From Owenia fusiformis (lineage: Eukaryota; Annelida; Polychaeta; Sabellida; Oweniidae), in contig CAIIXF020000012.1 of NCBI GenBank assembly GCA_903813345.2, positions 10,064,432 to 10,128,431 on the forward strand: a stretch of 64,000 nucleotides of DNA. Reading direction: 5' to 3'. Shown piece after piece: positions 1-64,000 of the stretch. The position numbers were made by a program, and so were the translations under genes. Every line of letters starts with the position of its first letter. The first letter of the stretch is position 1. Below the pieces are notes generated by a model, which ran no database searches, was not told the origin of the DNA, and worked only from the letters and a program-made list of their open reading frames with translations.

Positions 1-512
1 ATTGAATATGGCATATTCGTTGCAGAATATGACATATATTTGCATGTATCGTGTTTACCCCGTTGTTCATATAATTATGATAAAATGTTATAATGCAAAT
101 TTTTCATCCTTCTTTAAAGGACTTCTTTTATGCTTAAATTCAGGAGAGAAGTGAAATACCCTTGGACCAAGGATGACATTTTTCAGTATACCTATTTTTG
201 CACTAATTGAGATTTCACTGTTTTTGAATTCAATACAATGAATTGTCAATAAATTGTAAACGTTCTGTATTGTGAAGTTCTTTGCCGATATTAATTCATG
301 TATATCACAAATATATTCCCAATATATAACAGCGCCGTGGTCTTTTGATTTCTCATTTTTAAGTTTTATTGACGAAAATAAAACATTGTAATGGACTGAA
401 AGAACCTATATGAATCCATTCGAGTTAAGGTCAGGAGATATAATGAAAATAGCCCAACGGTATGACCTAGACTGTTTTGTTGAATTAAGTGTATTATCGG
501 GTGACTTACAAG
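1..512. other. Upstream flank of amine oxidase copy 1 with a repeat fragment
   Basis: No coding exon is visible here. Bases 1-60 match, with small differences, the right part of the palindromic element at about 15060-15131 (shared pieces such as GAATATGACATA and TATCGTGTTTACC), so the window opens inside a second, cut-off copy of that element. The rest is AT-rich spacer leading to the TATA block at 513. Confidence 0.5.
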
Positions 513-519
513 TATAAAT
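513..519 (+). promoter_or_regulatory. TATA box of amine oxidase copy 1
   Basis: TATAAAT lies 61 bases before the ATG at 580. The surrounding block TATAAATGTGTACA-GCGT, and further on GAACAAC/GGACAACAT up to the start codon, recurs ahead of copy 2 at 11281-11347 with the same spacing. Conservation between the two copies while nearby intronic DNA has diverged supports a real core promoter. Transcription would start near 540-550 (inferred). Confidence 0.6.
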
Positions 520-579
520 GTGTACAGGCGTATCCATATACATGTTTTAATTTGGACAACATAATACAGACGATACATA

Positions 580-3500
580 ATGGAAAACACCGGCTATGAA
601 CTAGAGCATCCGAACGGAGAAGCACAGCAAGTAAGTTAAAAGCAATAGGAAACTACGCTTAAATATTCTAATCTTACATGGCTCTCGAAGTGAGTAAGTC
701 TGACAATAAACTGATTTTTCTGATTTGCTACTCCGTGGAGTTGCCGATTTTTGAATTGGCAATTGTGTCACAAGGTCTTTTAGCTAGACTCAATACTAGT
801 AAAAACTAGTAAAAACCTTGATTTAATATAATGTTACAATGTTTAATGCAATACTACTCTTTATTTTGATGTATCAAATAGTTCTTGAAAGAAAAACTTA
901 ATTGCTTTAAGATAAGTGTTGCACATGGTATTTCTCCATTGAAAAATCTCATGCTATCCATTGGTTTCAGTTCATTTTGGTCATCCAAATTCAATACCTT
1001 TAAAGTCCCTGGAGCAATCAACTTTTCCTTTTAGGAAATCGAACACGTCTCAAAGCACATTCTAATCATGCATTCAACAATATACATAACAGGTTGCATT
1101 TTTAGTGAAAATTAGGTCGACATTTTTGAAAAAGTATGTTGATTGGTCCATGGCCTTTTCAATATCTCTTAGGTCTGATTAACTAAATTATCATTATACC
1201 ACGATGAGATCCTGCTGCATTACTTATAATGTTACTGCATATATATATGTCATATTGACTGACTTGTAAGACCACTCAAAAATGCAAAAGTCGGAATGAA
1301 GAAAAACTGATGACAACGCTCATGTTTGCATCTTTTGCTTTGCTAATACTGACAAGATTACTTCCAGCAATTTAACGATTTGTGCCTTCAAATGTGTTCC
1401 TTAAATATAAAATAAAAACCAGTCTTGCTTCAAGACCCTGGACTATCTACACAATTGAATTGGCAATTGTGTCACAAGGTCTTTTAGCTAGACTCAATAC
1501 TAGTAAAAACCTTGATTTAATATAATGTTGAATCAAATACAGCTGTAAGTACTAAATCCTATAGGATGAGACCCTAAATTCAAAATTTTGGGTCATCGAT
1601 TACTTTTGATATGTATCAATAGTTACACAAATTGCAAGATTATCCAAGTGAAATATAAATTGAAATAGAGTAAAATAGAGTAGACATTTTGGGAAAACCC
1701 TCTTATTAATGATGATTTTAATGACTTTGTATTTATTTTAGGCTTCAAGTACAATCAACGTGCCCTACAATTCCCAGGAAGATTTTGAAAAAGACACTAC
1801 AAAAGAAAAAACGGCCCCTTGGAAAAATACATGCTTAACAGCATGCCTCGTTGTTACAGTTGCACTGCTTATAGCTGCACTTGCAGCGTTTGGCGTAGTT
1901 CGTAAGCATACATTTATCTCCCCATTATGTCAAATATACATGGCTTCACGCCATGAACTATATTCGACGGTCATTCACATGATATGACATACAATATACA
2001 CTCTCCATAATAAATTTGGCAACAGTAGTTTTTATTGGAAAGTATAAAAAGCATGTCAGTGTGTATTAATCTTATATTATTACAAGCCCCAATGCGTCTT
2101 ACAAAACGTATAAATACAAAATCCTTTTTTACTTTCCAGTTTGGCGTCTTGTAGAGCAGGAAAACAATACGTCAACAGGAGGTAAGCTCCCTTCTTCATA
2201 CTTTTGGTTTACGAAAAATACTTATTTATTTTACTCCCACTGATCGTAAATACGGATTTATTCACGAACTTGGACTCACGGACTAGTTGGACAGGAAAAT
2301 CCCGTTTAGTTAATAATCCCAACCACAGAAACGACATTGCATACACTTTTGCTAAACCGGCATTAATAAAGTAATAATATTTTGACCCAAAAATCAAGAC
2401 TCATGAAATCATGTATTACATCTCGACTCACTGGCAAAGGGTAGCATCATACCATGGCATACATTATCTGACATTTGGTTAAATTGGTTGTGTTCGGCAG
2501 GGTTCTATCTTTCAACTAACGACATGTATGAATAGAGGGTTTATTTCTTTTGACTGCAGTTAACGGTAATTGGGGAGAATGGGGCGACTGGGGTGAGTGT
2601 AATAAAACGTGTGGAGATGGCGGAGTGAGAAATAGAAGTAGATCCTGCAGTGATCCCTCACCGGAACACGGGGGCGATGCATGCCCGGGCTCTGGGGTGG
2701 AACACAAAACATGCACATTACCAAACTGCAGTACAGGTAATTTTGCGTATATATTCTCTGTCTACGTTTTTGCCAAGGTCTGTGTTGGAACACAAAACAT
2801 GCACATTACCAAACTGCTGTACAGGTAATTTTGTGTATATATTCTCAGTCTACGTCTTTGCCAAGGTCTGTGTTGGAACACAAAACATGCACATTACCAA
2901 ACTGCAGTACAGGTAATTTTGTGTATATATTCTCAGTCTACGTCTTTGCCAAGGTCTGTGTTGGAACACAAAACATGCACATTACCAAACTGCAGTACAG
3001 GTAAAATAGTGTTTATATTCTCAATGAATGTTTATGTCAGATCTTGATGGTTTGAAATTCCATGAAAACATTTTATGTGGAGATATAAATATATCAAAAG
3101 CATACCATTTGAGGCATAGTTTGAAGGTGTTGAGATTTCTACACCAGTTAATAGATTCAATATGTGCAGGTATCCTGTGAATTTACGGAATATAGTTAAT
3201 CAATTTACCAAACATCTCAATTTGATCTATCAGTCAAAGCACTCATTAAGTTACACAATACAATTTTATGCAAATCTATGTTTTTGACTAGAACTTGATT
3301 TGGGAGAGGCTTGCAAACCTGGCTATACGTGTGGTGATCCAAATGCTGAGTGCAGAGATGACGGTGATGGAGAAAAATGTACCTGTAAAGTGACGTTTGT
3401 TCAAAAGCAGTTTAATAATGTACAAGCATGCACAGAAACAACTACACGTAAGTAAAGCATAATTTAGATACAAAATTTAGATGACTGTTTCAGATATTTT

Positions 3501-5423
3501 TACTTCCTCCATCTTTCACTCAGAGGAGCTACATATAAAAGCATAAAGGAGATGTACGACGTATATCATATCTGAACGACACAATAGCGTCATTCCATGC
3601 GATAATGCCGCTGTGTTGTGGTATATGCGTGTGGTGAAAAAATATTCCCTTGGCTTCATATCTCTTATTATAGGCACGGCTTCAGTCCTCATATTGGGAG
3701 GTGGTATGGCTGGTGTTATGGCGGCAAAAACACTCCACGAAGCTGGTATCACGGATTACATTATAATAGAGGCTCAACCAAGGCTTGGAGGCAGAATTTC
3801 AGATATTAAATGGAATGGATACACCTTGGAACAGGGCGCGACATGGATACATGGCTTAGATGGAAATCCTATGTGGGATCTTGCTCAAAAGTATAATCTA
3901 AGTGGATTTATAACAGATTACGAAGACTATATTGCACGAGACGCAAACGGAAATGACGTCACTGAAGAATTTGATTTGGCTTATGAACGCCTTTTGCCTG
4001 CTCAGGAGTTTGAATACGATTTGACCATAGATAAGCTTGAAAACAACAGTAGTGATATTACTAAAAAAGTTGCACTTCGACTGGGTGGTTGGAGTGCAAA
4101 ATCAAGCTATGATTATGCTGCTCAATACTACGATTATGATTATGATTATGCAGAAGATATCGACATACTTTCTCTAAGATACAACTTATTGAACACCTAC
4201 GAGGACTTCGGGGATGGCGATTATCATGTTCTGGATTCCAGGGGATATCGTCATTTGGTACAGGCAACGGCCGATGAATTCCTCAATGGAACTAATCTCA
4301 TGCTTAACAAAACTGTGTCCAAAGTTGACACTTTACCAAACCGGGTAAGAGTAACACTTCAGTCGGGAGAAAAACTTGAAGCATCCTATGCGATAATGAC
4401 ATTTAGTATTGGTGTATTACAAAATGAGCTAATCACGTTTGAGCCACCCCTGTCATCTAAAAAGAATGAGGCCATACATTCATTCCAACTGTCTCCCTAC
4501 AAGAGAACTGTTCTGAAATTTCCCTATGCCTTTTGGGATGAGAATGAGTTCATAGTTCATACGCCTGAAACACCAGGACATTACGTCATCTGGGAAAACT
4601 ATAACCATGCCAAAATATATCCAGGTAATTTTCTGAATCATACTTTCAATGAAATGTGATTGTCAAAACATTCAAATTTGATGCCTCTATAGAACAACAA
4701 TTATGCAAGAGGTATGGATTCTCGACACCTGCTTAGGAGGATCCAATTATGGTAGGGGGCATGAATGTAGAAGTACTTCGGAAAATTATTTTTTTAGATA
4801 TATGTCTTCCATCAATGAATGTGCTTTAAAGATCGACATCAATTGAATTATCACTTGAATTATCAAAAAAATGAAAAGTGTAGGCCTACATCTCTCTCTT
4901 ATTAAAAATACAACCCCATTTTATATGCCTTTTTATAATTTTTTTTTATAATTTTTTTATTTCAATGAATAGTAATTCTACATAGCAACGTCGTGATACA
5001 AATAAAATGCACAATCTTCTTAATGACACATTTGATGTTTACACATTTAATGTTTCAGGTTCGAACATTATTATGTCCACACTTACTGGGGATGAGGTGA
5101 GACGTGTAGCTCTCCTTACAGAAGCAGAAATCGTCGCTGAAAACATGGGCGTTCTACGGTCGATGTACGGCGCTGGTATTCCAGACCCAGAATCTGCATT
5201 GATCAGCAGCTGGGAAGATAATCCTACGACAATGGGTGCATATAGTAGCTGGCCAATAGGATTCAACTCTGATGACCATGATGTTATGAGGTCACCAATT
5301 AGAAATTTGCATTTTGCTGGGGAGCACAATAATGCCCGTTACAATGGCTGTACACACGCGGGGTATTTCTCCGGTGTTGAAACTGCAACTCAAGTAGTCC
5401 AATGTATTGAATATGGTTGCTGA
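580..5423 (+). CDS. Membrane-anchored TSP1/EGF-like polyamine oxidase (copy 1, intact)
   Basis: Spliced model, seven exons: 580-630, 1742-1901, 2140-2181, 2560-2736, 3292-3447, 3674-4624, 5059-5423. All introns are GT-AG and the frame is open (633 aa). Residues 1-47 are a charged tail; a hydrophobic helix at about 48-72 lacks a cleavable signal look, so a type II membrane protein is inferred. Residues 86-143 form a TSP1 repeat (WGEWGDWGEC, then CNKTCGDGG, RNRSRSC). Residues 144-195 form a six-cysteine EGF-like module (GEACKPGYTC, CTCK). Residues 197-633 are a flavin amine oxidase: GGGMAG at 204-209, Glu228 for the FAD ribose, WIHG with His255 as in animal polyamine and spermine oxidases, LKFP, and a C-terminal FAD motif around FAGEH. 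The stretch YDYAAQYYDYDYDYAED and the following RGY resemble maize-type apoplastic polyamine oxidases. Likely oxidises polyamines outside the cell, releasing H2O2 (inferred). Oddity: THAGYFSG where copies 2 and 3 have THGAYFSG. Confidence 0.88.
757..830 (+). repeat. Direct repeat in intron 1 (second copy 1455-1530)
   Basis: A stretch beginning GAATTGGCAATTGTGTCACA occurs at about 757-830 and again at about 1455-1530, ending in CTTGATTTAATATAATGTT both times. The two copies are about 700 bases apart inside intron 1 (631-1741). They are nearly identical, so the duplication is recent. The rest of intron 1 shows nothing recognisable. Confidence 0.75.
2648..3048 (+). repeat. 88-bp tandem repeat spanning the TSP1 exon donor
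   Basis: The last part of the TSP1 exon (from GGAACACAAAACATGC), its donor and about 40 intronic bases are repeated with a period of exactly 88 bases. Donor GT positions are 2737, 2825, 2913 and 3001. Only the first copy is joined to the full exon. 88 is not a multiple of 3, and read-through after 2736 soon meets a stop, so the later donors look like decoys. Copy 2 of the gene has a single junction here (14565). Confidence 0.85.
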
Positions 5424-5827
5424 TGAATGCCTGGTGTCTTTTACATTTGCACTCTTTAGTACTTCTGCTTCTGTTCAAATGATAAGCAATATCAATTGTA
5501 CCGAATTTACACACGGCATCGTCTTCGCAATATGGATACTACCTCAAGACAATGAAAGTCAATTTCTAATTGGCAATAACGATTAATAATTAGACAGTAA
5601 AATTGCAGAAGCACTATAAAGGCTATGGAAAGGTCAACTAAGATCAAGATCAATATATACCGTGTGGGCATTAAAAATGGACCGTACGTTGACACCCGAC
5701 ATGCATCTTTGAGACCCTTAACATCAGCTTCTTCAAATGTGCATGTCAAAAGCCATCATTTCCCGAGTTTTCCGGCAAAATTTCATTGTCATCCTGCGGT
5801 AATTCTATTCATGGGATCAAAATAGAA

Positions 5828-5833
5828 AATAAA
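5828..5833 (+). terminator. Possible poly(A) signal for amine oxidase copy 1
   Basis: AATAAA lies 405 bases after the stop codon, a plausible 3' UTR length. In AT-rich DNA such hexamers are frequent, so this rests on position only. Confidence 0.35.
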
Positions 5834-6149
5834 GAGTCAAAATGCATGTTCCGGACATTTTAAAATGATTTGATGCCCGTCCGATATGTACATGTATGCA
5901 TCATTTCCCTAAACTTTATACCCCAATAATTGTGAATTTATCACTTAGGAACAATGTCACAGGGTATACAAAACACTACCCTTATCTGATGCCATTGGGT
6001 CCTGGTAAAAGAGTTCGAATCATTTCGATGTTTTAGGCCCTTTTTCGTTGGCAGGTTTCAGTTTATAAATTTATTGCTCCGTTGGTTACAAAATTTTAAG
6101 ATAAACAAAAATTTTAAAATAACTAAATGAAAATAATTTTATTCAAAAG

Positions 6150-6300
6150 AGTTCACTGAAAGACACATAATGATTGAATTAGCGTCTAACACTGTATTGT
6201 TCATATATTCATATTGTTCATTTTGTGGTACCAGACCAATGTAACATGAAATATGGTTATAACTGGAGAGATCCATCATGCTTTCATGTTGCTAAAGTAT
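6150..6300 (-). repeat. Relic copy of the secreted-protein gene promoter
   Basis: The stretch GTTCACTGAAAGACA ... GTGGTACC ... AGATCCATCATG at 6150-6300 parallels the region just upstream of the - strand gene at 9500-9640 (TTCACTTGAAAGATAGACA ... ATGGTACC ... AGATCCATCATG) in the same orientation and order. The TATAAAAG of the real promoter is not kept and no coding exon follows, so this looks like a decayed duplicate of the promoter and 5' UTR. Confidence 0.45.
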
Positions 6301-7246
6301 TGTATTCATCCGACATATCATTCATAGGTTGCAATGGTTAGTTTTGGCATTCTATTTCATCATGTCTATGGTTTCATATGCATGGTATATTTGGTTGGTT
6401 TTGGTATTGTTTTATCATGTCAATGGTTTCATGGTATATTTCCCACTAAACACACAAGAGTCAAATCGTGTTCAGTAATTTTCAACAATCAAATGTAATA
6501 CTAAAAAAAACAACGACACGATTGAACTTTCAATTTTGTGCAAAAGTCGATGGAGTTTTCAACAATCTCAGGAAAACAGTCTTTTAAATTTCTACAATGT
6601 AAGAATATGGCGCTATTATCAGTCCCAGACATGTACGAGGGGTGATGATAAAGTTCTCATAATATCTCTCTAAATTCTTTATTGTTCAATATATTCTTAT
6701 GAGATTTTCACAAAATGTGCAACATAGAATGTTGTAATCCAGCAAAAATATTAAAAATAAAAAATATTTATTAATAACAAATGGTTGCCATAGTAACCAG
6801 AAATCAATTTGAAAAGAATTTAAACCCATTCGTTGGACCAGGGCGGAAATGACCACTATGACCCACCACTATTGTTCGAGTCAATATACCAAAATACCTT
6901 CAGGCACATGGTCAGGGGGTGGTCGACCCCCCCCCCCCCCCCCCCGCGCCCCTAACCAAAAGTTATTTCCAAATTATGTAGTTTTTCACCATTCTTAGCA
7001 CCTTTCGACTAAAATTGGCGTATCCTACCATATCTATATCATCACTGATCATGAGCAACAAGCGTTTTAGCATCTAAGGTATAATACGATAATCAAGCAT
7101 CAGATTCAAATTTTAAAGTTTTCAATTTATTTTTTATTCTTTTCAAATAAATGTACATTCAAGTCGTAAATGAATTATTGGGAAAAGTTCATGAAGTGAT
7201 AAAAGATGATCATTATGATAACTGAATATTCTGGATGTTGTTTATT

Positions 7247-9489
7247 TTATTGTCCAGCATTCAATATGCATTTTCTGTTAGCCGCGCAGCTGTCTTTGTT
7301 GCTAACGCACGGTGTCATTACAGCTTTCAAACTTGCAGTGAACTCTCCTTTCCTTGCTTTCTTGGTGACAAAGCCACTGAAGTATTGTGGTGATTCACCT
7401 TTTACTATGCCAAGTCGCTTCGTGTTGTCTAACCTGAATGAAGAAAATCGGATTATTCAAACAGATTTTACCTTCCTCAAAACAAAACAGGAATCAAAAC
7501 TCTTTATCTTAGACCATTCATATGGAGTGAAATAAAAGGTCAGACTCCATTCCCCTCCATAAGACCTTGGTTAAAGTACTATTACTGACTTGCACGAGAA
7601 AGGTCAATCTTAATAACATACTTTATCTCGGCCTTCAACTTCTTGTGTCCCATCTCCGCCCTTCGGATAAATGTACAGGAGTAGGTGATGTTCACAATAT
7701 GTCCTGGTCTGATGTGATCAGGTTTCCTTGGGTCTTGTCCGTGGCAGTTCAGACTACATATAACCACTTCCACAGCAACTAAAAGACGAATATACATCTA
7801 TAAGTCTTAAACATGGTATTATAATCATTGAAATATTACATATTTGTTAAAATGGTTTATTTGTGTGAGTTCAGATGATTCATATACCCGTGTTTTGTTT
7901 TTGTTTTCCGATCATAATTCCTATTTTATCTTGGCATAGAACTGATTATTTCAAGTATATAGTTCGATATCACATTTGCTTGCATTATACCTTGGCATTG
8001 TCCATTTCTGCAGAACATATTCCCTTGGCATTCGGGGCTCCTTCCACAACGAGTGTCAGGCCCGTGTTTCAACTCACATTTGCCTTTCTGTGTTCCCGCA
8101 GTGCCTCCAACAGAACAGTACTTGTTTTTGCCATTCTCGTATTGTAGGCAGTCATTGTCAACTCTGCATGTCTCCTCACATATTCCTACGAATATTCATT
8201 AAAAATAATCTGGTGTAGTTTTATGATTGGAAATTATATCAATAAAAGAGTTATAAAATCAAATTTTACTTTAAAAAATAAGCTTTTTATCTTATTAATG
8301 CTATTTTGATTTTGACATCTTTCATATTTTATTTTGGTTGTAGCGTTTTACCTTTTTTGAATTCTCTTAATAAACAATCAAGCTAAATGATAAATAAAGT
8401 AGCATGTATATGCTGCATCTAGCATGTTAATAAAATGTTCCTATTCACCGTTTCCAAAGGGCACACATTTGGAGAGACCTTTACATTCATCATTCTTCTT
8501 ACAGGGTTCTCCTACTTCTATCATACGTTCACATGTTCCCTGATTACACCAATATTCATGCTGGCAATTTATGGAGAATTTGCATGGTCTTCCAGTGGTA
8601 GTGCGAGTGTTTTTCGACGGTTGGCATTCCTTAGCACATTTCTGTTCACAAGTCGCCTCACATTCCTCTTCACATGTTTGTCCGAACACCCCTTTTTACA
8701 AAAATACACACATTTGAACCATTTTGCAACCGATTATATAAAGCTAGTCAGAAAAACGAAAACACTGCTTGAAGAGAAACCTAACTTTGAACTCATTTTA
8801 TATCATAAACTTAAAAGCGTCAAGGGAAGATGTCATCCCCTGTCGTCAAGTCATTTGGAAAAAAATCTAAAAATTTAACACATCGTCAATTTAATGGTCA
8901 TCTTTTGAATGGTAACAATATAATTTGAAAATATATATATAAACTTTCATCTATATAAATTAGAAAACACATCAAACACTTGTTTTGTTCTTGGTATCAT
9001 GTTTCCAGAGTGAAATGAAACATATTTTCTAACCTCATTGGAACAAAACGAAATAAACACAACATGCTTAGGTCTCTCATTAATGTAATTGTACAAAGGA
9101 AATTTTGGTTGATTTTAAAAAAGTATCTTGTTAACGAAATAAAAGGTTTATCTTGATTTTTATCCAACAAGGTTCCAACAAGGTTCGGAAAGACATTTTA
9201 TTTCATTCTCAATAATTGGTAGAACGGGGCAAAAACAATTGCACTAAAAAAACAAAAAAATGTTTACAAAAACAGTTATATAAAATATTTCTAAATAATT
9301 TTCGCATTAAATTGTTATCAATCAGTTAACATTACATAAAATACCGTGTTTTTTTACAGAATGTTTTCAATGATTGATTTAAGAGAAAAACATTGTTGAA
9401 TTCAGTCCTCCATATCGATACCACTCCTTTACATATTATTTAGACTCACCTGTTATTGCTAAAGCGGCAAAGACGACGAAGCTTCTCAT
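7247..9489 (-). CDS. Secreted cysteine-rich protein, function unknown
   Basis: Spliced - strand model in transcription order: 9450-9489, 8449-8691, 7991-8185, 7622-7778, 7247-7433. All junctions are GT-AG and phases agree (822 bases, 273 aa). It starts MRSFVVFAALAITG, a short signal peptide. Residues about 15-160 are cysteine-dense: an opening run with pattern C-x3-C-x3-C-x3-C-x3-C, then EB/Dickkopf-like pieces such as GEPCKKNDECKGLSKC and GNMFCRNGQC. The last two exons encode a separate domain with alternating hydrophobic strands (VAVEVVICSLNC, GFVTKKARKGEFTASLKAVM) ending with three cysteines near the C-terminus; a netrin-like fold is conceivable but unproven. If the last intron is retained, the frame ends at 7582 instead. 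Not related to the flanking oxidases. The family was not recognised. Confidence 0.7.
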
Positions 9490-9545
9490 GTTGATGTCGA
9501 TTTTTTTCACTTGAAAGATAGACATGGAATTGTTAACTGGATGTG

Positions 9546-9553
9546 CTTTTATA
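9546..9553 (-). promoter_or_regulatory. TATA box of the secreted cysteine-rich gene
   Basis: Read on the - strand, TATAAAAG ends 57 bases before the ATG (9489). It is a near-consensus TATA box at an ordinary distance for a short 5' UTR. The block upstream of it (9560-9640) has a decayed copy at 6220-6300. Confidence 0.6.
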
Positions 9554-9559
9554 CCATCG

Positions 9560-11278
9560 ATGGTTATGGTACCGGACCTATGGGACATGACGTGTGGCTA
9601 CAATTGTGGACAGATCCATCATGATTTCATGATGCTTGGTAAATCGTGTTGCAGTTAGACGATATATCATTTATATAATTCAATGCACGATGATTTTATT
9701 AACTTATTAATTTTATCATTCTGTTTACTATACATTTATCGCTTATTTTTTAATATTTCATATACACATACTGAGATCAGTTCATGGTGAATTGCTGTCA
9801 ATTATAAAACGAAATATTCACTCAATAATCGACCATCGTATCATCGCCGTTTTATTGCTCATTATCCGAAACAAATACAAGGAATACCTGATATGTTTCT
9901 CGTTTAATTCGAGCGCTTTTTAGCAATTCCAGAAAAATTTAATCTGTGTTGAAATTAAAATGAAAGCTCCCGCAATCCCTAAATTTTCAATGTTTCAATA
10001 TTTTTTAAGCTGTCAATATCGATGTTTCTCGACCCCGCTTGATGATCTTGATGACAGATCTGCACTTTTAACCTATATCGTTTATGTAACTTAAGTGAGG
10101 AATTAAATCGACGATTCTGTTGCCTTCTGAGCTATTTTTTCGCAAACATGTACATTTTCTAAAACATAAGATACTGATACACGTTCATGAGAAAAATGTC
10201 ATTGGGATTCTGCCTATAGCGCGTGAAGTATGGGAAAAAAAATCGTACCTTTTGTTACCGAAACGACCCGCGGGCAAGTGCTTACAAAATTCAATCAGAT
10301 TTTCACTGTCCTTCTAGCTTGAATGAAAATTAATGGAAAATGACACGTGACACATGACAAACTTCTGCACATATGCATTGACCTACATTTTTTCTTCCTA
10401 GAAACCAAAGTTTGTTTACATCTAATCATAACACAAATGTAGGGTTACCTTTTAAATAAAAAACTCCCATAAAACACACATAAAACCAATTAATTGAATA
10501 TTATTTGTTATTAAAGTCTATGATTGAATCAAACAAAGAAAACAAAAATATATGAGGTAAGATATAAATATTGGCCTAGTGTTGTGCTTGTATTGACTTT
10601 GAGGGATGGGGCTTAAAGGGGTAGTCGGAGGTAGGTTTCACCCTGAAATATCGAAGCAAGCTTTTAAAATAATGACCAATAAAAAAGTTTTGATATGGTG
10701 TAATATAATTATAATTAATAAGTTTGTAAGTTATTATTTTAATGTTTGTTGTTTATAAGTGCAATGTTTGATACCAATATGTAATGTTTGTAACCTATTA
10801 AATGTTTGGGTGTAATCACAAGTCGTTGTTTTTTGTATTAATTGAAACGTATTCACGTCCCCTAATAATTAGCCCAATATTTTCTTTAAAAGCGTGTTAT
10901 TCTACCTAGTACACTACATTCGTTAAATATACATTAAATATAAAGTATATGCTTTATTTTATTTACTCTACATTCGTTAAATATACATTAAATATAAAGT
11001 ATATGCTTTATTTAGATTATGCTGTAATACAGTTCTGTGGATTTGCTGGAAAATATAAGAATTATCAGCGAAAATATTTACAATTTAAAATTTTGTGGAC
11101 TATAATTATAAACCGTAAACGGGGAAATATTTCAATTTTCGAAAATTTGTGAAATAACAAAAGAGAACAGTGGATGCCGTATATGTTACGTAATAGTTGG
11201 TGATGGTATAAACAGAGTGCATTGGACTTTTTGGCTATAAGCGCATTTAATTTGTTAAATTTAGTGTATCGTGAAGCG
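9560..11278. other. Intergenic region between secreted gene and oxidase copy 2
   Basis: No coding exon is supported. A direct tandem duplication (starting CTACATTCGTTAAATATACA, period about 56) lies at roughly 10913-11015. The rest is AT-rich spacer. Confidence 0.45.
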
Positions 11279-11287
11279 TATATAAAT
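11279..11287 (+). promoter_or_regulatory. TATA box of amine oxidase copy 2
   Basis: TATATAAAT, followed by GTGTACATGCGT, stands about 60 bases before the ATG at 11347. The block matches the one at 513-580 in copy 1, including a GAACAACAT/GGACAACAT element before the start codon. Confidence 0.6.
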
Positions 11288-11821
11288 GTGTACATGCGTG
11301 TATGTATATATTTCCTTTTGAACAACATTAATTAAGACTATACAAAATGGAAAACGCCGGCTATGAACAAGAGGATCCGAACGGAGAACCACAGCAAGTA
11401 AGTTGTATCAGGAAGTATTAACGCGCTAGGAGACTATACTGGACTATTTTCTATGTAGGATTTTTGCAACAATCAACTGACTTCTGATATTAAGTTATTA
11501 ATTGCTTTCATGATTTGAGGTTTCGATATTGTTTTGAAATCATTAACCAGAAACGTGTTACGGGCTAGCGCTACTAAGCATGTATTCGACATTTGATAAT
11601 TCCCATTACAGCAAATTTGTGTTTATGTCATCACATCACATCAAATGCAGTGCATTTATTTTTAGTATGTTTTTTTTATTAAGATATATTTGTTTCATTA
11701 TAAAAAATCTTAAATAAATCTCCGTCGTCCGAAGGCATTATAGATGAGTAGGACTGTACAAGAATATTAACAACTACACTATTATGATCAAGGTCAGAGG
11801 GTTCACTCTACACATAGGGTT

Positions 11822-12149
11822 CACTGGCGGATTAGGGGGGGGGGGCCTGGGGGCCCGCCCCCCCCCTTGGGTGGGCCCAGAAAAAAAAATTGGGCCCAAA
11901 AAAAATTTTGGGCCAAAAAAGGCCTTAAGGCCCCAAAAAGTCGGCCTTTTTGGTCATTACTGGGCCTTTTAAGGTCTTATTTTTAAATTCAGGCCAAATT
12001 TTGAAGAAAATGGGCCTCAAAATTTCAAAATTTGGGCCCACTTTTGCGTTTTAGGGGCCCAAAATCTTTTCCGCGCAAGCGCGGACGTTTTTTTCTCTGA
12101 CCTGAAATTTGGGCCCCCCCCCCCTTGTTGGTTCCCAGATCCGCCCCTG
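11822..12149. mobile_element. GC-rich non-autonomous DNA transposon (hAT-like MITE)
   Basis: 328-base element in intron 1 of oxidase copy 2. Ends are imperfect inverted repeats: CACTGGCGGATTAGG at the left and CAGATCCGCCCCTG at the right. The direct repeat GGGTT flanks it (11817-11821 and 12150-12154). The inside is runs of G, C and A built on GGGCCC/GGGCCAAAA. The termini recall the GGGGCGGATC class of hAT-like MITEs; the 5-base target repeat is shorter than the usual 8, so the superfamily is uncertain. Confidence 0.6.
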
Positions 12150-13625
12150 GGGTTGACCCTGGTCATAGTAGAGTTAAATGTTCATATACATGCACAAGTA
12201 AAAGTTGGGTTATCTCTGATCCTCTACTAAAGTGCTAGGTTGCGAGTCGTAACTTTGTCCAACTCTGTCCAAAATATTGGGAACAGTCTAAGATCTGAAA
12301 ATCAAATGTGTTGAAATTGTTATTACCAAAGAGAACTTTATCAAAAAAATTCAAAAAAAGACAAGGAATATAAGATCCACAGCAAGATACATTTTGAGAT
12401 GTTATGTTTAATAGTATCGAAGATACTGCAATGCAAATTCCTTTTTAAATAAGTTCCTTTAAATCAAATGATCATCTTGATTGAATGCAACGTTGAAACC
12501 AATACTAAATCCTATAGGATGTGTTTTAATTGTAAGATAATCCAGTGGAAAGAACAAAAGTGATGCATTGGAGTAACGATAAAGCAGATCCATTTAATTT
12601 TTGATGATTTTAATGACTTTGTATTTATTTTAGGCTTCAAGCACAATCGACGTGCCCGACAATTTCCAGGAAGAAAAAGACACTACAAAAGAAAGAAAGA
12701 CCCCTTGGAAAAATACATGTTTAACAGCATGCCTCGTCGTTACAGTTGCACTGCTCATAGCTGCACTTGCAGCGTTTGCCGTAGTTCGTAAGCAAACAGT
12801 TTTTTTTTTTATCATGATCATGCCAAATATACCTGACTTCATACCATCAATGCTTTTTTATGCGAAGGTCCTGCAAGATAATTTAAGCACATTTCACATA
12901 ATGAAACATATACACTCCCCTCCGCAATTATGGCAACCGGACATTTTAATTCGATAGCATATTAAAGTCCGTCAATGTCTAAATGTTGATTTTGTCCATA
13001 AATACAAATGCTCGAAAATCATAAAAAAAATCATGTACAGTAAAAAATCTTCCAATTTGAACATCAAAGGCTGTTTACTGACAAAGGTGTTCACATTTCA
13101 AGATTCTTCAACCAGATTAAGTGTTCATTGATAGATTCTAGCAAGGTGTTCAGCTTTTACTGTATGAAACATATTAGTATGAGGTCATCTTGTATCAAAG
13201 CCCCGATACTTCTAATAACATATATGAGTAAAATACCTTTTACTTTACAGTTTGGCGTATTTTAGTACAGGAGAACAATGTGTCGACTGGAGGTAAGCTC
13301 AAGTAAAAATACATCGAAGTAATCCATTCTTCACAATTTTTGATAATGAAATTATTTTTCCAAAATTAAGCAATTTTTAACCATTCTGAGCACTTGATAG
13401 GCATAATTAAACAGGATAGAAATCCTCTTTTCATTTCTCCATTATTTTGGAGAAAATAAAGATTAAACAAACATAAACAATAAACATTTGAAATTTATAA
13501 ATTTTAGGTTGGTCACAAGAGGAGATAACTACAGCGGAAAAATTATGTGAGTCAAAATATTTTTAATTTTAATTCAAAAATGTTCAAATAGTGTTTTTGC
13601 GAGTCCAAATAATCGGTAACAAATG

Positions 13626-13735
13626 CCGAAGTTGGTCGAAGATGTTTATATCACGAAGTTGGCCGAAGATGTTTATATCACGAAGTTGGCCGAAGATGTT
13701 TATATCACGAAGTTTGCCGAAGATGCTTCAAGGAA
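13626..13735 (+). repeat. 27-bp minisatellite, about four copies
   Basis: Unit CGAAGTTGGCCGAAGATGTT plus TATATCA, period 27, lies in the intron before the extra TSP1 exon of oxidase copy 2. The last copies are diverged (TTTGCCGAAGATGCTTC). Confidence 0.8.
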
Positions 13736-14956
13736 CCGATCAAATTCCTTGACATATTCGGGTTAGATCTTCGGCCATCTTCGATTGCGGTCCAGAAATC
13801 GTTGCCCTCCTTATTTTAGTATTTATATTGTATTATAGATGGCGGGCATGGACAATGGAGTAGATTTTCGTCATGTTCCGTATCATGTGGCAATGGGCTC
13901 AAGACAAGGACACGACCGTGTATCCTGGCATCAGATGATTGTTCTGGCAATTGGGAGGAAACAAAAGTGTGCCAGGAAAACCCATGTCCAGGTATTGCAA
14001 ATCTACATGTACATTCATATGTTTTTGGAAGCCGTCCAAACATTGTTGATGTAATAAATCCAAAACAATTTGACAAAATGATGTGATGAACTTGAAAACT
14101 CCTATTTCGCGTTCAAGTATCGGATATGAATCCATTTTTATTGTTTCTCTGTTAAAACATCTCGCCCTCGATCACTGACTGGTCACTGACTACAATAATA
14201 GTTCATGTTGAACTGGCGATTTCAATTAAGGATGGCCCCATATCCTAAGAACAATTATTTTGGCTAGATTGGTTACAGCACGAACCTGAAGATTAAGTTT
14301 CTTAAAGTCCATGGTTATAGGGTACTGTTCTTCAATTAATTAACGAGATGTAATGGATTAATTAATGTTTCATTTTTTTCGACTGTAGTTAATGGTAATT
14401 GGGGCCAGTGGAGCGGCTGGGGTGATTGTAATAAAACGTGTGGAGATGGCGGAGTGAGGAATAGAACTAGATCCTGCAATAATCCTTCGCCAGAACATGG
14501 AGGAAATGAGTGCCCGGGATCTGCGGTGGAACACAAAACATGTACATTACCAAACTGCAGTACAGGTAAAGTTGGGTACATATTCTCAGATCTCGGATCT
14601 TAAATTCCATGACGATATTTTATCTAGAAAATGTAGATATATCAAAAGCATACCATAAGTCTTTCACACCAGTCAGTAAAATCAACGATCAAGAGTGCAG
14701 GTGGATGTCTGGAAATAGTCAATCAATTTACCACACTTCTGCTACTCAATTCAAGTTACGCAATGAAATCTTATTCAAATCTGTTATTGACTAGAACTTG
14801 ATTTGGGAGAGGCTTGCAAACCTGGCTATACGTGCAGCGATCCAAATGCTGAGTGCAGAGATAATGGAGATGGAGAAAAATGTACTTGCAAGGCGGCGTT
14901 TGTTCAAAAGCAGTTTAATAATGCCCAAGCATGCACAGAGACAACCACACGTAAGT

Positions 14957-15131
14957 TGTGTTACGCGGAATATGGCATATATTCATGGTTGCGCAGTATT
15001 TGTAATACGGGTGAATATGACATACTCACAGGCGGTTCTCATTGGCTGGTAAGTATGCCATATACCGCAAGTGAATATGTCATACTCGTTGCGGAATATG
15101 ATATATATTTGTATCGTGTTTACCGCGTAAC
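14957..15131. mobile_element. Palindromic MITE in the intron before the catalytic exon
   Basis: About 175 bases with short inverted ends (GTTACGCGGAATA at left, TACCGCGTAAC at right) and internal alternation of GAATATG-CATAT motifs that pair across the element. It starts only about 10 bases after the donor at 14951. Part of a second copy begins the window at 1-60. No clear target-site duplication was found. Confidence 0.5.
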
Positions 15132-17373
15132 AAGTAGAGCGTATCACTTTAATCCTAACATTTAATATTGTAAAAGAACATGTGTCACTTCAGCTAGTGA
15201 ATCTCCTTTTTCACAATAGGACATGTTTCAAATCTTCTTCAATCGAAAATCTATTGAAACTCCCATAAAATATTTTTGGGATTGGATTTTATTAAAATGG
15301 TAACATTTCCTATGTACTCGATCGACCAATGTCAATAGCCAGCTCACATCAGAAGTTTGATGTTCATTTTACTCATATGTGCAAATCATTCAATTATGCC
15401 ACAAATATATATGTGTGTTATATCCTATAACTACCTTATAGGTACGGCTTCAGTCCTCATATTGGGAGGTGGTATGGCTGGCGTTATGGCGGCAAAGACA
15501 CTCAATGAAGCTGGTATCACGGATTACATTATAATAGAGGCTCAACCGAGGCTTGGAGGCAGAATTTCAGACATTAAATGGAATGGATACACCTTGGAAC
15601 AGGGTGCGGCATGGATACATGGCTTAGATGGAAATCCTATGTGGGATCTTGCTCAAAAGTATAATTTAAGTGGATTTATAACAGATTACGAAGACTATAT
15701 TGCACGAGACGCGAACGGAAATGACGTCACTTAAGAATATGATTTGGTTTACGACCGATTGATGCCTGCTCAGGATTTTGAATACGACTTAAACATAGAG
15801 AAGCTTGAAAACGACGGTAGTGATATTACTAAAGATGTTGCACTTCGACTGGGTGGTTGGGATGCGAAATCGAAGTATGATTATGCTGCTCAATACTACG
15901 ATTATGACTGGGAATATGCAGAAGATATTGACATCCTCTCTCTGAAATACGGCTTGTTGTTCACCTTTAAGGACTACAAAGAAGGCGACTATCATGTGGT
16001 GGATTCCAGGGGATATCGTCATTTGGTACAGGCAACGGCCGATGAATTCCTAAATGGTACAAACCTCATGCTTAACAAAACTGTGTCAAAAGTTGAGACT
16101 TTGCCAAACCGAGTCAGAGTAACTCTTCAGTCGGGAGAAATCCTTGAAGCGTCGTATGCGATAATGACATTTAGTATTGGTGTTCTACAAAATGAGCTGA
16201 TTGCGTTTGACCCACCTCTATCATTTGAAAAGAAGGAAGCCATAAATTCTTTCAAAATGTCCCCCTACACAAGAACTGTTCTGAAATTTCCTCATGCTTT
16301 TTGGGATGAAAATGAGTTCATTATCAATCCGCCAAAAAGACCAGGATATTATGTCATCTGGGAAAACTACAACCTTACCAAAATATATCCAGGTAATTAT
16401 CTGAATCATACTTTTATTGCAACATTCTCATTTTTGCCTCCATACAGTGCAGCACTTATGGAACAAGGCAATATATTTTTTGTTCCATCAATCAATGTTC
16501 TTTAAAGATCAACTCTTGGTTTACCACGAGTGATCGGTTTACCACGTCGTGATTTAAACAAAACGCATGGTATTTGACACATTTAATGTTTCAACATGTA
16601 ATGTTTAGGTTCCAACATTATCGTGTCCACCCTCACTGGAAATGAAGCAAGGCGTGTAGCTTCCCTTACAGAGGAAGAAATCATAGCTGAAAACATGGGC
16701 GTTCTAAGGTCGATGTATGGCGCTGGTATTCCAGACCCAGAATCTGTACTGATCAGTAGCTGGACAGACAATCCTACGACAATGGGTGCATATAGTAGCT
16801 GGCCAATGGCATTTAGCCTTGGTGACCATGATGTTATGAAGTCACCGATTAGAAATTTGCATTTTTCTGGGGAGCACACGAGTGCCCGTTTTTATGGCTA
16901 TACACACGGGGCGTATTTTTCTGGTATTGAGACTGCAACTAATGTAGTCCAGTGCATGGAGCATGGTTGCTGATTAATAACAGGTGTCTTTTACAATTGC
17001 TGTGTCCCATTTCTCCATGATTTAGACATACACTCCCCGTAAAAAGTTTGACAACCTTAGGTCTCTTTTTGACTACATGTTGAAGCATATTTTAAGTTTG
17101 TGATTTTCACAAGTTCATCAAGGTTGCGACATACCGGGGGAACTGAATTTAGATTTAAATTTCCAAAATAATATGCCAGCAAAAAAGCACATGTAATAAA
17201 TCCAGATATAAATTCAAAAAATAACAACTCTTTTTTGTTTTTTATGTACTTCGAAAATAACTTTCAAAACATGGCTTTTTATGTTACCACCAAAAGTGGT
17301 CACTTTAATAAATCTAGGTTGTTACTTATTTTAACAAATAATTCAACAAACATGTTTGCAACTGAGTCACTTA

Positions 17374-18436
17374 CGAGGGTTGATCCAAAAGTTCCGAACC
17401 GTTTGCTCTAAAAATCTTAATATTTTATGAATATTGTTCATATTTGGCCTCAGCCACCCCATATATTATAGTTCCATTTTGTGTAAAAATAAACAATTAA
17501 TTTGACAAGTAACATAGGTATCTGGTTACCATAGCAACATGACAACAGGGTACATGGAGCAAGAGAACGACACATTGTAGAGTTGGAAAAAAGTTGACAC
17601 TTGAAGGGTGTATACAGGGTACCAAATGTATTTCAAATTTGTTAGTCATGCTTTAATCAATAATTCTTTCATTAGACCCATGCTATATGTGTGATCTGAT
17701 ATCATACAAGCTATAGTTGGCAACTGTGATGTCATTGACCAGAAGAATGCCTTGCGCCAAAAGCAGTCAAATTAAAGCATAAAATCCAGTCCGATTTCGA
17801 CAATGCGCAATTCCATACCTCAATACTTACTCAAACGTCAATGAAAATATGCACATGCCTTGGCTTACCCTTGCATCCTTCTCACTATATCTGCCTCCCT
17901 CTGACGTTTATCTTTATAGTGACCTGAAGTACAAATTACAAGACAAGACAAGCTTTTGAACATTAAATGAAGTCTGCCTTGCTGTTCTTAAGTGGCTTTC
18001 TGAGACAGGTGATGGTGAATTTAAAGATGTGTTTGATCAAAGGGCCAGCAGATATACAAAGTGTATATGAGGGGATGAGAGACTATTTTGCGAAATTAAA
18101 TCAAATCCTTACAATGAAATATGGACAAATTGAAAAAATGATTGGTTAATAGGCAGGCATGACTGACTCATTTGAAATTTAGTACCCTGTAACACTCTTT
18201 TAGAATCAACTTTTTTCTACCTGTAAAATTAAAAATATGTCGTACTCTTGCTCCACTCACCCTGTTGTCATGTTACTATGGTAACCAGATACCTATGTTG
18301 CTGGTCAAATTTATTGCTTATTTTTACACAAAATGAAACTACTATATGTGGGGTGGTTGTGGCCAAATATGAACAATTTTCATCAAGTATTACGATTTTT
18401 AGAGCAAACGGTTCGGAACTTTTGGATCAACCCTCG
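17374..18436 (+). mobile_element. Degenerate mariner-like element
   Basis: Terminal inverted repeats start CGAGGGTTGATCCAAAAGTT at the left and are matched at the right, flanked by TA (17372-17373, 18437-18438), the mariner target. The similarity continues inward for over 200 bases as sub-terminal inverted repeats (for example GTAACATAGGTATCTGGTTACC against its complement near 18270-18300). Total length is 1063 bases, close to but below an intact mariner. Confidence 0.8.
17850..18150 (+). pseudogene. Mariner transposase C-terminal remnant
   Basis: Frames at 17870-18110 recall the end of mariner transposases: LPPSDVYLYSDLKYKL (family pattern APSD-HLF-LK), then EVCLAVLKWLSE, then FKDVFDQRASRYTKCI followed by GDE. 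Stops and frame changes interrupt it, and the N-terminal two thirds are absent. It sits inside the TA-flanked inverted repeats, as expected. Confidence 0.6.
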
Positions 18437-18438
18437 TA

Positions 18439-19312
18439 GAATGTCATTTACAGACTGTGACAAGTGCAGTTAAGTTAGATATGATTTTCACAAGCTTCAC
18501 ATTTGTATATTCCCTAATATGGCATGGTCACTGGTCCCCCGTAGTATTAAATTAACTCGGGATAATCTAAATAGCACATCCGTAAGTACAATATGAAAAA
18601 TCAAAGGCACTGTAAAATCATTTTTTGTTCATATACTGATAAATTTACCCCCAGGAATTGATCATTGAAATGCTCTAACCTGATTGGCTGAGACCAATTT
18701 GGTATGTTTGAATGAGTAATTGAACATTTGGCTTTTGCATTTTACAGTCGTTCTTACAGTAACATCTTGTATTTAAATATGGGTATTAATAATTTAACAA
18801 AAACGAATAATTAATAGGCCAATATATAGTAAGTGTAATTTATAGTGATGGAGGATAGTCCTTTCGTCGGCACAACGATGTTATGTAATTTCTAATTAAA
18901 CTTTAATTCATTAACTGTAATTAGGCAATTTCCACTGTATACACTCCTGTGTATATATTATGATTATCATATTTGCCCTTAAGTGGGAAAGGTAGTTTAA
19001 AACCACCAACTAGTTTCGTAATTAGTTTTTTTGGATTTGCAGTCAAGGTGAACAAGCAAGGTATTTCAATTCATTTTTGTTCCAATGGAAATGTTGAGAT
19101 TCTAAGCGTAAACGAAGATCAACTACAGAAGAAGTGATTTGTAGAAACAGTTTTTAGAACCTGATAGTTTGCGAAGATGCTGCTTTTGTAATTTTGAAAG
19201 TATATAAAATAGTTATAAAACTTTACTTTACATAAAACGTTGTTGCATATCCTATCAAATTACAATAAACAAGTACAAGTCATACTAATTGACGTATGTC
19301 ACTCAGCATTAG
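18439..19312. other. Intergenic stretch without recognised features
   Basis: AT-rich sequence between the mariner relic and a small palindrome. No exon, RNA gene or repeat boundary was recognised. Confidence 0.4.
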
Positions 19313-19440
19313 AGAGTTTAAGCTTGCAATGTTTTTCACAACCAAAACGTGAACGGTAAATATTTAAGTGATGCATTTGTATGGGCGATTGGTCATACGT
19401 TTAGGTTGGCGTTTCGATTTTATATGCAAGCTTAAACTCC
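19313..19440. repeat. Small inverted repeat
   Basis: AGAGTTTAAGCTTGCA at about 19313-19328 is matched by its complement TGCAAGCTTAAACTCC at 19425-19440, giving a stem of about 15 bases with a loop of about 95 bases. Likely a short MITE. No target duplication was seen. Confidence 0.45.
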
Positions 19441-19507
19441 CTATTGACACCATACCTGAAACCTAAAAGGGATTATGTATCTACATAATTATTACTGTTT
19501 CAGCGTG

Positions 19508-19602
19508 ATGTTCACATTCGTATGGCTCTTGGCAATTGTTTCTCTGGCTGTGGCTGCCCCTCAAGACGTACAACAGTCACACTCTAATGATAATCACTGT
19601 AA
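19508..19602 (+). pseudogene. Orphan signal-peptide exon cut by a MITE
   Basis: The ATG at 19508 opens MFTFVWLLAIVSLAVAAPQD, a convincing signal peptide (hydrophobic core, VAA before the cut), followed by a hydrophilic stretch to about 19598. A tract ending TTTCAG precedes it. The frame then runs into the MITE that starts at 19603, whose first bases supply the TGA stop. It could be the first exon of oxidase copy 3 or of a lost gene: a GT at about 19599 is phase-compatible with the copy 3 exon at 19961, but nothing shows that they are spliced together. Confidence 0.4.
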
Positions 19603-19723
19603 TACTGGATGAGCGTGTTGTAAATTTGGTTTTGCCAGAGAGTATCGTCTCATTGTTTTTGTACTGCAAATTGCAAACAAATTCTGTATGGCAAAACCAA
19701 ATTTAAACCATGTTCATTCAGTA
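19603..19723. mobile_element. 121-bp MITE with TAA target duplication
   Basis: An almost complete foldback. The left end TACTGGATGAGCGTG with TGTAAATTTGGTTTTGCCA is complemented by TGGCAAAACCAAATTTA and CATGTTCATTCAGTA at the right. TAA flanks both ends (19600-19602, 19724-19726), as for PIF/Harbinger-type elements. Confidence 0.7.
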
Positions 19724-20537
19724 TAAAAAGATATAACACAAGTACTTATGATGACGCCGACTATTGGCTGATACAGTACTGTATATTTTGCTCGCAAACT
19801 TACCAATCACCTCTACAAATAAGCTTACATTTACGGACGGACATTGCGATTACGCATTTCTGAATCATAAAACGTAAAGAATTATTTTTATAATCTGAAA
19901 CGTAGATCTGAATAAAGCATTACTTAAATAAAAAGATAATGATCCCTACATGTATGTCAGACATTAAATGGAATGGATACACCTTGGAACAAGGCGCGAC
20001 ATGGATAACGGGCGGCTCTGAAGGAAATTCAGTTTGGGATCTCGCTCAAAAGTACAATCTTAGTGGATTTTTTACAGACTGGGAGGACTATACTGCAAGA
20101 GACTCAAACGGAAATGACGTCACTGAAGAATTTGATTTGGTTTACGATCGCCTTTTGCCTGCTAGGGATTTTGAATACGATTTGAGCGTAGAGAAGCTTG
20201 AAAACAACAAGACTGATATTACAAAAAAAGTCGCACTTCGACTGGGTGGTTGGAATGCAAATTCAAGCTATGATTATGCTGCTCAATACTACGATTATGA
20301 CTATGAGTATGCAGAAGATATTGACATCCTTTCACTTAAATACGGCTTGGTATACACCTACGATGATTTTAATGATTCCGACTATCATGTTTTAGATTCA
20401 AGAGGATACCGTTATTTGGTACAGGCCACGGCTGATGAATTTCTTGATGGATCAAACCTTATGCTCAGCAAAATCGTGTCCAAAGTTGACACTTTACCAA
20501 ACCGGGTTAGAGTAATTTGAAGCATCATATGCGATAA

Positions 20538-21370
20538 TCACAGGCTGGTATCGAAAGATTTGTCCGCAGTGACGGAGCATGCTATTTTTCATAAAAACAC
20601 TAAGAATGCTTCACGATTTATTTTTTAACATATATGTTTCGTTATATCAAAGATAATTACTTACTCCATGCAATGGATATATCATTTGCGTGTAACCTTC
20701 ACTTCTGTTTGAAGTCCAATAACGCTTGGAGTAAAATCTATTGAAAACGGCGCCAGAGTATCAAATTCTAAAATGTACCATTTCTTTTTTAACTTTTTAA
20801 TGGCATGATATAGTGACACGATAATATTAACAAATGTTTTCAGCATAACTCTGAATGTATTAATGAGATATTAATGCATTGGATCTTTTTAATTTTTTTA
20901 TAAAAAATTATATTAATATTTTTTGTCCGCTGTGACGGAGCATTTTCACAGTTCACATTTGCAACTGCTCCGTCACAGCGGACAAAAAAATGAAACATTA
21001 TTTTTTATAAAAGAATTAAAAAGACCAAATACATCAACATCTCATTTATACCTTCATAATTATGCTGAAACCATGTGTAAATATTATCGTGTCACTATAT
21101 CGTGCCATTAGAAAGTTAAACAAGAAATGGTACATTTTGAAGTATGATACTCCGGCGCCATTTTCAATAGCTTTTCTTCCCAGCGTAATTGGATTTCAAA
21201 CAGAAGTGAAAGTTACCCGCAAATGATATATCCATTGCATTGAGTAAGTAATTTTGTATGGTATAACGAAACATAGGAGTAAAAAAATAAATCGTGAAGT
21301 ATTCTTAGTGTTTTAATGAAAAATAGCATGCTCCGTCACAGCGGACAAATATTTCGATACCAGCCTGTGA
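20538..21370. mobile_element. 833-bp palindromic MITE (Harbinger-like) inside the oxidase exon
   Basis: Ends TCACAGGCTGGTATCGAAAG and CTTTCGATACCAGCCTGTGA-like (right side has ATTTCGATACCAGCCTGTGA). It is flanked by TAA at 20535-20537 and 21371-21373, while the uninterrupted paralogues have a single GCGATAATGACATT. This proves insertion with a 3-base duplication, typical of PIF/Harbinger. Almost the entire length folds back on itself. The motif TTTGTCCGC-GTGACGGAGCA occurs near each end and again as an inverted pair at the centre (about 20923-20990), giving four copies. Confidence 0.9.
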
Positions 21371-21901
21371 TAATGACATTCAGTATTGGTGTTCTGCAAA
21401 ACGACCTGATTACGTTTGAGCCACCCCTATCATTTGAAAAGAAGGAAGCCATTAATTCTTTTCAAATGTCTCCCTATACGAGGACTGTTCTTAAATTTCC
21501 TTATGCGTTTTGGGATGAAAACGAGATCATACTCCACACGCCGAAAAGGCCAGGGTATTACGTCATCTGGGAAAACTATAACCATCCCAAAGTATATCCA
21601 GGTAACGTTTTGAATCATACCGGAACCTTGTGTGCGATGCACTTCTTCAATTTCTAAAATATTATTTGCTACATCAATGAATGCCCTTTAGAGATCAACA
21701 CTTTCCATTGATTTCTTGGTTTACTAGGAAAATAAAAAAATCCTACATCATTTACCTTTTTATCAAAGCATGATACCGTAAAAGCAAATTTGAAGACATT
21801 CTAGTATTTTTAGTATTTAAGTATTTTATATTTGACAAATAATAAATATCAACTTCAATAAATACGACGCCGTGGTTAAAAAACGTTGCACATTCTTCAA
21901 C

Positions 21902-22035
21902 ACATTTAATGTTTCCCCATTTAATGTTTCGGGTTCGAACACCCTTATTGGGGATGAATCTATGCGTTGAAGCTGGGGATGAAGCTTGGTGTCTTTGACA
22001 TAGTTAATGTTTCCCCGTTTAATGTTTCAGGTTCG
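21902..22035 (+). repeat. 98-bp duplication of the acceptor of the last oxidase copy 3 exon
   Basis: TTAATGTTTCCCCATTTAAT and the following TTC-GGTTCGAAC occur at about 21906 and 22004, 98 bases apart. The first copy includes the opening of the exon (GGTTCGAACA, then TTGGGGATGAA) but its AG is GG, so it cannot be used. The real acceptor is AG at 22029-22030. Confidence 0.6.
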
Positions 22036-22401
22036 AACATTATTATATCCACCCTTGCTGGAAATGAAGCAAGGCGTATAGCTTGCCTTACAGAGGCAGA
22101 AATCGTGGTTGAAAACATGGATGTTCTCCGGTCGATGTATGGTGCTGGTATTCCAGACCCAGACTCAGTATTGATAAGTAGCTGGACAGACAATCCTACG
22201 ACAATGGGTGCATATAGTAGCTGGCCAATAGGATTTAGCCCAGCTGACCATGATAATATGAGGTCACCGATTAGAAATTTGCATTTTGCTGGGGAGCACA
22301 CAAGTGCCCGTTATTATGGTTATACACACGGGGCGTATTTTTCTGGTGTTGAAACTGCAACTGACGTGATTCGTTGTATAAAGCACGGCTGCTATAATTG
22401 A

Positions 22402-23759
22402 CACGCGTGTGCCATACATTGTGTGAAGCTTATGTGATATCCCTGGTGTGATATGCCCATACTATCTTGCATATTATTTGTATATGTTAACAAACAATAC
22501 AAAAAAAATCAGGAAAAAAATCTGCCAGATAAATTGTATTTTGTAGTTCACTTAGGGATATGTATTGAAGCACGTAGTAGATACATATCTAGCACCAACT
22601 ATTTCATGAGCGCATGAAACACCAAAATGAAAATTCGTAAATAATAAGAATTTTAACCTTCTTTATCAATTTCAATGAGGATTTCTTCTGGGAATGAAGG
22701 ACCCACGGTCCTGTGCTCACACAGTTTGGAACCTTCAGAGGAATGTATATCCTGACTTTAAAACAAAAATATTGATTTGGATTTGTAGTCTCGAACTTTG
22801 AGAAACTTAGATAGCACAGTTGTGTGACCTAGTTTGATGACCTTTGAACTTGAAAATTTTACTAATTCAGAGCTCAATAAGGTCTTTTGTGATTAAGCTG
22901 ACCAAAATTTACATCCAAAAATCAATTTGAAAAATCAACTTTTTGACCTTTCGAAGGTCACTGAAGGTCAAGTAAAGGTCAAATCCTAAAACTAATGTCA
23001 GATTTGAACTCCTGGCAACTTGTAGATGATTTTCAAAAAAAAATTGGTCAAATTGAAGCAAGTTGAAAAATAACTTATTTTTACTGTTTTTTCAAATATC
23101 TCAAAAACGGTAAAAATTTGATGCTGATGTATATTGAGCATAAATTGTAGGGAATACTTAAATCTAGTAATGATGTAATTCATTGCAAGAAATGATCAAG
23201 TATAAGGCAAACTTTGAGAAACTTGTCAATCACAAAACCTGCTATTGACTTTATACATGAGAGAGTTTCCTGAAAATGACGTAAGTCAGGGCCTACTTTT
23301 TGTCAAATTTTATTGAGTAAACACCAAAAACTGTAATTCCAAGAGAGCTTTGAAATCTTCAGAGGACATAAGTTGCATATACAGCAACTACTAGAAGTTA
23401 TTTGAAAGTTCTACTTTAACAAAGTGTCTAGTATTTACAGAAAATTTGACTTTTTGATGTCAAAATCTGCAATTTCTCGGAAACCGGGCGAACTTGGGAA
23501 ATGGCGATGATAGGTCAAATAGGCATTATGGATATGCATAAAATGAATGTGGATATGACTCAATCCGAATAGCAGTTTTGTATTTGTGCTGCCAATGTTG
23601 ATGGACGGACGGACGGACGGACCAATGGATGGACCAACGGACGGACGCCTGGTCGATCCCATAGGCTCACTGTGTGAGTCAAAAAACACTAAGCTGTAAC
23701 TTTTGGCAATAATTCACGATATCTTTAGTGAAATGTAAATTGGGAAATGTGTTGGTTCT
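22402..23759. other. Intergenic repeat-rich region
   Basis: No exon is supported. 22800-23000 is dense in GACCTT/AGGTCA motifs, of the same kind as the array at 59540-61610. A (GGAC)n microsatellite lies at 23603-23650. The stretch probably belongs to one dispersed repeat family whose end reads GGCTCACTGTGTGAGTCAAA. Confidence 0.5.
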
Positions 23760-23879
23760 GTGTATTTGGACAGAACCAATACAGTGCCTTTGACACTGTA
23801 TCACTCATTCACAAGAAGGAATCAAGGTAAATTAGCCGATCGTATTCCTCATTTAGAAAATCCAAAAGTATGCCACATC

Positions 23880-23995
23880 AAATTATCACACACATTAAAA
23901 ATGTCTGCTGACCACTTTATAAATGCTGGTGTGCCTCAGGGATCGGTAATCAAACATCTGATGTTGTTGAGTATACAGGTGACACTTTCTTATAC
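23880..23995 (+). pseudogene. Reverse transcriptase fragment (non-LTR type)
   Basis: The frame contains NAGVPQGSVIKHLMLL, which matches the GVPQGSVLGPLLF motif of jockey/CR1-type reverse transcriptases. Nothing else of an RT (no FADD box) follows before stops, so only a small relic is claimed. Confidence 0.4.
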
Positions 23996-24060
23996 TCTTT
24001 ACATGTATTTCACCCCTGTATCGGTCAAACAGGCTAAATATAAAATGATCTAAAACTTTT

Positions 24061-24799
24061 AAGTGAATGTTCAAGAATCTAGCAATTGAAATTTAAAGCA
24101 TCTAAAAGTGCTCATTTAGTTTTTCGCTCGAATCTACGTAAAATCGTACTTAAAATATTCAAATGTCACCGCTTTATTTTGATGGTGAAATGAGCTAATA
24201 TCAATCCAACAAGAGAATCCTTTGTATTTTGATTATCAACAGGATAAAAGTCAAAAGAACAAGGTTCACTAGGGTCAGAAGTAATTAGATCACGTTTTCA
24301 AAATTGAAACAGAAAATATACGAATTATAATTTACATGTACATCACTCTCAAGAAACCTTAATCACTTTCAATTAATTTGGCAACTGTAAGCTTACATGT
24401 ATGTCACGAGGTACAGCAACATTACAGAAGGGTCAAAATGATGTATGACTCTATCGGAGGGTTATTTTACCTAAATATAAGTAGACTAGAGGCTGAAAAT
24501 AATATCGTCCTTTTTAAACTGGAGCAGGTGAAACCCCGGGAAATTAATCAGGAATTACTTACATCGTTTCGTCCAGAGGCATATATCAATGCCATGGCCC
24601 CAAGGAGGATTGGCTCCCAGGATCGAAACTCGATATTTTCCAACAATGAAAACGTCGAAATGTCGTTATTTTCTGAAATTAAAACCGACTATAAATTCAA
24701 AATAAACAGTTCAAAAGATTCGAACCAATATCTCGATCGTTTCTTGTGAGTTTTGGAATTTTTCGTTTGGAAATAAGACCAAAATTCACGATTTAAATG
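24061..24799. other. Intergenic spacer with an inverted motif
   Basis: An open frame of 123 codons at 24378-24749 has no recognisable domain and is not supported as a gene. CCATGGC-AAGGAGGATTGG with CTCCCAG at about 24592-24620 is repeated inverted at about 24880-24912, which suggests a small foldback. Confidence 0.35.
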
Positions 24800-25502
24800 T
24801 TGAAGTGAACAAAATGGCGGCTGTTTGAATTCGAATTTTGTATTACGACATACCCATATATGGGACAGAATATCGGTGGTGCACTCTGGGAGCCAATCCT
24901 CCTTGCCATGGCCCAGAGGGGGAGAAACACCAGGGTTCAAAGATGACATACGCTTATAATGTAGATCTGTATTGAGATGACACGGTCGCTGATTGGTCAA
25001 AAGTCGACAAACAAATGACGTCATCAATGGCGGTTCCAAAATTTTCGAAATACGCTTGGAATAATATTATGTTCATTCCTGGCGTGTTAACCAATATCAT
25101 AGCTTCTCATTTCACATCAAGATAAAGAAAGGTGTACGGAATATGCCTATATCAATTATAACATCCCATCGAAGTGTAGTATTTGATAACTAGCCGATGA
25201 AAATTCGAACGAACGAAGGTGGTAAGCAAGAGAGGTAATTATGTCTGTCATCTTGAAACTCTGGGGCTTTCCCTCCTCTTGCCATGGCCTGTCAAGTCCA
25301 CAAATTGGTCTATGCCCACGTATCAGACACATTCCAAATTATTGTTTACTGATCATCTAAATTAGTGAAACTCTATTTTCATCGGAATATCCTGTAATAT
25401 CTTTGTAAGGACAAAGTAAATATGATACCTGTATAGCACATCGTTATGAATTCGTCATGAATTAAGTTAATTTTCGGAATGTGTTCAAGTCATGTGACCA
25501 AT
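24800..25502 (+). promoter_or_regulatory. Candidate TATA-less promoter region of ANKFY1
   Basis: Lies directly upstream of the inferred start codon at 25503. It has two ATGGCGG cores (AAAATGGCGGC at about 24810, CAATGGCGG at about 25026) that resemble YY1-type sites of housekeeping promoters, and no TATA box close to the start. Position and motif only. Confidence 0.3.
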
Positions 25503-28500
25503 ATGGACGGTAAGATTTTTTATTTTTCCCCAAATATTTATGTTTTTCCTTGTTATACTTTAATCCCTGGACAAATATTTCAAATTTTAGACGTGTATTC
25601 GAAACTGTATTTCACTCATCAAATTTCCAATGTAGGGATGCTTTAGTTTGTCACAATTGTTTATTTTCATTGAATAATTGTGATTTGAAATTTTTTGATG
25701 AGGATGCAAAAGCCGCCCCGCCCACCTGAAGTCAGGAACGATATATACATTTTTAGCGTAGATTGGCATTCATGTGGACATATTACTAGAAGCTTAGATT
25801 TAGATAATATATTTGCAGAGTTGACCTCTTTTCCCCAAAGTTGTTATTGTAATAATATTGCCATACTGTATAGGCCCCCTGTATATCTTACTTCCTGCGA
25901 AAGCTATGTGGATTTTGATATAATAGCTTTCCCACGGCGCACTTGGACAGCTGAATAATAGTGACTTTTAAAACATGAATAATGAGATCCGCAGCTTACT
26001 TTTGGTCTCTAACAGTGTATAACATCAGTATCATCAATCTGTAAGTATTGGAGCACTGAAATACTTTCACAACAAAAAAAACATTCACTCGACTAACAAT
26101 TACAAGTCTTGATCGAAAAGGAAGTACTTCAGCGCTCTAATACTTGCACGGAAGGATGATAATGATGTATGACATAGAGAACAAAAGTAATATACATGTA
26201 TTAGTGATACAGGGTGTACAGTGTACACCTATAAATCCAGCTTGTATCAGAATATATCAGTGATACAGGGTGTACAGTGTACACTTATAAATCCAGCTTG
26301 TATCAGAATATATCAGTGATACAGGGTGTACAGTGTACACCTAAACATGTATAAATCCGAACTCCCGTGCAGTGATATATCACTGCGGCGGGCAGGTATC
26401 TCACCGTAAGCATGGTAACTTCGTAATTAACAACTGACGTGATTGGTTCTAGTCCCATGCTCAGGTTGCGTGATTGTAAAATTTAGACAATTTCATTGGT
26501 TGAATTGTGCGTATTAACTAATAAACAACACGTGCTGTAAACTATTATAAACAAAACTTTTACTCAGAATTCCTTCCGCGGTGATTTCTTCTCATATTTC
26601 AATAATTTTGAAATATTTTGACAAATTAATGTTTGGGGAACATTCATGAATACATATTTTATAAGTTGTGTGAAAATTGACCACATATGCGATGAAAAGG
26701 TGAACTATTTTCCCCAAATTTTGGGGATTTGCTTCATCTGCCCGCCGCAGTGTCTATACCGAGACACTGCATTGGAGTTCGGTATAAATCCAGGTTGAAT
26801 CAGTATCTATCAGTGATACAGGATGTACTTGTAGTTCAAATATTTTTGTTCAATAATTACAGCATCAGCTGAAGTCGGGAAACTTCAAAGTCATTTAGCA
26901 CTACTTCGAGAAGAATATGTGAAGTTACAGAATCGTTATGCTGATTTAGAAAAGCGCCACCAGGTGGCATTGGCAGCATCTGGGACAGTTGAATCGGAAA
27001 ATTTTGTTTCTCGATTACTACAAACAGTGGCCGATTTGTTTGATAAAGATTTATACAGGTAAGAGCAACCTCAAATTGAAATATCTCTAAAATTTAAAAA
27101 TGTAACAATTCTTAGATCTAAAAAGAAGTTAATTACAAAGTATCACTTGCACTTTTTGAAATAGATAACACAATAAGATAAATAAAGGGGCAACAAAGTC
27201 TATAGAGAGAAAATTCAAATTTTCTTACTTTTTCTGAGCTATCATTGCAAAAATTGGCTGAACATCTTCATTGACATACCTATTTTCTTAAAATGTATGG
27301 ATAAACAATCAATTTCAGCATTAAGATTGTAAATTCAGTTCAAGGCTTCTATAAAGGGAGTCCCACTTTAGATTTTTAAGATCCACCGCATTTCAAGAGG
27401 AATATTAGCTGAAATAATGTTCATCCAGGAGGTTTCATTGTAGATAATTAAAATATATGTTAGTCTTGATGAAATATCCAAACTTGAATATATTTTGACA
27501 CTGGTCCATGATCGTTGAATGTCCCCTCTGCACTAATTGTGTAAGTGTACAAGATGTGTAATTTTCCTTTCAGAAATATTCTTGTGCCCATGGATAAAAT
27601 GGATAGTACAAGATGAGCATGTAACATTCTTTCTTTCAGTGACTTTAGTGTATTATATGTGGGCAATGCATCAAGATGTGTGATGTTCCTTTCAGAAATC
27701 TTACTGTGTAGATACATTGATAGTTCTTAAAGATGTGCATAGTTCTTTCAGTGACCTAAGTGTGCAGATAGATGGCCAGTACATTAAGGCTCATAGGTTT
27801 AGAGTATAGTGTGTAGATACATTGATAGTACTTAAAGATGTGCATAGTTCTTTCAGTGACCTAAGTGTGCAGATAGATGGCCAGTACATTAAGGCTCATA
27901 GGTTTAGAGTATAGTGTGTAGATACATTGATAGTACTTAAAGTTGTGCATATTTCTTTCAGTGACCTAAGTGTGCAGATAGATGGCCAGTACATTAAGGC
28001 TCATAGGTTTAGAGTATAGTGTGTAGATACATTGATAGTACTTAAAGTTGTGCATATTTCTTTCAGTGACCTAAGTGTGCAGATAGATGGCCAGTACATT
28101 AAGGCTCATAGGTTTAGAGTATAGTGTGTAGATACATTGATAGTACTTAAAGTTGTGCATATTTCTTTCAGTGACCTAAGTGTGCAGATAGATGGCCAGT
28201 ACATTAAGGCTCATAGGTTTAGAGTATAGTGTGTAGATACATTGATAGTACTTAAAGTTGTGCATATTTCTTTCAGTGACCTAAGTGTGCAGATAGATGG
28301 CCAGTACATTAAGGCTCATAGGTTTAGAGTATAGTGTGTAGATACATTGATAGTACTTAAAGTTGTGCATATTTCTTTCAGTGACCTAAGTGTGCAGATA
28401 GATGGCCAGTACATTAAGGCGCATAGGTTTAGAGTATAGTGTGTAGATACATTGATAGTACTTAAAGATGTGCATATTTCTTTCAGTGACCTAAGTGTGC

Positions 28501-31500
28501 AGATAGATGGCCAGTACATTAAGGCGCATAGGTTTGTTCTGGCAGCCAGAAGTGACTTCTGGGGTGTGGCTGACCTGGCAACAACTTCACAACTAGACTT
28601 TACAGGTAATGTGAAATTTAGAATGGAGGTATAGTCAAATATAATGACAAAGAACAGAGAGTGTGTTCAGTTATCTAGATTAGTAAAAGGGTAAATTAAC
28701 AAGAATTTCTAGACAGTTTAAATCATTGTTCATCTTCTGTAACATATTTTATCACATATTTTACATACCAGTTCATGTTGTTTGAAATTTCAACTTTCTG
28801 TCTGTCGAAAATTTTCAGACAAATAGCCGTGCTGGTATTTTGTCTCCTGATATTGCCTCCAATTAGAGAAATAACATGATATTAGATTCTTCATCATATA
28901 TATTAGGCATGAGCCCACAGAATGTGACAAATGAAAACTGACATCCATCTGAACTGATACCCTGATGTCCATTTTATTTGAAAGGGTTTATGCAGGTAAT
29001 TTTCACCTAGCTCCTACTTTTGCATAACTTTTGAGAAACAGGTTGTTATCACCATTTGTGTCCACCAAATGGTGCCATTTTTATGTCACCACTAGAAGTG
29101 GTGACATATTGTTAATTGTCTCCATCTGTGGATTGTGATCAGTGGTAGGTGTTCTAGCATTTGTAACAAATGACATGTGGTGACGTTGTGCATATTAATG
29201 CCTTGTTTCATTTCAGACATCCCATATGATGTAGGCCATGCATTACTGAAGTGGGTCTACACAGATACTATTGATATTAAATCTGATGACAAGTTCCTTC
29301 TTGCATTACTGAAGACTGCCAGTAAATTCAAACTTGGAGAGCTAAGAGAAAGGTATGAGCTCTAGTTTATAGCTATTAGGCAGGTAGCCAGCTTGTGCCA
29401 AGGGGGAGGGTTAATTTGACCATTTTGGCCCAAAATCACTAGCAGAGTGCTCAGAATGGTGAAAAACTACATGATTTTAAAATGATTTTTGGCCAAGGAT
29501 GGGTTGACTCATCCGCAAACCCCCCCTGTCTACACTCTGGCTGTAACCACGGAATTGCTGCTCTTTGAGTGAAATGTCACATTGTGGTTTTGTGAATATG
29601 GGTCCTCATAATGATTACTGAATTGTGTAGAGGGGGTGTAACATATTGAGTTAGATCAAAGTTTGGAATATTTTTTTCTTTTGGCTGGATGTGATTTCAG
29701 ATGTTTCTTTATTCTTGCTTATTTATATAGCAAAATGTAGCACAAAACCTTTTAATTCACATATATGAAAAATTCAACTGAAATTAAACTTGAACCAACC
29801 TGGCAAAAACTGACTGACATGCCCCGAACCCTGACCTCACTTGCACTCAATATGCAGCTAATCTACATCTGACTGACACCAAACGCACACCTAACTCACC
29901 TTAAGACAAATGTTTATTTGGTGAAATATGCATTAACAGATCTTGTATATTTCATTTAGATGTGAGAAGGCATTGATCTCATCAGTGAATGTGAAGAACT
30001 GTATCCAATATTACCAAACGGCAGAAGAAATAGGAGCTGAGACTTTAAAGAAACATTGTTCAGAGCTAATCTCCAACCATTGGGTAAGTGATGCATCAGT
30101 TTGTAGGTTGTATTAAATGAATGAACTGAGGTACTAGATACTAGACTTGCTCAAGGACTCAGTAGCAATTGTCAAAATTAGTTCTTATTGCACTCAATGC
30201 TCTATAGCTGTTACGGATGTTTAGGATTAGAATGATTTACATTACATGTATTCATTTGTGTAATATTATTTTTCTAATCTTAGTAGTATAACTGTTCATT
30301 CCCAAGGCTCCACATTACTAGTGATTTGATTGAAAATGTTTGAAAGTGGAAATTTTATTTATTTTCAGAGTGATTTCAATGCTACTGACTTCGTTTCAAT
30401 GCCAGCCCCATTGCTGTATTCCATGTTTAAGGCTAAATCCAGTTATCCCCTACATACCACCATAAGAGCACACAGAGAGGACGTCTTGTTTCTATACTTG
30501 ATAGAGTTTGACTCACAGGTATGTTTAAAAGTTGTCCAAGTTATACAATAAATGTTGTGGATAAATAAGTTTTGCTTCAAGACCCTGTATCCCCCTATCT
30601 TCAACAACAGTTGATAGGGGGTGGTCAAGGGTCTTGAATCAAGATAATGGGTAAATTGAATGAGTCGGAATACTATTTATATACTACAAGGTGTACAGTA
30701 TGTGTCATTACTGTAATTTGCATTTGCAATGGATTCATAGTGGTTTTACCTTAAATCTTATTTGATTCAAGTGGGACTTTATTTGTTATTTTTGTCACCT
30801 TTTCTGATATTTTACTATATCTATTGCCACTCCCTTTATATAGGGTGGATTTATTAAATTACATATATAATGTACTCTATTATCGCCCACTTGATTTCTT
30901 TAGGACTTTGATATTTTTCTTATATGTTAGTCAATAATTGGTCATTTCTCCATATTTCTTGAACTTTGTGAACTGGGTGGGCACTTATAAGGGGTTTGGT
31001 TATAAATACACCGACTATGGTACATGTATTTCATATTTCCAGTTGCCTGGTAAACTGAATGAGATTGATGATAAAGGAGATCTCCCATTAGACCTTGCTC
31101 TGGTAGATCAACTCGAAAGCATAGCTGACACTCTAGTGAGGCATAGAGTGAATACCAGTGCAGTGGATAGAGAAGGAAATGCTCTCATACACAAGGCTAT
31201 AACACGAGGTAAGGCATAGAGTGAATACCAGTGTAGTGGATAGAGAGGGAAATGCTCTCATACACAAGGCTATAACACGAGGTAAGGCATAGAGTGAATA
31301 CCAGTGTAGTGGATAGAGAGGGAAATGCTCTCATACACAAGGCTATAAAACGAGGTAAGGCATAGAGTGAATACCAGTGCAGTGGATAGAGAGGGGAATG
31401 CTCTCATACACAGGGCTATAACACGAGGTAAGGCATTGAGTGAATACCAGTGCAGTGGATAGAGAGGGAAATGCTCTCATACACAGGGCTATAACACGAG

Positions 31501-34500
31501 GTAAGGCATAGAGTAAATACCAGTGCAGTGGATAGAGAAGGAAATGCTCTCATACACAAGGCTATAACACAAGGTAAGGCATAGAGTGAATACCAGTGCA
31601 GTGGATAGAGAGGGAAATGCTCTCATACACAAGGCTATAACACGAAGTAAGGCATTGAGTGAATACCAGTGTAGTGGATAGAGAGGGAAATGCTCTCAAA
31701 CACAAGGCTATAACACGAGGTAAGGCATAGAGTTAATACCAGTGCAGTGGATAGAGAGGGAAATGCTCTCATACACAAGGCTATAACACGAGGTAAGGCA
31801 TAGAGTGAATACCAGTGCAGTGGATAGAGAGGGAAATGCTCTCATACACAGGGCTATAACACGAAGTAAGGCATAGAGTGAATACCAGTGCAGTGGATAG
31901 AGAAGGAAATGCTCTTATACACAAGGCTATAACACGAGGTAAGGCATAGAGTGAATACCACTGCAGTGGATAGAGAGGGAAATGCTCTCATACACAAGGC
32001 TATAACACGAGGTAAGGCATAGAGTGAATACCAGTGCAGTGGATAGAGAGGGAAATGCTCTCATACACGAGGCTATAACACGAGGTACGGCATAGAGTGA
32101 ATACCACTGCAGTGGATAGAGAGGGAAATGCTCTCATACACAAGGCTATAACACGAGGTAAGGCATAGAGTGAATACCAGTGCAGTGGATAGAGAGGGAA
32201 ATGCTTTCATACACAAGGCTATAACACGAGGTAAGGCATAGAGTGAATACCAGTGCAGTGGATAGAGAGGGAAATGCTCTCATACACAAGGCTATAACAC
32301 AAGGTAAGGCATAGAGTGAATACCAGTGCAGTGGATAGAGAGGGAAATGCTCTCATACACAAGGCTATAACACGAAGTAAGGCATTGAGTGAATACCAGT
32401 GTAGTGGATAGAGAGGGAAATGCTCTCATACACAAGGCTATAACACGAGGTAAGGCATAGAGTTAATACCAGTGCAGTGGATAGAGAGGGAAATGCTCTC
32501 ATACACAAGGCTATAACACGAGGTAAGGCATAGAGTGAATACCAGTGCAGTGGATAGAGAGGGAAATGCTCTCATACACAGGGCTATAACACGAAGTAAG
32601 GCATAGAGTGAATACCAGTGCAGTGGATAGAGAAGGAAATGCTCTTATACACAAGGCTATAACACGAGGTAAGGCATAGAGTGAATACCACTGCAGTGGA
32701 TAGAGAGGGAAATGCTCTCATACACAAGGCTATAACACGAGGTAAGGCATAGAGTGAATACCAGTGCAGTGGATAGAGAGGGAAATGCTCTCATACACGA
32801 GGCTATAACACGAGGTACGGCATAGAGTGAATACCACTGCAGTGGATAGAGAGGGAAATGCTCTCATACACAAGGCTATAACACGAGGTAAGGCATAGAG
32901 TGAATACCAGTGCAGTGGATAGAGAGGGAAATGCTTTCATACACAAGGCTATAACACGAGGTAAGGCATAGAGTGAATACCAGTGCAGTGGATAGAGAGG
33001 GAAATGCTCTCATACACAAGGCTATAACACGAGGTAAGGCATAGAGTGAATACCAGTGCAGTGGATAGAGAGGGAAATGCTCTCATACACAAGGCTATAA
33101 CACGAGGTAAGGCATAGAGTGAATACCAGTGCAGTGGATAGAGAGGGAAATGCTTTCATACACAAGGCTATAACACGAGGTAAGGCATAGAGTGAATACC
33201 AGTGTAGTGGATAGAAAGGGAAATGCTCTCATACACAAGGCTATAACACGAGGTAAGGCATAGAGTTAATACCAGTGCAGTGGATAGAGAGGGAAATGCT
33301 CTCATACACAAGGCTATAACACGAGGTAAGGCATAGAGTGAATACCAGTGCAGCGGATAGAGAGGGAAATGCTCTCATACACAAGGCTATAACACGAGGT
33401 AAGGCATAGAGTGAATACCAGTGCAGTGGATAGAGAGGGAAATGCTCTCATACACAAGGCTATAACACGAGGTAATCATTTGCAATTTATTGTTAGGGTT
33501 ACATTGTTACAATTAGTCTATTGACATTTGTTATTCACTAATTGTAATGCTAAAGCGACAAGTCACTCTACTTTACCTAACACCTAGAAATGCATAAGAT
33601 ACTTTGTTTGTCCAATTGTATTGTTTAGTATATTTTTGAAAGTGCCTTAGTGACATCTAACATTCAACCGATAAACCATTCATAAGGAACAGATGAATAA
33701 AAACAAATAACATAATTATTACTAATAAGCCAAATGGGTTGCTCATGAACACCAAATGCAAGGGACAGTAGAGTAAAGTGTTTTTAAGCCATTTGCCAAT
33801 ACATTGAGTATTTTTATCATATTAAATATATTTTCATCAGTAATAGGAATCTTGCATTTTTTTCTTGTTTGAGAATTACATTGAGCTTCTTTGTTGTTTT
33901 TCTTGTAATAACTACAGTAAAAAAAATATATATATAACATAACATTATTCACTTTTATGTTTGTTTGATGACTTCAATTATATAATAAAATGGACAAATG
34001 AATTCAAGTTCATTGACTTAAGAGTCTAATTTAATTTATTTTTGACTTGAGTTAATTAATGCATCACCAGAGAGTTGATTTACTCAGGAATACAATGAAT
34101 TGATTTATATCTTACAGGAGATGAAAGTTCCGCAACATTCCTGATAAAGAATGGTGCTGATGTTAATGCTGCCACCCAGATGGCGCTTCAGACAGCCCTG
34201 CATCTTTGTGCGGCATTTGACCCAGAGATAGCGTCCACAGAGGTCATTAGAGGAATGGCTAATGTTACAAAAATGCTGTTAGAAAATTCTGTTGATTTGA
34301 ACAAACAGGATAAAGATGGAAAGTAAGTTGATTTCATGCTTTGGATATTTTACATACCCAATTTATGAAAAATACTGCTCTGATTCTCAAAGTCAATTAA
34401 TTCTGTAAAATATAGACACTTTGTTTGTGCTCCTTGCCATACCGTTTACTGAAAAGAAGGTTGTTGACAATCTATTGAAAGTGCAAGTGACAGGTTTTTA

Positions 34501-37500
34501 TTCTTCTTTTTTCATTGACATGCAGTATTCTCCATAGGATTTTTTCCCAAGTGGGTGCAAAATTCTTATTTCCACAATTCAGACCAAAATTAATCAAAAT
34601 GATTTTTCTCATTTTCAAGTGAGTGCAAATAGAAATACAGGTGGGTGCAAGCCTGATTTTAAAATCTCAGGTGGGTGCTGAGCTTCTGCTTTAATGCTTG
34701 GGAGATCACTGGACATGGAAGCATTACAAGGTCATTAGTAAAAATTATTGACAGCTCATTGGCCAATCAGAAACAAGAACCTATATCAATAAAGTTACTT
34801 TCAATATATCTTATTCCATTTCAGCACACCCATAAACCAAGCCGTGCAGTCAAAGAACAAAGAAGTATTTGAGACTTTATTGAACCATACTTCCTTGAAC
34901 CTTGAGCTACAAAACCAAGAGAAACAAGTATATAAACAAAGCTACATGCACTTTCAATATATCTTATTCCATTTCAGCACACCCATACACCAAGCCGTGC
35001 AGTCAAAGAACAAAGAAGTATTTGAGACTTTACTGAACCATGCATCATTAAACCTTGAGCTACAAAACCAAGAAAGCCAAACAGTATTATGGTTAGCCTT
35101 ACAGGTCAGTTACTAATAAATAAAGAACTTTTCATGTTAATTCCACAACTTTTTTGTGGATGGTGTTAGGCAGTTGTAATTCGGCATTTATAACAAATGG
35201 TAGGTTGTGATATTGTGCATGTTAATGCTTTGTTCATTCTTTGTCTTTATTCTGCAGTCAGTGGGGCATTTGTTCTTAGTTCATAATAATTTGGACTGCT
35301 TGTGTCATGTATTATTTGTGCAAAATCAAAGAGATTGGTCTATGAAAAGTGTGTAAAAAGCTTCTATTACTTATTAATCGCCCCTCGTATATATACTGTT
35401 TGTATCGACAATCTAAGAATAGGAACAAAAGTACATATAACAGATATTAATTAATGTATAAAATTATACAAGTATAAATTATACATCAAAGGATATCCCA
35501 TATCTATTGATAGCAATTAACATGATGGAATATATATTTATCAAAACAGGACCTAACATGTACACATTTGGAGGTGTTCTTACGTTTATGGTTTTGAGGT
35601 GTTCAAATGTTAAATATATGTAAAATAAAATCAATCACTTTATATTTCATATGCTTATATGTTAACAGGCAGAAGGACAGCAGACAAACTATGGTCCAGA
35701 CTGCTTGGCTGCCAAACTTGTAAAGAGGGGAAGTTCAACAAATGCAGTCAACATAAGTACAGGTAAATTGAAAAAATTGAAAATAAGAAGAAAATGGATA
35801 ATAAAAAAGTACAGGTAAATTGTAGTTTCAGCATGCTTCTTCTATGTTAATATGACTTACATGTAGTTTGAGGGCTCCAAACAGATTTGTGAGGAATCAT
35901 GGGTAAATTGTATTTAAGCAAGCTTCCTTACAAAATATGGCAATATGACATTTTATGACGTTTGAACCTGTCTTAGTGAACACCTCTCTTTAGTGAACAT
36001 CTGTATCTAGTGAACACTTGTCTTTTGTGGACACCCTTCATCCGCACATACTCTCCTGATTTCTGTATTATACATTACCTTTTCTGAAGTGAACACCTAT
36101 CAACACTGAGTGTTTTTTCTTGGCAAAAAAATGTTCAATATACACAGGTTTTACAATATTCAAAGAATACATCTCTAGATAGTTTTTTGGAAGTTGACAC
36201 GAGGAATCATATAGAAATAACAAATTATTTGACACACCATGCAATAAGCGGGTTAAATCAACCAACGGACTTATCAGCTAATCATTACAAAAAAATGAAC
36301 TTTAAAAGCGTACATGTAAACTCAATGACATTTTGTAATCCATTCAAGAAGGATTTTTCTGTGATCATCTCCTAGGTGATGCATTGCTTCACAGAGCTGC
36401 AAGATCTGGAAATGAGGCTGCCGGTATCTTCCTAGCAACACATGGTGCTGATGTAACACATGCCAATAACAAGGTATGTATGGGATGTACTGTATAAGTG
36501 GTAATTTTGCCTAATCATTTAATTTGGCTATTTCCTAATGTTTGCCAGGTTCGGTAAATTAAATGGTGGAAAAATTCTTCATAATGTTATCAAATGGGAA
36601 GTTTATTGTCATTTGGAGAATTATAATTAGGAAATGGATAAAATTTTACTAATCTGCAAATTAAGCACTCAGATTAAATACAACTTTATAGTATCTGTTA
36701 ATATGGTCAGTTTTAGATACAGGGTTCATCTTTTGAAAAATATCATATACCGGTACATTGTAAAGTGGTTCATCCTTTTGGAGATACACATATTCCCCTT
36801 AGGATAATATAAGTTATTGAATGATTTGAAGTGCAATACAGGATATATTCTGTTCGAGAAATTTTGTATTGGAACGAGACGAAGTCGAGTGCCAATACAG
36901 AATATCGAGACAATATATCCTGTATTGCACTTCAAATCATTCAATAACGTTTTTATCGTGTGATCCTCTGTATTGCTACTGAGATTGTCCCCTCCGTACC
37001 AATTTTCTGTATTGCGACGGAGCTGATCAACGGGGACAACCCCAGTAGCAATACAAATTGGTACAGCACAAGAACTGACCAATCAGATGGCTTCATTTTA
37101 CAGATCATACGATAAAACCCTGTATCAAATAACTTCAAGTACAAAATTGTTAAATACAATATATAATTGTAATATGGAAAATAATCTATTTTCATTTTAG
37201 GGTGAGACTCCACTTCATGTTGCCAGTGAGAAAGGCCTCACTAACCTAGTAGAGATACTCCTCAGTAAAGGTGCTAACCCAAATGCCCAGACTAGGTCAA
37301 ATATAGGTGGCACTCCTACAGATTTTCCCGGTGATCAAGAAGATGGCATTGTTGCTAAGCAGACTCCTTTACATGTTGCCATAGCGAATCGTCATGAGCC
37401 GGTTGTCAAAGTATTCCTTGACTACAAAGGTAAAATTGGTGATATCCTGAACTAACTTGCCTGTTTAAGATACAATTACATGTATTCTGACTTCGATGAT

Positions 37501-40500
37501 CTCAACATTCTCACTAGATATGATGTCACCATCCTTGACAAGCATCCCACCTTCATATAGTTCCAAGGTAGAATTGATCCCTAATTTTTTCTTCAAGAAA
37601 AAAAAAATTATCCCCAGTGAATAATTATCCTAGACATTTACATACAAATTCTGCAAAATGTGTAACTTAACTACCTAATAAGTTCAGTGTAGCACACTAA
37701 TATGAATGATAATTATGATTTCAGCTAAGGCCACTTATGTAGCACACTAATATGAATGATTATTGTGATTTCAGCTAAAACCACTTATGTAGCACACTAA
37801 TATGAACGATTATTGTGATTTCAGCTAAAGGCCACTTATGTAGCACACTAATATGAACGATTATTGTGATTTCAGCTAAAGGCCACTTATGTAGCACACT
37901 AATATGAACGATTATTGTGATTTCAGCTAAAACCACTTATGTAGCACACTAATATGAATGATTATTGTGATTTCAGCTAAAACCACTTATGTAGCACACT
38001 AATATGAATGATTATTGTGATTTCAGCTAAAACCACTTATGTAGCACACTAATATGAACGATTATTGTGATTTCAGCTAAAACCACTTATGTAGCACACT
38101 AATATGAATGATTATTGTGATTTCAGCTAAGGCGACTTCCACAGGAGACAATATGGCCATTATTCCAAACTTTAATCTAAAGGACTCAAATGATCAAACA
38201 GTACTTGGTCTTGCTCTCTGGAATGGCTATTTGAACATCGCAGAGACATTATTGAATGGAGGTTCTAATATCAATGATGTGAATGCAGAGGGCATGACGT
38301 TACTTCACCAGGCTATTGTAAAACAAGATACGCCCAGTGCATTGTTTTTATTACAACACTCTGCTGATATGAATGTTAGGTAAGCTTTGTCTTGTCATGG
38401 AATATCATAAATAGTGTTTCTTGTCATGGTGCTACTTAATCTAGCTAGGTATACCAGGTGCATTGTTTTTGTTACAGCACTCTGCTGATATGAATGTTAG
38501 GTAAGCTTTGTCTTGTCATGGAATATAATAAAGTAGCGTTTCTTGTCATGATGCTACTTAATCTCGCTAGGTATACCTGGTGCATTGTTTTGTTACAACA
38601 CTCTGCTGATATGAATGTTAGGTAGGCTCTATCTTGGTCATGGAATATGAACCCTAATATTAATGTTTCTTGTCATGATGCCACTTTTAATAGTAAAACA
38701 AAATAGCACTGCAGATTTAAATGTGAGGTTAGTTTTGTCTTCTCATGGAATATAATAAAGTATAAAGTTTCTTGTCATGATAACGACCAATGAGAGGAGC
38801 ATGAATCATTGAACTGGCCATTTCTTTGTAAATCTTAAATACTGTATTTTCACAGGACATCAGACAATGAGACTCCACTTCAACTTGCCATAAAACGCCA
38901 CCTGCCTGTTGTCGTAGACATACTTTGCCAACGAGGTGCCAACATGAATGTAACATATGATGATGGAGACTGTCCATTGTGGCAAGCACTTGAAACGGGA
39001 CAGGAAGATGTTGCATCAACTCTGGTATAAAGTTTTATAATTAATACAATGAAACCTGTAAAGTGGAACACCTCTAAAGTGGAACACCTCTGTAAATTGA
39101 ACATTTTTCTTCAGGCTTCTCATTTAAGAAATCTTGAATTTTGATTGGTTGAGAAGTGGTCAAAACTCAATAGACTATACCTGTACAATGTATCAACTGC
39201 TTGAATTTTCAATAATGTTTCAGGATGAAATTAAATATGATGGGAAAGTTCAATTGTCGAGTATTCAATCTAGTAACTGGAGCTTAAAAGTTAATTATTC
39301 ATTTTCTCCACCATTTTTCTGTAACTTGCTAATCTGCTAATTCACTACTTTGTTGAGTTGCATTTTTCAAGTTTTTTTATGTCACTATGTTCAAATAGTC
39401 TCCAACTTTCGTAGGAAATGTTTGGCAGTTGGTGTTTGGTGGTTTGGGTCTGTAACAAATGGCAGGTGGTGACATTTTGCATGGCAATGCATTGTCTCTA
39501 TTTTTCTCACCTCTGGATAAGCCAATATTACTATAATGATGAAGAACATTATCAATTCCCCTGTTTTAATGACCATTTACAGGTGAGACATGGCTGTGAT
39601 ACCAACATGTGGGGAACTGGACCTGAGGGTTGTCTACAGACTTTGCTACATAGAGCTATAGACAACAGTAATGAATCTGTTGGTTGCTTCTTAATCAGAA
39701 GGTCAGTATGTGTCCATATTGCTTTACAATATACAGTTAAACCTTCACATCTGAACACCTGTCTTAACTGATCTGGGCACCTCTTAATGTGAACACTTTT
39801 TTAAACTGCCATAGATAACAATGTTAAACAACCTTGAAAAGTGATCATTTGCCAATCCAAAAACTTATGTCTAGTTCCAGTGACATTCACATGAGGCTAT
39901 TGTAAATGATTAAATAAGCCAAAGTCTAATATAACCCTTAGGAAAAAAGTTTAGGGGATTACCCTGGGTTTACCCGAATGTAGCATTAACTTACCTTAAT
40001 GTCAACCTTAATTCAAAATTACCCTCAATATTGGGGAAATTAACCTAACTTTACTCATAACTAGATGTTGGGGAATTATAAGGGTCAGTTAAGGGCTAAA
40101 CATGTGTGATCTTAATATACCTAAATAAACCCCAATCAACCTTATTTTACCTTAATTAACCTCAGTTACCCTATTTTCTAGGTTACTTTATGTAATCTGT
40201 TTTTTTTTGTTTGTCTATAAATATCATTTATCTTAATGAACTATAGTCTACCAGTCAAACGATAAGTATATATTGTATAAGACCACTTATTTAACTTACA
40301 AAACTCTTATAGGAGTTGAGCTGGAAGTCTAATATAACAAATAATATTTGGCTTTTAGACTAACATGAAATGAAAATAAAATTGACAACCTGATACTTAT
40401 GATATGTAAGATGTATCAACATGGCCAATCTAGCCTTTTACATTATATAACATGCTATAATCCTCCCTGGAGCTGTTTTGGAAGGCAAGTGTATGGTATA

Positions 40501-43500
40501 TTAGTGAGACTAGATGTCTATTGTCTATTATTACAGCTCAATAATATTTGACTAGAAGGCACATTGCCAACTACTAATAGGTATGATTTGGTGGACTCTA
40601 AGCGTGGCTTTTTGAGTTATTTTCCCTAAAAAAGTAATTACTAGTATTTTTATTTCATTGGCAATTATGCATTTTGTTAATTTTGAGCTGGATGACTTCG
40701 TCTAAAAAATGAATTCAATATATGGCTGAAATCAATGTGACCCTTAATTCTGATAATAATTTATCATGATCTACCCTTGACATGAACCTTGATAAACATT
40801 AATTGAACCTTAATTGTCCCTTAAGTCCACCCTTATGTTGCCCTTAAGTGCACCTTAATTATCCCTTGACTGCATGTATAATTTCCCTAAGTTTCCCTAA
40901 TATTCACATTGATTCACACAAGCCAACCATAACTTCACCTATCATTTAATATTACTTATAGAAAATGTGATTCACTGACTGCTTAGGTAATTTAATGTTT
41001 TCTACGTGAACCCCTTGTTGGAATCCCCAATACCATCACATTAGATTTGTACTCCCTTGTACTGTTTTGAGGAACCTGTATTTCTTTAAATATATGTGCT
41101 AGGGGTCTAATATTTAAAGTAGTTAAAATTTGACTAGTTGCTACAATGGAAATGAAAACAGAAATTACAACCAAAATGACAATTACATGATGGTTCCGTT
41201 TTTTAAGACATTTAAATTTGGCCAATCTAGCCATTCACATTGACAAATAGTGTGATTCTCACTGGAGCTGTTTTAAGGGCCATGGATCTCTTCTGTCAAA
41301 TTAACCTAGATATCTAATATTACCAGTGAATTATATTTGGCTTCATGGCTGGCAAGAAATAATCAGAGAAATGACATGGCCAATCTAGCTTTTTGAGAGC
41401 CAGGGATCTGGGTATGAGCCAGGGATCTGGGTATGCTTTGGTGGACTCTAAGCATGGCTTTTGAGTCATTTTCCTTTAAAAAGTAATTACAGTAAATCCT
41501 GTGTATAGTTAACAATTTTTTGACAAGAAAAAATGTTCACTGTTGGTAGATGTTCACTACAGCAATTATTTGATTTCGCGGCATTTTGCCGTATTATACA
41601 AAGAGACCAGCTATTAAAAGAGAGGAGGAGTTTTTTGATTTGTTGTACTGTTATACACATCCTGACTTATTTTCGTCTGACTGTCATCTGAATAGTTCAT
41701 CCTTTTATTGTCAAATTTTAATCTCTTTATAATTCTTTTTATCTCATCAAGATGGTCCCTTAAATAGTGGAATCTTTGAGTCATTTGAGTCAGTTAAAGG
41801 ACTTTATTGAATTAGTTAAAGGACATAATAGATGCAGTAAATAGTGAAATGATCATGAATAATAATTTAATCCAATTTATCTTTAAATTGATGGGATGAG
41901 AAAAAGATTAAGTTGGGACTTAGCAGATAGAGGTAATACTAGTTAACCAGATTATCTCGAAGCAATTAATCCCAGACGCATATCCTGTGTTACAAAAACA
42001 AAGCTTATTAAGAATTATAATTAGTCACACCTGTTTCAATAGAAGAGATCAAGATCTCAAATTGACCTTTTAATTATTTTTGGCAGGTAATAAAAACATA
42101 AACTGCTTAACTCTGATAAGGCAGTTGCAGAAAATCCATGAGAAATCTTATATCTGATTCAATGTTCACTAGAGACAGGATAATTCAATTGATTTTGCCA
42201 AGATTTAGTGTTCACTGTTCATAGTTGGTAGGTGTTCACTATAGGGTTGTACTTTAACATGTGAGTCAATGGGAGAAAAAGGTTTGCCGAAGAAAAACAT
42301 TCACTGTTAATAGGTGTTCATTAGAGAGATGTGTTCACTAACTCAGGTTTTACTGTACTAGTATTTTATTTCATTGGCAATTATGCATTTTGTTATTAAT
42401 TTTAAGCTTCATGACTTTGTCTCAAACATGTATTCAACATATGGCTGAAATCAATGTGACACTAATTTCTGATTATAATTTATCATGATCTACCCTTGAC
42501 ATGAACCTTGGTAAACATTAATTGAACCTTAATTGTCCCTTAAGTCCACCCTTATGTTGCCCTTAAGTGCACCTTAATTATCCCTTGACTGCATGTATAA
42601 TTTCCCTAAGTTTCCCTAATATTCACATTGATTCACACAAGCCAACCATAACTTCACCTATCATTTAATATTACTTATAGAAAATGGGATTCACTGACTG
42701 CTTAGGTAATTTAATATTTTCTACTAGAACCCCTTGTTAGGAATCCCTAATACTATCACACTAGATTTGTACTCCCTTGTACTGTTTTGAGGAACCTGTA
42801 TTTCTTTCAATATATGTTCTAGGGGTCTAATATTTAAAGTAGTTAAAATTTGACTAGTTGGCACAATGGAAATGAAAACAGAAATTACAACTAAAATGAC
42901 AATTACATGATAGTTCTCTTTTTAACACATTTAAATATGGCCAATCTAGCCATTCACCTTGACAAATAGTGTGATTCTCACTGGAGCTGTTTTAAGGGCC
43001 ATGAATCTCTTCTGTTATTTAACCTAGATATATAATATTACCAGTGAATTATATTTGGCATTATGGCTGGCAAGAAATAATCAGAGAAATGACGACTTCC
43101 TGATAGTTCTGTTTTATGAGAGGCCTTAACATGGCTAATCTATAGCCATTTTCTTTGAAAACATATTGTGATTCTCTCTGGGGCTGTTTTGAGGGCCATG
43201 TATCCCTTTCATTATCTAAACTAGATTTCTAATATTACAAGTGATTTATATTTAGCTTAAGGTGAGCAGAAAATGAAAATAAAAATGACAAAACCCGATA
43301 GCTCTGTTTTGTAAGACATCTTGACATTGTCAATCAAGCCATTTACCTTGATATTATAAGGTGAATCTCTCAGGAGCTGTTTTGAAAGCAGTGTATCTCT
43401 TTTGTTATTTAAGCTGTCTGTCTAATATAACAATTGAATTATATTTAGCTTTAGTGCTAGCAAGAAATGAAAATCAAAATTACAACGTCCCAAGAGTTCT

Positions 43501-46500
43501 GTTTTGAAAGATATCTTAGCATGATCAATCAAGCCATTTACCTTGATATTATAATGTCAATCTCTCAGGAGCTGTTTTGAAGGCAGTTAAGCTAGATGTC
43601 TCATATTACAACTGAATTATTTTTGGCTTACTTGCTAGAAAGAAATGAAAAAAGAACAACTACCCAATAGGTATGATTTGGTGGATCTCTTAGCATGACT
43701 TATTGGTCATTTTCCTTAATAAAATAATCATACTTATCTCATGGTAAATTATGTATTTTGTTTATTTTAGCTAATTATTCTTAAATTCACTTCAGCCAAC
43801 CATGATTTCACTTTTTTGAAACTGAATTCTGAAATTTATTCAGACTCAGGCCCCTATAGATAAAGTTTCATCTATGTAAAAGGTAAATGATTTACCCTGA
43901 AGTAACCCTCAAATTACCCTAAACTTTGAAGACCCTTTGTACCAAACTCATAATGTAGCTATTGATTTTTCAGTAAATAATTCTAAAAATGATGGTTGTA
44001 TTATTTATATGGTAGCATTCACTGAATGCTTCATTTGCTTCAAGCAATTAAAGTTTTCTATTTGAACCGCTTTGAGGGAGTCATTAAAGTACCATTACAC
44101 TAGATTTGTACTCCCTTGTGCTGATTTGAGGGACCTATTTCTCATTCCATATATGCGCTGGGGGTCTCATATTTATGGTTGTTAATATTTTATTTGACTA
44201 GTAGGCACAATGGAAATGAATACATGTACATAAATAACGACTTGTAGAAGGCGTCCATTTTTCAAAATGGCCGCCATTTTAACGTATTTTACTATAACTC
44301 GAAAAGTAGTGGAGCGATTTTGTTCATATTTGGTATGTGAATACTATAAGCATGTTACACTGTCCTATGACACTTTTGGTAAAAGCCGGCCATACAAATG
44401 TAGATATTAAAAAGCACATGGCAGCCATCTTGAAAAATGGTGGCCTTTACTCGTCATTTTACGATTTTTGCTGTAACTCTAAAAATAGTGGAGCGATTTT
44501 GTTCATATTTGGTGTGTGAATACTATAAGCATTGCACACTGTCTAAAGACACTTTTTGTAGAAGGCGTCCATTTTTCAAAATGGCCGCCATTTTACCGTA
44601 TTTTACTATAACTGGAAAAGTAGTGGAGCGATTTTGTTCATATTTGGTATGTGAATACTATAAGCATGTCACACTGTCCTATGACACTTTTGGTAGAAGG
44701 CTGCCATTTTGAAAACAATTTTGAAAAATGGCCGCAATTTTAACGTATTTCACTATAACTCGAAAAGTAGTGGAGCGATTTTGTTCATATTTGGTATGTG
44801 AATAAGCATGGCACACTGTCTATTTCTAATGACGCTTTTGGTAGAAGGTGGCCAATTTGAAAATGGCCACCATTTTAATGTATTTTACTATAACTCGAAA
44901 AGTAGTGGAGCGATTTTGTTCATATTTGGTATGTGAATACTATAAGCATGTTACACTGTCCTATGACACTTTTGGTAAAAGCCGGCCATACAAATGTAGA
45001 TATTAAAAAGCACATGGCAGCCATCTTGAAAAATGGTGGCCTTTACTCGTCATTTTACGATTTTTGCTGTAACTCTAAAAATAGTGGAGCGATTTTGTTC
45101 ATATTTGGTGTGTGAATACTATAATCATTGCACACTGTCTAAAGACACTTTTTGTAGAAGGCGTCCATTTTTCAAAATGGCCGCCATTTTAACGTATTTT
45201 ACTATAACTCGAAAAGTAGTGGAGCGATTTTGTTCATATTTGGTATGTGAATACTATAAGCATGTCACACTGTCCTATGACACTTTTGGTAGAAGGCGGC
45301 CATTTTGAAAACAATTTTGAAAAATGGCCGCAATTTTAACGTATTTCACTATAACTCGAAAAGTAGTGGAGCGATTTTGTTCATATTTGGTATGTGAATA
45401 AGCATGGCACACTGTCTATTTCTAATGACGCTTTTGGTAGAAGGTGGCCAATTTGAAAATGGCCACCATTTTAACGTATTTTTCTATAACTCGAAAAGTA
45501 GTGGAGCGATTTTGTTCATATTTGATATGTGAATACTTTAAGCATGGCACATTGTCTAATAAAACTTTGGGGAGTAGTTGGCCATTTTGAAAAATGGCCA
45601 CCATTTTTATGTGTTATTTTACAAATACGCGTGCGATTTTTCAAAAATTTTAGAGGTGGCTACTTAAAAGCATATTATTTCTTTCGATGACAACTTGGCT
45701 AGTGAGCAACCATTTTGAAAATGGTGGCCTTTCTGGTGTGTTGTTTTATGATATTTGCGCTTCGTTTGTAAAAATGCCAGCCATTTCTGTTTGATGGGAT
45801 TCGCTACGCTTTAGCGTTGCCGTTGTTCTGGTTTAAGCTGTCTGTCTAATATAACAATTGAATTATATTTAGCTTTAGTGCTAGCAAGAAATGAAAATCA
45901 AAATTACAACGTCCCAAGAGTTCTGTTTTGAAAGACATCTTAGCATGGCCAATCAAGCCATTTACCTTGATATTATAATGTCAATCTCTCAGGAGCTGTT
46001 TTGAGGGCAGTTAAGCTTGATGTCTCATATTACAACTGAATTGTATTTGGCTTACTTGCTAGAAAGAAATGAAAAAAAGACAACTACCCAATAGGCATGA
46101 TTTGGTGGATCTCTTAGCATGGCTTTTTCGGTCATTTTCCTTCATACTTATCATACGGTAAATTATGTATTTTGTTTATTTTAGCTAATTATTCGTACAT
46201 TCACTTCAGCCAACCATGATTTCACTTTTTTGAAACTGAATTCTGAAATTTATTCAGACTAAGACCCCTATAGATAAAGGTTCATCTATGTAAAAGGTAA
46301 ATGATTTACCCTGAAGTAACCCTCAAATTACCCTAAACTTTGAAGACCCCTTGTACCAAACTCATAATGTAGCTATTGATTTTTCAGTAAATAATTCTAA
46401 AAATGATGGTTGTATTTTATATTTCATATTATTTATATGGTAGCATTCACTGAATGCTTCATTTGCTTCAAGCAATTTAAAGTTTTCTATTTGAACCGCT

Positions 46501-49500
46501 TTGAGGGAGTCATTAAAGTACCATTACACTAGATTTGTACTCCCTTGTGCTGATTTGAGGGACCTATTTCTCATTCCATATATGCGCTGGGGGTCTCATA
46601 TTTAAGGTTCTTAATGTTTGACTAGTAGGCACAATGGAAATGAATACATTAATTACAACTTTCTGAAAATTATGAATTGTTTGACCTCTAAACATTGCGA
46701 ATCTAAGCCCCTTGATAAAATACTCTGATTCTCTCTGGAGCTATTTCGAGAGCCAGGAATCTCTTTTTTTTATTAAAGCTAGATCCCTGATATAACAAGT
46801 GAATTATATTTGGCTTTTAGGCTATAGAGAAATGAGAATAAATATGACAATTACCCGATAGTTCTGTTTTTTAAGACATTTTAATATGGCCAATATAAAC
46901 ATGGACATTGTCAAAATAGTTTGATTCTTTCTGGAACTGTTTTGAGAGCCATGTATCTCTTCTGTTATTTAACCTAGATATCTAAAACTACAAGTGACTT
47001 ATATTTGGCTTCATGGCTGGCAAGAAATAATCAGAGAAATTATTACTATGTGATAGGTATGATTTGGTGGACTCAAAGCATGGCTTTTTGAGTCATTTTC
47101 CTTAAAAAAGTAATTACTAGTATTTTATTTCATCGGCAATTATGCATTTTGTTAATTTTAAGCTGGATGACTTTGTTTAAAATATGAATTCAATATATGG
47201 CTGAAATCAATGTGACCCTAAATTCTGATAATAATTTATTATGATCTACCCTTGACATGAACCTTGGTAAACATTAATCGAACCTTAATTGTCCCTTAAG
47301 TCCACCCTTATGTTGCCCTTAAGTGCACCTTAATTATCCCTTGAGTGCATGTATAATTTCCCTAAGTTTCCCTAAAATTCCCATTGATTCACAGAAGCCA
47401 ACCATAACTTCACCTATCATTTAATATTACTTATAGAAAATGGGATTCACTGACTCCTTAGGTAATTTAATGTTTTCTACTTGGACCCCTTGTTAGGAAT
47501 CCCTAATACCATCACACTAGATTTGTACTCCCTTGTACTGTTTTGAGGGACCTGTATTTCTTTCAATATATGTGTTAGGGGTCTTATATTTAAAGAAGTT
47601 AAAATTTGACTAGTTGGCCCAATGGAAATGAAAACAGAAATTACAACTAAAATGACAATTACATGATAGTTCTCTTTTTAAGGCATTTAAATATGGCCAA
47701 TCTAGCCATTCACATTGATAAATAGTGTGATTCTCACTGGAGCTGTTTTGAGGGTCATGAATCTCTTCTGTTATTTAACCTAGATATATAATATGACAAG
47801 TGAATTATATTTGGCTTCATGGCTGGCAAGAAATAATCAGAGAAATGACGACTTCTGTTTTATGAGAGGCCTCATAATTAAGCTAATTATTCTTAAATTC
47901 ACTTCAGCCAACCATGATTTCACTTTTTTGAAACTGAATTCTGAAATTTATTCAGACTCAGACCCCTATAGATAAAGGTTCATCTATGTAAAAGGTAAAT
48001 GATTTACCCTGAAGTAACCCTCAAATTACCCTAAACTTTGAAGACCCCTTGTACCAAACTCATAATGTAGCCATTGATTTTTCAGTAAATAATTCTAAAA
48101 ATGATGGTTGTATTTTATATTTCATATTATTTATATGGTAGCATTCACTGAATGCTTCATTTGCTTCAAGCAATTAAAGTTTTCTATTTGAACCGCTTTG
48201 AGGGAGTCATTAAAGTACCATTACACTAGATTTGTACTCCATTGTGCTGATTTGAGGGACCTATTTCTCATTCCACATATGCGCTGGGGGTCTCATATTT
48301 AAGGTTGTTAATATTTGACTAGTAGGCACAATAGAAATGAATACATTAATTACAACTTTTTGAAAATTATGAATTGTTTGACCTCTAAACATTGCGAATC
48401 TAAGCCCCTTGATAAAATACTCTGATTCTCTCTGGAGCTATTTCGAGAGTCAGGAATCTCTTTTTTTTATTAAAGCTAGATCCCTGATATAAAAAGTGAA
48501 TTATATTTGGCTTTTAGGCTATAGAGAAATGAGCATAAATATGACAATTACCAGATAGTTCTGTTTTTTAAGACATTTTAATATGGCCAATCTAGACATT
48601 GACATTGTCAAAATAGTTTGATTCTCTCTGGAGCTGTTTTGAGAGCCATGTATGTCTTCTGTTATTTAACCTAGATATCTAATATTACTAGTGAATTATA
48701 TTTGGCTTCATGGCTGACAAGAAATAATCAGAGAAATTATGACAATGTGATAGTTCTGTTTTATAAGAGGCCTTAAAAATGGCCAATCTAGTCATTTGGT
48801 TTAAAAAACATACTGTGATTCTCTCTGGGGCAGTTTTGAAGCCCATATATCCTGTTTGTTATTTAAACCTGCACATCGCTCCAAAAAGCAATCTTGGGTT
48901 GTTTTCGGGGTGAACTTTATCATTTTGAGCTTAATGAAAAATTATAGAATGATGAACAAATGGGGCAAATCTTGTGTAGAAATACTTACGATAAATGTGT
49001 CATTTCAAAGATTATTCATTGAATTGCTTCGATCGGCGCCGACGATATGATTTTAAAAAGGTTTCTAAATGAAGAACGTGACGTCACTTCCGAATCATAG
49101 CATTCAAATTAAGTAGCGTTTTATTACCTCCACCATTCATAATAAAATGGTAGTCTAGCGGTACAATTCTCGCTTAGCGCGCGGGAGGCCCGTGTTCGAA
49201 TCCCGCATTCGCCTTTTTATTTTTTTAACGAAATGATTGTTCTTTGATATAACGCAGAAAAAAACAATTTTTATTTACATAAACTTTATATTAGAGCTTA
49301 AAAAATGTAAAAAACAATATATGTCAACATATTGCGTTTTGGAGCGATGTGCAGGTTTAAGCTAGATGCCTAATATCACAGGTGAATAATATTTAGCTTT
49401 AAGGTAAGCAAAAATTGAAAATAGAACTGACAACTATCTAATAGTTCTGCTTTGTAAGACATCTTAACATGGCCAGTCTAGCCACTTACATTGAAATCAT

Positions 49501-52500
49501 AATGTGAATCTCTCATGACCTCTCATCTCTCATGAACATACTATGATTCTTTCTGGGGCTGTTTTGAGGGTCACATGTCTCTTATATAAGTTGAGCTGGA
49601 TGTCTAATATAACAAGTGAATAATATTTGGCTTTTAGACTAACATGAAATGAAAATAAAAGTGGCAACTACCTGATACTTATGAAATGTAAGATGTATCA
49701 ACATGGCCAATCTAGCCTTTTACATTATATAACATGCTATAATCCTCCCTGGAGCTGTTTTGGAAGGCATGTGTATGGTTTATTAGTGAGACTAGAGGTC
49801 TATTATTACAGCTCAATAATATTTGACTAGAAGGCACATTGTCAACTACTAATAGGTATGATTTGGTGGACTCTAAGCATGGCTTTTTGAGTCATTTTCC
49901 TTTAAAAAGTAATTACTAATATTTTATTTCATTGGCAATTATGCATTTTGTTAATTTTAAGCTGGATGACTTTGTCTCAAATATGTATTCAATATATGGC
50001 TGAAATCAATGTGACCCTAATTTCTGATAATAATTTATCATGATCTACCCTTGACATGAACCTCGGTAAACATTAATTGAACCTTAATTGTCCCTTAAGT
50101 CCACCCTTATGTTGCCCTTAAGTGCACCTTAATTATCCCTTGACTGCATGTATAAATTCCCTAAGTTTCCCTTATATTCACATTGATTCACACAAGCCAA
50201 CCATAACTTCACTTATCATTTAGTATAACTTATGGAAATGAAAATTGAAAATGGAAAAGGAAATGAAAACAGAAATTACAACTAAAATGACAATTACATG
50301 ATAGTTCTGTTTTTAAGACATTTAAATAAGGCAATGTAATGTTTTTTACTTGAACCCCTTGTTAGGATTCCCTTAATACCATTACATATTATTTGTACTC
50401 ACTTGGCAGTTTTGAGGGACCAGTATTTAGCTTTAAGGCTCACAAGAAATTTATCAAAATAAAAATGGCAATACCCGATAGTTATGTTTTGCAAGACGCC
50501 TAAACATGGCCAATCTAGCCGTTTACCTTAAAAAAGTGTGATTCTCTTGATATGTTTGAGAATCATGCATCATTTTTGTTAATTAAGCTTGTTGTTTTTC
50601 GGTACAAATTAATTATATTTTGCTTTTTGGCTAACAATAAAAATGACATCTAGCGATAGTTCTGATTTGTAAAATGTCTTAACATGGCCAATATAGGCAT
50701 TTACAGTGTATACTAGATGACACTTAATGAAAATCATGGTTTCACACTTTATATCATCTAAAGAAAGTAGAATCCATTGTGACACTATACTTCCTATCTA
50801 TATTCACTACTATATTCATCTGATAACATACCCATTGAAGACATAGACGCTTTTTTGCAAAATATTAACCTGGATCATATTCTAACAGAAACAGAGAAAA
50901 ATGTATGTGAAAATGAACTTTTACAATCTGAAATAGATTTTGCAGTCAGGAATTTGAAAAGAAACAAAAGTCCAGGAATAGATGGTCTTATTCCTGAATT
51001 TTACCAATGCTTTTGGGAGGAAATAAAGGAAATCTATTTTTCGGTTTTACAAGAGATTTTTGAAAAGGGGGAAATGAGTGATTCTATGAGATTATCTGTA
51101 TTAACTCTATTGTATAAAAAAGGTGATAAGTACATTTTAAACAATTACCGACCAATTAGTCTGTCTAATTATGACTACAAAATACTTGCTTTTGTTTTGG
51201 CAAAAAGATTACAAAAAGTGATAAAAAACTTGATTAATATCGACCAGTCTGCATATATTCCTGGCCGTTTTATCGGCTATAATGCTAGATTGCTTCTTGA
51301 TATCATAGATTACTCTAATATTGAAGATATACCAGGTTTATTAGTATGTTTGGACTACAAAAAAGCGTTTGATTCTATTAATTGGAATTTTATGTTCAAA
51401 ACACTTGACAAATTTAACTTTGGAAATAACTTCAAAAGATGGATAAAAATTTTGTATAATGACCCAGTCTTGAAAATTCAAAATAATGGGTGGTTTTCGG
51501 ATAGCTTTCAAATGTATAGGGGAATAAGGCAAGGTTGCCCTATATCGGCTTTGCTATTTATTCTTTGCACAGAAGTAATGGCCGTTTCAATTAAAAATGA
51601 TGATAAAATACATGGTATAGAAATAGAGAATAAAAATATCAAAATAATACAACATGCAGACGATACAACTTTAATTTTATCAGATAAAGAATCTCTTAAA
51701 GCTGCATTACAGAAAATAGAGAAATTCTCAAGGGTTAGTGGGCTTAAATTAAACATTGATAAAACTAAAGGCATACAACTGGGCTCTCTTCAGGATTCAA
51801 AGGACGAATACATTGAAGAAATACTTTTCAGTAATACACCAATAAAATGCCTTGGAATTCACATTGGGGATCAACAAAAATGTCATTCTTTAAACTGGGA
51901 ATCAAGACTAAGGGATCTAAAACAGCTATTACAAACATGGAAAATGAGAAAATTAACATATTTTGGAAAAGCTCAAATTATTAATTCCCTAGCAATATCG
52001 AAGCTTGTATACAATTTTACAGTTATGGAAATTGAGGAGTCAATCGTTAAACAAATAGAGAGAATGTTTTTCGACTTTTTATGGAATGGGAAGGATAAAG
52101 TGAAAAGAAATTCAATAATTGGAGCAATAGAGGATGGGGGATTAAACGTAGTAGATATTAAGCTTAAAATACAAAGTCTTTAGTCTATTTGGATAAATCG
52201 ACTACTTACTAGCAAATCTTCATGGAAACTTTTTCCATCGTATCTTATAAAGAAAACAGGTCTAAAATTAGAAACTTTCTTGAACTGCAACTTTAACCAA
52301 CAATCAATTAATGGTATAAACATATTAACACCTTTTTATAAGGACATATTTTGCTCATTCAACACATGTAAAACATACATAACAAATGACAAAATTAAAA
52401 GTGATGATATTTTCAGTGAGGTTTTATGGTTCAACAGGCGATTCCAAAATAGAGGAAAAGTTTTATTCTTTAAAAACTGGATTCAGTCAGGTTTTGTTTA

Positions 52501-55500
52501 TGTAAAAGATTTTTTAATCCAAATGGTTCTTTTAAAAGCAGTCAGTTATGTACTCAGGTTTTACTTGGGAAGAGGAACTGGATGATAGAATTATATACAA
52601 TCAAGAAAGCTATTATGAGTGTCTGTTCAAATTGTGATAAAACTAATCTACCCTTCATTAATGTAAAGGATAAAACAGATTTTTTGATTGAAAATCAGTT
52701 TATTAAACTTGAAGGTAAAAAAGCCAAATTTTTCTATAACATTATGAGAAATTCTAAATTTGAGAGAAATATCCATGAAACATACTGGAGTACTTGTTTT
52801 ACTATTACAGAACAGAATCAATGGAAAAGTATTTATAATCAGAAATTAATGAACATGAGTTATAATTACTTCTCAGAATTTAATTTCAAAATATTGAACA
52901 ATCTACTGGCATGTGGATATCTCATATCTAAATGGAATAATACAGTTCCAAGAAATTGTCAAATATGTCATGAATTACACAATATGAAACATATGTTATT
53001 TGAATGCATAAAAGTAAGACATGTGTGGCAAGAGTTAAGTGAAAAGTTTAAGTGTCAAATTAAATACAAACATATTGTTACTGGATTTTTACCAGGGAAC
53101 AATATCACCAAATTTAGAAATGTCATAATAACAATTCTTGGCATAACAATTTATAACTAGATTTTGGAAATTGAACGAGTTCAATTTCAGACTCCAGATC
53201 TACACTTTTTTTAGCCGAGTCATCCAGAATAAGCCGAGTCATCCAGAATAAGCTGAGTCATCCAGAAAAAGATGGATAAATAAAATAGGAAGGTAGGATA
53301 GGATAGAATAGGAAAGAACGATAGGATAGAATAAGAAAGAAGGATAGGATAGAATAGAATAGGAAGACAGGATAGGATAGGATAGGATAGGAAGGATAGG
53401 AAGGAAAGATACAAAGGAAGGATAGATAGGAAGGATAGGATAGGATGAGATAGGAAGGATGGATGAATTTTTCAATATTTTCTTCTCTACTCTTGACTTT
53501 TTATCAGGATACCATCAGATCGATTTTTCTCGAAATTTCAAAACGCCATAACTTCCGAACCGGAAGTCGGATCGAAATTTGGTTTGCAGATTCAGATTTC
53601 TGACAAAATTCTCCCCCTAATTCATAACTCATACGTTAAATTTGGAGATTTTTTATTTTGACCTACTTTTCGGATACGCCATAACTTCCGAACCGGAAGT
53701 CGGATCGAAATTTGGTTTGCAGATTCGGATTCCTGACAAAATTCCTCCCTTAATTCATAACTCATATATTAAGTTTGGAGAATTTTTTATTTTGACCTAC
53801 TTTTCGGACACCATATCTCAAAAGTGGGTCAAAATACTTTCTGACGGCAAAAGGCTAACACTATTAGCATATTCTTGGCTACATGTATACATAATTTCGA
53901 AGAATATAATTAAAGTGTAGTGTCAGAATCGAAAAAATTAGGAAAACCTATGAATTTGACCTAGATTTTGACCTAGGCATTTCGGTGTCCAAATTTTGAA
54001 GCTAGATGGCTTTTGAGGTCCCCTTCTTTTAAAGGCTTTGATTATATGAAGCTGAACTCAGTCTAAATTCCGTATTTTTCACTTCAAAAAAATATTTTTT
54101 CCCATTGACTTAACATGGGCACCAAATTTAGCGATTTTTGAGTTTTCAAAAACGCCATAACTTCCGAACCGGTAGTCGGATCGAAATTTGGTTTGCAGAT
54201 TCAGAATCCTGAGAAAATGTCCTATAAGACTAATATCCTGGACATTTGATTCGGAGAACTTTTTTTTGGACCTCGTTTTCGGACACTGATATCTCGAAAT
54301 CGGTTTGAGATATCAAAAAACTAAATCGACTCTAGGTTTTCTACTTTTTTATGAGGAACACAATGAAAAAAAAAACGGATCGAAAATATTGAAGGACGAC
54401 TGAGAAAATCGAAAAAAGTGACAAAGTACTGGATTTGACCTAGTTCTTGACCTTTGACCTAGATAAAAATTTGACCCAATTTCCGAGGAACTAGATTCTG
54501 GACCTAAATTGACCAAATGACTGACTTTACTAAAAACCTTACGGTTATTGAGAAAACTTGTTTAGAATAAGAATAAGAATAAAAAGAATAATAAGAAAAC
54601 TGACGAAAACAATAGACTCCAGATTTCATCTGGAGTCTAATAATTGGTGCAATTTTTCTGAAGATCATGAGAGTTGGAAAAGATTCGATATAAGAACAGC
54701 CTTTGTTACAAATTTACATTTTTATGAATCTATATTCCATGTCATAGAAAGGGAAACTGTTTTGGCATTGTGGATTAAAAATTTAATCAAAAACTTTTAA
54801 TTCGATATGCCTGTATTTTTGATTGATTGTAATTTGATTCTTCTACGGTTGTGTTCATATTTATTTGTACTCATATATTGTATGTAATATAAGTAAATGA
54901 TGAAAAAAAAATAAAAAAAAATAAATAAAAAATACTTCCTATCCTTGATGAAACAAATTCCCATTCACTTGATAGATAAATCCAAAATATCTTTAATGTT
55001 TCTTAAATTTAATTTATTTCATTGATGGCTGATGTGTTTCCAAATCAGTAGCCTCAATATATCTTAAGTGTACATTTTAGAAATTAAGGGTAAACTAAGC
55101 CTGAACTAAACCTAGATACTTAACCCAAACTGGACCTAAATATTCCCTAAAATCAACGTCATGGGTTATTCATGGTTTTAATTTTAAACATTAAGGGGAA
55201 TATCAGGTAAAAAATGGGTTAAGGTTAACATTAACCTTAATGTTAAGGTTTGTGGATAAATTAATCTTAAAATAACCCCAAACTTTCCTTAACTCAAGGG
55301 AAGTGCCCTAAACTTTTTTCCTAAGGGAATCCAATTATAGTCACAGCTGACAATGGGTGGCTCACTAGATTTTCACACAAAAGTACAAAGTCCAATAACA
55401 CAAATTTATTCTTCCAGTGGTTGTGATGTGAACAGTGCCAGGAAGCCAGGTATAGGAGGTGAAGGGGGAGAGGAGGCAAGAGATGGTCAGAGCCCTCTAC

Positions 55501-58500
55501 ATCTTTGCTCTCAGTGGGGCCTAGAACAATTAGTACAGACACTGGTGGAGTTCAACGCCAATGTTAATGCCCAGGTATGTTCAATATCCAGGTTTGCTCA
55601 ATATCTGGCCAATTTCAATTTCCAGATAATGTCAGTGTCCAACTTCCAAGTAGATTAGGTACATTCTTTGTTCACAGTTGGGCTTGAACAATTAGTAGAG
55701 ACACTGGTGGAGTTCAATGCCTGTGGATTTGAGGCTTTTTCGTTAGTAAGTAGATAGGTGAATATGTGATACGGCTCAACATGCAAAAAGTCAAGGGGAT
55801 CTTGATTGTGCTTTCCTAACGCCACATCCCTCTTTAATGCCCGTTATCTTACTTTGCAGGATGCAGAAGGTAAAACACCACTCCACGTTGCAATCATCAA
55901 CCAGCATCCAGTGTTGATCTCTCTTCTTATGTCACATCCTGCCATTGATCTTGCCGTTCGTGATAAACAGGGTCTCACACCATTCGCTGCCGCCATGTTG
56001 AATAAAAATAATCGGGCAGCGGAGGCCATCTTGGCCAGAAAGCCAGATGCAGCAGAGCAAGTAAGATATAAATAAACACTCCTGGTTGCCATGACTATTC
56101 CATGTTTTATCATATTATCAAGACTTGTTTCTTATGCCTTCATGAAAACCCCCCAAAATTTGCATTTCTCTTTTGAGAATATTTAGAGAAAGTCTGAGAA
56201 AAATTGCAGACTACAAGTTCAAGTCCAATGAAATAATCAAATATCTGTAGGAATACAATTCAATTTTGTTGATAAGTAATCTCAGGATCATCAAGTTTAT
56301 ATCATCCTTTCCTCAAGCGTCATTTTGTTTATATTTCTAGATGGACAACAAAGGCAGAAACTTCCTGCACACTGCAATCTTAAACTCTGACATTGAAAGT
56401 GTTCTATTCCTAATTGGAATCCAAGCTAATGTTAACTCTAAAGTGATGGACTCGCAACAATTGAGTCCACTACATTTAGCTGTCCAAGTGGGCTCAGAAA
56501 TGATTGTCAGAAATCTGGTAAGATCTTCATGTTCACCCTGGATATTCATCATCATTCTGTTCTACCACTCTTACAGAAAGTTTTAGTTTTAATGCGGAAA
56601 TTATCTATAAGCTCTGTAATATTCTGAAGATGAAACATGACAGACTCTAAATACAGTGAATTGTATTTTATTTTAAAGAATGTACAGTTGTAACAAAAGA
56701 AGAGTACACTTGCCACTTGGCAAGCCTCACCCCATCATTCCAACTTACAGTCAGTACTCATGGTTTATGTATAACAGAACTGCATCATGCGCTCATAAAT
56801 GTTAAATAATGGCAATATTAAAAAATCTTATGGCATTATCTGATGTTGTAGCTTTTAGCTGGTGCAATGATAAATGATGTAACACCCCAGAGCCAAACAA
56901 CCTTGCATCTAGCAGCCATACATGATAGACCAGTTATAGCTAGTATTCTAATAGAGAACAACATCAATTACGATGCTGTTGATAGCAATGCAAACACAGG
57001 TAAGTGTTTTTATGATGAACATAGAATATGAAGATAAAGAAAAGACAAAATCTCAAGAATTATAGTTAACAAAAATTTAAAAAGTAAGAATTTGTAAAAA
57101 AAAAAAATGCAAGTTTATGTCAGTAAAATAATTTTGCTCTATTTTCAATTGTAGCACTACATTTAGCCTGTTACCATGGTCACGTGGGTGTTGTTAAGTC
57201 ATTACTTACTGAATCAAGAATAAATGCTGAAGCTGTCAATGCAAAGTGAGTGATATATAGTTTCTATTCATGGACATGTACACTGTATTAGACCTGATAA
57301 TATCCCCTGTCCAATATTTGATCATGTATCATCTTGTTTGATCATGCCCGATCCAAATTGATCATGTCCATCAAATTTGATCACGCCCCATTTAATTTGA
57401 TCAATTAAGAATATTTGTGTTTCAGGGGCATGACAGCTATGCACAACCTAGGGCAATATGGTAAAGACAGCGCTGCTGCAATATTTGAACTCTTTGTGCA
57501 ATGTATGCCTGACTATCCCATTGACAAACCTGATGATGATGGTAACACAGGTGAGCTATAAAAAGTGGAATCTTAATGTAGCCACCAAAGTTGAATTTTG
57601 AGAAGTAAACTATAAAAATCTGAATCTTTATAAAGCTTAATATTGCCACCAAAGTTGAGTATTGAGAAAAAACTATAAAATCGAATATTTGAGATATAAA
57701 ATGAAGCCACTAGGTTGAGTTATGTGGAGTAAATTATAAAAACTGTACTCTTTATGAAGCTAAATGTAGCCAGTAAGGTTGTTTTATGAAGACTTGAGAT
57801 CAATCCTTGTAAGAAACATATGAGTGTACATGTAGTTTAAACTGAAACTGGATGTGAGTATACCTTTTTCATCTTAAATTTCACCCTATTTTTAGAACTG
57901 CAGCCTATGACCCTGTTCTCTATATTCCAGTTCTTCTCCTAGCATATATGAATGGCAATGGTGCTTTGTGTAGAGCAGTTGTAAAGCAAGGGGCATGTAT
58001 GGCAACCATAAACAGACAGGGTTACTCCATATTTAACTTTCCAGTGGCCACAAAACAACTCTTAGTGAAACTTTTAGGTAAGATCATTTTGTGATTATAG
58101 CACTACTCTTCATAAGATTGACCCCATACTAGAGCTATCAGACATTGTACTCATGGTAGAATTGACATACATTATTTATAATCCCTAGGATTCTGGCAAG
58201 TATTTCATTGCTTATTTCTCAAATTTGCCAAATTTGCCAAATTGAAGTGAGCACCAAGTAATCTCTTAGTACAAATTAATGATTCAGTTGAAAAAAATAT
58301 TACAACATATTGCAGTATACATATTTCAATGATAATTCATATATAACAATTTAGCATATTGGTTTTTGCATTTGAGTGATTTCTTACGATGCAATGCTAT
58401 GATTATTTCCAGATATGTTATCCAAGGAGCCTCCATGGAGTGATGGAGACACATGTAACAACTGTCATGTCAAGTTTGGAATCAAAACTAGAAAGCACCA

Positions 58501-59177
58501 CTGGTGGGTATTTACGCTAGCTGTTCAAATTTACATCGAAATTTACATTAAAACCTGTTGTATTCAAATGCCAATTGGACCTTGAGAAAGAAATTATGGT
58601 CCCCCAGGGATTATGGTTCCCCTTCTTATCAGCCCTTACTGGCACTGATTGTGTATAATAATAAGGGAAAGAGGTCACCATATAAATCAATGGAGAGTAG
58701 GACTATAATTTGATAGGACCTCCTACTCTTTTACACCTCTGCTATTTTTTCTTAATATATAGGAACTGGGAAAAAGTTTTTTCCCTTTGATTTCTCCATA
58801 TAAAATAAGACATTCCTGGTCATAGGCCCAGGATCATGTATAAAAATTCGAGTCTGAGTTCCCTCTACTTGTTACTCCTAGACTCACTTAATTATACATG
58901 TTCCTGGGCTGAAGTGCCTGGTGTTTTGGCATTTCTTTACATTAGTTGGGAATTTAAGTTCGACTCCGACAAACCTATGATGCGAAAGATTTTGTCTTAA
59001 CATTTCATTACTTCATATAGTATCTTATTGTTGCTTGTTCTATATTTCAGTCGTCACTGTGGTAGATTACTGTGCTCCAAATGTTCTGACAAAGACATGC
59101 CAATTATAAAGTTCAACCTGCCTAAACCAGTTCGTGTCTGTGACGTTTGTTTCGATGTTTTGACTCTCGGGAGTTGA
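25503..59177 (+). CDS. ANKFY1: Rabankyrin-5 orthologue (BTB, ankyrin repeats, FYVE)
   Basis: Twenty-four coding exons: 25503-25509, 26863-27058, 28487-28605, 29217-29352, 29960-30083, 30369-30518, 31043-31208, 34118-34322, 34978-35104, 35669-35762, 36376-36473, 37201-37429, 38127-38379, 38856-39024, 39583-39701, 55418-55574, 55860-56060, 56341-56517, 56852-56999, 57155-57245, 57426-57550, 57931-58077, 58413-58503, 59051-59177. Phases agree throughout (1151 aa; human protein 1169). Start: ATGGACG followed by a donor gives MDASAEVGKLQSHL, parallel to the human N-terminus; this 7-base first exon is the least certain part. Residues 1-60 are coiled coil, about 68-170 BTB (FVLAARSDFW), 245-1075 ankyrin repeats, 1080-1147 FYVE with eight cysteines, RKHHCRHCG and RVC. 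By family, a Rab5 effector on PI3P-positive early endosomes and macropinosomes. Intron 15 (39702-55417) is greatly enlarged, and several junctions are tandemly duplicated. Confidence 0.93.
25510..26205. other. ANKFY1 intron 1, left part
   Basis: No feature recognised apart from AT-rich sequence. An 87-codon frame at 25695-25958 shows no domain. Confidence 0.4.
26206..26349 (+). repeat. 56-bp minisatellite, about 2.5 copies
   Basis: The unit starts GATACAGGGTGTACAGTGTA; starts at 26206, 26262 and 26318 are exactly 56 apart. The later TATAAATCCAGG after the foldback at 26783 continues the same unit, so the foldback split the array. Confidence 0.8.
26357..26782. mobile_element. 426-bp foldback element in intron 1
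   Basis: Inverted ends CCGAACTCCCGTGCAGTG and CACTGCATTGGAGTTCGG, with an inner inverted pair CACTGCGGCGGGCAG / CTGCCCGCCGCAGTG. It is flanked by the direct repeat TATAAAT (26350-26356, 26783-26789). The 7-8 base duplication would fit a hAT-type element. Confidence 0.7.
27059..27705. other. ANKFY1 intron 2, left part with decayed exon-junction copies
   Basis: Two or three diverged echoes of the array that follows are visible (CTTTCAGTGACTTTAGTGT near 27640, CCTTTCAGAAATATTC near 27572, CCTTTCAGAAATCTTACTG near 27695), which suggests that the array once reached further left. The rest is featureless. Confidence 0.45.
27706..28545 (+). repeat. 105-bp tandem repeat x8 spanning the BTB exon acceptor
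   Basis: The unit begins GTGTAGATACATTGATAGTA, contains TTTCAG, and continues with the first 50 or so bases of exon 3 (SDLSVQIDGQYIKAHRF). Unit starts are 27706 + 105k (k = 0-7) and first exonic bases 27752 + 105k. Copies 1-7 end AGAGTATAG, an in-frame stop right after KAHRF; only copy 8 (28487) continues into the real exon. Copies are nearly identical, so expansion is recent. Confidence 0.9.
28606..29069. other. ANKFY1 intron 3, unique part
   Basis: Nothing recognised. Confidence 0.4.
29070..29216 (+). repeat. Dispersed repeat reaching the 3' splice site of exon 4
   Basis: It starts with the palindrome TATGTCACCACTAGAAGTGG (completed by TGACATA) that recurs at 59282, 59329 and 63662, and continues to TGTAACAAATGACATGTGG, then GACGTTGTGCATATTAATGC with CTTGTTTCATTTCAG at the exon border. 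The second half recurs at about 35175-35258, 39440-39510 and 61625-61677, two of which also end in TGCAG. So the acceptor of exon 4 appears to lie in, or have given rise to, a mobile repeat. Confidence 0.5.
29353..29959. other. ANKFY1 intron 4
   Basis: Contains at 29395-29530 an inverted, diverged copy of the repeat seen at about 6900-7010 (GTGCTCAGAATGGTGAAAAA on this strand). Otherwise featureless. Confidence 0.4.
30519..31042. other. ANKFY1 intron 6 with a small hairpin
   Basis: An imperfect hairpin at about 30570-30645 pairs GCTTCAAGACCCTG with CAAGGGTCTTGAATCAAG around CCCCCTATC/GATAGGGGG. The motif GCTTCAAGACCCTGGACTAT near 1429 in oxidase intron 1 looks like one arm of the same element. 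Confidence 0.45.
31136..33471 (+). repeat. 73-bp tandem repeat x32 spanning the exon 7 donor
   Basis: The unit is the last 73 bases of exon 7 (from GGCATAGAGTGAATACCAG to ATAACACGAG) joined to GTAA. Donor GT positions are 31209 + 73k, k = 0-31, ending at 33472: 2263 bases = 31 x 73 exactly. Every copy keeps GT. A block of ten units is itself repeated: the variant AACACAAGGTAAGGC at 31567 and its neighbours recur 730 bases on. In the first intronic copy the reading frame meets TAG at once (GGTAAGGCATAG), so only the first donor preserves the protein. Confidence 0.93.
33480..34117. other. ANKFY1 intron 7 after the array
   Basis: AT-rich unique-looking sequence, no feature recognised. Confidence 0.4.
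34323..34779. other. ANKFY1 intron 8, left part
   Basis: Around 34540-34680 GTGGGTGC recurs four times (GTGGGTGCAAAATT, GTGAGTGCAAAT, GTGGGTGCAAGCC, GTGGGTGCTGAG), probably a fragment of a dispersed repeat. No exon. Confidence 0.4.
34780..35080 (+). repeat. 153-bp in-frame duplication of exon 9 and its acceptor
   Basis: The acceptor tract CTTTCAATATATCTTATTCC with ATTTCAG and the start of exon 9 occur twice, with first exonic bases at 34825 and 34978, exactly 153 (51 codons) apart. The frame stays open from the first acceptor through the repeat into the real exon (NHTSLNLELQNQ ... NHASLNLELQNQ). Using the upstream acceptor adds 51 residues without a stop. The downstream acceptor gives the length that matches the human protein. 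Confidence 0.88.
35105..35668. other. ANKFY1 intron 9 with a dispersed repeat copy
   Basis: At 35175-35258 lies a copy of the repeat at the exon 4 acceptor (ATAACAAATGGTAGGTTGTG, then TGTGCATGTTAATGCTTTG, ending TCTGCAG). The rest is unique-looking. Confidence 0.45.
35763..36375. other. ANKFY1 intron 10
   Basis: 35970-36110 contains several AGTGAACACCT-type segments, a motif also seen at 39040-39105, 39740-39790 and 41500-42350. They look like fragments of one dispersed repeat. No exon. Confidence 0.4.
36806..36955. mobile_element. Foldback repeat in ANKFY1 intron 11
   Basis: AAGTTATTGAATGATTTGAA with GTGCAATACAGGATATATTC at the left is complemented by the right arm ending TTCAAATCATTCAATAACG. 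The centre repeats a smaller palindrome around TTTTGTATTGG / CCAATACAGAAT. A second pair, TTTTATCGTGTGATC and GATCATACGATAAAA (about 36950 and 37100), suggests that it is part of a longer element. No target duplication was fixed. Confidence 0.55.
37687..38142 (+). repeat. 50-bp tandem repeat x9 spanning the exon 13 acceptor
   Basis: The unit TGTAGCACACTAATATGAAT, then ATTGTGATTTCAG, then the first bases of exon 13 (CTAAGGCGACTT in the real copy, CTAAAACCACTT in others). First exonic bases: 37725, 37775, 37825, 37876, 37927, 37977, 38027, 38077, 38127; two units have one extra G. From any upstream acceptor the frame stops within about nine codons, so only 38127 is productive. Confidence 0.9.
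38330..38740 (+). repeat. About 121-bp repeat x3-4 spanning the exon 13 donor
   Basis: The end of exon 13 (GCATTGTTTTT, CACTCTGCTGATATGAATGT with TAG) and the following GTAAGCTTTGTCTTGTCATG recur with donors at 38380, 38501 and 38622. A worn fourth copy (GATTTAAATGTGAGG) is near 38730. The same exon therefore has duplicated junctions on both sides. Confidence 0.8.
39025..39582. other. ANKFY1 intron 14 with dispersed repeats
   Basis: 39040-39105 holds GTGGAACACCTCTAAAGTGG-type repeats, and 39402-39510 a copy of the exon 4 acceptor repeat (CTGTAACAAATGGCAGGTGG). No exon. Confidence 0.45.
44231..45834 (+). repeat. About 149-bp minisatellite with 596-bp higher-order copies
   Basis: Units share AACTCGAAAAGTAGTGGAGC and GATTTTGTTCATATTTGGTA and the palindromic AAAATGGCCGCCATTTT. 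A four-unit block repeats at a distance of 596 bases (starts near 44283 and 44879) almost without change. The right edge ends with a short hairpin CGCTTTAGCG, then CTGG, before the surrounding satellite resumes; this recalls the 3' end of Helitron-like elements with minisatellite cores. The flanking satellite at 43405-44225 is duplicated at 45834-46640. Confidence 0.6.
48867..49356. mobile_element. 490-bp TTAA-flanked MITE (piggyBac-like)
   Basis: Perfect 20-base terminal inverted repeats, ACCTGCACATCGCTCCAAAA and its complement, sit between TTAA duplications (48863-48866, 49357-49360). Neighbouring satellite units show the empty site GTTATTTAAGCT with one TTAA. Exact TTAA use is the piggyBac hallmark. 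No transposase frame. It contains a tRNA-like stretch. Confidence 0.9.
49144..49212 (+). pseudogene. tRNA-like sequence inside the MITE
   Basis: It has an A box TAGTCTAGCGG (49151-49161), a B box GTTCGAATC (49194-49202) at normal spacing, an anticodon stem CTCGC/GCGGG with loop TTAGCGC (anticodon AGC if read as a tRNA) and a following T run as terminator. The acceptor stem does not pair and the T stem has mismatches, so it is not a working tRNA gene, although pol III could still recognise it. Confidence 0.6.
50800..53159 (+). pseudogene. LINE ORF2 remnant: reverse transcriptase and C-terminal zinc knuckle
   Basis: The frame from about 50800 reads YSLLYSSDN ... then RT motifs: NKSPGIDGLIPEFY, NNYRPISLSNYDYKILA, DQSAYIPGRFIG, VCLDYKKAFDSINW, GIRQGCPISALLF, and QHADDTTLIL (HADD instead of the usual Y/FADD). 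An in-frame TAG at 52181-52183 and a frameshift at about 52520 interrupt it. The C-terminal part to 53159 has NCQICHELHNMKHMLFEC, the CCHC-like knuckle of L1-type ORF2. The tail of the same frame seems to resume after 54640 (NWCNFSEDHESWKRFD). The element is inactive. The L1/Tx1 placement is by motif style. Confidence 0.85.
53157..54640. mobile_element. Insertion nested in the LINE 3' end
   Basis: About 1.5 kb separates the LINE frame ending ITIYN from NWCNFSEDH. Both edges have palindromes: GAAATTGAACGAGTTCAATT (with TC) then AGACTCCAGATC at the left, TAGACTCCAGA/TCTGGAGTCTA at 54613-54639 at the right. Inside are a GGATAG-type microsatellite (53272-53462) and three copies of AACGCCATAACTTCCGAACC (with GG-AGTCGGATCGAAATT) near 53540, 53680 and 54150. 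Exact boundaries and target duplication are not settled. Confidence 0.55.
53272..53462 (+). repeat. GGATAG/GGAAGGATAG microsatellite
   Basis: Irregular repetition of GGATA, GGAAG and GATAG for about 190 bases, purine-only on the + strand apart from T. Confidence 0.85.
55669..55733 (+). repeat. Copy of the 3' half of ANKFY1 exon 16 in intron 16
   Basis: CAGTTGGGCTTGAACAATTA, GTAGAGACACTGGTGGAGTT and CAATGCC repeat the exon segment about 162 bases upstream (WGLEQLVQTLVEFNA). It then diverges (CTGTGGATTTGAGG) and has no donor at the equivalent place. It is a partial exon duplication, older than the arrays in introns 2-13. Confidence 0.7.
56061..56851. other. ANKFY1 introns 17 and 18
   Basis: Introns 56061-56340 and 56518-56851 flank exon 18. 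No repeat or other feature was recognised in them. Confidence 0.4.
57551..57930 (+). repeat. Diverged intronic minisatellite of about 70 bp, four copies
   Basis: CTATAAAAA-TGGAATCTT and AGCCACCAAAGTTGA recur at about 57556-57790 (GCCACCAAAGTTGA, GCCACTAGGTTGAG, GCCAGTAAGGTTG). This array lies wholly inside intron 21, a contrast to the junction-spanning arrays. Confidence 0.6.
58078..58412. other. ANKFY1 intron 22
   Basis: Nothing recognised apart from AT-rich sequence. Confidence 0.4.
58504..59050. other. ANKFY1 intron 23, within the FYVE domain
   Basis: Splits the codon for the third zinc-binding cysteine region (CAC CAC TG / T). No repeat recognised. Confidence 0.4.
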
Positions 59178-59539
59178 GTGACGTGTTACTTAAGAGACTA
59201 CATTTTTGTGACGCATGATGTCACACACAAACTTTGAAATCATGGACAAAGTTTTCATTGTGATGAAAACAACGATTTTTATGTCACCACCAAAAGTGGT
59301 GACATATTGTTATGGTCTCCGTTTTTTATGTCACCACCAAAAGTGGTGACATATTGTTATGGTCTCCGTTTTTTTTTGCGACGGCGTCCGGCGGTTGGTG
59401 GTTGGCGTCCGGCGGTTGGCTGGCGTCCGGCGGTTGGCGTCCGGTGGTTGGTGTCCGGCGTCTGTAACAATTTCTTACAACTTCCTATAACTTAACAAAT
59501 ACTGTTTAGACTGACTTCAATTTTTTTCTAAATCATCTA

Positions 59540-61610
59540 CATGTTCTCAGAAGTTCAAATCTGACTTTAGATTTGACATTTGACCTTCAATGACCTTCTC
59601 AAGGTCAAAAAGGTCTTTTTTCAACTTGCTTCACATTGACTAAATTTTTTTTCAAAATCATCTACATGTTCTCAGAAATTCAAATCTGACTTTAGATTTG
59701 ACATTTGACCTTCAAATCTGACTTTAGATTTGACATTTGACCTTCAATGACCTTCTCAAGGTCAAAAAAGGTCAAAAAGGTCTGTTTTCAACTTGCTTCA
59801 AATTGACTAAATTTTTTTTTCAAAATCATCTATGTGTTCTCAGAAATTCAAATCTGACTTAAGATTTGACATTTGACCTTCAATGACCTTCTCAAGGTCA
59901 AAAAAGGTCAAAAAGGTCTGTTTTCAACTTGCTTCAAATTGACTACAAAAAATTTTCAAAATCATCTACGTGTTCTCAGAAATTCAAATCTGACTTTAGA
60001 TTTGACTTAAGATTTGACATTTGACCTTCAATGACCTTCTCAAAGTCAAAAAAGGTCAAAAAGGTCTTTTTTCAACTTGCTTCAAATTGACTAAATTTTT
60101 TTTTCAAAATCATCTACATGTTCTCAGAAATTCAAATCTGACTTTAGATTTGACATTTGACCTTCAATGACCTTCTCAAGGTCAAAAAAGGTCAAAAAGG
60201 TCTGTTTTCAACTTGCTTCAAATTGACTAAATTTTTTTTTCAAAATCATCTACGTGTTCTCAGAAATTCAAATCTGACTTAAGATTTGACTTAAGATTTG
60301 ACATTTGACCTTCAATGACCTTCTCAAGGTCAAAAAAGGTCAAAAAGGTATGTTTTCAACTTGCTTCAAATTGACTAAAACAAATTTTCAAAATCATCTA
60401 CGTGTTCTCAGAAATTCAAATCTGACTTAAGATTTGACTTAAGATTTGACATTTGACCTTCAATGACCTTCTCAAAGTCAAAAAAGGTCAAAAAGGTCTT
60501 TTTTCAACTTGCTTCAAATTGACTAAATTTTTTTTTCAAAATCATCTACATGTTCTCAGAAATTCAAATCTGACTTTAGATTTGACATTTGACCTTCAAT
60601 GACCTTCTCAAGGTCAAAAAAGGTCAAAAAGGTCTGTTTTCAACTTGCTTCAAATTGACTAAATTTTTTTTTCAAAATCATCTATGTGTTCTCAGAAATT
60701 CAAATCTGACTTAAGATTTGACTTAAGATTTGACATTTGACCTTCAATGACCTTCTCAAGGTCAAAAAAGGTCAAAAAGGTCTTTTTTCAATTTGCTTCA
60801 AATTGACTAAATTTTTTTTTCAAAATCATCTACATGTTCTCAGAAATTCAAATCTGACTTAAGATTTGACTTAAGATTTGACATTTGACCTTCAATGACC
60901 TTCTCAAAGTCAAAAAAGGTCAAAAAGGTCTTTTTTCAACTTGCTTCAAATTGACTAAATTTTTTTTTCAAAATCATCTATGTGTTCTCAGAAATTCAAA
61001 TCTGACTTAAGATTTGACTTAAGATTTGACATTTGACCTTCAATGACCTTCTCAAGGTCAAAAAAGGTCAAAAAGGTCTTTTTTCAATTTGCTTCAAATT
61101 GACTTAAATTTTTTTTTCAAAATCATCTACATGTTCTCAGAAATTCAAATCTGACTTTAGATTTGACATTTGACCTTCAATGACCTTCTCAATGTCAAAA
61201 AAGGTCAAAAAGGTATTTTTTCATCTTGCTTCAAATTGACTAACTTTTTTTTCAAAATCATCTACATGTTCTCAGAAATTCAAATATGACTTTAGATTTG
61301 ACTTTAGATTTGACATTTGACCTTCTCAAGGTCAAAAAAGGTCAAAAAGGTCTTTTTTCAACTTGCTTCAAATTGACTAATTTCTTTTTTCAAAATCATC
61401 TACATGTTCTCAGAAATTCAAATCTGACTTTAGATTTGACATTTGACCTTTAATGACCTTCTCAAGGTCAAAAAAGGTCAAAAAGGTCTGTTTTCAACTT
61501 GCTTCAAATTGACCAAATTTTTTTTTCAAAATCATCTACATCTTTTCAGAAGTTCAAATTTGACTTAACAAGTTCTCAGAAATTCAAATCTGACTTATAT
61601 TAAGTTTGAA
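59540..61610 (+). repeat. GACCTT/AGGTCA-rich tandem array
   Basis: About fourteen to fifteen units with spacing of about 125 to 170 bases. Each has CATCTACATGTTCTCAGAAA, TTCAAATCTGACTTTAGA, TTTGACATTTGACCTTCAAT, GACCTTCTCAAGGTCAAAAA and AGGTCAAAAAGGTCTTTTTT. Length varies through an extra CTTAAGATTTGA insert. Related sequence is at 22800-23000. Confidence 0.85.
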
Positions 61611-61859
61611 CTCATAATATTGTGAGCAACTAGGTGGTGACATTTTGTCATGTTAATGCCTTGTTTTCCATTTGCAGGGGTTTGAGATATAACCATGATT
61701 AAGCAAAAAAATCCAAAATTTGAATGTTTGTTATTGCTGATTTGGGTGTAAAAGTATATCCAAAATAGGTTTCTATATTTCTGGTGATATACTATTACAC
61801 ATAAATCTACAATCTCCATGGTTACACGATATGTTATTGAAATCTCTATATTTTAAGAT

Positions 61860-63400
61860 GATTTTGCTGATTTTATTACGTATTAATAATTATTACCATA
61901 AGTTTCTAAATTTCTGGTGATATACTATTACACATAACTTAATCATCACCATGGTTACACAAAATGTAATTCAATAATATAAAATGTAATATAAAAGGTA
62001 GTAGTATTTATTTTAATGTACAGTGAAACCTGTGTGAGTTCTGTTTCTTATGAGTAAAGGGTATTAATATGTTTTATATGATGGGTATCGATGCTGTACT
62101 GTACTGTATTGTACTGTACTCACATTGTACTGAAATGTACTCAGTGTACTGAACTGTATTGAATCATACTGAACAGTACTCTGTACCATAAATGTACTTC
62201 ACTTAACTGAACTGTACTAAACTGAACTGAACTATATAGTATTGTACTGTAATGTGTATTATATTATTTGTATTATCTGTATCATTTACTTGCAAAAAGT
62301 ATTCCATATGTGTATAGGTTGTATTTATGTAACATTGTCCCTGTGAATATATTAATGTAACCAACAAACAATCACCAACCAAATAGTAATTTTCAGGATG
62401 AAGAAATATTATAAAGCTTGTGGTCTAAACAATGCATGAAGTGAAGTCTAGTGGTCTGAACAATTAACATTAACAAAGATTTAGTCACAATTAACTTGTA
62501 ATTGAAATGACGACGGCATTGTTTGATTTTTCCGGTTTTTAACTTCATAATTCGGATATTTGAAAGTAGTTTAGAAAAATGTTAAGAATTGATCATTTTT
62601 TCCATTCATCTTATATTTGATTTTTTAAGATGTTAAATCGCATTGTACATTCATTAATTTATTAATAGACATTTTGCTTATGCAGTTTAATCAAATGCAG
62701 TAGTGATGTCATGTTGTTTAAGTACATCAGCGATGTCACGTTGTTCAAGAACATGGGATGTCATTAATTGTTCAAACTTTACATTAGTTAGTTTGTGCAT
62801 CAAATAGGAATCCATAGATTTTTTCAGTCTGTTGTGAATTTTATCTCAGATTTTTTTCATTTCGAACAACAAAATTTATGTTGTCTAATTTCAAAATTTA
62901 ATTTATCATGGTATATACATGATAAACCTGAATAAGATAAAAAAAATATTGAAATTTTTTCTAAAATGCACTGGTTTATTGATTATACCACATTGATTGT
63001 ACCACATTATTTCATTTATTTGTACCACATTTATTATACCACATTTATTATACCACATTGATTATGCAATTTGTGTAGGCTATTTACCTTGTTATGTTGG
63101 CGTTGCATTTATAAGTTTTGTATCATATTTTACACCATGTTGGTGTATATGGACTACCATAAATGATTCATTTATGAAATTATTTCTTTAATTTCCAGGC
63201 TTGCCAAATTTTTTATAAAACAGTTCATTTATTTTATATGCATGTAATGTTTTGTTTAGACTATACTGAGTTCATTGTACTGAATTGTTCCATTGTACGG
63301 AATTTACTGTACTGAATTTAATTATCATGAATTAAACTGCTATTACTTATAACTAATATTAAATGTTTGTTTTTTACATTTAACTGTGTTTCCCATGATT
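61860..63400. other. Downstream AT-rich region with a (GTACT)n stretch
   Basis: 62092-62245 is a degenerate GTACT/GAACT simple repeat. 62975-63065 repeats TATACCACATT several times. No gene recognised. Confidence 0.5.
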
Positions 63401-63749
63401 ACAAATGTTCCAGTGAAATGTAGACAAAAACCAATGATTGAGTGGGTGCACTAGTGTACAGTGTACTTAGTATATTTACACTTAAATGGGGTGTTTGCAC
63501 TAATAATGTACTTAGTACATATACATTTAAAACATTCAACAAATTCAAATAGGCATTTACCTGCAAAATGTCATGACCTGACATTTGTAAAAGATGCTGA
63601 ATGCCAAACAAAAACTGCCGGACGCTGAACACCAACCACCGAACACGGAGACTATAACAATATGTCACCACTTCTGGTAGTGGTGACATAATAATCATGG
63701 ATGACAGTGAGTGATCTCTCAATTGTTTTTTTCTCAACAGGGCACTAAA

Positions 63750-64000
63750 TCCTCATTTTATTATCCCAGCGAATGTAGTTTGGGAGGAATGTAGAGAAGC
63801 AGTCTGTTCGTCCATTTGTTCGTTCATCTGTTCAGGCATTAACTCAAATACCAGTTCATTGATAGGGTCAAAAATTTTAGTTAAGGTGGGATTTACTACT
63901 CTGTGGAGTTGCTGTTTTTCTAGTTATTTTGGCCAAAATATCCTAATATATTTTCCACAGGGTTCAGTGATGTGCAACCGTTGGTTACTCTATTACTGGG
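63750..64000 (+). repeat. Start of another dispersed repeat, cut by the window end
   Basis: TATCCCAGCGAATGTAGTTT with GGGAGG and then CTGTTCGTCCATTTGTTCGT resembles invertebrate repeat families with CCGTCCGT-type stretches. ACTCTGTGGAGTTGC also occurs near 730 (ACTCCGTGGAGTTGC). Confidence 0.4.

Follow-up and report, generated by a model that had tools for sequence, protein, structure and literature searches.

The window, that is, the whole stretch of 64,000 nucleotides that was analysed, contains an ANKFY1-like gene and several oxidase genes, of which copy 1 bears one tandem array on an exon-intron junction and the partial paralogue copy 3 a decayed one. The ANKFY1-like model comprises 24 coding exons with AG/GT at all internal boundaries and reads as a single open reading frame of 1151 residues, whose product matches the Pfam families BTB (5.4e-16), Ank_2 (6e-92) and FYVE (4.4e-18). 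The name ANKFY1 was proposed in a first-pass annotation of the window and is presumably right, as it fits the human protein. The GC content of the window is 34.6%, lower than that of amphioxus, which is about 41%. Two short motifs are repeated beyond expectation, TACATGTA (15 observed vs 2.3 expected) and AAGGTCA (33 vs 3.9), and they give a mollusc-like impression, which proves nothing. A LINE-type reverse transcriptase and a palindromic repeat motif are also present, and scans of the window for Rfam families and for tRNAs each returned zero matches. In collections of viral and prokaryotic sequences, the palindromic motif had zero exact matches, and the reverse transcriptase gave 20 pattern matches among genome contigs and 2 among viral contigs, of which none was confirmed; five repeat strings of the window likewise had zero matches in the text of papers.

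Arrays were detected by the combined use of TRF and self-BLAST. Because 54-bp and 27-bp arrays reported by TRF were unreported by self-BLAST, the two lists were merged by hand. The self-comparison yielded 115 matches scoring at least 40, against a mean of 0 in three controls in which bases were shuffled inside 200-bp blocks. All six arrays and both older echoes listed in the first-pass annotation were recovered by the two approaches, and its intron-only minisatellites of 27 and 56 bp are present as well. The main features are the following:

25503-59177, + strand: ANKFY1-like gene (BTB, ankyrin repeats, FYVE), a splice-consistent model that hosts five arrays
2691-3023, + strand: TSP1-exon donor array of oxidase copy 1, TRF 88 bp x3.8, four donors, presumed used donor after 2736
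21894-22039, + strand: last-exon acceptor duplicate of oxidase copy 3, self-BLAST, 48 bp aligned at 98-bp spacing, acceptor before 22031
26196-26343, + strand: intron-only 56-bp minisatellite, TRF/self-BLAST, a counter-example in the bias test
27550-28535, + strand: exon 3 acceptor array, TRF 105 bp x7.9 (27705-28535), eight acceptors, presumed used acceptor before 28487
31139-33475, + strand: exon 7 donor array, TRF 73 bp x32.0, presumed used donor after 31208
34769-35073, + strand: exon 9 acceptor pair (sites before 34825 and 34978, spacing 153 bp), recovered by self-BLAST with a score of 221 at 88% identity, missed by TRF
35757-35822, + strand: exon 10 donor echo, a 14-bp donor sequence present twice (35757, 35809), 52 bp apart
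37688-38138, + strand: exon 13 acceptor array, 50/51-bp unit (TRF 50 bp x8.8, 37688-38130), nine acceptors, presumed used acceptor before 38127
38337-38781, + strand: exon 13 donor array, unit of ~121 bp (TRF 121 bp x2.8, 38337-38686), three copies and a decayed fourth, presumed used donor after 38379
55498-55721, + strand: older duplication on the donor side of exon 16, self-BLAST, ~62 bp at 162-bp spacing, alignment ending before the junction
55571-55605, + strand: small exon 16 repeat, TRF 17 bp x2, on the donor itself
57569-57781, + strand: intron-only repeat with 64/125-bp spacing, self-BLAST, beginning ~20 bp downstream of the exon 21 donor, a counter-example in the bias test

The arrays carry splice sites, as had been claimed: five lie on junctions of the ANKFY1-like model, a sixth on a junction of oxidase copy 1 and the decayed seventh on copy 3. 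The TSP1 array is real, although the extent first given for it (2737-3001) was too narrow. Two junctions were struck repeatedly, exon 16 at two scales and exon 3 by an older and a younger array, the older being a decayed repeat with three acceptor-like sites (27550-27704) upstream of the younger one, in which a 9-bp filler occupies all seven unit joints.

Comparison of the units provides insight into how the arrays grew. At exon 7, the block of copies 7-16 matches that of copies 17-26 at 728 of 730 positions, showing that this array was enlarged by duplicating blocks of units. Edge units are distinct there (GTAATC vs GTAAGG) and in the exon 13 acceptor array. The four donors at the TSP1 junction of oxidase copy 1 correspond to one in copy 2 (paralogous junction at 14565), and the last-exon acceptor occurs twice in copy 3 and once each in copies 1 and 2; these single-copy paralogue junctions suggest that the duplicated state is derived. 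Collapse or over-extension of repeats during assembly could be invoked, as minisatellite copy numbers are easily misassembled and, in the lancelet, two sequence versions disagree on the PGBD5 repeats (2 or 7 and 3 or 6 units; PMC3902484). However, private and shared substitutions, block structure, unequal array ages and decayed echoes are hard to obtain by error, and an artefact is the least probable of the explanations considered here. The exact copy numbers in the assembly may nevertheless be wrong.

Use of the spare sites would be mostly destructive. A frame test on the six arrays of intact genes, a set without the decoy of oxidase copy 3, yielded a premature stop from 55 of 56 spare sites: 10/10 at exon 3 (three of them the older upstream sites), 31/31 at exon 7, 8/8 at the exon 13 acceptor, 3/3 at the exon 13 donor, 3/3 at TSP1 and 0/1 at exon 9, whose decoy acceptor keeps the frame open and would add 51 amino acids. 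The small echoes at exon 10 and exon 16 (17 bp) would also lead to stops if used (2/2). The first-pass annotation had placed the productive site beside the unique exon. The outer site is indeed frame-intact, but it is not the only such site at exon 9, where both acceptors are open, and any tandem duplication that spans a junction will, by its geometry, leave the productive site next to the unique exon. The possibility that spare copies serve as alternative ankyrin modules was considered and rejected, since they cause a frame shift or a stop and 3 of the 32 exon 7 copies contain an in-frame TGA.

The spare sites are intact and mostly strong, yet destructive in most cases if spliced in. They could regulate splicing, for instance by drawing U1 or by generating unproductive NMD isoforms, and both the premature stops from nearly all decoys and the GT kept intact in 32/32 exon 7 donors would be expected of such a role. 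At the divergence of this array (44 variants in 2336 positions), only ~1.2 broken GT bases are expected, so that finding none is uninformative. Further, the 17 distinct coding-frame variants of the array (6 synonymous, 10 nonsynonymous, 1 stop), set against a neutral expectation of 26/71/2%, look neutral, copy 1 carrying a single synonymous variant only. Older decoys also decay, as shown by oxidase copy 3, where AG has become CG, and by copies 3 and 4 of the exon 13 donor array, which are weaker than the used site. A regulatory function is thus very improbable.

Splice-site strength was scored with a PWM derived from ordinary sites, 31 donors and 31 acceptors. Overall, 42 of 56 decoys scored at least as high as the used site (24/31 at exon 7; 5/7 in the exon 3 array and 1/3 among its older sites; 8/8 at the exon 13 acceptor; 2/3 at TSP1; 1/1 at exon 9; 1/3 at the exon 13 donor, where decoys scored 10.1, 6.9 and 4.7 and the used site 10.1), and therefore position must decide. 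For donors, choice by position would fit the prediction of exon definition. In designed minigenes with two 5′ sites of equal strength and flanking introns of 365 nt, the upstream site was used exclusively in 5/5 cases; for 3′ sites, no more than a reduced upstream preference is reported under exon definition, and when both 5′ sites were weak the larger exons were mostly skipped (PMC9225289). The cross-exon proximity rule put forward in that paper would explain the use of the exon-proximal donor among many equals. As far as its text bears on these arrays, the system consisted of human alternative sites and two-site minigenes, whereas here up to 32 natural sites compete and acceptors are involved too, for which the paper gives weaker support than for donors. 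As assembled, the ANKFY1-like gene has 23 introns, of which 21 are longer than 250 nt, and the ancestral introns beside five of the six arrays are estimated at ~290-690 nt. The ancestral intron at the exon 13 donor array is estimated at 128 nt; intron definition would there favour the wrong copy, which speaks against the explanation preferred below, although two of the three decoys are weaker at this junction.

The most probable explanation, to which a probability of about 0.72 is assigned, is that these arrays are mirage-type minisatellites that arose by ordinary tandem duplication and passed the filter of splicing tolerance, their decoys being neutral. A stretch of 50-150 bp that was locally duplicated in tandem would by chance include an exon-intron junction, and further units would then be added, at exon 7 at least as whole blocks. 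Splicing would keep to the copy that adjoins the unique exon, and because this outer copy is still spliced, the remaining copies would be read as intron and drift neutrally. Purely exonic duplications would be purged and junction ones retained, since selection anchors one of their copies. In the living animal, the outer site is probably the one in use, as judged from the open frame, with exon definition as the likely cause. The first-pass annotation had offered two readings, tolerated decoy sites and a local mutational process. The former is the better supported, by intact sites, high scores and the effect of using them. The latter is possible at most, given the small numbers, a window picked for its arrays, short introns that make junction matches common, and unit ends whose offset from the splice site varies.

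The claim of recurrent junction duplication in the first-pass annotation also holds, the count in the window lying above the area expectation. Of nine genic arrays of at least 40 bp, seven overlap junctions where area predicts 2.26 (nominal P 0.0011); within the ANKFY1-like gene alone the figures are 5/7 against 1.83 (P 0.013). Both counts are post hoc and small and come from a window chosen for its arrays. Intron 15 repeats look like dispersed elements and were dropped from the strict count; restoring four of them (units 133, 195, 196 and 282) gives 5/11 against 1.72 (P 0.017). In that intron, the arrays of 19-23 bp and another block of 282 bp were among the repeats left uncounted throughout. 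The count also excluded arrays beyond the gene models (10910, 23601, 59276, 59512-61568, 61765, 62978 and other small ones), a pair 704 bp apart in an intron of oxidase copy 1 (751/1455), a pair at 363-bp spacing in oxidase copy 3, whose span was taken as 21330 to 22401 only, and units below 20 bp, including the 17-bp exon 16 donor repeat and a 15-bp repeat immediately upstream of the final exon in oxidase copy 1. The exon 10 echo was uncounted, and that of exon 16 stood outside the strict counts and within two of six variants.

Is area, together with the choice of a striking window, enough to explain this count, with zero excess? Short introns favour this explanation: for random non-exonic placement in the ANKFY1-like gene outside intron 15, the share that includes a junction runs from 15% with a 50-bp unit to 42% with a 150-bp unit, and intron-only arrays (56, 64/125, 20/39 and 27 bp) do occur. 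Nominal P values of 0.001-0.02 in all six test variants count against it, and it is considered unlikely, if worth keeping in view. A junction excess over area, modest in this window, could instead reflect a process coupled to transcription or to splicing, such as R-loops, nucleosome edges or breakage at exon boundaries, that favours duplications at junctions. Besides the array counts, such a process is supported by the repeated hits at exons 3 and 16 and by junction-centred 14-mers, which recur within 300 bp at 6/70 junctions against 197/14695 non-independent intron positions. However, the exonic share of the unit varies from 0.24 to 0.96 over the six arrays, so that breakpoints keep no fixed offset from the splice site, and persistence of anchored copies could yield an equal excess; together with the smallness of the sample and the lower proportion once intron 15 is included, this makes a junction-directed process slightly less likely again. 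Random duplication followed by the tolerance filter probably lies behind most of the junction excess, area and filter together not fully accounting for it.

These arrays line up near-identical splice sites in a conserved gene and so offer a naturally occurring test of spliceosomal choice among equals. A broader reading, in which mirages exist outside cephalochordates, a junction-biased mutational process acts in some animal genomes and exon definition hides its products from the mRNA, is doubtful, somewhat more so than either account of the excess. If it were true, exon 7 with its 32 donors would allow splice-site choice between identical sites to be tested in nature, and mirages would repeatedly supply raw material for new introns and exons. 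A genome-wide bias would suggest a boundary-linked mutational process and an origin for new introns, and a host other than a lancelet would widen the range described for mirages. Duplications that give rise to introns share with these arrays a tandem copy that crosses an intron-exon boundary and adds splice signals; here, in contrast, the spare copies stay inside the old intron and the frame is kept without a new one. Intron gain was rejected, since the intact reading frame uses one site per junction and a new intron is unnecessary.

Arrays of this class have been described before, as the mirages of amphioxus in Adh3, globins and PGBD5 (PMC3087553, PMC3902484), of which the original account, on Adh3 in 2002, is taken here through later papers. 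As those papers describe them, amphioxus mirages occur at 5′ and 3′ boundaries, have homogenised inner units and appear from RT-PCR to be spliced normally. The present arrays share with them a junction-spanning unit, present in five ANKFY1-like arrays, one oxidase array and the seventh on the partial copy 3, as well as units of 10-160 bp and extra AG/GT signals. Both boundary types are represented, donors at exon 7, exon 13 and TSP1 and acceptors at exon 3, exon 9 and exon 13; homogenised inner units with distinct edges are seen at exon 7, and a distinct edge also at the exon 13 acceptor. The differences lie in scale, with up to 32 units and five junction arrays in one gene here, whereas the BflGb6 haplotypes of amphioxus have 6 and 3 units, and in the kind of evidence, which in amphioxus includes RT-PCR and length polymorphism and here comes from the sequence of one haplotype. 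Amphioxus mirages are reported or suggested to leave splicing undisturbed; here the corresponding argument is the reading frame, which nearly every decoy would destroy. In the accounts cited, mirages have so far been described in cephalochordates.

The first-pass annotation had described tandem arrays whose unit spans an exon-intron boundary, and TRF bears this out with five such junction arrays, one in oxidase copy 1 (one of three paralogous oxidase genes) and four in the ANKFY1-like gene.

Junction arrays listed by TRF (position, feature, unit and copy number)
2691-3023, donor of the TSP1 exon, oxidase copy 1, 88 bp x3.8
27705-28535, plus strand, exon 3 acceptor, ANKFY1-like gene, 105 bp x7.9
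31139-33475, plus strand, exon 7 donor, ANKFY1-like gene, 73 bp x32.0
37688-38130, plus strand, exon 13 acceptor, ANKFY1-like gene, 50 bp x8.8
38337-38686, plus strand, exon 13 donor, ANKFY1-like gene, 121 bp x2.8

Self-BLAST (copies at most 1 kb apart) added the pair at the exon 9 acceptor and two echoes, that is, older or smaller duplicates at or beside a junction, at the last exon of oxidase copy 3 and at exon 16 of the ANKFY1-like gene. The self-comparison gave 115 hits with a score of at least 40, against a mean of 0 in three controls in which the window sequence was shuffled inside 200-bp blocks. The arrays are real and of a kind already described, and they are many for a single gene.

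The ANKFY1-like gene was modelled as 24 coding exons on the plus strand (25503 to 59177) that form a single frame of 1151 residues, with AG/GT at each internal boundary and BTB, many ankyrin and FYVE domains in the product. The model of oxidase copy 1 is also intact (7 exons, 633 residues); the peptide encoded by most of its exon 6 matches both structurally characterised polyamine oxidases (E 2.6e-45) and Pfam Amino_oxidase (3.4e-39). Given these intact models, six arrays sit on splice junctions of complete genes: at the acceptors of exons 3, 9 and 13, at the donors of exons 7 and 13, and at the TSP1 donor. Oxidase copy 2 is interrupted by a single in-frame stop in its large oxidase exon (15442-16392), which may reflect a pseudogene, a polymorphism or a mistake in sequencing. 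It also holds an extra TSP1-like exon (13839-13991) that is absent from the copy 1 model, and a pattern search of 12790-13900 found no counterpart of the short exon 3 of copy 1 (2140-2181). The intron-only 27-bp minisatellite noticed earlier was recovered in copy 2 by TRF (x3.7, 13627-13725). Oxidase copy 3 is a partial gene, within which ORFs on opposite strands encode similar peptides (20682-21226), suggesting an inverted-repeat element. Two cysteine-rich minus-strand ORFs (7926-8195 and 8441-8695) look like exons of another gene. The 15.7-kb intron of the ANKFY1-like gene (39702-55417) contains a reverse-transcriptase ORF (50783-52183; Pfam RVT_1, 3.5e-35) as well as dispersed tandem repeats with units of 135, 195 and 282 bp (TRF), and directly downstream of the gene lies a satellite (59855-61568; 148-bp unit, 12.0 copies, TRF).

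The extra splice sites, or decoys, lie on the intron side. When each was swapped in for its junction, one by one, and the product translated, 55 of the 56 decoys in the six arrays gave a premature stop: 10/10 at exon 3 (7 in the array and 3 older), 31/31 at exon 7 (at codon 303), 8/8 at the exon 13 acceptor, 3/3 at the exon 13 donor and 3/3 at TSP1. The single exon 9 decoy kept an open frame and added 51 residues; the small echo at exon 10 and a 17-bp one at exon 16 both led to stops. The frame results uphold, at five arrays, the claim that the outer site is invariably the productive one; at exon 9 this is not forced, and the outer location itself follows from the geometry of any junction-spanning duplication.

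The strength of the decoys and of the presumably used sites was scored with PWMs built from the window's ordinary splice sites (31 donors and 31 acceptors). The used donor of exon 7 (9.1) was equalled or exceeded by 24 of 31 decoys, the intron-side donor being weaker (GTAATC, 6.2). The used exon 3 acceptor, at 7.2, lies below five of the seven decoys in its array (7.5) and below one of three older upstream sites (9.0). All eight decoys equalled or exceeded the used exon 13 acceptor, two of three tied with the TSP1 donor, and the two exon 9 acceptors were tied; the exon 13 donors, read outward from the exon (10.1, 10.1, 6.9, 4.7), form the sole array with falling scores. Because 42 of the 56 decoys are as strong as the used site or stronger, position rather than strength must, on these scores, decide the choice. 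A minigene study reports that, among identical strong competing 5′ sites with 365-nt flanking introns, the cross-exon nearest was used exclusively in five minigenes, that with weak 5′ sites larger exons were mostly skipped, and that 3′ sites under exon definition showed no more than a reduced upstream preference (PMC9225289). The array-adjacent introns have estimated ancestral lengths of about 693, 646, 502, 295 and 291 nt; intron 13, at an estimated 128 nt, argues against explaining the choice by exon definition alone.

Junction bias was evaluated by placing units of the observed lengths randomly in genes, ignoring decoy DNA and purely exonic placements. In the ANKFY1-like gene without its 15.7-kb intron 15, chance junction hits ranged from 15% (50 bp) to 42% (150 bp).

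Arrays on junctions, observed against expected
ANKFY1: 5/7, 1.83 expected, P 0.013
ANKFY1 with exon 16 echo: 6/8, 2.27 expected, P 0.0065
ANKFY1 with 39-bp array: 5/8, 1.94 expected, P 0.02
ANKFY1 with four intron 15 arrays: 5/11, 1.72 expected, P 0.017
All genes: 7/9, 2.26 expected, P 0.0011
All genes, small units and exon 16 echo added: 8/12, 2.85 expected, P 0.0013

Junction arrays exceed expectation about two- to threefold, an excess that is nominally significant and post hoc, since the window was picked for having visible arrays. In a second check, repeated 14-mers occurred at 6/70 junctions versus 197/14695 interior intron positions, the intron positions being non-independent and taken from outside intron 15 and the arrays. 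A mutational hotspot at junctions is a possible, less probable cause of the arrays; the exonic fraction of the unit varies between 0.24 and 0.96 across six arrays, a spread that does not suggest breaks at a set distance from the splice site. The excess could also arise by persistence without any hotspot: selection would hold one copy, and the array would hence be neither lost nor wholly eroded. Ordinary tandem duplication together with splicing tolerance is the best account.

Two adjacent 10-unit blocks of the 73-bp array share 728 of 730 positions, and agreement between units ten apart is 71.6 of 73 positions, compared with 70.3 for adjacent units and 70.5 for all non-adjacent pairs, which indicates that the array was enlarged by blocks at least once. 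Its coding-frame variants (6 synonymous, 10 nonsynonymous and 1 stop, against neutral proportions of 26/71/2%) fit neutrality, and copy 1 of the array carries a synonymous variant only. Each of the seven joints of the exon 3 array bears a 9-bp string that is absent from the rest of the window on both strands and looks like end-joining filler; the exon 7 joint has, by eye, about 1 bp of homology. As a paralogue control, the four-donor junction of oxidase copy 1 corresponds to a single donor in copy 2, and at the last exon, where copies 1 and 2 each have one acceptor, copy 3 has a duplicate whose AG is already gone.

In amphioxus such arrays are called mirages, and further cases of 60 and 108 bp are described in PGBD5 (PMC3902484). 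Among the listed titles and opening lines of abstracts, with three of the lists giving 20 of 30, 15 of 269 and 15 of 35 entries, no paper was recognised that uses the name mirage for an organism other than amphioxus; the search covered a minority of subscription journals and does not prove absence. Two other papers offer comparisons: in potato, a new intron was made by tandem duplication over an intron-exon boundary (PMC4974935), and in earthworm metallothionein genes the first intron carries tandem repeats and fourth-exon copies are missing from the transcript (PMC12783039).
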